This document shows, piece by piece, positions 1-64,000 of a DNA stretch of 64,000 bases. The first letter of the stretch is position 1. The number at the start of each line of letters is the position of its first letter. The stretch lies in assembly GCA_947568835.1 (NCBI GenBank), contig OX387609.1, forward strand, positions 2,360,001-2,424,000, in the 5' to 3' direction. The translations under genes were made by a program, and so were the position numbers. This stretch comes from Protonemura montana. Lineage: Eukaryota; Arthropoda; Insecta; Plecoptera; Nemouridae. The notes under the pieces are model-generated. The model worked only from the letters and a program-made list of their open reading frames with translations. It searched no databases and was not told the DNA's origin.

Positions 1-385
1 CCAGCGCAGTGTTGCCTAACTTTGATCCCTCCAACCTCTCTCCCGAAAATACCTGACTCAGCGCAGTGTTGCTTAACTTTCATCCCTCCAACCTCTCTCC
101 CGAACAGAACTGGTCATGTGTATGATGGTCACCCATCCAATACCTGACCCAGCGCAGTGTTGCCTAACTTTGATCCCTCCAACCTCTCTCCCGAACAGAA
201 CTGGTCATGTGTATGATTGTCACCCATCCAAAACCTGACCCAGCGCAGTGTTGCTTAACTTTCATCCCTCCAACCTTTCTCCCGAACAGAACAGGTCATG
301 TGTATGATGGTCACCCATCCAATACCTGACTCAGCGCAGTGTTGCTTAACTTCGGTGATTTAACGAGAACCGGTGTTTCCAACAC
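1..385 (-). repeat. 5S rRNA-derived SINE array, cut by the left window edge
   Basis: Read on the minus strand, the right end (about 345-385) resembles the middle of 5S rRNA: a CGGTTCTCGT-like stretch, then ATCACCGAAGTTAAGCAAC, then GGATGGGTGACC. These are the region and internal-promoter boxes bound by TFIIIA. The 3' half is then repeated with a period of about 91 bp to the window edge. It is the same family as the arrays at 3.99, 20.9, 22.5, 23.9, 49.4, 57.8 and 61.4 kb. Confidence 0.85.
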
Positions 386-393
386 GCCAAACA

Positions 394-726
394 GGGAGTA
401 CCCCCCCTTCATTTTCTCGCAAATAAATGGAAACCAAATTTTTTTATTGTTATGTCTGTTTCGTTCAGTACATCACGTATTTTTGAAGGCTAGAGCTTAT
501 GAGTTTTGTAGGCTTTTTCTCATTTTTGTCCAGGGCTGGGCCAAAAATTTAGACCATCACAGATCGAAAGCCCATCACGTACTCTATCATCTGTAAAAAT
601 TTCAAGGGAGTAGCCCCCCTTCATTTTCTCGCAAATAAATGATAACACAAATTTTTTTATTGTTAGCCTGTCTCGTTCAGTACATCACGTATTTTTGAAG
701 GCTAGCGCTTATGAGTTTTGTAGGCT
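394..726. repeat. direct duplication upstream of NUDT9
   Basis: A block of about 120 bp (394-514) recurs at 606-726 with a few substitutions and small indels. Both copies share the C-run, CATTTTCTCGCAAATAAATG, TACATCACGTATTTTTGAAG and the end TGAGTTTTGTAGGCT. The spacing is about 212 bp, and the second copy ends about 150 bp before the NUDT9 start codon. The origin is unknown: a local tandem duplication or two pieces of an unrecognised repeat. Confidence 0.75.
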
Positions 727-872
727 GTTTTCTCGTTGCGCTATGTTGAGTTGGTGCCTTTAGATGGCGTTTTAGATTTTGCGAGCTAAGTATCCACTAG
801 TGCTCACGGTGTGGTACGGCTGAAAAAACTAGTGACCGCAACACCTGTCGAAACTTCGCAGACAGTAGGGTT

Positions 873-1754
873 ATGTCAACGACATTAACGCCGGTTAGAC
901 AAGCATTGAGAAAAATGATTCACCAGAAATGTCGAGGAATTTATTATCCTAATACCAATAACACAATTAAACGTTTTCCAGTGCCTGACGACAAAGTGAA
1001 ATGGGACATCCGGTTTGATGATTACATCCATGTCAAATACACTGACAAGTCTTTGCTGGGTAAACCTTGCGCAGACTTGGAAATTGGCCATCCCAACTTT
1101 CAGCCACTTTGGAACCTAATCGACGGTCCAGTTAATAGAGCTAGTTTCTCGTCTGTCTATCAAATCGTACAAGAATATCCACAGAATATCGGTGGTCGCA
1201 CGGGAATTTCCGGGAGAGGATGCCTTGGTCGTTGGGGACCTAACCATGCAGCAGATCCAATAGTTACCCGATGGAAGAGGAAAAGTAATGGTGATATCGA
1301 ACATCACGTTGCCTCTGGTGATCCAATACTTCAGTTTGTCAGCATTCAGCGGAAAGACTGTGGTGAATGGGCAATTCCTGGAGGTATGGTCGATCCATTC
1401 GAAATCGTAACGACTACTTTAAAACGAGAGTTCATGGAAGAGGCTTTAAACTCCTTAGAATTCATTCCAAGTGACAGAGAAATCATCCAGAAGAGTATTG
1501 ATAAGTTCTTCAGTGGAGGAACAACAATCTATGAAGGTTACGTTGACGATCCAAGAAACACAGACAACGCTTGGATGGAAACGGTAGCAATGAATTTTCA
1601 CGACTCGACTGGTGATACAGTTGGATTCGACTTGAATGCGGGCGATGATGCAGCAAAAGTTCGATGGATTGACATTTCTAAGGAGCTGGTTCTTTATGCT
1701 TCACATATTGACTTCATTTCAGCAGTGGCACATGAGAGGAAAGCACATTGGTAA
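873..1754 (+). CDS. NUDT9: NUDT9-like ADP-ribose pyrophosphatase, single exon
   Basis: Intact 293-aa frame. The NUDT9 family hydrolyses ADP-ribose to AMP and ribose 5-phosphate, commonly in mitochondria, and is related to the C-terminal domain of TRPM2. The Nudix box spans about residues 170-194: GGMVDPFE, seven residues, then REFMEEALNS. The REF-EEALNS form is the NUDT9 version rather than the generic one ending in G. Upstream, GRGCLGRWGPNHAADPI (115-130) and KDCGEWAIPG (161-170), and downstream YVDDPRNTDNAWMET (223-237), are family hallmarks. The first 25 residues have five Arg/Lys and no acid, compatible with a mitochondrial presequence. Length fits the family (human about 350 aa). No intron interrupts the frame, unlike every other recognised gene here, so a retrocopy or complete intron loss is possible. 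The first ATG is taken as the start; no upstream in-frame extension is apparent. Confidence 0.93.
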   Translation: MSTTLTPVRQALRKMIHQKCRGIYYPNTNNTIKRFPVPDDKVKWDIRFDDYIHVKYTDKSLLGKPCADLEIGHPNFQPLWNLIDGPVNRASFSSVYQIVQEYPQNIGGRTGISGRGCLGRWGPNHAADPIVTRWKRKSNGDIEHHVASGDPILQFVSIQRKDCGEWAIPGGMVDPFEIVTTTLKREFMEEALNSLEFIPSDREIIQKSIDKFFSGGTTIYEGYVDDPRNTDNAWMETVAMNFHDSTGDTVGFDLNAGDDAAKVRWIDISKELVLYASHIDFISAVAHERKAHW

Positions 1755-1945
1755 TTTACGTAAAGGTTCGTTATAGGTCCTCGTATTATATGGTCGTCAT
1801 TCCTGAAATGTAGCAAAGTTTTATTTCTTTAAAGAACTACTGCTGCTTTAGAATTTACAAAAAACTGAACTGCTAGTTATGCTTTATATCGACAAAACAA
1901 CGACTATTTTTATATTGTACTATACTAGAATGACATGAACTGATA

Positions 1946-1972
1946 AATAAATAAATAAATAAATAAATAACT
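1946..1972 (+). promoter_or_regulatory. AATAAA run, possible NUDT9 poly(A) signal
   Basis: Overlapping AATAAA motifs in an (AAAT)n run lie about 190 bp after the NUDT9 stop. This could be the polyadenylation signal or, if the gene is a retrocopy, a remnant of its integrated tail. Confidence 0.45.
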
Positions 1973-2384
1973 ACATCAATTAAATATACGTATCTGACTA
2001 CCTATATACCAATTTATACAGAGTATAGGAAATAGGAAATTATCATCACAAAGCAAATCCCTAGCCAATGCTGCTCTGAAGATAAGTGATCTTATTAAAA
2101 ACTAAAGGTAGGTAATGTGGACTTGGCAGCGGCTCATTTTTGAGAACACTTGCAATGGCACACCTGGCTAAAATCTCTTGCCAAGTGGGTAAACATAATC
2201 ACATACATTCTCTAGTTATAAGTTACGTTTCGATTTTAAATAAAACTTATTATCGCTGATAATAATCGCAAGAAAATGAGTAACAAAAATAATTAATGTG
2301 TTTTGTACTGAGTTATAGTAATCGAAGACATAGCTGCAAACGCTAATGCAAATAAAAGTCTGTATGCATTATCTACAGTATTAG
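1973..2384. other. AT-rich spacer
   Basis: No open frame, RNA gene or repeat family member recognised. Confidence 0.5.
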
Positions 2385-2807
2385 CGTTGAGTGCAGGTTA
2401 TAGGTAGAGTTTCAACGTCAATGTTACAGTCTCTGCGTGAAAGATGGCCGCCAAATGACTACCTTACCAACAAAAATGCAGATTACCGGAACATCACGTT
2501 AAGTGGAGCCACTGTCGTATGAAATTGAATTTCGATATTTCTCGTAGATTACTCGCTTTTTAATATCGTTACGTGTATATCAATCGTTGAGGTAAAAATT
2601 GACGGAGAATTTTTGAGCATGAAAAGTTTCAAAAGCGAATTAACCTACGAGAAATATCGAAATTAAAATTCATACGACAGTGGCTCCACTTAACGTGACG
2701 TTCCGGTACTCTGCATTTTTGTCGGTAAGGTAGTCATTTGGCGGCCATCTTTCACGCAGAGACTGTAACATTGACGTTGAAACTCTACCTAGAACCTACA
2801 CTCAACG
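2385..2807. mobile_element. foldback MITE with long terminal inverted repeats
   Basis: A 423-bp element. The left arm begins CGTTGAGTGCAGGTT and the right arm ends AACCTACACTCAACG. The arms stay complementary for about 170 bp each, with few mismatches, around a centre near 2565-2660. The flanking heptamer GTATTAG is identical on both sides (2378-2384 and 2808-2814), as expected for a target-site duplication. There is no transposase, so it is non-autonomous. The superfamily is not assigned. Confidence 0.9.
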
Positions 2808-2814
2808 GTATTAG

Positions 2815-3749
2815 TTTACAAATTGCATTGCTTACGTAACTTTTTTTCTTTTTGTTACGTCAATTTAACCTCTAGGCGTCGTGAGAAAAAGAATCTCTCT
2901 TGGACTTGCTTGTGAAATATTACGATAATTGAAGCTAAAGCCGATCTAAGCTGACCACTAACGTCAAAGCATGATACATTGTGCTGATGGAAGACTTGCT
3001 TTACTAAATTTGCTTTTAGAATCGAGACAATCTTAAAAAGTCAGATTGATTGAAGGCAACAATTCGTCAACAATGCTCGATTGCTTGTTTAAATGAAGTC
3101 GATTGAACGTTTGGTCCCCCGTTAAATAATACCTAGCTTTGGTATAAATCTCGCAGCAAACTAGAACCCTTGACTTCATTCCTGGTACACACCCATTTCA
3201 ATACCAAGAAAAATTGCAAAACTTTTTTGTTGTTGAGGTAACTTTAGTGTATTCAGATAACTCAATGGTTCAGGTGGTATTTTTAGCCAATTGCCAAAGT
3301 ACAATTTTCAGCAAATCATTGAGTGATTCAATTTCAATTTTTTCCATCATAATTTCGATGGTGACCAGCAATAATTTTGAACTGTACCAATACGTCCTAC
3401 ATGGCGTTCTGGCACCTACGAATGGTATATCAAATATCCTAACCTCTAAATCTCCACTTGTCGAAAGTGAGCATCAATTTGTTTATAGTAAAAACGTCAT
3501 TTTTTTGACATTTCGAACTAAATGGGTTTTAAATTTCAAGATGTAACATTTTTCTTTGTTGTTTTACATCTCTCTTTTAAGATCCAAGCGTTTCTCTAGC
3601 TCAAATCTAAATTCACATCAATAATTAGGTGACAAACAACCTTTTAATTGTAGTCCTGTCACCTGGCATACCTTTCGCTGCACAAGCCAAGCCTGTCTCG
3701 CATGCAGAACCTGAATTTCTGCACGCTTCCGTCTATAAATCTTCGGTAG
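2815..3749. other. AT-rich stretch, includes the presumed FNIP 3' UTR
   Basis: No coding frame supported. It lies downstream of the FNIP stop on the minus strand. A reverse-strand ATTAAA at 3643-3648, about 100 nt past the stop, is a possible poly(A) signal. Confidence 0.35.
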
Positions 3750-6700
3750 CTACACAAAACTGAGGCCGTATCTCTGCGAAATGTGCGGTGTGTGGGTGGA
3801 GGCCACCGCAAGCAGCAACGGCACGTCGTTGGGGTCGAGGTCTAGGGATGAAGTCAACAACTGCATGCTGCAGAACTCCGTCGACAGTAGCAGCTCTGCT
3901 AACGCGTGGCTACGTAGTAGCAGCTCCCTCAACTTGCTCTCAAGGTGCGACAGGCACTGCAACACGGAGATCGGTTTATTTTTTAGGAACACCGGTTCTT
4001 GTGAGATCACAGAAGTTAAGCAAAACTGAGCTGAGTTAGGTATTGGATGAGTGACCATCATACACATGACCAGTTCTGTTCGGGAGAGAGGTTGGAGGGA
4101 TGAAAGTTAATCAACACTGTTCTGGGTCAGGTATTGGATGTGTGACCATCATACACATGACCAGTTCTGTTCGGGAGAGAGGTTGGAGTGATGAAAGTTA
4201 AGCAACACTGCGCTGGGTCAGGTATTGGATGTGTGACCATCATACACATGACCAGTTCTGTTCGGGAGAGAGGTTGGAGGGATGAAAGTTAAGCAACACT
4301 GCGCTGGGTCAGGTATTGGATGGGTGATCATCATACACATGACCAGTTCTGTTCGGGAGAGAGGTTGGAGGGATGAAAGTGAAGCAACACTGAGCTGGGT
4401 CAGGTATTGGATGTGTGACCATCATACACATGACCAGTTCTGTTCGGGAGAGAGGTTGGAGGGATGAAAGTTAGTACAGCAACTTCACTCGCCTTGCTTA
4501 TCAACCTCTCGACAGCATGGATTTGTGGAGGAATCCTGTTGTTCGCATTGTACCGTCCTTCGGAAGGGAAGGGGAATATATATTCTGATCAATGACGCAG
4601 GCAACTTTGTCAAAACGTAAAATCTTGACAAGTGCCCCATGCAATGCCGGTTTTTTTGGTAAGATGTACTCTCTCTTTCCGTCTTCACTACAACAATTAC
4701 CCAGTCTCTTGGCACGCTATTCACATAATGGTAAGCAACTAGAGGCTGTATCCTTGCAGTTGGTACTCATATAAAACTGATCTGAACCGCACAAGAGCAA
4801 CTCACGTGATGTGGCGGAGTCTTGAGTCGACATAATAGAGCGACAGACTCGAGCATGTTGGCCACCAGCTGCGACATCCCGACTCTAACCCCGAAATTTC
4901 CGGGGCGGTCAACGACGTACGTGTGGCTAGAAACAAGGTGCACCTCCCTGCGGAAAAAGGGATGGGGCTGTGTTATCGGGAAAATTGTCAAGACTTCTCT
5001 AATCTAGTTAAAACTAGTGCTAAGGCTAAATCAAGTAGACATGCATCTAAAAACTATCAAAATCTTTCGCTAACAAATCCTCGGCTTTAAGAAAAACTAT
5101 ATAAACTGGGTTTTGAATGCTAAGTAAACGGCTACTAAATTTCCCGACGTTTCGTAACATATACTAGTTACTTCTTCAGAGGTTTGAGCAGTCCTGACAA
5201 TGTTCCTATAACTTTTTCCGATTAACTTTTGTTATCGGAAAATTGTCAGGACTGCTCAAACCCTTGAAGAAGTAACTAGTATATGTTACGAAACATCGGG
5301 AAATTTAGTTGTTCTTTACTTAGCATTCAAAACCCAGTTCAAATAGTTTTTGTTAAAACTAGTGCTAAGGTTACATCAAGTAGACATGAGTCTAAAAACC
5401 ATCATAAATTCTCGGCTTGCTTACCACGTCTGCGTGTCCGCCACGAGGCAAACCGCTTCCGTCACGTCCGCCCCCAGCGCTGATGACCGCGCCCCCAACT
5501 GCAGGTCCCTGCGTAACTCCGCCTCCCAGCCGAGGGGCGGAGCTACGCAGCCTTGCAGCAGCAAGTCGGGGACGTAACGCGGTGAAGCTCCGCCCAGTAG
5601 CGACCCGGCGAGCCCGACGTAGCGGTGATCTGGCACCTGGCAGCTGGAACAGAGACAATGAGTCTCAAAGGCTCCATTTCACATTTATACAAAGTGGTAC
5701 AAAACACCGGTTAAAATTAAGGCATTGAAATGGGGTTAGTTTTAGAAATGTACCCCAACTAGGGGTTGAAAAAGGCAAATGTGATTGAATATGAAATTAT
5801 AACTTTTTTTTGTTTATCTTTGAAGACAGTTTTTAGATTCCTTTGCAGATCCCAGTGAGTGATAATACATTATTTACACCATCAAAACATCAAGAGCCAT
5901 TAGAAGCGAATCCTTCAATTCCAACATATTTCTTTATAGCAATGATTGTTTGTTTCTTTTATTTACCTTGGTACAGCTATTCGATGTAAATACATTTTAA
6001 CATTAATACTCACATAATTATTCCTTTTCAAAATTTTTAAACAATTCTTTCCTAAAATGTAATATTGATTTTGTATTCCAAATTATGCCTCCTAATTTAT
6101 CATACTCATTCACGCCTTTAGTCAAAGTACTATTTAATTTTACTGATTTAACAAATATATTTATCTCATTTCTAATATCACGGCTAGATCATGACTTATT
6201 TCAAGTTCAGAGAAAGTTGGGAGAAGTTTGATCAGGGTCAATGACACTTGAATCACTTGGATTCTCTCACCTGGGGACTTGTAGTTCCAGGAGATGCAGA
6301 TCCCCAAAGCCAAGATCCTTAACTCCAGCGTCTTCCGAGTCCATTCCGCACCGCCTTCCAACATCCTCTGATCGTTCAAACATCGAACACGAAGCCTCCA
6401 GACTCAAGTCCCCGACCACGTCACTTTCCAAGGTCCCAACCTTCTCCAACCTTGACCTCTGCGATGCTGCCAACCCGACCACCTCACAATCACGCTTAGA
6501 ATACAAACACTTTTTACAACTGAAGAACTCCCTCCTCGTGCACGGCACCGTTCCTTCGTTCCTTCGTTCCCTAAGCAACGTCTTGCACCGATCGCAGAAT
6601 ATCTCCGTATGACAGGCACCCGATTCAAATGAACTCAGACTCGATTTGCCGATGTTTTCAGTCTTGAAACTCCCAAGCTCCGCCTCTAAATCTATCAACG

Positions 6701-9700
6701 ACGGACGAACGGTCACGACCTTTGGCTCCGCCACGTTTTCGTGACCAGACAAATTCGAGTTGAAAAACGACCGACGTTTCCCTTTAACTTCGACGTCGTC
6801 GCCGACTAAGAAAACTACTTCGGGTTTTAGCGACAGGTCGTTGCGGGCATCCGGCGCTGCCGTTTGCTTCTCGGCTTCCAGACGCCTGGAAAGCCGGGGC
6901 TCGAAGGTCTCACGATGAAATAACACGGCGGAAGTTGGAACACGGCACAGAGCGGTCACTTTTTCTGCGATAGTGTCCGAAGAAATGTGATCTACGTTCG
7001 ATTCAGTCTTACGTTGGTTCAGTCCAATGTTCTCCATCGTTGCCAGCTCCTCGATGTTCGGGTAAATGCCGAGATGTTTGCGGCAACTCGTCGATCGTTT
7101 CATGCTCCGCGGCGTCGAGGTTTGCCGGCAACGATCGTCGTGGCAACCGTCGCGTTTTTCAACGTCGATTTCACTCTCGACAGAAGCCGAGGGACGATCG
7201 AAGGTACGCAGGCCTTCGATCGAATCAAAGTCACTCTTTAATCTCTCTAAACAATCGGCCTCTTTCCTCCGCTCGCTGTCCCCAGCGACGTCTTCGCTCT
7301 CCCATTCCGCCCGCGCCGCCGACCAAAAGTTCCTGCCCTTACCGTTTCTCTCGCGCTTGCAACGCTCCATCTCTTTGTTCAAAATATCCACGGTAACGTT
7401 CAGCCGCTTCTGAACGTCGTCCGCACAGAAAACGATCTCCGGCTTCCGTTTCTCCGGCGTCAGACAAACCGTGAGCAGCGGGGAGACGAAGTTCGTCTCC
7501 GCGGAGCCGAGACTTTCGTCCGAGAAGCACCGCTGCGGCGAGGTACAGTCCGCGAGCGAGACGTCCAGCAGCGTCTGGGAGCTCGTGCCCAGGTTCGAGC
7601 CGAGATCGAACGATCGCGATATCGCCGGCGATGTTTCATCAGCGTCGTAGCGCAAGCCGACCGCTTCCTTGACTTCGCCGCAACGGATGAAGTACGAGAC
7701 GATCGAGAGCAACTTGTTGACGCAGTCTTGCTTGCGACCGGCGCTCGTGATCACCGTCTTGGCCGTCTTGCCCGGAGACCCGAGCGCTCCGTGAAGGTCG
7801 CCCAGTTGCGCCCACAACGGGTTGTACGGGTGGCTCTTAGAGAGGTCGCTCAGCTGCGGGGGGTTGACGTTGGTCAGGAATTTATTGATTGCATGGGTTA
7901 TTTGAGATCAGCTGGCTGGATCCTATGCTCTATCCAGGTTATTTGAGATCAGCTGGCTGGATCCTATGCTCTATCTAGGTTATTTAAGATCAGCTGACTG
8001 GATCCTATGCTCTATCCAGGTTATTTGAGATCAGCTGGCTGGATCCTATGCTCTATCCAGGTTATTTGAGATCAGCTGGCTGGATCCTATGCTCTATCTA
8101 GGTTATTTGAGATCAGCTGGCTGGATCCTATGCTCTATCCAGGTTATTTGAGATCAGCTGGCTGGATCCTATGCTCTATCCAGGTTATTTGAGATCAGCT
8201 GGCTGGATCCTATGCTCTATCCAGGTTATTTGAGATCAACTGACTGGATCCTATGCTCTATCCAGGTTATTTGAGATCAGCTGGCTGGATCCTATGCTCT
8301 ATCCAGGTTATTTGAGATCAACTGGCTGGATCCTATGCTCTATCCAGGTTATTTGAGATCAGCTGGCTGGATCCTATGCTCTATCCAGGTTATTTGAGAT
8401 CAGCTGGCTGGATCCTATGTTCTATCCAGGTTATTTGAGATCAGCTGGCTGGATCCTATATTCTATCCAGGTTATTTGAGATCAGCTGGCTGGATCCTAT
8501 GCTCTATCCAGGTTATTTGAGATCAGCTGGCTGGATCCTATGTTCTATCCAGGTTATTTGAGACCAGCTGGCTGGATCCTATGTTCTATCCGGGTTATTT
8601 GAGATCAGCTGGCTGGATCCTATGCTCTATCCAGGTTATTTGAGATCAGCTGGCTGGATCCTATGCTCTATCCAGGTTATTTGAGATCAGCTTGCTGGAT
8701 CCTATGTTCTATCCAGGTTATTTGAGACCAGCTGGCTGGATCCTATGTTCTATCCGGGTTATTTGAGATCAGCTGGCTGGATCCTATGCTCTATCCAGGT
8801 TATTTGAGATCAGCTGGCTGGATCCTATGCTCTATCCAGGTTATTTGAGATCAACTGGCTGGATCCTATGCTCTATCCAGGTTATTTGAGATCAGCTGGC
8901 TGGATCCTATGTTCTATCCAGGTTATTTGAGATCAGCCGGCTGGATCCTATGCTCTATCCAGGTTATTTGAGATCAGCTGGCTGGATCCTATGTTCTATC
9001 CAGGTTATTTGAGATTAGCTGGCTGGATCCTATGTTCTATCCAGGTTATTTGAGATCAGCTGGCTGGATCCAATGCTCTATCTAGGTTATTTGAGATCAG
9101 CTGGCTGGATCCTATGCTCTATCCAGGTTATTTGAGATTAGCAGTTGCAAGTGACTCACTGATTGTGGCATCACGCTGACGGAGCTTGCTGCCGTGTGCG
9201 GTGGTGGAGAGTTCGGTGGCCAGACGGAGTTGACCCAGCCAAGGTGATGAGTTAGAACACCTGTCACCAGAGTGCTCACAAAGCTGAGTGCCGCGGAGGG
9301 AGATCAAAGTAGCATTAGCAATTTAATCGGCTGGTCAATTCTGAACCAGTGAATTACAACTTTACACCCAAATTTACTGAAGTTTAGTTTAAACTCGGCT
9401 TTGTGGACACGGCATATTCAAATTTTTGAGAAGTTTTTACAGTTTCTAATAATTAAATACTTTGTGCATTGCAAGCATTTGCAATTTAAATCAGATTTGC
9501 AAATATTGTTTCAGTATAAATCCATAAATAAAATGATTACGCAAAGGTAGAAATGTTATGATAAGTTTTTCGGTTTTGCTCTGCATTGAAGAGGTTTGTG
9601 GCCCTAGAACGGGTCTCACGTCTCCACGTTTCAACAAGGCATATCAAGTGATCTTCAAGAAACGTCGATCAAGAAACGTCGAAACGTCGAGACCCTTTCC

Positions 9701-12700
9701 AGGGCTACAAACCTCTTCTGAAAAACATATAACATCAAACCATGGCTCTGAAAATAACCACTCAACCAAAGATAGAAATAACATTAATATGTCAGTTCCC
9801 ATATTGACAAGCTTCGCTCTCTTACAAGTTGGTAGCCTTGGTGTCCAGCGTAGCAATCAGCTGACACAGGTCTTGCAAGAAGCCGGCAGCAAGGCAATGC
9901 TGACCGCCGGCACCGAGACAGATCCACATGGGAGTAGCCAGCCTCGGCAGACAGAGGAGATCATGGAACGAACGTTGCATCTCCTGCCAGCCTTCGTGAA
10001 CAACGTGCACGAACATCTCCTTGCGCGCGTACGCTCTTTCAACTGACAGTCGCAGACGCTCGACCATCGTTTCAACGACGGAGATGTGTTCGAAGATGAA
10101 CGCTTCCATGTCTCTGGAAAGTTAACGTGTTAACGATTTGTTAATTTGTTATTTGCTCGGCAACAGCTCGGTAATTAACTGTCTGTTAAGTAGTTAGCGT
10201 AACGCTGAAAAAAAAGTACCAAAGGTCTACCAACAATTGACAAAGCATGATAAGCACGAGTACAAGCACCAGCGACGTAGAGATCGTTTTAAATCTACGT
10301 TGAGTTCAATAATAATAATAATAATAATAATAGTTTATTTATCACAATTGGCCGCTGTTGGCATGAGACATGTCGATATATATATATACAATTCACAATT
10401 CACATTGTACAAGACAAAAATTCGTCAAATGTTTTGAATCTGGCGGTTTACTGAGTAGGCTTTCGCTCGGCTATCACTTGTGTTTTCAGCAGAATCCATA
10501 CAAGATTATATTGACGTATATAAAACGCTTACGGGAAGATTTCAACAAAGTTATGTTTATTTTTGCTTGTTGACTAGTTCCTTAAAGTAGCAGTGAGTTA
10601 GCAACGGTTGTTGACATCTGTACAAGCAAATAATCTAGAAACGGAGAACTCGTAAGTCAGAAAAGATCGCCTGCCTTGTTTGTTGAGAAAATGCGATGTG
10701 ATTGGTTTGGCAAAAGTTGGATTAAACATGGCAACATTTTTAAATGCTCTGCATAGTGAATTGTGTGCAGTCCCATAGGATAACTAAGTATTAACTTTCA
10801 TCTGCACTATGCTTGTGCTTATTGCTATGTCAATTGTGTGCAGTCCCATAGGATAACCAAGTTTTAAGATCCTTGTGTGCTATGCTTGTGCTTATTGCTA
10901 TGTCAATTGTGTGCAGTCCCATATGATAACCAAGTTTTAAGATCCTTGTGTGCTATGCTTGTGCTTATTGCGTAGTGAATTGTGTGCAGTCCCATATGAT
11001 AACCAAGTTTTAAGATCCTTGTGTGCTATGCTTGTGCTTATTGCTATGTCAATTGTGTGCAGTCCCTTAGGATAACTAAGTTTTAACTTTCATCTGCAAT
11101 ATGATTGAGCTTATTGCTATGTCAATTAGGGTCAGATATTAGGGTCAGATGGACCTTATGTCAATCTATTTAGGGATCCAATTTACCATTCGAGTAAAAT
11201 GCTGATTGTATTTCACTCACCTGCGCTGTTCCTCTGTCAACGTTACGATGACGCAAAGACCGAGCCGCGTGCGACGATGACCGACAGCAGCGGCGGCGGC
11301 ACAGTCCCCGTTGCTGCCGTGAGCCAGCTCCAATGAAGTGCTCATACTACGCATCCATCGTCGCTGAAGGCTGGACAAACTGCCGCCCGACTGCCCCACC
11401 GAACCCAAGCCTATAAGATAAAACAAAGCAATCGTTTACTATTAGAAACATTAATAACCTCTCAACAACTGGTACCTATAAATGATCTATTGTCAAGCAG
11501 CTCAATTGGTTAGAGCAAAACATGCAACTAGGGGATATCGGGATTTCCCCTTTGGGCACCAATTACTGAGGGGTTATTAGTGTTCGTAATAATAAAATAC
11601 TTTGCACATTTAAATCACATTTTAAAACGTGGCAATAGCTTCAAAGTAGTTTGGATACTTGGCTAGGACAACAGCATGGGCCTCCAGTATCGTGATAGTT
11701 TGACACATGAAAAATATCCAGAGGTGATAAAGGATTTTGTTGATTCGCTGATGTTTTCTACAACGGATCGAAGACCAGCAAGCATTACGTGTAACGATGG
11801 TAAAGCCGGTGGCAAACCGGGATGATATCCGTACGCATATTTCTCCGTCGTTGCTCTTGTTTGACTCACTGTTTCGTGAGCTCGCCGGGCTGTTTAGCGG
11901 AGTCCACGACCCAACGCTGGAAACGGAACGTAAAGAAAGATCGCAGCCGAACCCGCTGTCTCCGGCGGAGCTTTGCGGGACATCGCGGGCGCAGCTTTCC
12001 GCTTCGGAGCCGCTCATCGAGTTCAACGAGCTGCCCAACGAGTCTTCCAGGCTACAACAGAGCCACGTTTCAGTGAACGATGGAGATTTTACTAAGATAT
12101 TTCTTTAAGGTATTGCTATAGAATATGACCGACATCTGAAACGGGCGATGCACGACCTGTCTATTAGACAATTAAAAAAAGGCCGTGTTGGCAATTTTTG
12201 TTGATGGTTTTTATCCTGCAAATACTTTAAGCAAAACCTAGTGGAGAGGAGTCATGCAAACATTTTCTGCATTCCCTTTGTTCCTAAACTGACGAAGACT
12301 TTTATGCCGAAACTTTGAACTTTCGATTTCTTTTACCATCACACTCCCAACTAATTTAAGTTATTTGTTACTAATTATTAGTTATGAACTTCTACTAAGT
12401 TTAATCACCTTCCTACTCATATAAGATGCAAGGAAGACGACGCAGCCTTTCAGTCAAAGTCTTAAACTGTTTTTAATAGCAAACCCTTTCTACTCAACAG
12501 CTGAGTATTTTTATATAAAATCTTAATTTATTATATTTTAATTTTATTATAATGACTTGTTTATATGTTTTACTGACTATGTTTATATCATCTATGTATG
12601 ATCAACTCAAACAATAAACAACATTTACTATCCAATTATTTACATAAGAATTTTGCATGGTTCCTATAATAAATACCAATCCGATATCTAAAGATCCATC

Positions 12701-13911
12701 AGTTAAGATAATAAACCTGCTTATGTTATCTCTTATTACCATCCATATATATATTTATTATTTAATTATGTTATAGTAACCTACGTTATCTTTAAATTAT
12801 GATATTTAATTAGTAAGAGTTGCGTTCATTCTTTCCTCTTCCCCGTTACCTACACCAGCTTTTCTGCACTTTATCAAATTAGCATCTTGTGCTGGCACGT
12901 TTATAAAATTGTCCATTACCTCTTTACAATTGACCTACAGATGACCTCTTTACAATTACCACTTGAAGGTACTGTCACACATTTCTCTCCCTTTTAAATT
13001 TTATGAAACACACGACGCACTTTCCAAAATATGTCACTTTCTCGAAGTTTCAAGGCAAGCAGATTGTTTTTACCTGGATCGTCTTTTGCAATGGCTGATT
13101 TCTGAAGATGGGAATACTTTTGTGCACATAAGTCTATTTGGGTTTGCCATAGAGTGGACCTTCATAGCAGTCCCTCTAAAAGTCATGGCCACAGCACCAA
13201 ACATCATCTCACCAATGAGAGTGGCATCAGCACTTGGTTTTGTATACTAGATGTGAAAAAATGGTATTAGTGATAAGAAGCAACAGATTTGGCAGGAAAG
13301 TAGGTAATTGAGTAAGCAAGAGAGATGATATGATTGACCTGTCCATTCAGTGGAGTAAGGACATACCTGATAGCCAAAGCCGTTGGTTACTTCGACGAAT
13401 GAATCCGTTTTGTTCTTATCGGCCTTTTGACGACTCGCAAAGCCAAGTTTGCACGCCTTCTCCATTACTACTTTCTGAACAGCTTGAGAATCGAACAAAA
13501 GTTTCCGACCTCTCCAATCGCATTCTCTGAACAGAAGCACCCTGATTTGGTCCTTGTTGAACGCAAAGGGTTTCCATGATGACCTAGAAATATATTAAAC
13601 GGTATTTCATTCACATCTTGTGAATTACGTATGGCCAAATAAATATTAATATATATTCTAGTGCATGCCAAAATAATTTCATTGCGTTGTATAGGTCAAT
13701 GCATTGAATTTTGTTCCTGATCATGTCACTGAAAATAGCTGAATGAAAACATCTGCCACAGCAATCCAATAACCTCAAAATTCTAATAAAACGTGATTAA
13801 GAGTTCGTAAGAGTGGGTAAAAATTGGGTACCTTTCATTCTTTTCGGCACTTAAATTGCTTTGGTTTCTATTAAATTTCCTAGTCGAAAATAAACGACTT
13901 AGCAATGCCAT
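3750..13911 (-). CDS. FNIP: folliculin-interacting protein (FNIP), complete 11-exon gene
   Basis: FNIP binds folliculin on lysosomes, linking AMPK and Rag/mTORC1 signalling. Coding exons in order: 13911-13832, 13583-13367, 13246-13074, 12051-11870, 11410-11221, 10113-9826, 9283-9160, 7853-6271, 5643-5425, 4947-4806, 3956-3750. They total 3405 nt, 1134 aa plus stop; human FNIP1/2 are about 1,110-1,170 aa. All ten junctions are GT-AG with matching phases. Landmarks: MALLSRLFSTRK start; QIRVLLFRECDWRGRKLLFD (about 38-60), the FNIP N-domain signature; GEMMFGAVAM (about 110-120); LSSLQRRWMRSMSTS; VLTHHLGWV (about 384-392); [20 protein letters not shown] and SYFIRC (about 425-476); a long disordered middle in exon 8; SLLGGASPRYVPDLLLQG (about 960); EAVCLVADTQTW; and the terminal PNDVPLLLAVASTHTPHISQ, the near-invariant FNIP C-terminus. 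A Cys-rich patch (CDRC, CKKC) lies at about 832-874. Nearly every intron hosts a different repeat. Confidence 0.95.
3985..4572 (+). repeat. 5S-derived SINE array in the last FNIP intron
   Basis: The 5S-like head (about 3988-4030, AACACCGGTTCTTGTGAGAT) is followed by about five 91-bp units to 4470. A tail piece then starts TTAGTACAGCAACTTCACTC and is truncated at about 4572 just after CCTTCGGAAGGGA. It lies in the intron between exons 10 and 11, antisense to FNIP. Confidence 0.88.
5146..5179 (-). ncRNA. hammerhead-ribozyme-like motif (left arm)
   Basis: On the minus strand: CTGAAGA (box CUGANGA), an extra A, stem GTAAC, an 8-nt loop, stem GTTAC, then GAAACGTC (box GAAA followed by GUC). This is the order and spacing of a type I hammerhead with almost no stem III, as known from Penelope-like elements and retrozymes. 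Stem I is not evident and catalysis is not shown. Confidence 0.45.
5264..5297 (+). ncRNA. degenerate hammerhead-like motif (right arm)
   Basis: Inverted copy of the motif at 5146-5179. The stem GTAAC/GTTAC and GAAAC are intact, but the first box is TTGAAGA and the cleavage-site triplet is ATC. It is probably inactive. Confidence 0.35.
7893..9139. repeat. 41-bp minisatellite filling FNIP intron 7
   Basis: About 30 near-identical units with consensus parts GGTTATTTGAGATCAGCTGG and CTGGATCCTATGCTCTATCC. The array occupies about 95% of the 1.3-kb intron 7854-9159. It ends about 20 bp from the exon 7 donor and about 40 bp from the exon 8 acceptor. Each unit carries a BamHI-type GGATCC palindrome and CAGCTG. 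Confidence 0.95.
9425..9515 (+). repeat. tRNA-SINE tail fragment, FNIP intron 6
   Basis: Matches the 3' part of the tRNA-derived SINE: TTTCTAATAATTAAATACTT, then GCATTGCAAGCATTTGCAAT and TTTAAATCAGATTT. The tRNA head is missing. Confidence 0.7.
9570..9735. repeat. inverted-repeat element, FNIP intron 6
   Basis: GAAGAGGTTTGTGGCCCTAG (about 9588) is the inverse of CAGGGCTACAAACCTCTTCT near 9700-9719, and the GGGTCTC/GAGACCC pair extends the arms inward. The centre holds repeated GAAACGTC strings. It resembles the foldback family at 5.0 kb in design, but the arms differ in sequence. Confidence 0.6.
10114..10222. mobile_element. short MITE-like repeat abutting the FNIP exon 6 acceptor
   Basis: One of a small family (also 30.67, 34.39, 48.9 kb; fragments 43.58, 55.59 kb). 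Recurring parts are TTAATTTGTTATTTGCTCGG, GGCAACAG, TTAACTGTCTGTTAAGTA and a TCAGTGA/TCACTGA-type end next to a T/A run. Here it ends at the AG of the intron 5 acceptor, so the 3' splice-site region seems built from it. Confidence 0.5.
10308..10332. repeat. (AAT)n microsatellite
   Basis: About eight AAT units in FNIP intron 5. Confidence 0.9.
10750..11130. repeat. 73-bp tandem repeat, FNIP intron 5
   Basis: About five units containing AATTGTGTGCAGTCCCATAG, GATAACCAAGTTTTAAGATC and TATGCTTGTGCTTATTGC. The array ends about 90 bp from the exon 5 donor. Confidence 0.9.
11490..11632 (+). repeat. tRNA-derived SINE, diverged copy, FNIP intron 4
   Basis: AGCTCAATTGGTTAGAGCAA is an A-box-like head, then a decayed B-box region (GGGATTTCCCC), TTTGGGCACCAATTACTGAG, GGTTATTAGTGTTCGTAATA, and AATAAAATACTTTGC as the tail. 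It is antisense to FNIP. Confidence 0.75.
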
Positions 13912-14099
13912 TTAAATGAGAACAACCCAGCCAAGTTACGTTTGGGTTGGCCCTGGATCTGTGCAGCTCGAAGCACAGTTCACATCTTCACACGATAACA
14001 TTTTCACTTTCTATGAGTAAATTTGGTTCAAATAATTAATCTATCTCGGAAGATAGGCTAAAACTGTAAACACAATCACGTCCTGTGCTCTCACAAGGC

Positions 14100-14220
14100 T
14101 GGTCATATGATTATTTGTCATGAACCGTTTGCCTGCCATACTGGCATTCGGCCAGACGGAACGTGGGTAATGACGTCACGCTCTCAGGTCATGTGCACCG
14201 AGCAGACAGTGACGTCACAG
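14100..14220 (-). promoter_or_regulatory. candidate FNIP promoter: two CRE palindromes and an M-box
   Basis: Perfect TGACGTCA octamers lie at 14171-14178 and 14210-14217, 39 bp apart. TCATGTG (MITF/TFE-type M-box) is at 14189-14195. They sit about 260-310 bp upstream of the FNIP start codon, in a block GC-richer than its surroundings. Mammalian FNIP genes respond to TFEB/TFE3; carrying that over here is inference. Confidence 0.4.
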
Positions 14221-14329
14221 AAAAGAAGGTGTATGTCTGTGCCGTCAGAGGGCACTAGTTGCATTGTTATTTGGATAAATATTAAAAAAACTGAAAAAAA
14301 AAAAATGAAAATTGAAAATTAAGAACATT

Positions 14330-14890
14330 GAAATTGTTTCAGCAACCAGCAAGCTGTGAACGAAATCTAAATAAAATTCAACTTTTTCTTATTTAAGCGT
14401 AAATAAATTGCAAAGTAGCTTGTTTTTGTCTGCGCAAAACGCTTTTTTACATTTAAAACCATGAAAAAACGGTTAAAAAATGTGTATATTTACTGTATTA
14501 ACCACTGTACATAACTTAGAATAGGAGTTTGTGCTCAAGAAAATGCCTAAAAGTAGGAACACTTGCTGCAAAGCTGAAATCACAGGTCAACACCGTTTTG
14601 CGTTAGCATATTCAACTGTCAAACTCAAATAACTGCAAAGTTTAAGCACCAAAATGTTAGCAAAAAAATAGAAAATAACAAAGGACAAATATTTTGCGTT
14701 TTGGCTTTTGCTGCTAAATCTGCTTGCACTGATTTTTTTATTGATAATTGATATAAATAATCATCAAGCAATAAGTACAATTAGGTAATTAGTATGTGTA
14801 CATGTTTCCCGACATCTAATTAATCAGTTATTGTCTTTCAATTAGCGAATTTCAAACAAAAAAACACAGTACGAATGACATTATCTCTTT
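14330..14890. other. AT-rich spacer
   Basis: No supported gene or repeat seen. Confidence 0.4.
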
Positions 14891-14910
14891 TCAATTAAAG
14901 TTTTCCTTTC

Positions 14911-15110
14911 TTAGCAGCGAAGACTTTCACTCTCGACTGCAAACACAGACACCAGTTGAACTTGATCAACTGGTGGCGACCAATCCTGTGAAAGGTTATT
15001 ATTGTCCCAACCAATGGGCGAGATGACATCTTCGAAGATGCTCCTGACGCCAGACAGAAGAGTGATTGCCAATGCACGGCCGACGAGACGCGTACCACAC
15101 CTAAAAATTA
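14911..15110 (-). other. candidate 3' exon of an unrecognised gene
   Basis: A GC-richer block in AT-rich DNA, open on the minus strand for about 60 codons after a possible acceptor near 15103 (TTTTTAG followed by GTGTGG). The frame includes LLSGVRSIFEDVISPIGWDN and ends VESESLRC-stop. A second minus frame is also open. No family recognised and no partner exon found. Confidence 0.2.
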
Positions 15111-15354
15111 TGCTGATCGCTTTTTTTTTTTTTTTTTTGTAACCATAGAGTTGTCTGAGACGGCCGAGAGATGGCGGGCAATGTTTAGTAAATGCCATGT
15201 GAAAATTGTGCTTGCGTATAATACAGTTATTTATGATTTTTTCTAAGAATTTATCTAAAAAACAACGAGTATTCCCTAACCAGACATTATCAAGTTATGT
15301 TCCTTTCTCTAGTTTTACCCAAAACGGATTTTGCACCGAATTATATACATGATT

Positions 15355-15470
15355 GTTTTTAGACTCATATCTATTTGATTTATTCTTAGCACTAATTTTA
15401 ACAAAAACTATTTGAAATGGGTTTTGAATGCTAAGTAAAGGACAACTAAATTTCAAGGGAAATTTCTAGC
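15355..15470 (+). repeat. fragment of the hammerhead-like foldback family
   Basis: Shares TTTTTAGACTCATATCTA, TTCTTAGCACTAATTTTAAC and GGGTTTTGAATGCTAAGTAA with the element at 5.0 kb. It stops before the acgtttcg segment. Confidence 0.75.
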
Positions 15471-16248
15471 CCATTTTAAACAATTTTTCTTCATATATAT
15501 ATTTATTTGCAATCAATTGTACCCAATGTTTACATAATTTTCAACAAATAGCTTGTTCTTATCTGATAAAATGATCCTGTTATCTCAATGAACGATCGAT
15601 TACCAAATAAACAGTTTAGTTTTTAAGGTATTTTCTAAATTCAAATCGTAAAAATGATCTCACACTAGCAATAATAGCATCGACCGATACAGCTCAAAAG
15701 CTAAAAGAGATTAAGTTTGGACTTATAATTAGATAAAACATTAAAACTATTACTTAACTCAGTTCAGTGAAATTAATTGACTTTCATATTTAAAAAAATA
15801 TATATTTACACTCAACGAATTTACTGTCAATAGCTTCTAGTCGTAAACAACTGCTAGTCGCTTTAAATGCATGATTGATTTGACATATAACTGCTTCGCA
15901 TTTATAATTAGCATAACCAATCAAGTAATTAGTAACACAATTGCTAATTAATTAGTGATACGTTCATTCCTATTGTCTTCCGATAGCAAGGCATGCTCGA
16001 TCACAGGCCACCCGATCAGCACTTTATTAGCACATTATCAGCCTTTTTTGAAACAGAATAATATTTATACAATTAATTGTTCGAGTATTCTCTCCAATTC
16101 TTCCATTCACTTCCCCTTCTTTATCAATTCCCTGAAACTTTTTAAAATTTTCATCCTTTTTTCGTAGAACACATTACCAATCCATTTCTTTCCTATATAA
16201 CTTTCCTAGAAATATAAATTCTTGCCCATTTCTACCTGTAAACCAAGA
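15471..16248. other. AT-rich spacer
   Basis: Nothing recognised apart from scattered short AT repeats. Confidence 0.4.
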
Positions 16249-16325
16249 AGGCTGGAACGTCGTTCTTCTGTTTTGCTGTTTTGTTGAGTTTTGGACAGCA
16301 AAACAGAAGAGCGACGTCGCAGCCT
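16249..16325. ncRNA. 77-nt near-perfect hairpin, candidate pre-miRNA or snapback
   Basis: The 5' arm 16249-16278 and 3' arm 16296-16325 are 30 nt each and pair except for one 2x2 internal mismatch and one G-U wobble. The loop is 17 nt. The core is TCTTCTGTTTTGCTG opposite CAGCAAAACAGAAGA. Flanks do not extend the pairing, so the stem is sharply bounded. Size and shape fit an animal pre-miRNA; a tiny palindromic transposon remnant is the alternative. The strand is undetermined because the hairpin forms on both. Confidence 0.45.
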
Positions 16326-17019
16326 CCATAGCTCTGTGCTCTAATCCAAGTCTAGTTCCCGAACGGTGTATACGTGTGATTTGCCATGGCAGTAACTGGG
16401 TCATCATGCCAGTGAGGCATCCGACATTTTGAGGTGAAAGTTTAACATGTCTTGCACTTGTGTAAGGTGAACCAGTCGCTCGATGGTATAATCTCGGCGC
16501 TGGCTAAAAGATGCCCAAAGAGGTTTCTAGGTCTATGGAAAAGTGGAGGTGTGTGCGTGCGAATGAAAGTGAAATTTCAAGAGTGGGGATTTGGAATTGG
16601 TATAAAGCGAGTGTGCGGACAGGATTCTGGCCAATTTCGATGATATTTGTTGGGCTATGAGGATTTTTTTTTTTGGTCGTGGCGAAAGACCGCATGATTT
16701 TTAGAGGTTTTGGGCAAGATTTTGATAGAAATAGCCAAATAAACGAGCTGAATTCGGGGTTTTACGCAATTTTTTATATGCCTATGGTACTTTTTAGCAT
16801 GCTTAAAATGTTTTGTTTAATTATGTTGAATCTATAGACCAGATAAAAATATGAGCGAAATAAAACTACACTTTAAAATGAAAATCTAATATTGTAATTA
16901 GCTATTACACTACAAGTACTGCAATTAAAGTATTGTTTTATTAATGTCGAGAACAGTTTCTTGATAGATATTGTCGAACAAATACCATCTCAGATTCGCC
17001 CAATGAATTCAATTCATTA
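16326..17019. other. AT-rich spacer
   Basis: Nothing recognised. Confidence 0.4.
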
Positions 17020-17085
17020 TTTGTGGTGTTTAACGACGCACTGTTTTGACAACTGGCCCTGCGGCACTGGTCTAATGGCCTCGGA
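17020..17085 (-). repeat. 5S-SINE tail fragment
   Basis: GTGGTGTTTAACGACGCACT then GCGGCACTGGTCTAATGGC is the extreme 3' end of the 5S-derived element in reverse orientation. No head or array follows. Confidence 0.75.
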
Positions 17086-17473
17086 TTCAATTCAAACAAG
17101 CCAGTTATCTTTTTAGCTGAACATAGTAAAAAAAAGACCCAGATTAGGGAAGGTATTTACCTAATTATTGCTAACTTTTAATGCTTAAAATTTGTTAAAT
17201 TTCTTAAAGGCAATATTAAGACCAAAAAGAAAAAAAACGGCCAACAACTAAAGAAAATTGATTTTCACCAACACGACCTTCATCACATCTATAGCTTTTG
17301 TTTCTAAAACCAAACAAACAAACAAAAGTTATTACTTCTACGTGAAACCCAAACGAAAAGTCAACAAAAAATCTGCCAGCCACTTGCTAATTTCGTCACC
17401 ATGCCAACGCCAAACATTAAACATCCGTTAGGTGTGCAGGTCAAAGTGCAACGAAGGACGACCAGAAGAATCC

Positions 17474-17757
17474 ACGAACAAAACGAAGAAGAAGAAGAAA
17501 AAGAAGATGTCTCACGAATGTGTGACCTTCGCACAAAACTGTTCTAACCTTTATCATGTAAACGATATTACGCTGTTACACGCATCGATTACGCTTGACC
17601 TTTCCAGAGATGAGCCGTAAATTGATGAGCTACCGCGTGAAACTCACCTGGCTAGAAGGTGGTTCACATATTGTTCGATTTTACCTGCACGTGTCTGGGT
17701 GGTGAATTTTTTTTGGGTACTAAATCAGTTCGCTTCTTCTTCTTCTTCTTCTTCTTC
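17474..17757. repeat. (GAA)n and (TTC)n tracts facing each other
   Basis: A GAAGAAGAAGAAGAAAAAGA-type run at 17486-17507 is followed by a run of CTT units at 17729-17757, so the two purine/pyrimidine tracts can pair across about 220 bp. Confidence 0.7.
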
Positions 17758-17914
17758 ATGAGAAAGACGAAATGTGTGGCTATAAAAGCTTTGAGTGGGG
17801 AATTATTTCAAGTATATTCTGTTGCAACTGCGTCTTACCTGAAGATGACTTTGATGGAATGTTAAGGACGTTAGGCAAATATCATAAATTAACAAACATT
17901 CACCAAGATGTGAA

Positions 17915-18010
17915 ATCTGATTTAAATTACAAGCGCTTGCAATGAGCGGGGTATTTTATTATTAGAAAAACTATTAACTTCTCAAAAATTGATGCCCTTG
18001 TATTGAATTC
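17915..18010 (-). repeat. tRNA-SINE tail, reverse orientation
   Basis: AAATCTGATTTAAATTACAA, GCGCTTGCAATGAGCGGGGT, ATTTTATTATTAG, TTCTCAAAAATTGATGCCC. It faces away from the copy at 18068. Confidence 0.8.
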
Positions 18011-18067
18011 AATTAAAATTCAATCAAAATTAAATTTTATGTGATAAAATCCTTTCAAAGCCATGTG

Positions 18068-18230
18068 TCCAAGTAGCTCAATGGATTAGAGCAACACCCG
18101 CGACAGGTGGAGATCGGGGTCCAAGTAGCTCAATGGTTTAGAGCAACACCCGCGACAGGTGGAGATCGGGGTTTGAGTCCCCTTTTGGGCATCAATTTTT
18201 GAGACGGCTATAGTGTTCCTAACAATAAAT
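18068..18230 (+). repeat. tRNA-derived SINE with duplicated tRNA 5' half
   Basis: The head TCCAAGTAGCTCAATGGATT...GGTGGAGATCGGGG occurs twice in tandem (starting 18068 and 18120). Only the second copy continues into a B box (GGGTTTGAGTCCCC) and the tail TTTTGGGCATCAATTTTTGA. The 52-bp period is the same as in the larger array at 62.7 kb. Confidence 0.85.
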
Positions 18231-18439
18231 CATTCTTCAATTATTTTCCAAATCCATATTCATAAAAGTGACTTTAAACTCGTTTTTTAAAAAATTTCCA
18301 ATTAATTCAGAGCGGTCAAATATAATAGGTACAGAAGCAAATTAATCTTGCACTTGCAAATTATTCCAGTTATGGAACCCATAAAAGAGTTAAATTTCAA
18401 ATTTTTCTTGAAAGATATTTGTGGGGAGGTAGCCTAGAT

Positions 18440-18690
18440 GAACACTCCGTTATATAGATGAACGATTCGTTTTGATTGGTCGCTTTAATGACCTTCACGC
18501 TGACCAATGGAAACCCTCGTGCAAACCAACCCCGTTGCCGCATGGCAGAGCAAGAGGATCTCAAAAATCATCGCAAAGCGAAATCTTCTTCACATCTGTG
18601 AACTTTGCCAAATGGACAACAATGAAAACAATCAAAGATCATGGGTAACCTTGAGGATTTCGTGCCCAGCTCCATCTTGTAGCTGATCCA
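18440..18690 (+). other. CCAAT-flanked open frame, candidate first exon
   Basis: An ATG at 18507 opens a 59-codon frame starting METLVQTNPVAAWQSKRISK, with a possible donor at TGG|GTAACC. Inverted CCAAT boxes (ATTGG about 18475; CCAAT 18504-18508, overlapping the ATG) sit in front. No family and no next exon recognised; an opposing minus frame (18568-18756) is also open. Confidence 0.2.
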
Positions 18691-19099
18691 TGCACTAGAT
18701 TGAGCGAGTTCCCAAGCTCTTTGCTGGTAATTAGGTAATGTATTATGATAAAACAACGTCCGTTGTCGCTGCTGTCCATTGATTGGTTAGCTGGGAGAAT
18801 AATGTTGGTTGAAATCAGGATCTTCGAAGAGGTTTTTATGTTGGTACCCACTGTAAAAGATCTTTAGTGGAAACAAATTCACACGAAGGGCTTTACTATC
18901 TTGCATTTTTTATAACCGGCTTGGCTATGGTATAATTGCTCGGGATATGCTACGAATGATTATCGATTAAAATTGACAAGTTGCAAGGCTCTGCACCGAT
19001 TTGAACCAAATTTGTAGAGCAAATTATTGTGTTCACAACTTAGATTGAGTTTGATTTTCAGCAAAATCTATCCAACAGTTTCGAAACTATTCTAAATTT

Positions 19100-20020
19100 A
19101 CGAAAATGTTCAGATTTTGGGTAAACTTTGATAGGCTATACCGTCAAAAATATTGTATATTTTTGTACCAATCTTTGCTAACATGCAAAACGCATCTAAT
19201 TAAAGCTATTTCAACATTTTCAAGACAGCACTTGCTTTCTTTTACTTTATATTTTAAATGTTTTGACAAAATTTTATGCATTTTTGCTGTTTCTAGGACA
19301 AACAAATCTCAGCAACTGCTTGACAACCGTGAGCTAGGGTTCCAAAGAGATCACGTGACTCCGGCACGGACTTCTGTCTTGTCTCTATGGAGTGCTGTGT
19401 CAACTTAATATGTAATTATTTAATTTGCACAGCGACAACTAACCCTACGTTCATCTTCAGCTCCAGTACGGACATATGCCAATGAATTGACTCTTCTTTA
19501 ACTTTTTAGACGATGTCTATCAGGTAAATGAGCAGTAAGAATTAACAATCGATTAGTTTTTGAACAAAAATTCTAATTTTTGCTACATGTTTGGCGTTAA
19601 AAGCTTTCCATAGAGAACTGAATGAGTATGAGCAGTGAATTTCGAAGTGGTTCGCACGTGACCGCTACAGGTCTGCCACTCGCCGAAAGATGAATGAGCG
19701 AATGTTGGTTTCGTGGTCATCCACGCTATTAATCAACGAGTTTAATTGAACAAAGGTCACATGTTAATCCTCGACTGGCGCATCCTATTCTTAGATCTGT
19801 TGTAGGATGACATTTCTTCTGCTGCAGGGTCCGCACATGCGACTTAGATCGAGTTCTATTCTTACCACACTCTTTAATATCTTAACTTGTCTTGGAAGAC
19901 AAAATATCTTGGCTTATTTACAGTTCAGAGAAATATATTTTTCAAGATCAGTTCATATCATCTTCAACGATTTAACTTGTCTTGCCAATTATCTTAAACT
20001 TGAATACACACTTTGCTGGA
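19100..20020. other. spacer without supported genes
   Basis: Open frames exist at 19106-19408 and 19807-20058, but their composition is that of AT-rich noncoding DNA and no motif is recognisable. Confidence 0.4.
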
Positions 20021-20029
20021 TCTTCTCCT

Positions 20030-20085
20030 GTATGAACATTTTGGGCATTAATTTTTGAGAGGTTATTAGTGTTCCTAATATTATA
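20030..20085 (+). repeat. tRNA-SINE tail fragment
   Basis: TTTTGGGCATTAATTTTTGA, GAGGTTATTAGTGTTCCTAA. Confidence 0.7.
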
Positions 20086-20390
20086 AATAAACGAAACTAT
20101 TTAAATTTAAACAATTAAATGGTTAGCTCTGTTCCAGTATCGTTATCATCGTCGCCCACTAATTCATCGACGCCAGCAGACCAGTGCTACAAAGACAGTT
20201 GTGCGTCGTTGAACCAAAAAAATTAAATTTATCCACAGTTAACATTTATACCAAACAATAAGTCCCACTCAACAACATTTAATATTCAAACATTTCTAAA
20301 TTAGAACAGAAACAGAAATACAACTATATCATGAAAACAAAACATGTAGAATTTTCAGACGTTTAAAATTGATAAAATAACCTTCATTTT

Positions 20391-20522
20391 GACAAAAACT
20401 ATTTCAACTTGGTTTTCAATGCTAAGTGAAGAACAACTACATTTTCCAACGTTTCGTAACTTGTACCTGTTACTTTATCAAGGGTTAAAGCAGTCCTGAC
20501 AATTTTCCGATAACAAAAGAAC
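20391..20522 (+). repeat. foldback-family copy with hammerhead-like core
   Basis: GGTTTTCAATGCTAAGTGAA, AACGTTTCGTAACTTGTACC, TGTTACTTTATCAAGGGTT, CAGTCCTGACAATTTTCCGA. On the minus strand the stem is GTAAC/GTTAC before GAAACGTT, as at 5.15 kb, but the first box reads TTGATAA. This is a single arm with no inverted partner. Confidence 0.75.
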
Positions 20523-20659
20523 TACAAAAAAATATATAAGTAACTAACATAACCTTAATTTTAATTGTCAGCGTACTAAACTAAACGATAGTATCAATAT
20601 TTTTCAACCCCTTCACTCAATTCCAGCTGATTGCTTCTAGTGTATTTATGTATTTTCGC

Positions 20660-20910
20660 ATAATTTTTCCAGAATTCCTACGCACAAGATAAGTTGCCAG
20701 TAATTGCCAAGCAGACAGGAACCGTGACAGGCGAAGAAAGCGATTTATCGCTCCCCAGTAGCAACTGGTCTACAACTTGTCTTGACTGGCGACCTTGGCT
20801 CGTAGGAGATCGAAGCAGGCACGATTTTTATCCCAACTGTCTCATCTTGCAGAGCATCTTGAAATTTATCACAAACAGTGGCGTTAAGCACTGATTCTGT
20901 AGTCAATCTT
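20660..20910. other. GC-richer block open on both strands
   Basis: Plus strand: a good acceptor (TTTTTCCAG near 20671) opens about 75 codons including CLDWRPWLVGDRSRHDFYPN. Minus strand: about 65 codons including VPASISYEPRSPVKTSCRPV. Neither is recognised. It may be an exon or a decayed retroelement piece. Confidence 0.25.
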
Positions 20911-20924
20911 GGCTTACAGAATTG

Positions 20925-21892
20925 ATTTTTATGTTTAATGACGCACTGTTTTGACAACGTGCCATGCGGCACTGGTCTAATGGCGTCGGTGAATGAGTGG
21001 ATGATGATGAGGTTGATGATGAACCTAACCTAGTCTAGAACAGAGGAAGGGAAACTCGGTGCCGGCACGTAGCCTACTCCTGTTCAAGACCAAGGGGACC
21101 ACCGGCTTAACGTCCCTTCCGAAGGGCGGTACAACGCGAACAACAGGATTCCTCCACAAATCCATGCTGTCGAGAGGTTGATAAGCAAGGCGAGTGAAGT
21201 TGCTGTACTAACTTTCATCACTCCAACCTCTCTCCCGAACAGAACTGGTCATGTGTATGATGGTCACCCATTCAATACCTGACCCAGCGCAGTGTTGCTT
21301 AACTTTCATCCCTCCAACCTCTCTCCCAAACAGAACTGGTCATGTGTATGATGGTCACCCATCCAATACCTGACTCAGTGCAGTGTTGCTTAACTTTCAT
21401 CCCTCCAACCTCTCTCCCGAACATAACTGGTCATGTGTATGATGGTCACCCATCCAATACCTGACTCAGCGCAGTGTTGCTTAACTTTCATCCCTCCAAC
21501 CTCTCTCCCGAACATAACTGGTCATGTGTATGATGGTCACCCATCCAATACCTGAACCAGCACAGTGTTGCTTAACTTTCATCCCTCCAACCTCTCTCCC
21601 GAACAGAACTGGTCATGTGTATGATGGTCACCCATCCAATACCTGACTCAGCGCACTGTTGCTTAACTTTCATCCCTCCAACCTCTCTCCCGAACAGAAC
21701 TGGTCATGTGTATGATGGCCACCCATCCAATACCTGACCCAGCGCAGTGTTGCTTAACTTTCATCCCTCCAACTTCTCTCCCGAACAGAACTGGTCATGT
21801 GTATGATGGTCACCCATCCAATAACTGACACAGCGCAGTGCTACTTAACTTCGGTGATCTCACGAGGACACGACAAACCGTTCGGTTCTTAC
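20925..21892 (-). repeat. 5S-derived SINE array with full tail
   Basis: In reverse: tail end (TTTAATGACGCACTGTTTTG) at 20930, GATGATGATGAGG, CCTAACCTAGTC, the CGTCCCTTCCGAAGGGCGGT region, then about seven 91-bp units, and the 5S head (GGTGATCTCACGAGGACACG, CAAACCGTTCGGTT) at the right. It is head to head with the array at 22.55 kb across about 650 bp. Confidence 0.9.
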
Positions 21893-22544
21893 AGGTTACA
21901 GTCAAAATTACCAAAAACAAAATGTGGATATATTTTTTTTATTTTTTTTAATCTCTTTCCAACCTGTTGGACCTATAACGGTAAGTACCCACATGTGTCT
22001 TTACAGCTCTAGGATATTAAAATATGTTTTAACTCAGAGTTGAAGCCACTAAATTTCTGAAACAGAAGAATATGTTGTGGTTGTGGCCGTGGCAACTCAG
22101 TTAACTCCCAATTTATTTAGGAGTCAAGATAATTGTAATACCAGGCATTAGAGAAGTAACCTACCTGTACGAAAGTTACCTGAAGAGATGATAGACAATT
22201 TATTTTTAGTTTTAGTATACAATGTTTTATAAACCAAAAATTTGATACGGCCACTTTTTGATGGTTGCAATATATGACAGGTACAATTTGATAGATCTAC
22301 AAAACAGATGTCGGCTAACTACAAGTTTTACTGTTCCAAAATAAGGAAGCGTTGAAAAACAATTACAAGGTCTAGAACAACACGGAATACGTGAGTAAAA
22401 ATTGCATTTAATTACGATGAATTTATGCGCCTTATTCAAATAATAATTGCATGTACACATGTAATTACAGAATTAAGATTTGCAGCTTCTGAAAAAATGC
22501 GTTGCAAATAATAATTATATAACTCATTCAAACCTCTGCTTCTA
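21893..22544. other. spacer between two head-to-head 5S arrays
   Basis: AT-rich; no coding frame supported. Confidence 0.5.
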
Positions 22545-22547
22545 GGA

Positions 22548-23535
22548 ATAACCTAACGGTTTGTCGTGTTGGAAACACACGTTCTCATGAGATCACCGAA
22601 GTTAAGCAACACTGCACTGGGTCAGGTATTGGATGGGTGACCATCATACACATGACCAGTTCTGTTCGGGAGAGAGGTTTGAGGGATGAAAGTTAAGCAA
22701 CACTGCGCTGGGTCAGGTATTGGATGGGTGACCATTATACACATGACCAGTTCTGTTCGGGAGAGAGGTTGGAGGGATGAAAGATAAGCAACACTGCGCT
22801 GGGTCAGGTATTGAATGGGTGACCATCATACACACGACCAGTTCTGTTCGGGAGAGAGGTTGGAGGGATGAAAGTTAAGCAATACTGCGCTGGGTCAGGT
22901 ATTGGATGGGTGACCATCATACACATGACCAGTTCTGTTCGGGAGAGAGGTTTGAGGGATGAAAGTTAAGCAACACTGCGCTGGGTCAGGTATTGGATGG
23001 GTGACCATTATACACATGACCAGTTCTGTTCGGGAGAGAGGTTGGAGGGATGAAAGTTAAGCAACACTGCGCTGGGTCAAGTATTGGATGGGTGACCATC
23101 ATGCACATGACCAGTTCTGTTCGGGAGAGAGGTTGGAGGGATGAAAGTTAAGCAACACTGCGCTGGGTCAGGTATTGGATGGGTGACCATCATACACATG
23201 ACCAGTTCTGTTCGGGAGAGAGGTTGGAGCGATGAAAGTTAGTACAGCAACTTCACTCGCCTTGCTTATCAACTTCTCGACAGCATGGATTTGTGGAGGA
23301 ATCCTGTTGTTCGCGTTGTACCGTCCTTCGGAAGCGACGTTAAGCCAGTGGTCCCCTTGGTCTTCGACAGGAGTAGGCTACGTGCAGGCACCGGGTTTTA
23401 TCTCCTCCCTTCTAGGCTAGGTTAAGTTTCTCGTCATCCTCATCATCATCCACTCATTCACCGACGCCATTAAACCAGTGCCACATGACCAGATGTCAAA
23501 ACAGTGCGTCGTTAAACACTACAAATAATAAAATT
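22548..23535 (+). repeat. 5S-derived SINE array with full tail
   Basis: Head CGTGTTGGAAACACACGTTC, then ATGAGATCACCGAAGTTAAG, seven 91-bp units to about 23232, and the tail (TACAGCAACTTCACTCGCCT ... CATCATCATCCACTCATTCA ... GTGCGTCGTTAAACACTACA) ending in AATAATAA. Confidence 0.92.
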
Positions 23536-23936
23536 TCTAGGAACACCGAATCGATCCAAGTGGCCGTGCGCTACGCCACTGTATGCACGGATGCACCCGT
23601 TGCGTTCCATGCAATTGCAACTCTTGTTGCACTGCAATGCAATTAATTAACAGATGACAGATTTATCGGCATCCTGGTCAGTGTATGTTTTTTTTTTTGC
23701 GTTGGGATCCAAGTCGCAGGGAATTCTGGATGATCTTGACGTTAATGTCGATCTCTGAGGGGGGTGGGGGGGGGGGAGGTATAGTGTGCGACGCAATTGT
23801 TTTCTGGTCGTGTTTTTACTTTTTCTGGAGGAAAAGCGATTCAACAAAGAAAATAAAATAGCTGTAAATTTTTCTAATACAAAGACTGTCTGTTAATTGG
23901 TCACATGTTTTGGATAGAACGCTTGATTTTAAACAA
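23536..23936. other. spacer with poly-G tract
   Basis: It holds a G-run (GGGGGGTGGGGGGGGGGGAG region, about 23760-23779) that could form a G-quadruplex. No gene seen. Confidence 0.4.
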
Positions 23937-24676
23937 CCGAACGGTTTGGCGTGTTGGAAACACCGGTTCTTGTTAGATCACCGAAGTTAAGCAACACTGC
24001 GCTGAGTCAGGTATTAGATGGGTGACCATCATACACATGGCCAGTTCTGTTCGGGAGAGAGGTTGAAGGGATGAAAGTTAAGCAACACTGCGCTGAGTCA
24101 GGTATTGGATGTGTGACCATCATACACATGACCAGTTCTGTTCGGGAGAGAGGTTGGAGGGATGAAAGTTAAGCAACACTGCGCTGGGTCAGGTATTGGA
24201 TGAGTGACCATCATACACATGACCAGTTCTGTTCGGGAGAGAGGTTGGAGGGATGAAAGTTAAGCAACACTGCGCTGGGTCAGGTATTGGATGGGTGACC
24301 ATCATACACATGACCAGTTCTGTTCGGGAGAGCGGTTGGAGGGATGAAAGTTAAGCAACACTGCGCTGAGTCAGGTATTGGATGGGTGACCATCATACAC
24401 ACGACCAGTTCTGTTCGGGAGAGAGGTTGGAGGAATGAAAGTTAAGCAACACTGCGCTGAGTCAAGAAATGGATGGTTTACCACCGAACTGTTTGGCGTG
24501 TTGGAAACAACGGCTACACGTGTCGGCACCGGGTTTCCCCTCATCCTTTCTAGGCTAAATTAAGCTCATAATCACCCTCATCATCATCCACTCATTCACG
24601 GACGCCATTAGACCAGTGCCGAATCGCTAGTTATTAAAACAAAGCGTCGTTAAACACAATAATCAATCAATCAATC
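23937..24676 (+). repeat. 5S-derived array with rearranged tail
   Basis: The 5S head (AACGGTTTGGCGTGTTGGAA) is followed by five 91-bp units to 24466. A second head fragment (AACTGTTTGGCGTGTTGGAA at about 24486) then joins directly to the distal tail (TCGGCACCGGGTTTCCCCTC onward), and the element ends in (AATC)n. The proximal tail is missing, which points to internal recombination or template switching. Confidence 0.88.
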
Positions 24677-24759
24677 GATTTGTACCGTTTAATAACTTTG
24701 TACGCTCGAAGACATTGTCATGACAACCTTATCGTTAATTTCACATACCTTCAAACACT

Positions 24760-24990
24760 GTAACAGCCATCCAACAGATTCCAACCAATCAGCGCTCTCG
24801 TGCGCTATTTAAAACTCAACAACCGTGATGTAACAAAAACCGTTACAACTGTCAGTGCATGTTGCTAGGCAACGCGGAGAGGGAAAGTGACTTGTTGAAT
24901 GTCAAGGTCACTGGGCCACGGATGAGCGCTTGCTACTGGTGCTTGTATACCGCGTGCGTTGCCGTGGTAACGGTCATCGTTTGAAGACGA
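24760..24990. promoter_or_regulatory. promoter-like block: CCAAT box and two X-box (RFX) motifs
   Basis: CCAAT at 24785-24789 (ACCAATCAG context), the palindrome GTTGCTAGGCAAC at 24861-24873 and GTTGCCGTGGTAAC at 24958-24971. The last two fit the RFX X-box consensus typical of ciliary gene promoters. The block is GC-richer than its surroundings. No adjacent coding exon could be recognised. Confidence 0.4.
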
Positions 24991-25019
24991 CGCGATAAAT
25001 CAGCGCTGATTAAAGTTGA

Positions 25020-28000
25020 TGAGTTAAGTGGTTCGGATGAAATTAGATGCCTCGATCGACTTTTTTTTAGGTTTACTCACATGCGAGGTTGGTATCTCTG
25101 TTGGTCAGTTTTAAAAACTTTTCGCAGATTAAATGAGGTGATTTTTAATGTTAGCGTAGACACAAAAAAGAAAAAAATTTTGTTTTGATACCAAAATATA
25201 TGGCTGTGTTTTTGGTGAGTAACCTAAGCGGAGGTTCAGGTAACTTAGGTGTTAGGAGAGAGGAACCAGGAAGGGATATCTTCGGAATCTGCTAGATCTT
25301 CAAGCGATCTGAGTTATTTATTTATTAGATACAATTTAAACTATGGCTATATTGGTCTGAATAGTGTCATTGACTGGAGTTAATATCGGAATTTTTTATA
25401 TTTTTTTTATCATCATCCTTGGCTTGTCAAATTAGGTCAAAATTAATCTATTTTACAAGATGAACCGCATGTATTACACGTAGTTGTGAGTTCAATGCAC
25501 TACTTTGTAAAATGTTTGTAGTTCTGGGTTTCGATACTCAATTGCAAAATATTCGCCGTCAAAACCGAATAACTCAGCCGATTTTATCGAAATTAAAACG
25601 TTATCAGACAATAATTATAATTCATATTTCTCATCGACAGAAGCCTGAGATTTTAAGCCAAGAATTTTTTGGCAAAACCAGAGAGAAAAAAAAAACACAA
25701 TAAAACACGAACGTTACACAACAAGGAAGCCGTTTATTATCTCTCGTCAATTGATTTTAATCTCAAAAGATTAACAACTTTATAGCTATGCTAAGTAATA
25801 AATCCATTAGCAAAAGTATTCATCTCCAGTGTGACCAACATCAACACATACACACGCCGAAATTTCATCAGCAATTAACCAAACAACCGAATGGCATTTC
25901 ACATTCGGCATATTTGACTGACAACGTGTACATATAACAATTGAACTTTTATTCAATTGCCCAACATGTCTACGAGCGTCTCGTCTTGAGAACTGCACTT
26001 TCTTCGGGCAACCTAAACAGAGATGTTATTGGAAAACTCGAAGAGCAGTTTCAAATCGCTTGAACTTACTACCTTCGGTTCATCATAAGCCGGAAGATAT
26101 GCAAAAATAGCTCATCTCACTTTCTACATCCAACCGCAACAAAATGCCATTTAACTAACACGGTTCACTTGATTTGAATTGCAATTAGTGGTAACTGTTA
26201 GTTGTATATATAATTAGTAATTTCAATAGCTGTTGGCTGGATTAGTTATTTAAATGCAATTAGCTTGTTTGGAATTGTGAATTGATTGTATTTAGAAATG
26301 GAATGTGTATACGGTTATCTCATATGGCGCTGTAGAAGTCATTCAGGTGAGAAATTGAATTAATTGAGCTTACCGATAAGTTAGCTTATTCTTGTTATCA
26401 AACTGTTACACTTTAGAATTTTTGATAGCTATGTCATATTTATAACATGTTCATGTCCGTTATGTCTAAATTATGTTTGTTTTTTTAGTAAAAGTAAGAT
26501 TTATGTCATAATGCATGACTAGTTTTAGTGCTTTGAATATATGTTGTCAATTTTTTTTAAATGTACAGAGAAGAGGAAGACAAGCACTTTGTGACGTTTG
26601 TAAGTAAGGGTTAAAACTACCCACAATATAACTGTATTTATTGTAGCTATAGGCGGAGGCTTGAAGTTCAAGTTACAATTCAGTTTTTTCCAAGTTAACT
26701 TTAGTGTTGTTTACTTAGCAATTACTGAATTAGAACAGCAACTCTTCGATGATGTTTTCTAATGATTCAAACAGGTATTGAGACTATTTCTAAACAATTT
26801 CTAGAGCACCACAACACGCTTCAAGACTCATATCCGACCACTTATGTTACATCAGAAGACCCTGCTTTAAAGCTAACATAACAATAATTACTAACACACA
26901 TGAATTCATTTAGCTTTTTTATGATTTTAAACATTGTGTCGTTTTGGTTAGCGGGTTGTTCTATGAAAAGCTAAAAAGCTGCAATTTTCTTCGTGGGAAA
27001 TAAATGTAAAACCTAGCAAATCATTTTAATCAAAACCTTTGATATTTTCTTGAATTCTATCGGGGTAGCTTGCAATATATGTTGAATTAATTACTTGTAA
27101 GCCAATCATTTCTACAACTAGCACCAATAGAATTTCTAATCATCCAACAAGCAACCCCTATGTCAGTTGACCAGGAAATTCAACAAAAATGACTGATATT
27201 AAAATGTTTCGCCATATCATTTCTTACACCGTACCCTAAGACGGATCCAGCAGAGGTTGGTCTTTCTAGAGGGCCAAAGTACCAGTAGCTGTCTCACAAT
27301 ATCGAATCTTGCTCAAGACATTGGCTCAAAGAAACGTCTTTCAAGAGAGGAAGGAAGCGAATTAGCCAGAGGGCTTAGTTGCTGCTGGTTTCCATGAGAA
27401 CCACGAAGGAATAAATAATTTTCACACCTTTTAAAACTAATTCAGAACTTTGTTGTGATATATTTGTAGCGGCAATTAGAGTAATTAGGTTGAAAATAAG
27501 AACGAGATGTAATGACTTTGGTTGCTATTGATTGGTTGGGATGCAATCGTCTGATGGTAATTGGTGTAGGTGTGAGATCCTGTCAGCAGGGTGTTTTCTT
27601 GAAAGTTAATATTGGTAATTATTGACGAGCTGAGTGAACGAAGCGAGCGATTCAATTTAATCTGCCCAAAATTAGTTTTTTTCTTGTGTAGGAGTTTTGC
27701 TTATTTTTGGTTGCTTTTGTGTTCTAATGACTCACTAAATGCTTGATTGTGTTGAGTTCATTTTCAAGACGCCGTGTAATTACGGTGATATAAAAAAATT
27801 GTTAAAATACCTCAAGGAATAAAATAGCACACAGAAATTGGAATATTGGAAAAGGAAAAATTTAAAACTTTTGGTGTAAGTGCATCTTATTTATGTTTCT
27901 ATTCGTATTTTGAAGAAATTTTCAAGCAAATTTCTTTTGCTTGACTTTACGGTCAGAGGTTTCCAATTTTTTTGAATTGGAATTTTGAATCTAACATTGA

Positions 28001-28700
28001 ATCCTCTTTCGAATCCAAAGCATATGTACCAAAACATGTCTTCACCCATCGACAATGCATCACAGAATTCCCGTCTCTTCAAGATGTTAATTGCCATCAA
28101 GACAATAGTCTAGAGCATTGCAACAATGAATGCCCACGCAGAGACAACATGCAGTTCCCTATAGAACAGACAGACAATGATTCAACTCAACTGGTATTTC
28201 AGTCCGAACCCCACACTAACCGACACAACTGCACCCATCATTTCATTCTAAAAACTTTCACGGTTAATTCCCGACCAAAGCGGCAAGGAAATTAATTTAA
28301 ATAACACTTGAATTACAAAGGAATAGCTTAGCAACACCACGTTAACTCTTGCCATCTATTGTACCTACAGAGAATGGATTGAAGACAAAAATGGGAACGG
28401 ATATATAGTTTGAAAATGACGCAAACTTTTGATTATTTAATTCCGTATGCTTTGAGGTGCAGGACTTTGAACTTTATGTCAAGGTACCGACAGTAATCAT
28501 AAAGCTGCATATGTTTTAGAGACGGTTTCTTGTCGATATTGATGAATGACCTTAAAGAGTTGATGTTTGTTTAAAAAAAAAAAACATACATACAGAGAAT
28601 AATTAACAGTGAACTGTGTAGGTATATTTTGCTACAAATTGGTTTTCAATCCTTGGGCTAGTTCAAAAAGTAATTTTAAACTAATTATTGTAATGCAATC
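25020..28700. other. gene-poor AT-rich region
   Basis: No exon, RNA gene or repeat family member recognised on either strand. Frames such as 27972-28295 look like chance openings. Confidence 0.4.
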
Positions 28701-30669
28701 CGAAAGATGGACACAGTGATTTGACATGTTTTACTGTTTTGCTCTGGATAGAGCAGGTTTTCGGTCCTGAAAAGTGTATTAAATTGCGACGTTTAGGGCA
28801 CATCGCAAATCATCAAATTTTAAATTGCATTACAGCTAAAAAAAAAAAATAGCGAAAGATGACATCAGCGGACAGAACGCATAACGTATTGTCATATCAA
28901 AGAAAATAAATCGTATTGCAACAAGATTAATTATTCTTGTATATGTTTTGAAATCGAATATATGTTTTTCAATAAAGTTGCAGCTCGCCTAGTCAATGAT
29001 CTCATATATCCCATTCATCATGCCAGAAATATCGCACATAATTCAGCATACACTTACCACTCCAGACCGTTCCTTGACCGATCTTATGAGGATGGAACGT
29101 GTCTTTTTGCAATCGTTCTTAATCTCTTTCAACTCTTTTATTGACCCGATCAATATGCGCTGGTTTTATTTATCGCTGTTCAAATATCTCTGTAAGTTGC
29201 ATCATGGCACGAGACAAGTGAATGCCATCAATGCTGGATGCAACAGGTACATAAAGGTCAGGTGACATGACTCTTCTTCACTGAACGCTTGAGTGCGATA
29301 GCTTGTGGCAGAGAGAGATAAATGGGCCCATGCGTTCACCGGTTCTTTATCATTTTGGTAAGATTGCTGATAAAGTTTTGAAGATTTTTAGGGCAGGCTT
29401 TGCAAAAGATCTACGGGTTGAAAAGAAATGTGAAATGTGCCTTGTTGAAATTTAATTGGTGTGGTTTTTTTTGGTACCTAATTGGGTCAATTGTTGTGAT
29501 TTAAAATGGTTACCCGCATAAATAAAAAATAAAAATAAAGTCATAAATTGTGTGTTTTTATTGAATGTAAAACAGAATCTCAATCATCTTGTAGTCATGT
29601 AAGAAAAAATTTCCGAAATTAAATAATTTTTTTTTTTTAATTTCTTGTACCCTCTTCCAGTTTCTCTATATGTTTTATTTTTTTTTTTTCACCCTATGCG
29701 CTAAAGCAGTAAAAATCTTGACCCAAATCTCAATAAAAAAAAAATCAGAATTTCTTTGCCAAATATTCACCAAATAAAAACCAGGTCATAGACCAGTCCA
29801 TTACCAACATGATAAATCAACAACACTTCAGATTTAAACTCCTCGAAATGTTGCTAATTGAATGAAAAGTCTGCAGAGAAGACAACCAAAACCTGACTTG
29901 CCCAAAGAAGAACGGTCACCCATATGAAACGATAATGAACACCTAGACCGCTGACTCCCATCTATTTATAGCCGGCAAGTTCAACTGTCACTTTCAAAAA
30001 TCAGTAAATTTTCAAACTGTAAACGTCATTTCAGGTAAATTAGAGTTTAAAATGCACATGGAAATGAAAATGTTAACCGGTGCTGAAATAATTGCGACAC
30101 ATTTTACAAACGGTCAATCGATATGACATTATTGGAAGATGAGTAGACCAGTACCTCGTCCTTCAATTAAAGCAGCCAATCCGGTTCTAGAACGTTTAGT
30201 TTTAATAGATGTTTTACGCCGAATATGGTGTGGGACTTGTTACAAAATTCGTTCAGGATGGCATCGCGTTCGATCACAAAGAAATATATTTCTGATTGAC
30301 CGGTCAGGAGTCATTCTTTGACTTGCCCCATGCTGTTTGGAAATAATTCCCACTGCAGTGAAGAATTTGATTTATGGACGGTCTGTTTCCGGTTACTCCT
30401 ATATAGGCAGTCATCTGACAGATGAATATTACAAGCATTGGTTTTATATCTTGTTGGTTATTATGCAGGAGACAAGCCATGTCTATTTTATGTTGATATT
30501 GCACTCGTTTATGTCAAGGAACGGCAATTAAATGTATCTTTCTTGCATAATGTTGCATGGCACGTCAATGAATATTTAAATAATCTATAAAACTGATTTT
30601 ATCAAATGATTTTTTGTAAATTTGTAAATTTTTTTAAGATGGGAAATAGATGATAAATATGTGTTTCAA
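28700..30669. other. gene-poor AT-rich region
   Basis: Several poly-A/T runs, and short frames at 28962-29265 and 30139-30531 without recognisable content. Near 28735 a TTTGCTCTGGATAGAGCAGG stretch resembles the left edge of the inverted repeat at 9.57 kb. Confidence 0.4.
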
Positions 30670-30783
30670 TGGTACGTTAGGAACTTAACAGTTCGTTAAT
30701 TTGTTCTTTGCTTGGCAACAGTCAAACAGTTTTTTTTTGTTAACGGACTTTTAATTACTTAACGTGTCACTAAAAAAACCGAC
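30670..30783. mobile_element. short MITE-like repeat
   Basis: Family member with CGTTAATTTGTTCTTTGCTT, GGCAACAGTCAAACAG, TTGTTAACGGACTTTTAATT and ACTTAACGTGTCACTAAAAA. Confidence 0.55.
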
Positions 30784-30827
30784 TCTAGAATATTGTTTTA
30801 TTTTTTAACTAACTTCTAAGAAATTAA

Positions 30828-30920
30828 ATGGTTACCAAAAAGGGAAAAGCTAGAAGAATGGCCAAGAACGTCAAAGGAGTTAAAAGAAAGATAAGGAGAA
30901 AAGGAAGATTAATTTTATAA
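30828..30920 (+). other. 30-codon Lys/Arg-rich open frame
   Basis: ATG to TAA, about half Lys/Arg (starts MVTKKGKARRMAKNVKGVKR). It could be a chance frame in purine-rich DNA; not recognised as a ribosomal protein. Confidence 0.12.
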
Positions 30921-31197
30921 AAGAATTCTGAAATAATTTTTGCCACCATTCACATACGAATTATTCAAGAAGAAAAATGAAACAAAAAATGCCAGTGGGA
31001 AAAGATACCATCACAAGTTCTACCCCCTAAAATTTGTCCCAAACTCATGAATTACATTTCAGTAACACTTTAAGTGACATAATTTCATACTTATTAGATC
31101 AGTAAGATAATTCCCAAAGTTTTTATAAAAGTTTGAAACATTTTTGGAATAGCTAAAAAACAAATTACATTAACACAAAAAAAACTTTAGAGTTAAA

Positions 31198-31903
31198 AAA
31201 TGACAATCATCCGCGGAGATGATTTGCAGCATTTCAAAAAAATGACAGTTGGTCTTCATAGCGACCGGTAGCGCCTCTACCGGCAGAGTTTGTTACTCCA
31301 ACTGAACGGATTCTACGAATGGAAGATATTTGATTCAATGAGTAAAGATTAATTGCACCTACTCGTGGGTTAACAGGTGTAAGCGGCACTTCAACAATCG
31401 GGTCAGCACCAAACGACAAGTGTTTTCACACCCACTGTTTCTTTAATGTCACCGCCACTTGGTTACGGCGCCTCCACTTACGGTCGCGCTTGGACAAAAG
31501 CGACAGTCAAAGGGCAAGGACGCAGGGCAAGCTATGACGTCACATTGTGCGATAGATTAAGGGTGTGCAGTCTGAACGAATGAGAACCAAGTTGGTTATA
31601 AAACACAGTTGCAATTTGGTGGTAAACTTTGATTAATTTAGAAGTCAAAACGTACCTAAAGTGCGAAAGTGAAACGACCATTAGAAAGATACACACAAAA
31701 AATGCGGTGATGTTAAATAAATTATTATTATTTATTTTTTTTTAATTTTGGATAGCACTGCAGACTCTATTGAGTGTAAATTCCGTTCGGCGAAAGAAGA
31801 AATTTTCCCGGCAGAGGCGCCACTGGTCGCTTTGGGATGTCATGTGGGCCAACTGTCATGTAAAAAAACACTGCCCATCATCTCCGCAGATGTCTGTCAT
31901 TTT
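31198..31903. mobile_element. MITE with inverted ends and promoter-like interior
   Basis: The left end AATGACAATCATCCGCGGAG and right end CTCCGCAGATGTCTGTCATT are inverse. The arms continue through ATGACAGTTGG...GCGACCGGTAGCGCCTCTAC and its inverse near 31818-31860. The interior holds CACTTGGTTACGGCGCC, a perfect CRE at 31535-31542 and TTATAAAACA at about 31597. No transposase. Confidence 0.65.
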
Positions 31904-32068
31904 CATTTCGCTCTAAAGCTTTATTTGTGCTAAGATATTTTGTTTTTAGATCTGTAGAAAGGTTTTTTTCTAACAAATATAACAATCAGAGGAATTATTT
32001 TGATAATATCACAAGTATTTTGGAATACCGCTACTGAAATCATATCTGAACTGTATTTTATGAGTAAG

Positions 32069-32850
32069 TAGCAATGCAGGGGACAGTCCTTGTGCTGGTA
32101 TCTTCTCTCACGGGCTAGACTGTAGCAATGCAGGGACAGTCCTTGTGCTGGTATCTTCTCTCACGGGCTAGACTGTAGCAATGCAGGGGACAGTCCTTGT
32201 GCTGGTATCTTCTCTCACGGGCTAGACTGTAGCAATGCAGGGGACAGTCCTTGTGCTGGTATCTTCTCTCACGGGCTAGACTGTAGCAATGCAGGGGACA
32301 GTCCTTGTGCTGGTATCTTCTCTCACGGGCTAGACTGTAGCAATGCAGGGGACAGTCCTTGTGCTGGTATCTTCTCTCACGGGCTAGACTGTAGCAATGC
32401 AGGGGACAGTCCTTGTGATGGTATCTTCTCTCACGGGCTAGACTGTAGCAATGCAGAGACAGTCCTTGTGCTGGTATCTTCTCTCACGGGCTAGACTGTA
32501 GCAATGCAGGGGACAGTCCTTGTGCTGGTATCTTCTCTCACGGGCTAGACTGTAGCAATGCAGGGACAGTCCTTGTGCTGGTATCTTCTCTCACGGGCTA
32601 GACTGTAGCAATGCAGGGGACAGTCCTTGTGCTGGTATCTTCTCTCACGGGCTAGACTGTAGCAATGCTGGGGACAGTCCTTGTGCTGGTATCTTCTCTC
32701 ACGGGCTAGACTGTAGCAATGCAGGGGACAGTCCTTGTGCTGGTATCTTCTCTCACGGGCTAGACTGTAGCAATGCAGGGGACAGTCCTTGTGCTGGTAT
32801 CTTCTCTCACGGGCTAGACTGTAGCAATGCAGGGGACAGTCCTTGTGCTG
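32069..32850. repeat. 54-bp minisatellite
   Basis: About 14.5 units of TAGCAATGCAGGGGACAGTC, CTTGTGCTGGTATCTTCTCT, CACGGGCTAGACTG. A few units are 53 bp (one G lost) or shorter. In intact stretches the minus strand is open because 54 is a multiple of 3; this creates the repetitive 115-codon frame at 32545-32892, which I do not call a gene. Confidence 0.95.
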
Positions 32851-32899
32851 TTTACATTTACGTTTAAGTTTTTCATGAATGTAAATACGCAAGCTTTGC

Positions 32900-34385
32900 C
32901 CGGGGCTTTTCTTGGTAGCGTCATAATTTATTTTGATTTATTATTCTCTGAGAAAATTAATAAAATATTTGTCTTTGAATGCCATACAAAATATTTCTGG
33001 TCTTCGACTTACTTAACCCCAAATATCTGGCAGAGCTGACGAAGCCGAATCTGTCTGTCAAACGCACCTTAAGTCTCCTATTAATTAGCATGTACCTAAA
33101 TGCAGTAATTAGATAGTGTCTGTTATTTTGATCGAATGAATGAGCAGAATTGAAATGGCATACCATCTTGCATTGCATACCACTCTTCACTAATTCAACT
33201 ATGCTGTCATGGGTCTTATTGCAAAATGATTGCAAATGAGAATCTACCTAAATAATTTCTCCACCGTCCATCGTGAATTGTTTTGTGTTTATTTTAATTT
33301 TTTTGCCTTAGCATAATTTTTTTTTAAATTAATTACATGCACGCTTTAATGTCATGTACTCATCTTTAAAATAATTGATTTTTGGTCTAGATTTACTTTA
33401 AGTCGCTTACTTAATAGCAACTACCTACTCTATGGAAAGTGCTTTTATATCAACGATCATCTTCATGCAATATTTTTTTTTATTCTTGACTTAAAAATTC
33501 TAGTAATTACAGTAAAAAAAGATCACTAATTTAAAGTAAACTTTGAAACTTTCTTCAATGGATTACGACCAGCTATCGCCAAAGTTTACATAATTTCAAA
33601 AATCAAACATTCCATTAACAAGTTATGTACGTGCTTAGGTATGATAACTTTGACAAATTAACAAAATATGAAAAAGCCGTTTTGTGTCTTGAAATTAAAT
33701 TTAAATATTGTCAGCAAGGTAATTAATAAAATGAGAAGGCCGGATGATCAATTTAAGAAAATGAATGATTACCAGAAACAAATCAGTTAGCTTTAATCAT
33801 CTGTTAAAATTACATCATGAATCTATGTTTAAACATAGAATACACATTGTTGAATAATACTTACCTATGTGGACAGAAACATTGTGTATATACGAGATTT
33901 GTTTAAGATTACAAGCAAGTATCAATAGTTTATACATTTCCTATGTTGCATAATTACTGAAGCAGAAAAGTTAAACGGTTTGATTTTTCATATCTTTCTT
34001 TTGGCCGTTCCGCTGTTGAGAGTTGGATTACCTGCACGTTCGGCACCATTGCTGTACATTGCTGCAAGCTTTTACCAACAAAAATACTTAAAAATAGTAC
34101 AATTTGTTTAATTACAAATTTAATTTAATTAGTCTCCAGTAATCAGTGTATTATTTAGCTTGTATTAAATTTGATACGAATATCCCTGAAGATGACAACA
34201 ACGAACGTATGTCCAGATGGAAGCCAGGAATTTGACACTCAAAGCTAATTCCGATTGGAAAATAGCTCCAAAATACACATTTGGCGTAATTTTATAACTT
34301 TGTACTCAGTTTAAGAAATAAGTTGAATTAACTGCAATCAGAGAGTGAATATAAATAAAAAAAAAAAAAAATTTTATAAAAATTT
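32900..34385. other. AT-rich spacer
   Basis: No supported gene or repeat. Confidence 0.4.
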
Positions 34386-34387
34386 TT

Positions 34388-34512
34388 AAGCCAGTTTTTC
34401 AATGATTTGTTAAGTAATTAACAAGCCGTTAGTTTTTTATTTGCAACAGACAATCAGAATATGTTTTTTTTGTTTTTTAACGGTCTGTTACGCTCTTAAC
34501 CGGACTGGAAAA
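34388..34512. mobile_element. short MITE-like repeat
   Basis: AGTTTTTCAATGATTTGTTA at the left, CAAGCCGTTAGTTTTTTATT and TTAACGGTCTGTTACGCTCT inside, ACTGGAAAACC at the right: ends roughly inverse to each other. Confidence 0.55.
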
Positions 34513-34639
34513 CCGACAATATCTCATATAAAAGTCCCGGGAAAAACATTATCTAATTTTTCTAAATGGTATTTTGATATATTGCATCTAGACCGAGGAA
34601 AGTCATATCGTATGGAGCTCCAAAAATGTATGTAATTTT

Positions 34640-36400
34640 TTTTGTTGAAAACTGCCAACAATGCCCCAAGTAAAGTCACAGTGATTTATGAACCTAAAAA
34701 ACCTTCATACGTCAACAAATTGGTTTCAATTGCTGCGTGCGGCGATCTCGTCGAATTATTCGCAAATTCCCAATAATTGGCCAAGATCATGAAAAACAGT
34801 AATAACAGTGAATTACACGTCTATTTAGACGCGATCAGAATGCAGATAGATGATGATGCAAAATCTCACAAAATCTGGAAGTCACTTTAAGCCAAATTCC
34901 CCTTTTTTTTAATCATAATTTTATTTTTATTGCATTTTTGACCCAAAAATAGATCCATATCTTTATTTTTTTGTGACCTTCGCTGGTGTGTTTTTCTTTT
35001 CAAATGGAAATGTATTACAATTGAAAGTGGCATCGCTAATGCGAGGAATTGCGAATATTATTGAAGACGCTGCACGTAAAGGTTACCTGACCTAAAGATT
35101 AAGAAATAGTTTTGCTTGGAATGTGATTGAATTTCACTTAAATATCTTCTAAGATTTATGTTTATCTCATCCTCCCGCGCAAGAATCGTTTCAACACCTG
35201 ATCCTTTATTTCATTTAACTGGATGACAATTTACTTGGGTGTCCCGATTTTTTTCAAGTTTATTTATCAATTAACCTTTGATTGTGTGTAGATTTTGTAA
35301 TAGATTTTTTCTGTGGGTAAACAAGTGCTAAAAATGAAACACTTGTGATTACCAAAGCAAGCAATTAAAATGGTTTTGTGCAATTCGATGACAGTGCCAA
35401 ATGTTTGTTGGTGTTATTTAAAAACTAGGCAATATTTTTGTAACTCGAATTTGGCAGAGAAAACACGTATCTAAGTCGGGGCATGAGAGTGAATTATTCG
35501 ATACTAATTACTCAATCAATTAACAAGTTAACTGGTAGGATATGTTTTTTTTTTCTATGGGATTTTCAAAATGCTGCTAGTTTTTTTTAGAATGTTTGCT
35601 TCGTTTTTTTATTTCAATTAGATTTATTTATGTTTGTTTTGCTACTCATCAGCTAATTAATTAATTAACTAATTACTATAAAAGGTAAAAGATGAAAGTG
35701 AGATCCATCGTTTTAGTTCTAATCAATTATTTATCTTTAGGCAATGTTTTTGTAGCAAAAAAAAAAGAAAATATACAAGAGAAATGCCTACAATTGTGTA
35801 AAAAAATTGATTCAAATGAATTTACTTTTATCGATTGAATGGTTTTTATAAATATTGGTAAAAATGCGGATGTAAATAATTCATTTTTATTAATTTTAAT
35901 CTATAAGCTATTAGTGATTTATTTTCTTTCTCATTTTACACTTTTTCTTTTCGCTTCGGATTCTTCATGCAAGAACCTGTAAATAAATCAGGACAATGCA
36001 GGTTGGGACCTTCCCAGCATTCTCATCATCAGCATAAGGATCTAAGGATCAAACAAGGATCAGATCTGAACTCTTTTAAAATGCTCAAGAACGCAACTGT
36101 GTGAAGATTTAAAAGGGTTTTTTTAACTATCATATTTTAATAGGACTTGTGTTTCATTAAAAACTAGAAATTAAATTTAAAATTCTACGTAAGATTAAGA
36201 TTTAGTAAGAAAATCCAGAAAGCGAATTTTCAGGCTATATGAAAAAACGTTAAAACAGCTCTAAATAATGAAAAAATTATAAAAAAAAAAATTGCCAAAA
36301 TCATCGAAAAAAAAAATGGCTGTTACCTCGAATTATATGCACATGAAAACCCAACCAAACCGACCCAATCTAAAAACCAGATAATTAGTATTCCCAAAGT
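34640..36400. other. AT-rich spacer upstream of the cuticle gene
   Basis: Nothing recognised. Confidence 0.4.
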
Positions 36401-36569
36401 GTCGCTCAACTAATTTGCCATCCACCTTTCGCCGGCACGCACTGTGCTGGGTCCGAAAAGTCAGAAATTTGGCCAAGACCTTACCTCGAAGAAGACGATC
36501 CCTGAGCAGGAGCGCGGCTGAGGAGGGGGACCCAAGACCCCTACCACCGCGTCATCAAATATCTCCCAG

Positions 36570-36576
36570 TATATAA
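36570..36576 (+). promoter_or_regulatory. TATA box of the cuticular protein gene
   Basis: TATATAA followed by GCG, 59 bp before the start codon. An ACCAGTTG initiator-like site lies about 30 bp downstream. The preceding 150 bp are GC-rich. Confidence 0.75.
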
Positions 36577-36634
36577 GCGACTCTACGGCTTTCGATGAGT
36601 ACCAGTTGTCTGTCTCTACTAAACAACAGTTATC

Positions 36635-39600
36635 ATGAAGATGGTAAGTCTTTGATAACTCTGCAGGCTTTTACTCAACAAGGACTCAACATGTGAAGTT
36701 CAAGGATTTTCGATTTTTGATAGTTGGCTCAAAATGTTGTGCGACGATAACCGAAATAGGAGTGTTGCAAAATGAAACGCAGTAAAATTACTTAAAAAAA
36801 CGTTTTTTAGAGTTAAAAAAAGGAATTGTTTATCATAAAAAAAATATATCTCAGAAGCTACAGTGTCGAAAATAATCTTGTTGTCATAAAACTACTCAAA
36901 TTTAATTGTAATTAGCTTCAATATAATTCTTAACTATGAAGACGACTTGAAGAAGATATTCACTTGTCAAAACTATTGCTTAACGACGCAATATCGTAAC
37001 CAGACAAAGATCGCTCGTAAACGCAACTTTATTCTCACTTGGCATTCATCTTCAAAGATCAAAGACAAGAGCTTTACTCTTAGCTCAGATCTTTGCGTCG
37101 TCATGAGACACTCAAAAAGTATTTGCTCGATTCTATTACCAAGTATTTTGTAAGCGTAATTTCTCCTAATTACAATAATGTACTCATTGCGAGCTGCAAC
37201 GTAACTCGATATTAATAGTCAAGAAAAACATCATCGATATCAGACCAATAAAAAAGCTGATCAAAATGTCGTTTAAAATCGATTGCATGAATAGTTTCAA
37301 TGTAAAATCATCTGAAAGTATTTGTTAGAACGCAATTTCGGTAAATATTCCAGTTCAACATACAATTAGCTGTAGTTTTACTTGCTTATCATACAATCTT
37401 TAGGGCATCGTGCCCTGAAGATTGTAAATTTCATTGTTTTTCTCGCTAATTTTGTCTGAATGTTCACAGTTCCTGATCGCCGCCTTCGCCCTTGTGGTCG
37501 TTGCTTCCACGCACGCGCAAAGCGCCGCGGCGCCGCCCCCAATCCCGATCCTGCGCAGCGCCCAGGACACCAACTTCGATGGCGGATTCTCGTACAGGTT
37601 AGTTCTTGTCCTTGTCACCAAGGTCACGAGACAAACCCCAAATTAACAATTTTTTTTAACACAAGGTCACTAAAAAAATCCCAAAAAAGCTCCCTTAATG
37701 ACACAGATGGTTACGGGATAAGTCTTAAATTAATTCTCTTTTTTTTCTACCCAAGGCTAATTTGGCCCTTTCCGATCAAAAAGCTAATTGGCCTGGATAG
37801 CTTTGCTCAGATTTCGTATAGTTACTCTTGGAATCCCATCTGATTTTTGGGGAAAAAAATCGTAGCATCACTTCTAAGCAATACACGGATTACAAAATTG
37901 CTCCAAAAAAGTCTTGATTACGATGGAAATATTTCCTTGTTGAGCTACTTAATAATATATTTTTTCTCTTCCTATCTAAGAATTCTCATACAAAATCTTT
38001 TGATATATCTCCCATGCTACACGATGTGTTAAGCCGTCTAGCAGAAAGTCAAACCTCTCCACTTACAAACACTACATTTTTCTACTCTTTGTCCTTCCGG
38101 GTTGTGCAAAATATTAGAGCAATCGGTGATCTTACATTTCAAAAACCATTTCTGACTTAATTCGTATCTTATTTTTGCTATGTAAACCAAAACTACCGGA
38201 AACAGTTCAAAATCAAACAAAATCAGCAAGTCTATTTAAAGTGACAAAATCGTTACAGTTGGAAAGTCAAAATGTGATGCTTGAAAATAAAATCGAGATT
38301 CAATATGCAACAATACACATAATTAGCAATATCAATAATTTCAAAATCGATCAAGTACAAATCGCAAATGTCAAACTACTCTGTAAATCCAAAAAGGTTA
38401 ACATCATATCGCTGAGGTCTTTTTTTAGCAAGTAACTTTAGCTTAACTCTAAGATCAAGTATAGGAGACAAAGACTTGTGTTACGTCTTGGAATGGTACG
38501 ACCTTATTGATGTCAGGCCGACATTCAAAGAAGACACCGCAGCTTCCATCACTTTCACTCGATGTCTCGAGTTCGATCCCTGACCCCGATGCGACCTTAC
38601 GCTGTTAATGTACCAACACCGTGAGCTTCTCACGAGCGCTGCGGGGTATTTTGGTTACTGAAATTCTTGCCACTGATATTGATTGGGTATTTTCTTAGCG
38701 TGAGAGTGGCGATCTTTATTTTTTTTTTCAAGGGCGATTCTTGCGTAACTTTGAATGCAGCTTTTTTTTCTTATCCCAAAGTATTTTTGTTATTTTTGTG
38801 CTTCATTGTTAGGCAAAATACCTAAGATTTTGGTTCCCTAAAGTAGAGCTCAAAGAGACAGTAGTAAAAAATGTTAATAATATTAATCTTCATGGTTTAA
38901 ACGGGAATAATTCAGTGCGTTCTTTGAAAATTGCATTTATTTTTGAAGTAGAACCAAAAGACTAAGCCAACCCCAGAAGAATGTGGTTAACTTTTGTTGA
39001 AAAAAGATAATATTGCAAATTATTCGAAATACGCTTAAAAATATTTTTTTTCTTACTAACTAAACGTGCTAACGGAACTTTGTTTTTAAGCTAAAACCAA
39101 TTACCTAGTTTTACGCCAGAAACACGCCAAGATAATCCACAAATCTTCTTTACCGTAACAAGTTTTGGCTGGCATATTCAAGGTGAAAGACTTAAAATAC
39201 GCAGAAGATATTCTTCCTTTGTTGCGATTTTCTGACTCGTTTAGACCCCGCGGCGAAAGAAGATCCTTGCCGATTACATCTTCACCACACGAGTAACCTT
39301 CACTAAGAAAAAAAAGTATCGATTGCTATCTAAGAAAATCGCTTAAAATTTATTAGCAAATACTGCTAGCTAAAAAAAAAAATAATAATACGATTGTATA
39401 AATTAGATTTGTTTGAAAAATCGAGGCCGCTCGGAATTGAAACTGGTATAGCGGACAAAAAGCTTGTGTAGCGCCTTGAACTTTACGCAGGACATATTTC
39501 AAAGATGTTACCGGTTAGTATTTCATCTTCACTTCAAAGAAATGAAAAGAGGTGGGAAAAAAAAACTCGTGGACCTCGCGTCCATTCATAATATAACTCA

Positions 39601-41515
39601 ACACAGCTTCATCCTTTTCATAAATTACATTTCTATTGCTAATCAATTCATGTCTCTTCTCGTTTCTATAATAAAACACCTTTCGCGTGAAGAGGTGTAC
39701 ACGCAAAATGCCAATCTTCGGATGTCGTAACTTCATTGGTAGACACCTTTTGTTGCGCTACAAATGTCAGTCTTTATTGTTACTTTTCTTATTACAATCT
39801 CAGTGAAATTAAACCACAACAATGTTATTTTCGTGTCATCTTGGGCATTGCAAGATGGATGACCGTACACGCAATCCAAAGAGAGCATTGATGGTTTTTA
39901 TCCTCATGTCTACTTGATTCAGAGAGAGCATTAAGAGAGCATTAAGCATTAAGCATAAGTGATCATTGCTTGCACAAACCCAGTACGGTACATGCTTAGG
40001 ATCAATTATCTCACTAGCTATTTGCAATTGCAAGATTTTCACTACACATTTTACCATTTTAATAATCCTACAAGCAATTAAAATAATTTTTTTTATTGAT
40101 TTTCCTTCTACTGTTTGTCAACTGGCAAATACATTTAGGTTTTTGTTCATATTTCCTTGTATTTTCTTCAGTCAGAAAAATAACAGACAGGAAAATGACT
40201 ACCTGTTAAAATTTTCTATCCATGCAATCATATCCTCCTGAAAAGTTTTAAATAACTTGTCAGCTATCTATGAATTTCCAGAATCTACACAGAATACACG
40301 TGCGATATCTGATATAAATTGCAAACGCTTGCAATGCACGGGGTACAATTTTCAATCCAATTTTCCTGTTTTCACTCAATTTGACAGCAAATCCATGTTT
40401 TATCCCACTTTGAATCACTTTGACTCAAAAATCTTCTCCTCTCTAATTAAAATGCCATCAACAATTAATCCAGACCATCTTATAGAAACTGAGTTAATGT
40501 TTTCAACCTACTTTCGATTGAGCTCTAATCATTATAGAGGCTTTTAGATCGACATCTAGTGAAACTCCACAGTAATAGTAACCCAGTTTTGTTTTTGCCA
40601 CTATGGACTACCCTAATATCCCCTGGTCATCTACAGTTGACCCTCGCTCAGTCACTTCTCATTCTTTAACTCGTTCCGTTTGTCTTGACAGCTTTGAGAC
40701 CGGCAACTCCATCGTCCGTGACGAGGTCAGCGAAGTTCAGAACGCCGGCACCGACCGCGAGCTCCGTACCGTGCGAGGATCGTACTCGTATGTCGACCCT
40801 GAAGGTAGAGCAACGCCCTTCCTTAAGTTGGTCTGATTGACGGGGTGATAGGGTGATAGGATGATAGGATGATAGGGTTAGGGGAGATATGGGCTGCAGG
40901 GGCTGTATAACTTCGAAAGTTTTCAATTGGTGAATTGTTCAATTTGACAAACGAAATTTGATAGAAATTCACTTATGAATTCTTATGCCAAAAACAGATT
41001 CTTAAATATGCCAATCGAACTTCGAATACACTTACATTTCATCGTAAAATATTTCACCTACTAGTAACGATCTGTATATTATGATCATGTGAATCAAGAA
41101 AATTATCTGATTTTGGTTTTTTATTTTTGGTTTATCCAATTTTACTTGCAGTTACTGGATGATATCTTACAAGGATCGAGCAGTCTCATTTTTGACACCT
41201 GACATTTTTAATCTAAACTCACTTTTCTTAAAATTAAACTCAATCTAAGTTTAATTTAAAGTCAATGTTAACTTAACTCGTTCTAGAACAGGTAACTAAT
41301 ATTTCTTTGGTTACCCAGGCAACAACGTGCAGGTCGAGTACACCGTTGGTGAAGATGGTGGCTTCATTGCCCGTGGCAACGTCCTTCCCCAAGCTCCTGA
41401 GGTTCCCGCCGGCATCCTGGAGGCGCTGGCAAAGAACGCCGCCGAGGAAGCACAGCTCAGCGAACAAGAGCGCGCCGAGATCGACACTGGAAGATACCTC
41501 GCCCGTCACCACTAG
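36635..41515 (+). CDS. RR-1-type cuticular protein, 4 exons, 148 aa
   Basis: Structural protein of arthropod cuticle; the RR domain binds chitin. Exons: 36635-36643 (MKM only), 37470-37597, 40692-40804, 41319-41515. All junctions are GT-AG and phases match (447 nt with stop). Residues 1-19 form a signal peptide (FLIAAFALVVVASTHA, cut near A19/Q20). Then comes a short Pro/Ala stretch, and the extended Rebers-Riddiford region from YSFETGN (45-51) to GNVLP (103-107), with core GSYSYVDPEG and VEYTVGEDGGF. Aromatics Y77, Y79, Y91 and F99 stand at chitin-contact positions; the usual Ala of the YxAxxxGF core is Val. A Glu/Ala-rich tail ends LARHH. The tiny first exon carrying only the signal start is typical of insect and crustacean CPR genes. 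Confidence 0.93.
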
Positions 41516-41889
41516 ATAGCACCACCATCTGCAAAGCTTAACACTCGGCACCATTCTCTCGTCGTAACTTTCTTATGTCTTAAAGAAATTGATACGAGTG
41601 AGACGTGATTTCGCGGCGCTCGCGTGATTGACCAAATTTAAATCGCTGTTTGTGTTTAGGTTTTTTAGTTGATTTCAGAGATTTAAATTTTTGAAATCGC
41701 GTGTCCGCCCGATTGAAACTTTAAACATATGGATTGTTTGTGCCATATTGACAAAATTTACTTTTGTTGTTTCACGCGTTTTTTAAATTGCGTGACACAA
41801 TAACTAAGAAATACTCTTTTCCTTGAGATATCCTACTATTGCTCAAATTTGTCTATATCTACCTTTATGCTTCTTTATTAATTGAAGTC

Positions 41890-41895
41890 AATAAA
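41890..41895 (+). terminator. poly(A) signal of the cuticular protein gene
   Basis: AATAAA 375 bp after the stop codon. Confidence 0.5.
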
Positions 41896-41899
41896 TTAT

Positions 41900-43440
41900 T
41901 AAAGTTGCAAAATTAATTATGAAACGAATTTCTTTCTACTCTTCTCCTTCCATTACTTGTTCCAAATCAAATCATTCCTCTTAGATCCAGATAAGTTGTT
42001 TCTCATTTTACTCATCTTGAGTTTTTTGATGGAATCAATAATATCTCTATTTCATAATGAAATTAACTGTCGGGAATTGCTCTCTGTGTAAATATTGCTT
42101 GCATTTGCAGTAGATGTAAATCAGTAGGCGTGATAATTGAAAATGTACTTTATTATGCTTTGTGTGTGTGTTTTTTTTTAATAAAAAAAATACTTGCTCA
42201 TAATATTATTTGCATTAAATCAATCAGTTTTGCTCGGACAAGGCAAGGAAGCGATCTGAGAAATCATAAAGCTGCCACAAATTGAAAAGTTATTATTTTT
42301 AGAACCAGTATACAAATGCAAAGATAAAATTATAAAGCGAGGTAAATATGAAAATTAATCTGATTGACTGACCATAGAGATGAGTTTTTAACTGGCAGTT
42401 AAAATTTAAATCGGATATTTTTAATATGCCTTTAAATAATAAAGTAGGGAAATCCAAAGAAATGTTTAACTCATGTTTTTTTACATATGATCCTGTTTCA
42501 CAGTTTTCATTCATGACTTTGCAACAAAAGGATCTAACTGAATTTGTCGTTTTATATTTAATGATTTGGGCTTCCCTCTAAGGAACATTTCCGTTGGTGC
42601 ATTTTGGTCATTTTGAAATATATCAACTATTCTCACCGATTGTTTGAATATCTACTAATGTTGCTTACGGTTGCAAAATATTCGACAACTTTGGTATTTT
42701 ATTGATTCATTAGCAGGGGTTTTGACAAAAAAACTTGCTTTATTTGTACACCTTAATTGTTATTCCCAGGGGTGCCCAAGAGGGTGCAGGATGCGGAACC
42801 CTTAACATACAATAATACGAAGAATCAAAAATAATTACATAATTATCAATAATTTTAACATTAATCTGAGAGTTATTAAGATATAAAATACACTTCCATA
42901 ACTTGGTAACTATTAAATACCAAACACTCAATACCCGTGGGTAGACTTTGAATATATTTTATTTAAAACAAGATTATTACGTTGGTGATTTGACACAACT
43001 TTCTTTCAAATCGTCGCTTTACTAAAACTATAAACGATATTATTTAATACGAGATTAAAATTAAATGACCACCTGCCTTGCAATAGCCAAGCATATCAGC
43101 AATAAAGTTGAACTTTCAAAACGATTTTTGACATTCACAAACTTTTAAACCATTTCAAATGACATTTTGCCGTTTCTTTACCCGAATGCAGAAAGCTCTC
43201 AGATGCGTTTACAATCAACAGTAGTTTTTGTAGAGATTTCTAAATATCACGAGTTAAATCGGTTCATCTGCGTCAATACTGGAACCAAAGATTTAATTAG
43301 AAGCAAAAGTGACACAAACTTGTAATTGGTAATTAGTGAAAATGTCAACGATAACCACTTCGATGCGTATTCTATTTAATTAGTAGGTACTGTTATTAAT
43401 CAATTAGTGAAATGAGTACATGAATTGTGGCCGTGCGTTT
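41900..43440. other. AT-rich spacer
   Basis: No gene recognised. Confidence 0.4.
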
Positions 43441-43491
43441 TGAAATATCTTTCAGTTCACATCCAGACTTTCTTCATGACCCTCGCCTACA

Positions 43492-46400
43492 ATGTTGGTA
43501 AGTTCATTATTAATATTTTCTAGCAACATTTTGATATACAATAAGAGTTTTGTTTACACCTTTAAAGCGCTGGTATTTTAGTGGTACGTTAAGTAATTAA
43601 CAGTCTGTTAACAAACAATCAAAATATTTTTAATTGGCAGTTGTTTAGAAATTAATAAATAAATAACTCTAAATAACACTTTACAACAGTTTTGTATTAA
43701 CTTAAATTAAATAGCCTAGCCTATTGTTTTAAAGATAGTAAGATACCAAAATATACCATCACCATGTCCCTGATATTACTTACCATTGCAAGACCATACC
43801 ATTGCCGTTAAACCTTAACATTTCAAGAGTTTATGTTTAATTGGTGCAAGTGTATAATTTATCCAGTCACTGGTACTGACAAATTTCAATCGCTAACTTA
43901 GTTCTAAGCAAAAACAGATTCAAATCGAGAAACAATCACTGCAAGTTTTGATTGAATACCATTAAACATTTTATTATTAGGAACACTAACAATAAAATAC
44001 CCAGCGTTTGTAGTAATTGAAATCAGATTTCACACATCATTAAACGTTGAGGTTAAACGTTCTGCTGAGCAAACGAGGCCGGCAACGCGTAGTAACGTTG
44101 AGTGCCACACGATGGCGCTTGCTGCCGTCCTTTTTAACAAACTTCTACAGTTAAATAATAAAAAACTCAAAATATCGAAACGTGTTTATCAATCGTTGTG
44201 GTTAGCATTAATAAAGATTAATTGGGTGTAAACCAGTTTCAAATGCGAGTAATCTGTGAGAAATAACGAAATGAAATTTCTTAACACTCAAAACGAAGGT
44301 GGCTCAACTAGTAGCATCCAATATTTTGTCACTGTAAAGAAGTCATTTGGCCATTTGGTCATTTGGTCATTTGGTAATTTGGTAATTTGGTCATTTGGTC
44401 ATTTGGTCATTTGGGGTTTTTATATAAAGACAGTTTAACATATGCGCTGTGGTATGATGCTCAATATTGTTAATACTCATTACTTTCAAGATGGACCACG
44501 TATTGTGTTTAGCTTTGCACGACAATTGAACGAAGCGAGTAAAGTAATTCATCTGACAACAGAGTAAATTATGTTATTACCTGACGATGAAAATAATTGC
44601 TAGCTTGTCGGGTGTCTTGTACGTGAGATGCCAGTAAATGCTTTCCCTTAAGATACGAGAAATTTGATTAAAAATGCACCGATTTCCTATTGTTGAAAGG
44701 TGGCACGAGTTTTGCTGTTTTTGAAAGGTGTTAAAAATTGCGTTAATATGCGGAAAATTTGTTTATTATGTGTTTATTTCGATGAACTGCATCCGTCCAT
44801 AATTATCTTGCAGCTCTTGGAGTAATCTTAAAATGCAGCTACAGAGAATATAAAGCGCCTTGTTGTTAAGACGAACAGAAAATATGATGAACGACTTGCT
44901 ATCTTGTTGGAAATCAGCTTTAGAGCCACTGAATATTTCAAACGTGATTTTAGAAATTATCAAATTATGTCATAGATGGTATTTTTCCTTAAATGCGACC
45001 ATCGAGGCCCAGAAATATCATGAAACTTACACAAAATCCTGTTTTCACGTTTGATAAAATCCAAAAATGCGCTACAAATGAGCAACATTTGTTACTTTCC
45101 TTGATTAGTAGAATATTTTCTGACTTGTTGACCTAACTACATTTTTGGGCATATCTTGAACCTTTTCTAAATATTTTTTCTTTCAAATTGCATTTGCTCA
45201 TGAAGAAGATCGAACAGTTTTGCCGAAACTTTGAGAATATGTTACAGATTACCCAAAAGTTAATTGTGAATAACAACTATTGCTAATCTTAAACAACACT
45301 AACATAAATTTACTTCACAAAATTGTCGAACTGCTTTTAAAACCAAGCTTCGATCATAGGAATCTTAACATCAATTCGTTCAAATGTCTGTTTTCTGTTT
45401 TGTTTCCCGCCAACGTCTCAATGATTCTTCTGTTAGGCAAAGCCCGGAGGAGATCTAAATTTTAACTTTTTAACCAACCAATAGCAACTTTCCCAATGTA
45501 GAGTAAACACATGGTTATGATGGTCTACTACTGCAATAAACAGCCTTTACAATTAAATACAATCAATTGGTTTCCCATAAGATTTGCTTGGACCACTTGT
45601 ACACTAATGCCCTGCAGAAATCTGTAAAAGCTTTTAAAATGAACGTCTGATAGCATAATAGTATGAAAGTTTAGTTTTTAATCAGTTTTGAAGCATAATA
45701 GATGCAAAAACGTTCGACCAAAAGCAGTGAAACTGGAAATAAAACTAATTAAATTTACAATAATTTTTTTCTAGTCGATCACAACGATTCTGCTATGCGC
45801 TCTTCTGGCCAGAATATCTTCAGGAGCATCGATGTCCTCCTCCCCGGAGGTCGGCAACCCGCACACACGACAGGTCCAACAAGTGCTGGCGTCCATCAAC
45901 CGCCTGGTACACCAGCAGATCTTGGACCATGACGCCGGCCGGTACATGAATGAGGTCCATGGAACAGCAACACCTAGTGTCAAGGGCGACCAAGAGGTAG
46001 CGTCCAAGAGGGGAGACGAAGCAAGGGGGGCCAGACAGACAGGAGAGATGATTGGCAGTCTCTTGGGCTCAGGTTAGTTGGACAACATTGTTTAGTCAGG
46101 ACAATAGAAATGATTATCGGGCTTCAAAATGGGAGTATTTTCTTTTGTACAATGTTGCTTTGTTATTTTGTTTGGTAGGGACGTGCCCCTAATACTTCTT
46201 TCGATACTTTCGGTCATCAAACGCTCTTGAAATTCCAATATGTGAACAGTATTTTAACTTAAAAACTTTTAAAATCCCTCCAATAGCTTTAATGAATCAA
46301 TATTATTAGCTGTAATCGGTGAACTTTACAAGGTCTATTCCGGAAAATTCTGTTTTATTTGTGTTCCAAAATCTCCCAATTCGTCTGTAAGAAGAGATGA

Positions 46401-48333
46401 TTTATTTTGAACCTCATTTCCAAAAAAAAATCAGGTGTTTGACTTTTCTTGCAGCTGACGTTTATTCTATGCACAAACATTAAAAATAAATTTAAACCAA
46501 CTTACAATACTAAAAGAGAAGATCACCATATGTCAAGAGTGTTGCTCTAGACACATCAATTTTGAGATGATATGAGTGTATTTGATGAGAATGACAGATC
46601 TCCAAGGAGTAGAACCATGAGGCTGTAAATACTCACAGTCACTCTGATTCTAGTGACGCTATATCACGTCACATCCTGTCAATCTCGAGCTGATCTCTAG
46701 TAACTCCAATTTGACGTTGGATGCGTTTTACGCACTAATATCTCATAAAAATTCTTAATTGCTTGCAACGAGCAAAGTATTTTATTATTAGATAAACTGA
46801 TAACCTCTGAGAAATTGGTGCAAGACCACGGTCGTTGTGCAAGAAATCAAATGTTTAACATAAAGGAGCAATCTTCTTAAGCTATGACAAAGAATCGATT
46901 CAGCACACCTACAAGATTACGAAGATAGCACGCCACGACTTTCACATGAGATTTTTCGACTGCTTATCTAACTTTAGTAACTCAAAGATTGCTTGCAATT
47001 CAATTTCTGATGACTAATCCTGTAACTCTGCATTGCACCATCGCTGGGATGACACGGATGTGGCCCAATGTTAAAATCATTATTGTCAAACGCATAATAG
47101 CAAGTTAATGCACATTAGCACGTATGATTACCAGTTTTTAAATGTAGTCTTCCTGTTTAGCCTTGATCATTCTAGGAATGTATTGGGATGAATTCTGTCG
47201 CAAGGTCAGTTTGTTCACTTCCCTGTTTTAAAAATAACTGTCATCAGTTATGTAAGTTTGCAATTCTGCATCCGATGAATCATTTTAAATGTCAAAGTCT
47301 TTCTTCTTCTGAAGTTAGCTCTAAGGAATTTATTGGGATGATTCCTTTTCTAGGAACCTGTTCTTTAAACATGACATTTTTTACACCCCAACAATCATTG
47401 ATTTTACATACCCCAGAAAAAAATATTTTTGTATTTATTTATTTATTTATTTATTTGTCCTGCCTGTTTCTTTATTTGCACTCTAGCGGCCAAATTCCTG
47501 CTCCGATTCAAACCAAATTTTCTGAGCACATTTGTTCGTTCTAAACGCAGACCTGCCGCGTTTTTCAAAAAAATCTGTCAAATATTTGTGAAACTATTCA
47601 CAATTTAGAAACAATTCTCATGTTTTATAAAATTGCACTTTTCAGAGCTTCTAAAGGACAAACACATTATTGCTGAAATGTTGAGAAATAATTTTCATGA
47701 CAAAAAAAAAGTTAAGATTTGGTTTACTCTTTCCAAAGTTATTTGCAAATTTCCATGATTTCACCAATTGAAACAAAAATTCAATGAACAGATAATACCG
47801 AAAGAAGCATACAAAGTACACTTCTCTGAAGAAAAATAAAGGATTAAAGACCAAAATAAAACCCTAGTATTTTTACCAACAAAGCGTACAAGTGTATTTT
47901 CCAATACCATTCGATTGATAATAATGAGTTTGTTTTGATTTCAGGACTAGACGAGGTCCTGACCAACATCGGTCCCCTGATTACCGAGGTCCTTGGACCC
48001 TTCATGACTACGATTGGAGTGACCCTCTTGGAGTGGTTCTCTTACACAGACCACAAGACAAAGACCGCGACGCAAGAAAGCGACTCAAAAACAAATCAAC
48101 AAATCATCTTCGATGCTTTCGAGGTGGACTTTCCAGAATACGGCAAGTTCTTGGTTTTGGGTAAACGGAAGCTTGACGACGCTTCTGAAGATCAACGGAA
48201 GGTTGATGACGCCGTTGAAGATGAAGGTGAAGCTCAAAGGCAAAGATTGATGACGAGAAATTTAGAACAATTCGATTCTCGTTTTCAGTGGATTGAAAAA
48301 CCGTACATAGACAGGCGTTTTCAGAGAAAATAA
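43492..48333 (+). CDS. unrecognised secreted protein, 3 exons, 230 aa
   Basis: Exons 43492-43497 (ATGTTG, then GTAAGT), 45775-46072 and 47945-48333. All are GT-AG with matching phases, 693 nt including stop. The hexanucleotide first exon is inferred because it gives a good signal peptide (MLSITTILLCALLARISSGA) and mirrors the cuticle gene next door. The mature part has a polar N-terminal half and a hydrophobic/amphipathic stretch, about 102-133 (LDEVLTNIGPLITEVLGPFM onward). The C-terminus is charged with a tandem duplication (RKLDDASEDQ / RKVDDAVEDE, 176-195). A GKRK site (174-177) after FLVL would fit prohormone cleavage with C-terminal amidation, but only one such site exists. No Cys in the mature chain. 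I do not recognise a family; an extracellular or peptide-precursor role is inference. GC-rich exons argue that it is real. Confidence 0.72.
43575..43640. repeat. fragment of the short MITE-like family
   Basis: GTACGTTAAGTAATTAACAG, TCTGTTAACAAACAATC. Lies in intron 1 of the secreted-protein gene. Confidence 0.4.
43970..44035. repeat. tRNA-SINE tail pieces
   Basis: TTTTATTATTAGGAACACTA joined to ACAATAAAATACCCAGCG and ATTGAAATCAGATTT: inverted and direct pieces of the SINE tail fused. Confidence 0.6.
44340..44415. repeat. (GGTCATTT)n microsatellite
   Basis: About nine 8-bp units of CATTTGGT with a few T-to-A variants. Confidence 0.85.
46755..46840 (-). repeat. tRNA-SINE tail plus shared GGTGCAAGACC segment
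   Basis: GCTTGCAACGAGCAAAGTAT, TTTATTATTAG, AACCTCTGAGAAATTGG, followed by GGTGCAAGACCACGGTCGTT. The last part recurs near 53.97 kb. Confidence 0.6.
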
Positions 48334-48535
48334 TACATTTTCTACATTTTATTATTTAACAGAATGCTTTTTTTATGCAAACTGGCAAGTAAATCAACGA
48401 AGCAATGTTCAAAAAATTGTTAAAATTACAAAGATGTATTTATTTTTCTGTATGTACAATTGTTGCTACTGTCATAAGGAAGAGAATAATGGATAATTGA
48501 AGAGAAAGAGAATGCGACCGTGTGGCTGCACATGC

Positions 48536-48541
48536 AATAAA
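48536..48541 (+). terminator. possible poly(A) signal of the 230-aa secreted-protein gene
   Basis: AATAAA about 200 bp after the stop. Confidence 0.4.
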
Positions 48542-48904
48542 TGACTAATTTGTGGATGCATTTAGCCAACAGCCGGGGAAAAACACGAGGTGATTTGGGA
48601 CAAACAACTCTGGCCCAGACCGAATTTCGATACCAGCTTGTTTCATTGGGCAACGCACCTGTATGAGGTTGACTAATATTTTGAATCACCAGTTTATTTC
48701 AAAATACATGGGCACAGAAACTTCACATTGTTAACTCTTGAATTTAGTCTTAAAATGTTGGTAGCCAGTGGTTATTATGTATTGATCATTTGATCATAGC
48801 TTATTTGACAGCAATCCGGCTATTAAAATGACTTTAAAATTAAAAAAGTTAATCATAAATGCGCTACAAAGTTGTTTTTAATAAATAGTTATTAAAAAAT
48901 GATT

Positions 48905-49012
48905 TAGAGCTGGTTTTTCAGTGATTCGTTAACAACCTAACGGCCTGTTAATTTTTATTCGTTTGGCAATAACTTAACAGATTATGTAACCACGTTAATC
49001 ACGACTGAGGAA
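48905..49012. mobile_element. short MITE-like repeat
   Basis: GGTTTTTCAGTGATTCGTTA at the left, AACGGCCTGTTAATTTTTAT and GTTTGGCAATAACTTAACAG inside, GTTAATCACGACTGAGGAAA at the right. Confidence 0.6.
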
Positions 49013-49371
49013 ACTGAGTGTGTAATTAAACTATCGTCGCTAATTTCTGTTTTTGTTTCAATGTTTGCCAAAAACTAAACCTTGAACTATTTCAGAGAAC
49101 TTGACACTGGACGAGTTTGATGCGGTTTTGTCAAGTTTAACTTCTTCAGATGATCGTGAAATTGTTGGTTAATCTTTTCTCAGTTTGTTATTTCCACGAC
49201 TTCTAGCAGAGATTGTTAGGAAAACATTATTTTGTTGCTTTTAAATCGGATAGTTAACGGTAGCATCATGGTGTCATGTTTTCTAGGTTGGTACAAGCAC
49301 CCCAGAAAGTGGCAAACTCAAATTAATCCTAGTGTATTGTTTCAGCAGAGATTGTTAGGTTGGTATTGTTA

Positions 49372-49600
49372 GGTAACAACAGGATTCCTCCACAAATCCA
49401 TGCTGTCGAGAGGTTGATAAGCAAGGCGAGTGAAGTTGCTGTACTAACTTTCACCCCTCCAACCTCTCTCCCGAAGAGAACTGGTCATGTGTATGATGGT
49501 CACCCATCCAATACCTGACTCAGCGCAGTGTTGCTTAACTTTCATCCCTCCAACCTCTCTCCCAAACAGAACTGGTCATGTGTATGATGATCACCCATCC

Positions 49601-49636
<36 letters not shown>
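49372..49636 (-). repeat. 5S-SINE fragment ending in an (AAT)n microsatellite
   Basis: Reverse-strand tail (CAACAGGATTCCTCCACAAA), then about 1.6 array units. The second unit breaks at CACCCATCCAAT, which grows into about 12 AAT units. Confidence 0.85.
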
Positions 49637-49639
49637 TCT

Positions 49640-50499
49640 TTATTTTTCCAAATGACCTATTTACAGGGTATCTGGTACGTCATTAAATCATATAACATAG
49701 TATTATTAAAAGTTTTAGTAAGCTAAAAACATTACAACATAATTTACAGACTATTTTGTTCAATCAACTCTTCAACTTTATAAAAACACTTTTCAATCAG
49801 GTATGCTTATTGTAGGTGAAGTTCATGTCTGGTTTGAACTTCCCTATTCACGACATCAATTGACATGGTGCAAGCTATGACAAGGTTCATTCCCTATACC
49901 AACTAACCATAACTATACCATAAATTGTACGTACGTAAATTGTAAATAAACTATACCCCATTGAAAAACTTGGGAACATCTGTGTTCTTTTACTTCTTTT
50001 TTTAAATGATGTATTTTTTATTTTAAATAATAAAATCTATATAAAGCTCAGATAGCTTGCTAAAGTGCATGCACCCACATTTAAAATAAAGAGTTAAAAC
50101 TATGTCAAAATTTGCTTTTAATTGGATATTTTCGATTAAAAAGTAAACAAACCCAACAAAAATCAAAGTATCATTTTATGTTTTAAGATTTCAGAAAAAA
50201 ATTACTGAAGGCAATGAAGATCGCTATCACAAAGTCTGACTATTTAAATAAATAAAGGCCATCTAAAAGAATTTGATTAATGACACATTTTTTTAATTGA
50301 TACACACACTCGTTAATGAGTTAGTAAAAAAAACATTTTGTAAAGTATTAGCAAAACTGTCAGAGCTTAAAATTAATTAAACTTCAGAAAAAACTGCGAT
50401 AAAAAGCAATGACCAATTGAATGAATCATTCCCACCATTCACTAGCTATGTTTTGCAACAAACCAGATGCCGAATAGTAAGTGTTTATGCACTGCACTG
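49640..50499. other. AT-rich spacer
   Basis: No gene recognised. Confidence 0.4.
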
Positions 50500-50684
50500 T
50501 TAAACGATGTCGTCCAGCCAAGAATTAAGGTGTTGTGTAACCTCCAAAGTGCTGTGGGATTTCCCCGAAGGTGCAGCAATAAACCCCAATGAGACACCGT
50601 CGATGTCGATGTCGATGACCATCAAATACTTCTGGTCAACGATAGCATTGAACTTTCTAAGACGCTCGGCGACTTTGGAAGGCT
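50500..50684 (-). CDS. orphan 3'-terminal exon of an unrecognised gene
   Basis: Minus-strand frame after a good acceptor (ACATTCTAG, preceded by pyrimidine-rich sequence), 61 codons including the TAA stop, entered in phase 1. The peptide includes SKVAERLRKFNAIVDQKYLM, IDIDIDGVSLGFIAAPSGK and ends NSWLDDIV. It looks like a folded-domain C-terminus and is GC-richer than its flanks. No family recognised. A possible upstream exon at about 52683-52755 (DQRLGQVDFMTHLPLN, donor TTCAG|GTAGGT) has the matching phase, but its acceptor is weak. Confidence 0.4.
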
Positions 50685-50902
50685 CTAGAATGTTAATTTG
50701 CCAAACGGTGGCAGACACAGAAATGGTGCGTTGTCAAGTTAGTGCCAAGTTATTCTTCTTGAATAGAAATGATCACAAATGAAGTAAAAACACACAAAAT
50801 AATCAAATAAAACTCAACAAATCGTTACCTAACGTTTGATTGAACTCAAATCTAGTAATTTAGTTATTTTTTGGTTCTGGCAAGTTTTAAAAAGAGTGCA
50901 AA

Positions 50903-51533
50903 ATGATAGCCGTGTCAGGATCGAACCTGGGACCTCCCGAATGCAAGGCAGACATGGCGCTCTCACTACCAGGATAGCCGGCCACTAGGATCGAACCTGG
51001 GACCTCCCGAATGCAAGGCAGACATGGCGCTCTCACTACTAGGATAGCTGGCCACCAGGATCGAACCTGGGACCTCCCGAATGCAAGGCAGACATGGCGC
51101 TCTCACTACCAGGATAGCCGACCACTAGGATCGAACCTGGGACCTCCCGAATGCAAGGCAGACATGGCACTCTCGCTACCAGGATAGCCGACCACCATGA
51201 CCGAACCTGGGACCTCCCGAATGCAAGGCAGACATGGCGCTCTCACTACCAGGATAGCCGACCACCGGGATCAAACCTGGGACCTCCAGAATGCAAGGCA
51301 GACATGGCGCTCTCACTATCAGGATAGCCGGCCATCAGGATCGAACCTGGGACCTCCCAAATGCAAGGCAGACATGGCACTCTCACTGCCAGGATAGCCG
51401 GCCACCAGGATCGAACCTGGGATCTCCCAAATGCAAGGCAGACATGGCGCTCTCACTACCAGGATAGCCGGCCACCAGGATTGAACCTGGGACCTCCCGA
51501 ATGCAAGGCGTAGACATAACGTGTTCCCTACCA
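50903..51533 (-). repeat. 70-bp tRNA-like tandem array, nine units
   Basis: Read on the minus strand each unit gives GGCTATCCTGGTAGTGAGAG, CGCCATGTCTGCCTTGCATT, CGGGAGGTCCCAGGTTCGAT, CC: an A-box-like start, a TTGCATT anticodon-loop-like stretch and a perfect B box (GGTTCGATCC). Unit starts are at about 50918, 50988, 51058, 51128, 51198, 51268, 51338, 51408 and 51478. Divergence is a few percent, so these are not functional tRNAs; they look like a SINE or LINE-tail module amplified in tandem. The boundary sequence ACCAGGATAGC also ends the window at 64000. Confidence 0.85.
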
Positions 51534-53190
51534 GAAGTTACTAACTACCTGCCCTGACATCGACATCCTTTCAGACTCATTTATGACTTACAAATCCCGA
51601 CTTTATTTAAATAGTTAGATAGTTAATTTAAATGGTCATGTTTCTGTGTGAAATGTTTGATGTTTTGATGTTTTATGCTCTGTTATGTTAGTAATGTTCC
51701 TTTATTGTTATAATTTTATTACAATTTGCTTGTGGACTTGCCTCCATTGTTGATTAATAAGCAATAAATTTATAAAAAGCCGGCCACCTGCCCGGCCACC
51801 TGCCCGGCCAGGGCCACCTGGCCCTGCCGAATGCGGGACAGAAATTACGACCGAAAAGAAAATAATTAAGCATATTTTTGTCCAGCAATGCATTTAATTG
51901 AAGCAGCTGCCAAAGGTTTCATCATCTTTTGAAGCAATTGTCTTGTGACAGTTCTAGATTGGTAACTTATCACGATTCGCAAAGCAAATTTTCGAGTACC
52001 TACTCGTGAAATTAGGTCAAACTTCAACTTTGCCGATCAGCCCAAAAATATTGTCCATTGTTTGTCATGGCATCAGAGGCTAAATGATGCAACTCTTTAT
52101 TTTATTTTTGGTCACGCCGAAAAAAATTGCATAAAATATTTCGCCCTCATGTCAACCTCCCTGATCCACGCAAATATCGATAATGTCAATTGCGAAAAGA
52201 GATTGCGAAAATCGGCTTAAAATTAGGCGATTACTCACACAGAATGACTAAACGCAAGCAAGAAAATTAAAAATAAACGCATACTAGCAACAAGCAGTTA
52301 ATTTTTCAAATACGTCCGGTATTTCAAAATCATTTCAGAACCTTTCAAATTTATCTTAGTGCAGTTTTAATTGCTAGAAGTGCAAAATAATTACAAGAAA
52401 TGACATATTTAAGCGCAGTAACACGATGCAATTGCTCAATTACTTGAAACACAAAGTATCCAAGCAATATTTGATGTTGTTTTAACGTTTCCACAGAATT
52501 CGAGCAAAATAATTGACAAAGCAAACTCAAATAAATTGAGAAATATCGCCAACTCTTACTGACACATATCAGCGACCTTCAGAAGCGATAATGAACACAC
52601 AAAACTGTACCAGAACAGTCGAGAATGAAACAAATATTGCTTCGTTATCAAGTGATTAAAATGTGTCATCAGGACCCACCTACCTGAATTCAGGGGCAAG
52701 TGAGTCATGAAATCAACCTGCCCAAGTCTCTGGTCTACCCCCACAAATTCGATGCTGTATTATTATCTTGCCATGGGTGCCGCCTAGGGTGGAGCTAAAT
52801 TTATGACTATTTAGATTGCCAATTTGATAGCTTTGATGATATTACGAAAAGTGGTCTAGTAATTGATTTATTTTGTATTGCAGGACATTTTAGTGTCTCA
52901 GATTTGTGCGGTAGATGCTAATTTGTTGGTAAAAATGATAAAATCTCCTGTTGTATTTGCATTTTTTGATTCGCGGATGAGTAGAAAAAAGCGTTACAAG
53001 AATTTTATAGTTTAGATTTTTGGCTGTGTTTGTATTTTGGCAAGATCGTTCAAACTCAAAACACTTTTCATTGTTTTACGGCTTGAGAAAAATTGCTATA
53101 ACGCTGTTCAATTGATTTCTAGGATCGAATCCATACAGCTGAGTTTAGATTTAACTTTGTAATTAAAATATGATCTTGTTTTGTCTGTAT
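51534..53190. other. spacer
   Basis: Contains a short GC-rich repeat of GGCCACCTGCCC at 51780-51827; otherwise AT-rich with no supported gene. Confidence 0.4.
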
Positions 53191-53194
53191 TTGT

Positions 53195-53305
53195 CTAAGT
53201 ATCCCGTTTGGGCAGACATTTTTTAGAGGTTAATAGTGTTCTTAGTAATAAAAAACCCAGCGCATTGCAAACGTTTGCAATTTAAATCAGATTTTACAAA
53301 TCACA
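53195..53305 (+). repeat. tRNA-SINE, 3' part
   Basis: CCCGTTTGGGCAGACATTTT, TAGTGTTCTTAGTAATAAAA, CCAGCGCATTGCAAACGTTT, GCAATTTAAATCAGATTTTA. Confidence 0.8.
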
Positions 53306-53519
53306 AACGGTGCTTCCAGATTTTCTGGGTTGTAACCGAAGTGATAGCAACTTTACCCTCAAATGTATGAGGGTTACGATTTAAGGTTTGTGGCAACCTC
53401 TGCTGGTTTCTTACGGGAATTGAAGGTTTTTTACGGTCCACCAATTTCCCCTCGACTCCATATTTATGCTACTAACGTCCGTGATCTCGTTTCCAAAATG
53501 GGAATAACAACAAAAAACA

Positions 53520-53700
53520 TTATTGTTTTTAGACTCATGTCTACTTGATTTATCCTTAGCACTAGTTTTAACAAAAACTATTTCAACTGGGTTTTGAATG
53601 CTAAGTAAAGAACAACTAAATTTCCCTAACTTTACTTACTTAGCTTAGCTTTACTAAGCATTCAAAACACATTTCAAATAGTTTTTGTTAACAAAAAAAA
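53520..53700. mobile_element. foldback-family copy, inner part deleted
   Basis: TTTTTAGACTCATGTCTACT, TTGATTTATCCTTAGCACTA, GGGTTTTGAATGCTAAGTAA, then the inverse AAGCATTCAAAACACATTTC and AAATAGTTTTTGTTAAC. The arms meet around a short TTACTTAGCTTAGC centre, so the hammerhead-like core is missing. Confidence 0.75.
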
Positions 53701-53934
53701 CATATCTCCTTCGTTGCTGACAATATTTGACGATTTTGGGAAATTGTCATCAGAATCAACCACTCAAGATTAGAGAAATAACATTTTCCACAAGATCAAA
53801 ACCAAATTAAATTTAAGATTTTAGCGAAATATAAATAAAAACAACATTTCATCCTTACAAGTGGTCAGCACTAAAGATTTCAGCTCATGAATAGCAAGTA
53901 GGTGCGATGTTAAACTGCTTTAGTTCCCTGTTTG

Positions 53935-54110
53935 CAAATAGTGGGTGTACAACCTGGTGGCTCGATCTAGGTAGGTGCAAGACCTTGGTCCGTTGCTTGT
54001 GCGGTCGCAGGTCCCGGGCCGGGCTTGGATGTGTGACCAGACTGGGATATGGGACAAGTCCTCCGGCCGGTCACAGCTCTAGACCACCGGTAGCAATGTG
54101 CGATAACATG
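53935..54110. repeat. GC-rich structured block, possible second 5S-like repeat
   Basis: GGTGCAAGACCTTGGTCCGT (shared with 46.8 kb), GGGCCGGGCTTGGATGTGTG, ACCAGACTGGGATATGGGAC. The TTGGATG-GTGACC part resembles the 5S C-box region in a different context from the 91-bp arrays. Family not established. Confidence 0.35.
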
Positions 54111-54435
54111 AAACTCCACGGGGAACCTGTTTCCAAGGGTTTAATTCATTGGCATAAGAAGACAAATAATGATATGGGCGATTCGGGATTTTACAAATCT
54201 ATTTAAGGGGTGTCAATTGGTTGCGTTATGAACCTCCCCTGTGGCTAAAAACTTGTGAGTAAGTTTTGTGTCACTGCTGCTCTGAACATTGATATTTATA
54301 ACAGAAAAACAAATAGTAAACAAATGTTTTAAGACAATGAGTATGAGTAATAATATCAGCTTTGTTCTGGTATTCCGATCCATTGACTGTCCAGGTTTGA
54401 TCTGGCGATCTAGCGAGAGAAATATAAGATTTTGT

Positions 54436-54730
54436 AGCAGATGCCGGGTACGGGTTACTTGTTTTAGATTGCCATGACAACCCTTGTTTCACCCACCCAT
54501 TACTATTACATTGTGATGAACTGCCCGATGCCGGGCACGGGTTACTTGTTTTAGATTGCTATTACAACCCTTGTTTCACCGACCCATTACTATTACATTG
54601 TGATGAACTGCCCGATGCCGGGCACGGGTTACTTGTTTTAGATTGCTATTACAACCCTTGTTTCACCCACCCATTACTATTACATTGTGATGAACCGCCC
54701 GATGCCGGGTACGGGTTACTTGTTTTAGTA
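54436..54730. repeat. 87-bp tandem repeat
   Basis: About 3.3 units of GATGCCGGGCACGGGTTACT, TGTTTTAGATTGCTATTACA, ACCCTTGTTTCACCCACCCA, starting at 54440, 54527, 54614 and 54701. Confidence 0.92.
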
Positions 54731-54779
54731 AGTTTCAAGTGTTTGAGGTCAGGGGTTCGATCCCCCTTCAATCCGGGCG

Positions 54780-55370
54780 GATGATTACAACTATTACTGT
54801 CAGCGATGAAACTGAGGATTTAACTCGAAGCAGAATTCATCAAAAACTTTTTTTTTTCAAACGAGCCAATTCATAGTTTTTTTACTCTGATTTAAATTAC
54901 TCTTCCTTTGTATTCACGATCATTAAAAAAAAGATAATTATCTTCCTGATTGAAATATAACAATGTTAAGTTTCTTTGAGCAAAAGAAAAGATAATGATG
55001 ACGAACTGTAATCTAAAATTTCATTACCTTTGAAACTTCCTATGCCAAAAATTTAGGTCATGCAAAAAAAAATCAATAAGAAATATAAGATTCAACAATA
55101 AAATTAAACATGTGCCAACAAAAATCGATTACCACAAAAATTTGGTTTTCCCACATTGGTAAATACCGCAGAAAATGGCCGGTCCTCATGAGGCCAGTCC
55201 TATAAGCTTCAAGTCCAAGGGCAGAAGTAAAAGTTTGTTATTCTCTTGAGAGACCGACATCTTATCTTAGCGTACACATGCCATTGCATAACCACTTTCT
55301 CAATGTTAATGACCCTCTTTATTTTGGGGGGGGACTTTTTCCCCCAAACACACAGCCGGCGACGCGTGCT
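54780..55370. other. AT-rich spacer, upstream of the Gly-rich gene
   Basis: A 24-codon frame from ATG 55174 is not supported. Runs of G and C near 55325-55345 could pair. Confidence 0.4.
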
Positions 55371-55372
55371 GG

Positions 55373-55378
55373 TATAAA
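55373..55378 (+). promoter_or_regulatory. TATA box of the Gly-rich protein gene
   Basis: TATAAA in GC-rich context, about 130 bp before the start codon. Confidence 0.65.
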
Positions 55379-55503
55379 GGTGGTACCTTCAAATACCTGA
55401 CTGCCATTCAAACATTCAGAGCACTTGACAGGAGAACTAGTTCAACATTTCACCACTCCACTGGATTTAACTATTGCCGATAAAATACAACGGTTCACTC
55501 AGA

Positions 55504-57530
55504 ATGGTGAGTAAAGTGTTTTTGTGTTTAAGGAGTTTGAGGACTTGGCAAAGAGGAGTTTGACTTTAGAACCGGTTTGCAATGTTCGGTTAAAAAGATA
55601 ACTGTCCGTTAAAGACTCATCACCATGGTAACAGTCAATCAAATACTAATATTATTGATTATTATTTTAATAGACATTTTAAAGCAAATTCCTAATATGT
55701 ATAAATATATATATTTTTTTACTGGAACAAAAATTATTTTTTTAAATTTAGATCTTTGATTAAAATAACTAGTTAGTGTATAATTAGTGGAAAGGAGAGG
55801 GGGTGGGTATAGACTATAGTGTAAGTTCAAGTTCTGCCATTATTTTTAGAGCTATTTACAAACAATGAATAGAGTTTCACGCTTAAAGCTTAGGGCTTAG
55901 GATGGGTAATGAAAAATATTATTAAACCAATTCTTCATCTTACCAAACTGATGAGTTCAAGTTTAAAAAATCACTAATCAAACTTTTAAATACACTCTTA
56001 AAACACTGAATAAATCAAATAACTCGCTTGGATCAGGACCAAAGTTGCATAAATTTAGTGTTGCGAAAATTTGGTTCAAGTTTAGGTCAGATTTTTTTTT
56101 GTAGTTGATTCGGAAAGTGGTTCTAGTTTGGTGTTGTAATGCAGTGAGGTATTTATTCAGCCTAATACAGCAGTAGCAAATGTAGAAGCAGTGGCAAGTG
56201 CAATTCCAGGTGCCAAGAGCCAGGTATTCATATGGTATTCAATATTGCATAAAGTCGAGGGGAAACAATTTTTACATTTTGCAGATGTCAGAATTATGAT
56301 ATGACAATTCACTAGCTGCCATTTAAGTTCGGTTTTACAAAAAATCTCGCCTCCTAGTTGAACTGGTATTTAAAAAAGCTAAAAATTTAACTAAGATTAT
56401 AAAAAAAATACCTAAAAATAGTAAATAGTACCTAACAATCACCTGGCTTATTTCCAAATGACAGAGAAAGGTATTCCAATTAGAGTGGTTACTAAGCAAA
56501 TGTTTGCAGTGTACATTTTCAAACTACTTCGCCAAACAAGATTACAATATTATTTCGTTTCATTTTCTTGTCACCTAAATCTGAAACCTTGTCGACTTCA
56601 TCGTTTCTCTGCTAGCAAATTCAAACAATGAGAGAAGTTTGAAGCTTGTGATTTGATATGGATCAAACCCAATAATTCTCTAGAAACAAGCCATATACCA
56701 AGCTCTAAAAAATTATTTAAAAAAAATTATTATGAACACTGCTACCGTCTAAAAGAGGTATGCCCAAACGGGGACTCAAACCCCGATCTCCACCTGTCGC
56801 AGGTGTTGCTCTAACCAATTGAGCTACTTGAACCCCGATCTTCACCTGTCGCGGGTGTTTCTCTAACCAATTGAGCTACTTGGACCCCGATCTCCACCTG
56901 TCGCGGATGTTGCTCTGACCAATTGAGCTACTCTGACACATACTTTTTAAGACGATTTTACTGTGTTTAGTAATTTAGTTCCCTAGAAGTGTTCCTAATA
57001 ATAAAATACCCCACGCATTGCAAGCGTTTGCAATTAAATAACATTCCAAATAAATCTAATTCAACTTGTTTTCTTTTCAGATTCCTTTCCGTACCTTGGC
57101 CGTCCTGTGCCTGTCAATCGCCTTCGTCCACGTGTGCTACGCTGACGCCCCCATCGGCAACCGGCAAGACGACCGTCAAGATGGCGCCCAATCCAAAGAA
57201 GGTCCCGATGGAGGAGATAGCCGAACACTAGGTCACCTTCTTGGATTTTTGAAACCCAACAAATATGGAGGCGGCGGATACGGAGGCGGCGGATATGGAG
57301 GAGGTTATGGAGGAGGATACGGAGGTCCTTTAGGAGGTCTCTTCGGAGGTGGATACAATAGGCCAGGATATGGAGGTGGATATGGAGGGGGATATGGAGG
57401 TGGTTATGGAGGTGGTTATGGCGGTGGACACAACCAAGGCTATGGTGGATATAACCAAGGATATGGTGGTTATAATCAAGGATATGGTGGCTACAATCAA
57501 GGTGGTCTGCTAGGAGGTCTCTTCGGTTAA
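55504..57530 (+). CDS. Gly/Tyr-rich secreted protein, 2 exons, 150 aa
   Basis: Exon 1 carries only ATG (55504-55506, then GTGAGT). Exon 2 is 57081-57530 after TTCTTTTCAG. The signal peptide is MIPFRTLAVLCLSIAFVHVC up to about A22. A polar 35-residue linker (Asp/Gln/Gly) and HLLGFLKPNKY follow, then about 85 residues of YGGG repeats in three flavours: GGGGYGG, GYGGG, and four QGYGGYN units near the C-terminus. LGGLFG occurs before and after the repeats. Such proteins occur in arthropod cuticle and shell matrix, and some are antimicrobial; which applies here cannot be told. TATA box, splice sites and codon choice support a real gene. The ATG-only exon is inferred; an in-frame ATG at 57066, inside the presumed intron end, is less likely. 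Confidence 0.82.
55590..55650. repeat. fragment of the short MITE-like family
   Basis: GTTAAAAAGATAACTGTCCG, TTAAAGACTCATCACCATGG, TAACAGTCAATCAA. Weak match, in intron 1 of the Gly-rich gene. Confidence 0.3.
56755..57045 (-). repeat. tRNA-SINE with three tandem tRNA halves and an inverted tail
   Basis: Reverse strand: GGGACTCAAACCCCGATCTC (B-box side) followed by three A-box units (GGTGTTGCTCTAACCAATTG, GGTGTTTCTCTAACCAATTG, GGATGTTGCTCTGACCAATT), 52-54 bp apart. At 56985 a tail in forward orientation starts (GTGTTCCTAATAATAAAATA, GCAAGCGTTTGCAATTAAAT). Lies in intron 1 of the Gly-rich gene, ending just before its acceptor. Confidence 0.85.
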
Positions 57531-57724
57531 ATATCACTGATGTCTTTACCGTGAAGCTAATTTATTTTGTCATCTCTAGTTAATAAGTCTTCATTTATTG
57601 TTTGTCGAGCGTCCAAATATAATAGTTTTATTGCTGTGTGAATTTTTTGTTCTGTTCTGTGCGTGAATGCGACTGACAAAGTCATATTGAAATGTCAATC
57701 ATTGATCTGGTACATTTAGTTTTT

Positions 57725-57730
57725 AATAAA
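57725..57730 (+). terminator. poly(A) signal of the Gly-rich gene
   Basis: AATAAA about 195 bp after the stop. Confidence 0.5.
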
Positions 57731-57814
57731 ATCGTCTTTTTTACTTATATGGTGAAAAAAAATGTTGGCTTAAGATCTTTTAACTCTCTGCTCCATCCCA
57801 TGGGTTTATGTTAA

Positions 57815-59015
57815 CACGACGGAACTGTTGGACGTGAGATCACCGAGGTTAAGCAACACTGCGCTGGGTCAGGTATTGGATGACCATCATACACATGACC
57901 AGTTCTGTTCGGGAGAGAGGCTGGAGGGTTGAAAGTTAAGCAACACTGCGCTGGGTCAGGTATTGGATGGGTGACCATCATAGACATGACCAGTTCTGTT
58001 CGGGAGAGAGGTTGGAGGGATGAAAGTTAAGCAACACTGCGCTGGGTCAGGTATTGGATGGGTGACTATCATACACATGACCAGTTCTGTTCGGGAGAGA
58101 GGTTAGAGGGATGAAAGTTAGGAACACTGCGCTGAGTCAGGTATTGGATGGGTGACCATCATACACATGACCAGTTCTGTTCGGGAGAGAGGTTGGAGGG
58201 ATGAAAGTTAAGCAGCACTGCGCTGGGTCAGGTATTGGATGGATGACCATCATACACATGACCAGTTCTGTTCGGGAGAGAGGTTGGAGGGATGAAAGTT
58301 AAGAAACACTGCGCTGAGTCAGGTATTGGATGGATGACCATCATACACATGACCAGTTCTGTTCGGTAGAGAGGTTGGAGTGATGAAAGTTAAGCAACAT
58401 TGCGCTGAGTCAGGTATTGGATGGGTGACCATCATACACATGACCTGTTCTGTTCGGGAGAGAGGTTGGAGGGATGAAAGTTAAGCAACACTGCGCTGGG
58501 TCATGTATTGGATGGGTGACCATCATAAACATGACCAATTCTGTTCGGGAGAGAGGTTGGAGGGATGAAAGTTAAGCAACACTGCGCTGGGTCATGTATT
58601 GGATGGGTGACCATCATAAACATGACCAATTCTGTTCGGGAGAGAGGTTGGAGGGATGAAAGTTAAGCAACACTGCGCTGGGTCAGGTATTGGATGGGTG
58701 ACCATCATGCACATGACCAGTTCTGTTCGGGAGAGAGGTTGGAGGGATGAAAGTTAGTACAGCAACTTCACTCGCCTTGCTTATCAACCTCTCGACAGCA
58801 TGGATTTGTGGAGGAATCCTGTTGTTCGCGTTGTTCCGTCCTTCGGAAGGGACGTTAAGCCGGTGGTCCCCTTGGTCTTCGACAGGAGTAGGTTACGTGC
58901 CGGCACCGGGTTGCCCCTCCTCCCTTCTAGGCTAGGTTAGGTTTATCATCATCCTCATCATCATCCACTCATTCACCGACGCCATTAGACCAGTGCCACA
59001 TGGCCAGTCTTTAGA
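57815..59015 (+). repeat. 5S-derived SINE array, about ten units, with tail
   Basis: The head (GTGAGATCACCGAGGTTAAG) at about 57834 is followed by about ten 91-bp units to 58748. Two consecutive units (about 58470-58650) share private variants (GTCATGTATTGG, CATAAACATGACCAATTCTG), showing recent local duplication. The tail runs to CACATGGCCAGTC at about 59010 and lacks the final GTCGTTAAACAC. Confidence 0.92.
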
Positions 59016-59269
59016 GCGATCAACTAAATCTACCTTGATACGCATGAATCACAAGCTCCCCCTGGCCCTACCCCTTCCTCTCATTCCCCTAGGTCATTGT
59101 TTTCATAGGCAGCAATAATTTGTACAATATTTACCAGCAAAATCATTAAAGTGTATAATTACTTCATTTAAAAGGTGGCAATGCCTGCAAATTCTAGTAA
59201 CGAGAAAAGCAAATACATTGTTTTACAAAATGTATTTTTTTAATTTTTAATTTTTTTATATGTGTTAAA

Positions 59270-59392
59270 CCTGATTTAAATTGCCAATGCTTGCAATGCG
59301 TGGGCCATTTTATTATTAGGAACATTAATAACCTCTCAAAAATTGATACCCAAACGGGGAATCGAACCCCGATCGCCACCTGTCACCACCCC
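59270..59392 (-). repeat. tRNA-derived SINE, near-complete single-head copy
   Basis: ATTTAAATTGCCAATGCTTG, ATTTTATTATTAGGAACATT, CTCAAAAATTGATACCCAAA, CGGGGAATCGAACCCCGATC, GCCACCTGTC. The A-box half is cut off. Confidence 0.82.
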
Positions 59393-59399
59393 GTTCCTC

Positions 59400-60364
59400 A
59401 AAAGAAAAAGTTCAATTCTATATGTTTTTTTTTGTCTGTTCGTTCAATGTTTGGAATGTTGTTTGGAAACGAATGATGTTTTCAATGATCAATTTGAATG
59501 ATTTTTCGATACACCATTAAAATCACTAAAATTAAATCTTGGTTCAGTTGGGGGGAAAAATCAAAGGGATAGCATTTTTGTCCATTAATTTACGCTCCTA
59601 GTAAAAGAAAGACGATCGTGGTATCAAAAGGCTGTTTACCTGAGACAAAAATTGTATACCTCGACTCAAAATAGCGCAGAAACTCAACTATTATATAATT
59701 TGCAAAGATCACCGGGAAAGACAAAAGGAACAAACTCAAAATACAACAAAAAACATAAGAGCGCTGACTTGCAATAACACGTTGGCACCAAGAATGGCAT
59801 CCGCCATTTTCCACTGCAGACGCTTTTTGTGTCAAAAAAAAAAGGGTTCGACATGACAAGATTGCGTCCCCCGCACGTGTTCCACAACGTAGTTCACTTT
59901 CAGAACGGATCTCGAATCTTCTACCCTAACATCACATCTTAATTTTGTTCATCGAGGCCGATGTTACTTTTATTTGTACAATCTTAAGACAATGACCGTC
60001 TAACCTAACCTCAAACCTATGAGCTGCGCTTATCCGTCCTCTGTTGTCCTCGGCTGCTTGAACGCCGACAAACACAATGTCTTGTTGTAAGCGGTCGCAC
60101 TTGGATCGTCACATGAACGGTCCTCGAGCTCACGCGTTAACACAATCTATCGAACCCAAGCCCTCTAGAGCTGGAGTTACAGGGCACGTCACTGCCCCGG
60201 CTGACGATTTAAACACATATTTCATCTATTTCAACTGTTTTTTTGTTGCTATGGTTACCGAGCGTACACATGTTTTTAGTTCGGGTATTGGCTGCTAGGG
60301 CTCGTAACCAAGGTAACTATTTGCAACCGTCATTAAGCTTTTGTTGATTTCAAACTAAAAAGAA
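59400..60364. other. spacer with an X-box-like motif
   Basis: GTTGCTATGGTTAC at 60245-60258 fits the RFX X-box pattern. The 59940-60230 stretch is GC-richer with a 73-codon plus frame (60077-60298) that I cannot assign. Confidence 0.35.
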
Positions 60365-60366
60365 AT

Positions 60367-61150
60367 AAAATATCCGTGGTAACATAAGATAGCAGAATTG
60401 AGAAGCTTTGTCAGGCGATCTCAGCATCTACATGGCTACCAAACGTTGAATCTACCATTGAACCTCCTATGCTAGGCCATGATATACCCGTGGTAACATA
60501 AGATAGCAGAATTGAGAAGCTTTGTCAGGCGATCTCAGCATCTACATGGCTACCAAACGTTGAATCTACCATTGAACCTCCTATGCTAGGCCATGATGTA
60601 CCCGTGGTAACATAAGATAGCAGAATTGAGAAGCTCTGTCAGGCGATCTCAGCATCTCCATGGCTACCAAACGTTGAATCTACCATTGAACCTCCTATGC
60701 TGGGCCATGATATACGCGTGGTAACATAAGATAGCAGAATTGAGAAGCTCTGTCAGGCGATCTCAGCATCTCCATGGCTACCAAACGTTGAATCTACCAT
60801 TGAACCTCCTATGCTAGGCCATGATATACCCGTGGTAACATAAGATAGCAGAATCGAGAAGCTCTGTCAGGCGATCTCAGCATCTCCATGTCTACCAAAC
60901 GTTGAATCTATCATTGAACCTCCTATGCTAGGCCATGATATACCCGTGGTAACATAAGATAGCAGAATTGAGAAGCTCTGTCAGGCGATCTCAGCATCTC
61001 CATGGCTACCAAACGTTGAATCTACCATTGAACCTCCTATGCTAGGCAATGATATACCCGTGGTAACATAAGATAGCAGAATTGAGAAGTTCTGTCAGGC
61101 GATCTCAGCATCTCCATGGCTACCGAACGTTGAATCTACCATTGAATATT
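60367..61150. repeat. 114-bp tandem repeat downstream of the protease homologue
   Basis: About 6.8 units of CCCGTGGTAACATAAGATAG, CAGAATTGAGAAGCTCTGTC, AGGCGATCTCAGCATCTCCA, ACCAAACGTTGAATCTACCA. It lies 80-860 bp past the minus-strand stop at 61227, so part may be transcribed in the 3' UTR. Confidence 0.93.
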
Positions 61151-61226
61151 CTATGGTGGATATCTCTTTCGTTTTCAAGGGTTTTTTACGAAAAAGACAG
61201 TCTTTATGAGAAGTGTATTTAATTGT

Positions 61227-62651
61227 TCACGCTGTCCCAGCGACAGAATCAATCCAAGCTCGTTGGTCAGACACCTTGGAATAAGTGTTGGCAAGCATTG
61301 ACTTTGTGTCGCAGATATCGGTGATGACGAGACCAACGAGGAGACCGTCGGCTACCAGAGGTCCTCCGCGGTCCCCCTGCAGAAAAACAAGGTAACTTCA
61401 GTCCTGCAAGCTCATCCACTTACCCTTAAATTATTATTATTATTTGTGGTGTTTAACGACGCACTGCTGTGCCATCTGGCCATGCGGCACTGGTCTAATG
61501 GCGTCGGTGAATGAGTGGATGATGATGAGGATGATGATAAACCTAACCTAGCCAAAAAGGGAGGAGGGGAAACTCGGTACCGGCACGTAGCCAACTCCTG
61601 TCGAAGAGCACCAAGGGGACCACCGGCTTAACGTCCCTTCCGAAGGACGGTACAATGCGAACAACAGGATTCCTGCACAAATCCATGCTGTCGAGAGGTT
61701 GATAAGCAAGGCGAGTGAAGTTGCTGTACTAACTTTCATCCCTCCAACCTCTCTCCCGAACAGAACTGGTCATGTGTATGATGGTCACCCATCCAATACC
61801 TGACCCAGCGCAGTGTTGCTTAACTTTCATCCCTCCAACCTCTCTCCCGAACAGAACTGGTCATGTGTATGATGGTCACCCATCCAATACCTGACCCAGC
61901 ACAGTGTTGCTTAACTTTCATCCCTCCAAACTATCTCCCAAACAAAACTGGTCATGTGTATGATGGTCAAGCATCCAATACCTGACTCAGCGCAGTGTTG
62001 CTTAACTTTCATCCCTCCAAACTATCTCCCAAACAAAACTGGTCATGTGTATGATGGTCAAGCATCCAATACCTGACCCAGCGCAGTGTTGCTTAACTCC
62101 GGTGATCTCACGAGAACCGGTGTTTCCAACATGTCAAATTATTCGGTTACCACTTGAAGCTAAGAACAATTGTGGCCAAATCACGTCAACTTCTATTTTG
62201 AAAGCTAATTTTTACTCGATTATGAAAAATTTGGTCGTATCGCTACGTTTTTCAATCTAAATAGCACATGACACTTCAAATAAAAATATTTTTTCTGCAA
62301 CACTTTTAGCTGGTCTATTTTAAAAAAGTTTTTTGGAGAAATTTATTTTTATATATCTATGGTATCACTAAAAAAAATCTCATGCATTTGCTTCAAATTT
62401 TAATCCTGCTATATCTGAAACGTCGTAATGTCATCTTAAAAATCAGCCAATCGCAGTAGAGGACGCTCAACCTACAACGAGATTGCATTGAAAATGCTTA
62501 CCGCGCAAGGGTTCTTGTCCTCGACGGCCATGTTGGCACAAAGCATGCGTGGAGTAAACTTTGTGTGATTCAAAGTCAACATCTTGCAGGCCGGCTCGCT
62601 GTAGATGTACACGTCCACTGACTTCAGACTCATCGAGTAGTCGCGGTCGTT
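61227..62651 (-). CDS. S1-family serine protease homologue, last two exons (5' part outside window)
   Basis: Exons 62651-62502 (50 codons) and 61376-61227 (49 codons plus stop), GT-AG, phase 0. The first exon has the late part of a trypsin fold: SLKSVDVYIYSEPAC, then MLCANMAVEDKNPCA. The second begins GDRGGPLVADG, where active proteases have GDSGGP, so the nucleophile Ser195 is Arg. The SWG strand that lines the specificity pocket is replaced by VITDICD. Cys positions for the 168-182 and 191-220 disulfides are kept, and the C-terminal helix YSKVSDQRAWIDSV is typical. The fold is therefore kept but hydrolysis is not expected; such homologues act as cofactors or lectin-like proteins in arthropod immunity and development. 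The N-terminal exons, including His57 and Asp102, lie beyond 64000 or were not recognised. The intron holds a 5S-SINE array. Confidence 0.85.
61432..62145 (-). repeat. 5S-derived SINE array in the protease-homologue intron
   Basis: Starts with (ATT)n, then TTTGTGGTGTTTAACGACGC, GATGATGATGAGGATGATGA and CGTCCCTTCCGAAGGACGGT, about four units and the head (GATCTCACGAGAACCGGTGT, TTCCAACATG) at the right. It has the same orientation as the host gene. Two units share CTATCTCCCAAACAAAACTG and AAGCATCCAATACC. Confidence 0.92.
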
Positions 62652-62694
62652 CTGCAAGATTAGGTCAGGTACATGTTATCAGGGATTTAAACCC

Positions 62695-63000
62695 AAAACC
62701 CACCTGTCGCGGGTGTTGCTCTAACCAATTGAGCTACTTGGACCCCGATCTCCACCTGTCGCGGGTGTTGCTCTAACCAATTGAGCTACTTGGACCCCGA
62801 TCTCCACCTGTCGCGGGTGTTGCTCTAACCAATTGAGCTACTTGGACCCCGATCTCCACCTGTCGCGGGTGTTGCTCTAACCAATTTAGCTACTTGGACC
62901 CCGATCTCCACCTGTCGCGGGTGTTGCTCTAACCAATTTAGCTACTTGGACCCCGATCCCCACCTGTCGCGGGTGTTGCTCTAACCAATTGAGCTTTTTT
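62695..63000 (-). repeat. tandem array of tRNA 5' halves (SINE head), six units
   Basis: 52-bp units of TTGAGCTACTTGGACCCCGA, TCTCCACCTGTCGCGGGTGT, TGCTCTAACCAA. On the minus strand each carries an A box (TAGCTCAATTGGTTAGAGC) but no B box; the junction falls at GATCGGGG, where a B box would begin. In the upstream intron or flank of the protease homologue. Confidence 0.9.
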
Positions 63001-63014
63001 GATCTATAATTAAA

Positions 63015-63160
63015 GAACAACTAAATTTCATTTAAATTTTTAAATAGGGAAATTTAGTTCTTATTCACTTAGCATTTAAAACCCAGTTGAGATAGTTTTT
63101 GTTAAAACTTATGCTTAGTTTACATCAAGTAGACATTAGTCTAAAAACACAAATTTTGCA
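63015..63160. mobile_element. foldback-family copy
   Basis: AAGAACAACTAAATTTCATT meets GGGAAATTTAGTTCTTATTC, then CACTTAGCATTTAAAACCCA, GTTTTTGTTAAAACTTATGC and CATCAAGTAGACATTAGTCT. The left arm is nearly lost. Confidence 0.7.
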
Positions 63161-63329
63161 GTGATCTTGGAATAAGCAGACAACATTGCTGCAGACATGT
63201 AGATTGCGAACGAGTTTCTACATACTTTCTTGTGTTTAGGTCATATGAGCGCCAGTTTTGATTTGTTAGGTTATAAACCAGGAGAGAATGATTAGTTAAT
63301 AATTGTAACGATTGATGTTATTGACTAAT

Positions 63330-63425
63330 TACCTGTATGTTGTTTAGGGTATTATCTGAGGCTACCTGCTTGACCCTATGAAACCGTCCAGACAGTCGTT
63401 CTCCAGTAGGCGTTTGTTACAGAGC
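63330..63425 (-). other. weak exon candidate upstream of the protease homologue
   Basis: On the minus strand a GC-richer frame encodes GKLCNKRLLENDCLDGFIGS before a possible donor (AGCAG|GTAGCC). The acceptor is poor and the peptide is not a recognisable S1 segment. Confidence 0.15.
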
Positions 63426-63794
63426 TTGCCTCGATTTACTTGTGTCCTATTTTTATTGATTAGTTAAATATTGGCTTTGTCATATTAATTCTGTGGTTGT
63501 TATTTACATTTCTTTGCCACAATCTTCCTGAATATCATTACATGATGTACATTTGGGGTTCAACTAAAAATATGCCACTGTGTTTAAGAATGTGAACCGG
63601 AATGCTGTCGAATCTTTACCTCTTTTTTGTTACTATAGGTCAATAGCATCAAGTACCGACATTTTTATAAGAAACTGGGGTTAAAAAAAATACAAATAAT
63701 TATTCCTTAGCAGATTTAGATTCAATGCACTGTATTTTGAATGCTCACAGACAGACAATATGTTTGTTGCTGCATCTTTAAAGAAGCTGTGGAG

Positions 63795-63797
63795 GAT

Positions 63798-63828
<31 letters not shown>

Positions 63829-64000
63829 GCCTTTATGACAGACAGGTATGTACCCAGGTATGTGCCATATGATAAGGGGATGTTAAGGATCAGTAAGGGA
63901 TGGTGTTAGGAGACGGCCGTGCCCTTTCTGTGGTGGAACTATCCCAGCATTTGCCTGGAATGGTTATGGGAAATCACGGAAAAACCACAACCAGGATAGC
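63795..64000 (-). repeat. retroelement 3' end with poly(A), cut by the window edge
   Basis: A T-run of about 25 (63799-63823) is followed by TTTAGCCTTTATGACAGACA and GCATTTGCCTGGAATGGTTA, TGGGAAATCACGGAAAAACC, ACAACCAGGATAGC. It is a poly(A)-tailed element on the minus strand. GGGAAA-CACGGAAAA-type sequence beside a tRNA-like module is widespread in arthropod repeats, from memory. Confidence 0.6.

Follow-up and report, generated by a model that had tools for sequence, protein, structure and literature searches.

SINEs of the SINE3 class typically have a 3' end resembling that of a LINE. Tandem repeats within a retroposed, non-autonomous element are known from ape SVA, which contains a VNTR as the elements described here contain an array, the SVA VNTR not being a promoter of the 5S type. 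According to Kapitonov and Jurka (cited in PMC3272025), retroposed promoters of the 5S type would have little strength unless upstream signals are present. The main text of PMC3272025 uses the words “tandem,” “array,” and “satellite” zero times. Both cDNA-stage and unequal-exchange models have been put forward for the monomers of mouse L1 in the accessible sections of two studies (PMC6454616, PMC9022269), the first of which, in those sections, describes the monomers as helping promoters persist, by a mechanism that is unclear, when retrotransposition is prone to truncation (PMC6454616).

Family design and copies in the window

We analyzed a 64-kb stretch of DNA (the window; positions 2360001-2424000 of contig C12) from a genome of 258.5 Mb in 34 contigs. 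One dispersed family is present in the window, in which a 5S-like head of 48 bp is followed by 1.7-10 units of 91 bp and then by a tail roughly 270 bp long (Table 1). The head (48 bp in one-unit copies) starts with ACCGAACGG and ends with ATCACCG. The unit starts with AAGTTAAGC, ends with GGGATGA and holds box A, the IE and most of box C. The tail starts with AAGTTAGTACAGC and ends with GTCGTTAAACAC and short AAT or AATC repeats, this short-repeat ending being the sole LINE-like trait seen in it; its middle part, CTTCGGAAGGGACGTTAAGCCGGTGGTCCC, is presumably similar to the central domain found in SINEs of the Deu or Nin type. The simplest form (head, unit, tail) is about 415 bp long. No reverse transcriptase (RT) motifs were found in open frames of at least 150 aa in 307 kb of genome sequence.

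Two copies of a 6-bp direct repeat, AAGTTA, delimit the unit, one where box A begins and the other immediately ahead of the tail. Besides this register A, there is a register B with repeats of 92 bp, which consist of the entire head joined to the unit's initial 44 bases. The register B repeat starts exactly at base 1 of the element, with a microhomology of at most 1 bp at the joint, and is exemplified by locus L034 (six joints in a row), locus L033 (both strands) and the chimeric copy at 24.48 kb. Registers A and B both contain box A, the IE and the retained part of box C.

Table 1. Members of the family in the 64-kb window, with their component parts (window coordinates).
Feature	Position	Strand	Parts
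Rearranged piece	1..392	-	head 353-392, ~3.9 units; runs off window end
Partial element	3988..4569	+	cut head, five units 4013-4467, first 102 bp of tail
5'-truncated tail-only copy	17024..17084	-	10-bp TGAATTGAAT at both sides; absent from the first-pass annotation
Complete element, shortened head	20932..21886	-	head 21852-21886, seven units 21215-21851, tail 20932-21214
Complete element	22551..23519	+	head 22551-22598, seven 91-bp units 22599-23235, tail 23236-23519
Chimeric element	23936..24657	+	head 23936-23983, 5.5 units 23984-24483
Headless piece	49375..49604	-	1.7 units, 76 bp of tail
Ten-unit element	57848..59007	+	deleted head just upstream; tail up to query position 248
Complete element	61447..62147	-	head 62100-62147, four units 61736-62098, tail 61447-61735

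The 91-bp unit was recovered at all eight places named by the first-pass annotation, and Tandem Repeats Finder reports seven arrays of period 91 (at 48, 4013, 21209, 22599, 23984, 57848, and 61730). The box word GGATGGGTGACC has 47 matches in the window with up to two mismatches, against 1.7 expected, a number reached in none of 100 shuffles. The tail word GTCGTTAAACAC by itself is weak evidence, with eight matches (up to two mismatches) against 5.6 expected and as many in 21 of 100 shuffles. The annotation had assigned the order head-units-tail to all eight loci; it is complete at 20.9 (with the shortened head), 22.5, and 61.4 kb, but not at the other five. Similarly, the tail end GTCGTTAAACAC, described as common to all, is exact at 22.5, 23.9, and 61.4 kb and has two mismatches at 20.9 kb, but is not shared by the other four. 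The unit numbers, given before as 1.6 to about 10, now range from 1.7 (49.4 kb) to 10 (57.8 kb).

The complete element at 22.5 kb is flanked by a 9-bp target-site duplication, TTCTAGGAA, and the one at 20.9 kb has the 7-bp sequence CTGTAAG at each side. In the chimeric element, a second head start (24483-24513), attached through a register B joint, is spliced into tail sequence (24518-24657) at about tail position 145. Six non-consensus variants are common to units 1 and 2 of the 61.4-kb element, and three to two neighboring units of the ten-unit array, the tail of which is short of its last ~29 bp. The window is also rich in other tandem arrays (minisatellites) without a clear retroposon origin.

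Derivation from 5S rRNA and state of the promoter boxes

The proposed derivation from 5S rRNA is supported by an ungapped comparison with the 5S gene of this genome, which a single exact pattern match placed close to the beginning of contig C15; 70 of 92 positions are identical to it, and 40 of 43 over positions 18-60. The SINE tracks bases 1-92 of the gene, past which just 5 of 27 positions agree. Using textbook limits of the boxes, ungapped agreement with this gene amounts to 13/15 for box A, 4/6 for the IE, and 14/18 for box C, the last four bases of which are missing from the unit consensus. Four places in the window score above the gathering score of Rfam 5S_rRNA (RF00001). Judged by sequence, the family thus has the 5S-derived 5' end with internal promoter boxes that is expected of SINE3.

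We saw no purifying selection on the promoter boxes in the copies. Divergence is 2.1% in box A, 3.9% in the IE region (1.7% without site 22), and 4.0% in box C (3.3% without site 38), versus 1.9% outside the promoter. Internal initiation in inner units was considered and rejected. Based on 5S numbering, such transcripts are predicted to start at phase 44 of the unit, but only 3 of 23 headless tailed copies start within 8 bp of it (4.3 expected), and the 5' starts thus do not cluster at an inner-unit start site in the manner of mouse L1. Sixteen of the 23 start at phases 1-19, and at least one (L025) has head-like sequence upstream.

Abundance and linkage of head, unit, and tail

Joints were counted over the entire genome with 25-mers, on both strands and allowing up to two mismatches; reversed-word controls gave no match for any of the three joint words. 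The unit-to-tail joint occurs 8,278 times. The unit-to-unit word has 27,938 matches, some of them head-to-unit; since 18 of 323 matches in the subset checked in sampled sequence were really head-to-unit, about 26,000 are true unit-to-unit joints. Head-to-unit joints number 9,200, a figure that includes register B repeats, and register B joints 2,046. We estimate from the joint counts that the genome holds 33,000-36,000 units (3.0-3.2 Mb, ~1.2% of the genome) in perhaps 7,000-9,000 elements. The family is spread over many contigs and both strands and is, like SINE3, short, dispersed in many copies and, by its lack of RT motifs, non-coding. An apparent strand bias in one region (contig C1, 30-31.8 Mb) was discarded as a listing artefact, as the DNA itself and a second listing give both strands.

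The order of the parts was read in a 333-kb sample from 49 sources, centered on pattern hits and mostly from contig C1, which contains 74 tailed pieces clear of sequence edges. Head, unit(s), and tail follow each other in 48 of these 74, of which 19 have about one unit (0.5-1.3) and 29 have two (n = 9), three (4), four (4), five (5), six, seven, eight (2 each), or ten units (1). Eleven further pieces have at least two units and no tail, the longest (L029) with 21.7 units; the tailless L013 continues into L014, which is tailed. L008 looks satellite-like, with 34 units, a 25-unit period and neither head nor tail, and runs past both ends of its stretch. Checking head, unit, and tail separately over the genome thus yielded thousands of joined copies, and not the tails beside unlinked 91-bp satellites that the first-pass annotation had named as the contrary outcome.

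Target-site duplications and truncation

Target-site duplications, which the annotation had advised looking for, were called at a score of at least 7, with shuffled flank pairs as control. They flank 20 of 59 copies, compared with a mean of 3.6% of shuffled pairs (highest 8.5%), while 39 of the 59 have none at this score. Most are 7-15 bp long. They occur in 9 of 17 headed copies with fewer than 1.5 units, 7 of 20 headed multi-unit copies, and 4 of 22 truncated copies, one of the last four (L016) having a doubtful alignment. Two five-unit copies are flanked by CTAGAAGAAG (L032) and TTGAAATCC (L045), respectively, and a one-unit copy is nested in the array of another copy with a 12-bp duplication, AGAACTGGTCAT (L027). 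The family thus has the duplicated target sites of retroposition known from SINE3, and because they flank one-unit and multi-unit copies alike, the array is part of what was retroposed.

A number of copies lack their 5' part, with the break inside the array or the tail (such as the one at 17.0 kb), which would be in keeping with target-primed reverse transcription. For a partner LINE, 150 RVT_1 places were scored in the genome; three RVT_1 loci that were compared with the tail gave no convincing match, one of them having a weak match of 27 bp (E-value 7e-4).

Age of the arrays and changes in place

Adjacent units differ at 4.0 of 91 positions and units of different loci at 4.4 (264 units, 55 elements). 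Units are thus not far more alike within than between arrays, as they would be in a satellite. We calculated a star ratio (observed pair difference divided by the summed distances to the consensus, 1 denoting a star) for 42 loci with at least three near-whole units; its median is 0.91 and its mean 0.86, with values below 0.7 at five loci. At 39 multi-unit loci, divergence is 2.2% for units versus 3.0% for tails (p = 0.03), and at 15 one-unit loci 2.3% versus 4.3% (p = 0.002), so that the gap is no larger in arrays than in one-unit copies. As units are somewhat less diverged than tails, the ages of the two need not match. Most arrays nevertheless date from about the time of insertion, since their units are star-like and nearly as diverged as the tails. 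Edge units are not more diverged than inner units, and there is no strong homogenization after insertion.

Local expansion after insertion, as claimed by the first-pass annotation, holds for some loci and fails as a general cause, the latter in view of the star-like arrays and the small difference within and between loci. At least two derived variants outside hotspots are common to 76 of 1,629 unit pairs within loci, compared with 9 of 20,000 random pairs between loci, and such pairs are found at 14 of the 42 loci. Variant lists reveal blocks with periods of two (L009, L013), three (L025 and the window array at 22.6 kb), four (L028), five (L004), and 25 units (L008). The three-unit block of L025 matches at full length with 99-100% identity at its own locus only and with at most 96% elsewhere among the 40 scored of 3,561 candidates. 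Genome-wide, a two-unit word from the 22.6-kb array has exactly two occurrences, which lie 273 bp apart within this array. These two blocks arose in place, since they are private to their loci.

No two of the sampled loci were found to share an ordered set of unit variants, as would be needed to trace an array to a particular source. Variant 34A occurs in 6 of 15 one-unit copies versus 12 of 298 internal and last array units, and because of this enrichment the one-unit copies form a partly separate lineage. A correlation by rank between the length of an array and its age (-0.30, p = 0.02, all 55 loci) was dropped, as restricting the data to the window and the 10-kb blocks gave -0.14 (p = 0.44).

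Site 22 (G/A) is mixed in 37 of 58 multi-unit elements, where free assortment predicts 39.5 (SD 2.7). We rejected mixed source arrays as its cause, since the site behaves as a hotspot: the share of 22A climbs with age (17, 25, 31, and 33%, with means at other sites of 1.3, 1.9, 2.5, and 2.5%), and units that are otherwise copy-like differ at it (61.4 kb, L027). Deaminase editing of cDNA was likewise rejected for lack of a marked asymmetry in the units, where non-CpG changes amount to 2.16% for G>A and 1.95% for C>T with site 22 excluded. The tails have a mild asymmetry (G>A 4.5%, C>T 3.1%).

Origin of the arrays

We lean, with moderate confidence, toward SINE3-type retroposons that move as promoter arrays and whose unit number shifts when they insert, or close to that time, and later in place as well. 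A backward jump between the AAGTTA repeats would have created the first 91-bp duplication; since AAGTTA occurs on both sides of the unit, a one-register jump yields the joint that is seen. Multi-unit copies would then have been retroposed as whole arrays, presumably with reverse transcription as the main step, and unit number would be reset at or close to insertion, most likely through slippage, in steps of full units, of the reverse transcriptase (or of early replication) on identical 91-bp units. Later duplication of blocks of 2-25 units in place would alter the number again. The units would act as Pol III promoters. The other tandem arrays in the window favor a DNA-level process and count against this explanation. 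So do the lack of loci with matching ordered unit variants, the lower divergence of units than of tails, the eleven tailless multi-unit pieces, and the failure to find a partner LINE among the three RVT_1 loci compared.

As a tentative extension, spare internal promoters may keep the SINE family alive, much as a Pol III version of the monomer promoter of mouse L1: 5'-truncated copies would retain whole promoters, arrays would be rebuilt at each retroposition, and a similar process would have arrayed tRNA-type promoter modules of 52 and 70 bp in this genome.

A first alternative is that one-unit SINEs insert and that all arrays grow later at the insertion site, as small newborn satellites, through unequal exchange or slippage of DNA, mostly while their units are still identical. 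We regard this as unlikely, although it would account for the 14 of 42 loci with at least two derived variants in common between units, for the private block duplications (L025, 22.6 kb) and for the 34-unit stretch of L008 with its 25-unit period, and agrees with the many unrelated minisatellites in the window and with a tRNA module that forms 13,995 tandem joints, seemingly within a palindromic non-SINE element. Under it, thousands of loci would each have had to form the identical first joint by themselves, with a repeat of just 6 bp. Moreover, headless copies that start within the array are still multi-unit, such as L014 (headless, 6.4 units, 10-bp flanking repeat with one mismatch), and most unit pairs have no derived variants in common.

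Slightly less probable, in our view, is that each insertion builds its array afresh, through a reverse transcriptase that jumps back on one-unit RNA, either at AAGTTA (joint A) or from the 5' end of the RNA (joint B). Star-like arrays that look homogeneous at birth fit such a process, as do the 6-bp microhomology at joint A and the location of joint B at the 5' end of the element, where a microhomology of at most 1 bp is as for a template-end jump. The occurrence of the same joints at thousands of loci is, however, simpler if they are inherited, and 34A marks the one-unit copies as a partly separate lineage. That heads and tails merely landed beside a pre-existing 91-bp satellite is highly improbable, since the linkage counts already refute it for the bulk of the copies, one-unit copies exist, and the 48 of 74 tailed elements ordered head-unit(s)-tail have target-site duplications outside, even if the 11 tailless pieces with at least two units (up to 21.7 in L029) and the headless and tailless 34 units of L008 would suit it.

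Comparison with known systems

The moving promoter arrays that we favor resemble SINE3 (HaSE3 of Helicoverpa, zebrafish SINE3) in their 5S head with boxes A, IE, and C, their non-coding body and their target-site duplications. SINE3 is described with one head in the available part of PMC3272025, whereas 29 of the 48 headed and tailed copies here have 2-10 promoter units. We found no description of a 5S-derived SINE with arrayed promoter units in the open-access literature, including the accessible portions of PMC10886601, PMC6947457, PMC11121367, PMC3272025, and PMC5437419.

Tandem arrays from 5S-like or SINE sequence are also formed by the 5S satellite of Hoplias and by PcH-Sat, which derives from Nin-SINE (PMC11121367, PMC5437419, in the sections available). 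According to those sections, both form satellite blocks, whereas the arrays here are mostly short and lie within dispersed elements with duplicated target sites. The family also connects the retroposition of SINEs with the way in which satellite-like arrays are born. Across its thousands of copies, a single genome provides a natural gradation of promoter number, from one unit to over ten, whose effect on array instability, on success in retroposition, and on the output of Pol III can be measured directly.

The closest parallel in behavior are the monomers of mouse L1, which, in the accessible parts of PMC6454616 and PMC9022269, are likewise tandem promoter modules in a retrotransposon with a number that varies between copies. 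The mouse modules are Pol II promoters of about 200 bp in a coding LINE (PMC11602158, available part), whereas those described here are 91 bp long, of Pol III type 1 by sequence and carried by a non-coding SINE.

Placement and variation of the 5S-derived SINE copies

The listed exact joints between the last 91-bp unit and the tail of the 5S-derived SINE are concentrated near the ends of contig C1 (33.1 Mb) of the species' own assembly (258.5 Mb, 34 contigs). Among the matches listed, which reach up to 31.2 Mb, nine lie in 0-2 Mb and 20 in 27-30 Mb, with 11 in the intervening 2-27 Mb. On other contigs the best array matches are frequently found at low or high coordinates, taken as absolute values. 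The element at 61.4 kb of the window is flanked on both sides by coding-like sequence, read by eye as a putative trypsin-type serine protease.

Within the unit, position 22 is a non-CpG hotspot of G to A change (approximately 13 times the mean rate), the frequency of which increases with locus age. The satellite-like stretch of locus L008, read outside the window, has a higher-order period of 25 units.

Features of the window and of other loci in the assembly
Feature	Location	Strand	Remarks
tRNA-like array, 52-bp module	window 18067-18172	+	A-box half in tandem, one B-box-like end
tRNA-like array, 52-bp module	window 56779-56932	-	same
tRNA-like array, 52-bp module	window 62700-62995	-	same
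tRNA-like 70-bp repeat	window 50916-51509	-	~8.5 copies; likeness by eye
Coding-like, putative trypsin-type serine protease	window 61350-62650		by eye
Minisatellite, 41-bp unit	window 7896-9142
Minisatellite, 73-bp unit	window 10759-11127
Minisatellite, 54-bp unit	window 32068-32850
Minisatellite, 87-bp unit	window 54440-54728
Minisatellite, 114-bp unit	window 60370-61146
Satellite-like 91-bp units	L008, C2, ~1.94 Mb		34 units; whole locus
Numerous reverse-transcriptase matches	C11:54000-932000		initial 0.93 Mb of C11

Other repeats and tRNA-like modules

The reverse-transcriptase matches of C11, together with locus L054, possibly represent a site-specific LINE. A putative histone H2A gene was read by eye at the end of L054. 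The 41-, 73-, 54-, and 114-bp minisatellite families are also present in other loci read; the 87-bp family was not found there.

Adjacent copies of the 70-bp tRNA-like repeat apparently overlap at GCCGGC, which belongs to both acceptor ends. In the three 52-bp arrays of the window, the single B-box-like end is preceded by 2 to 5.7 modules, and the module joint has 13,995 matches in the genome when up to two mismatches are allowed. Since these loci also hold matching pieces in inverted orientation, the carrier of the 52-bp module looks, from its sequence, palindromic rather than SINE-like.
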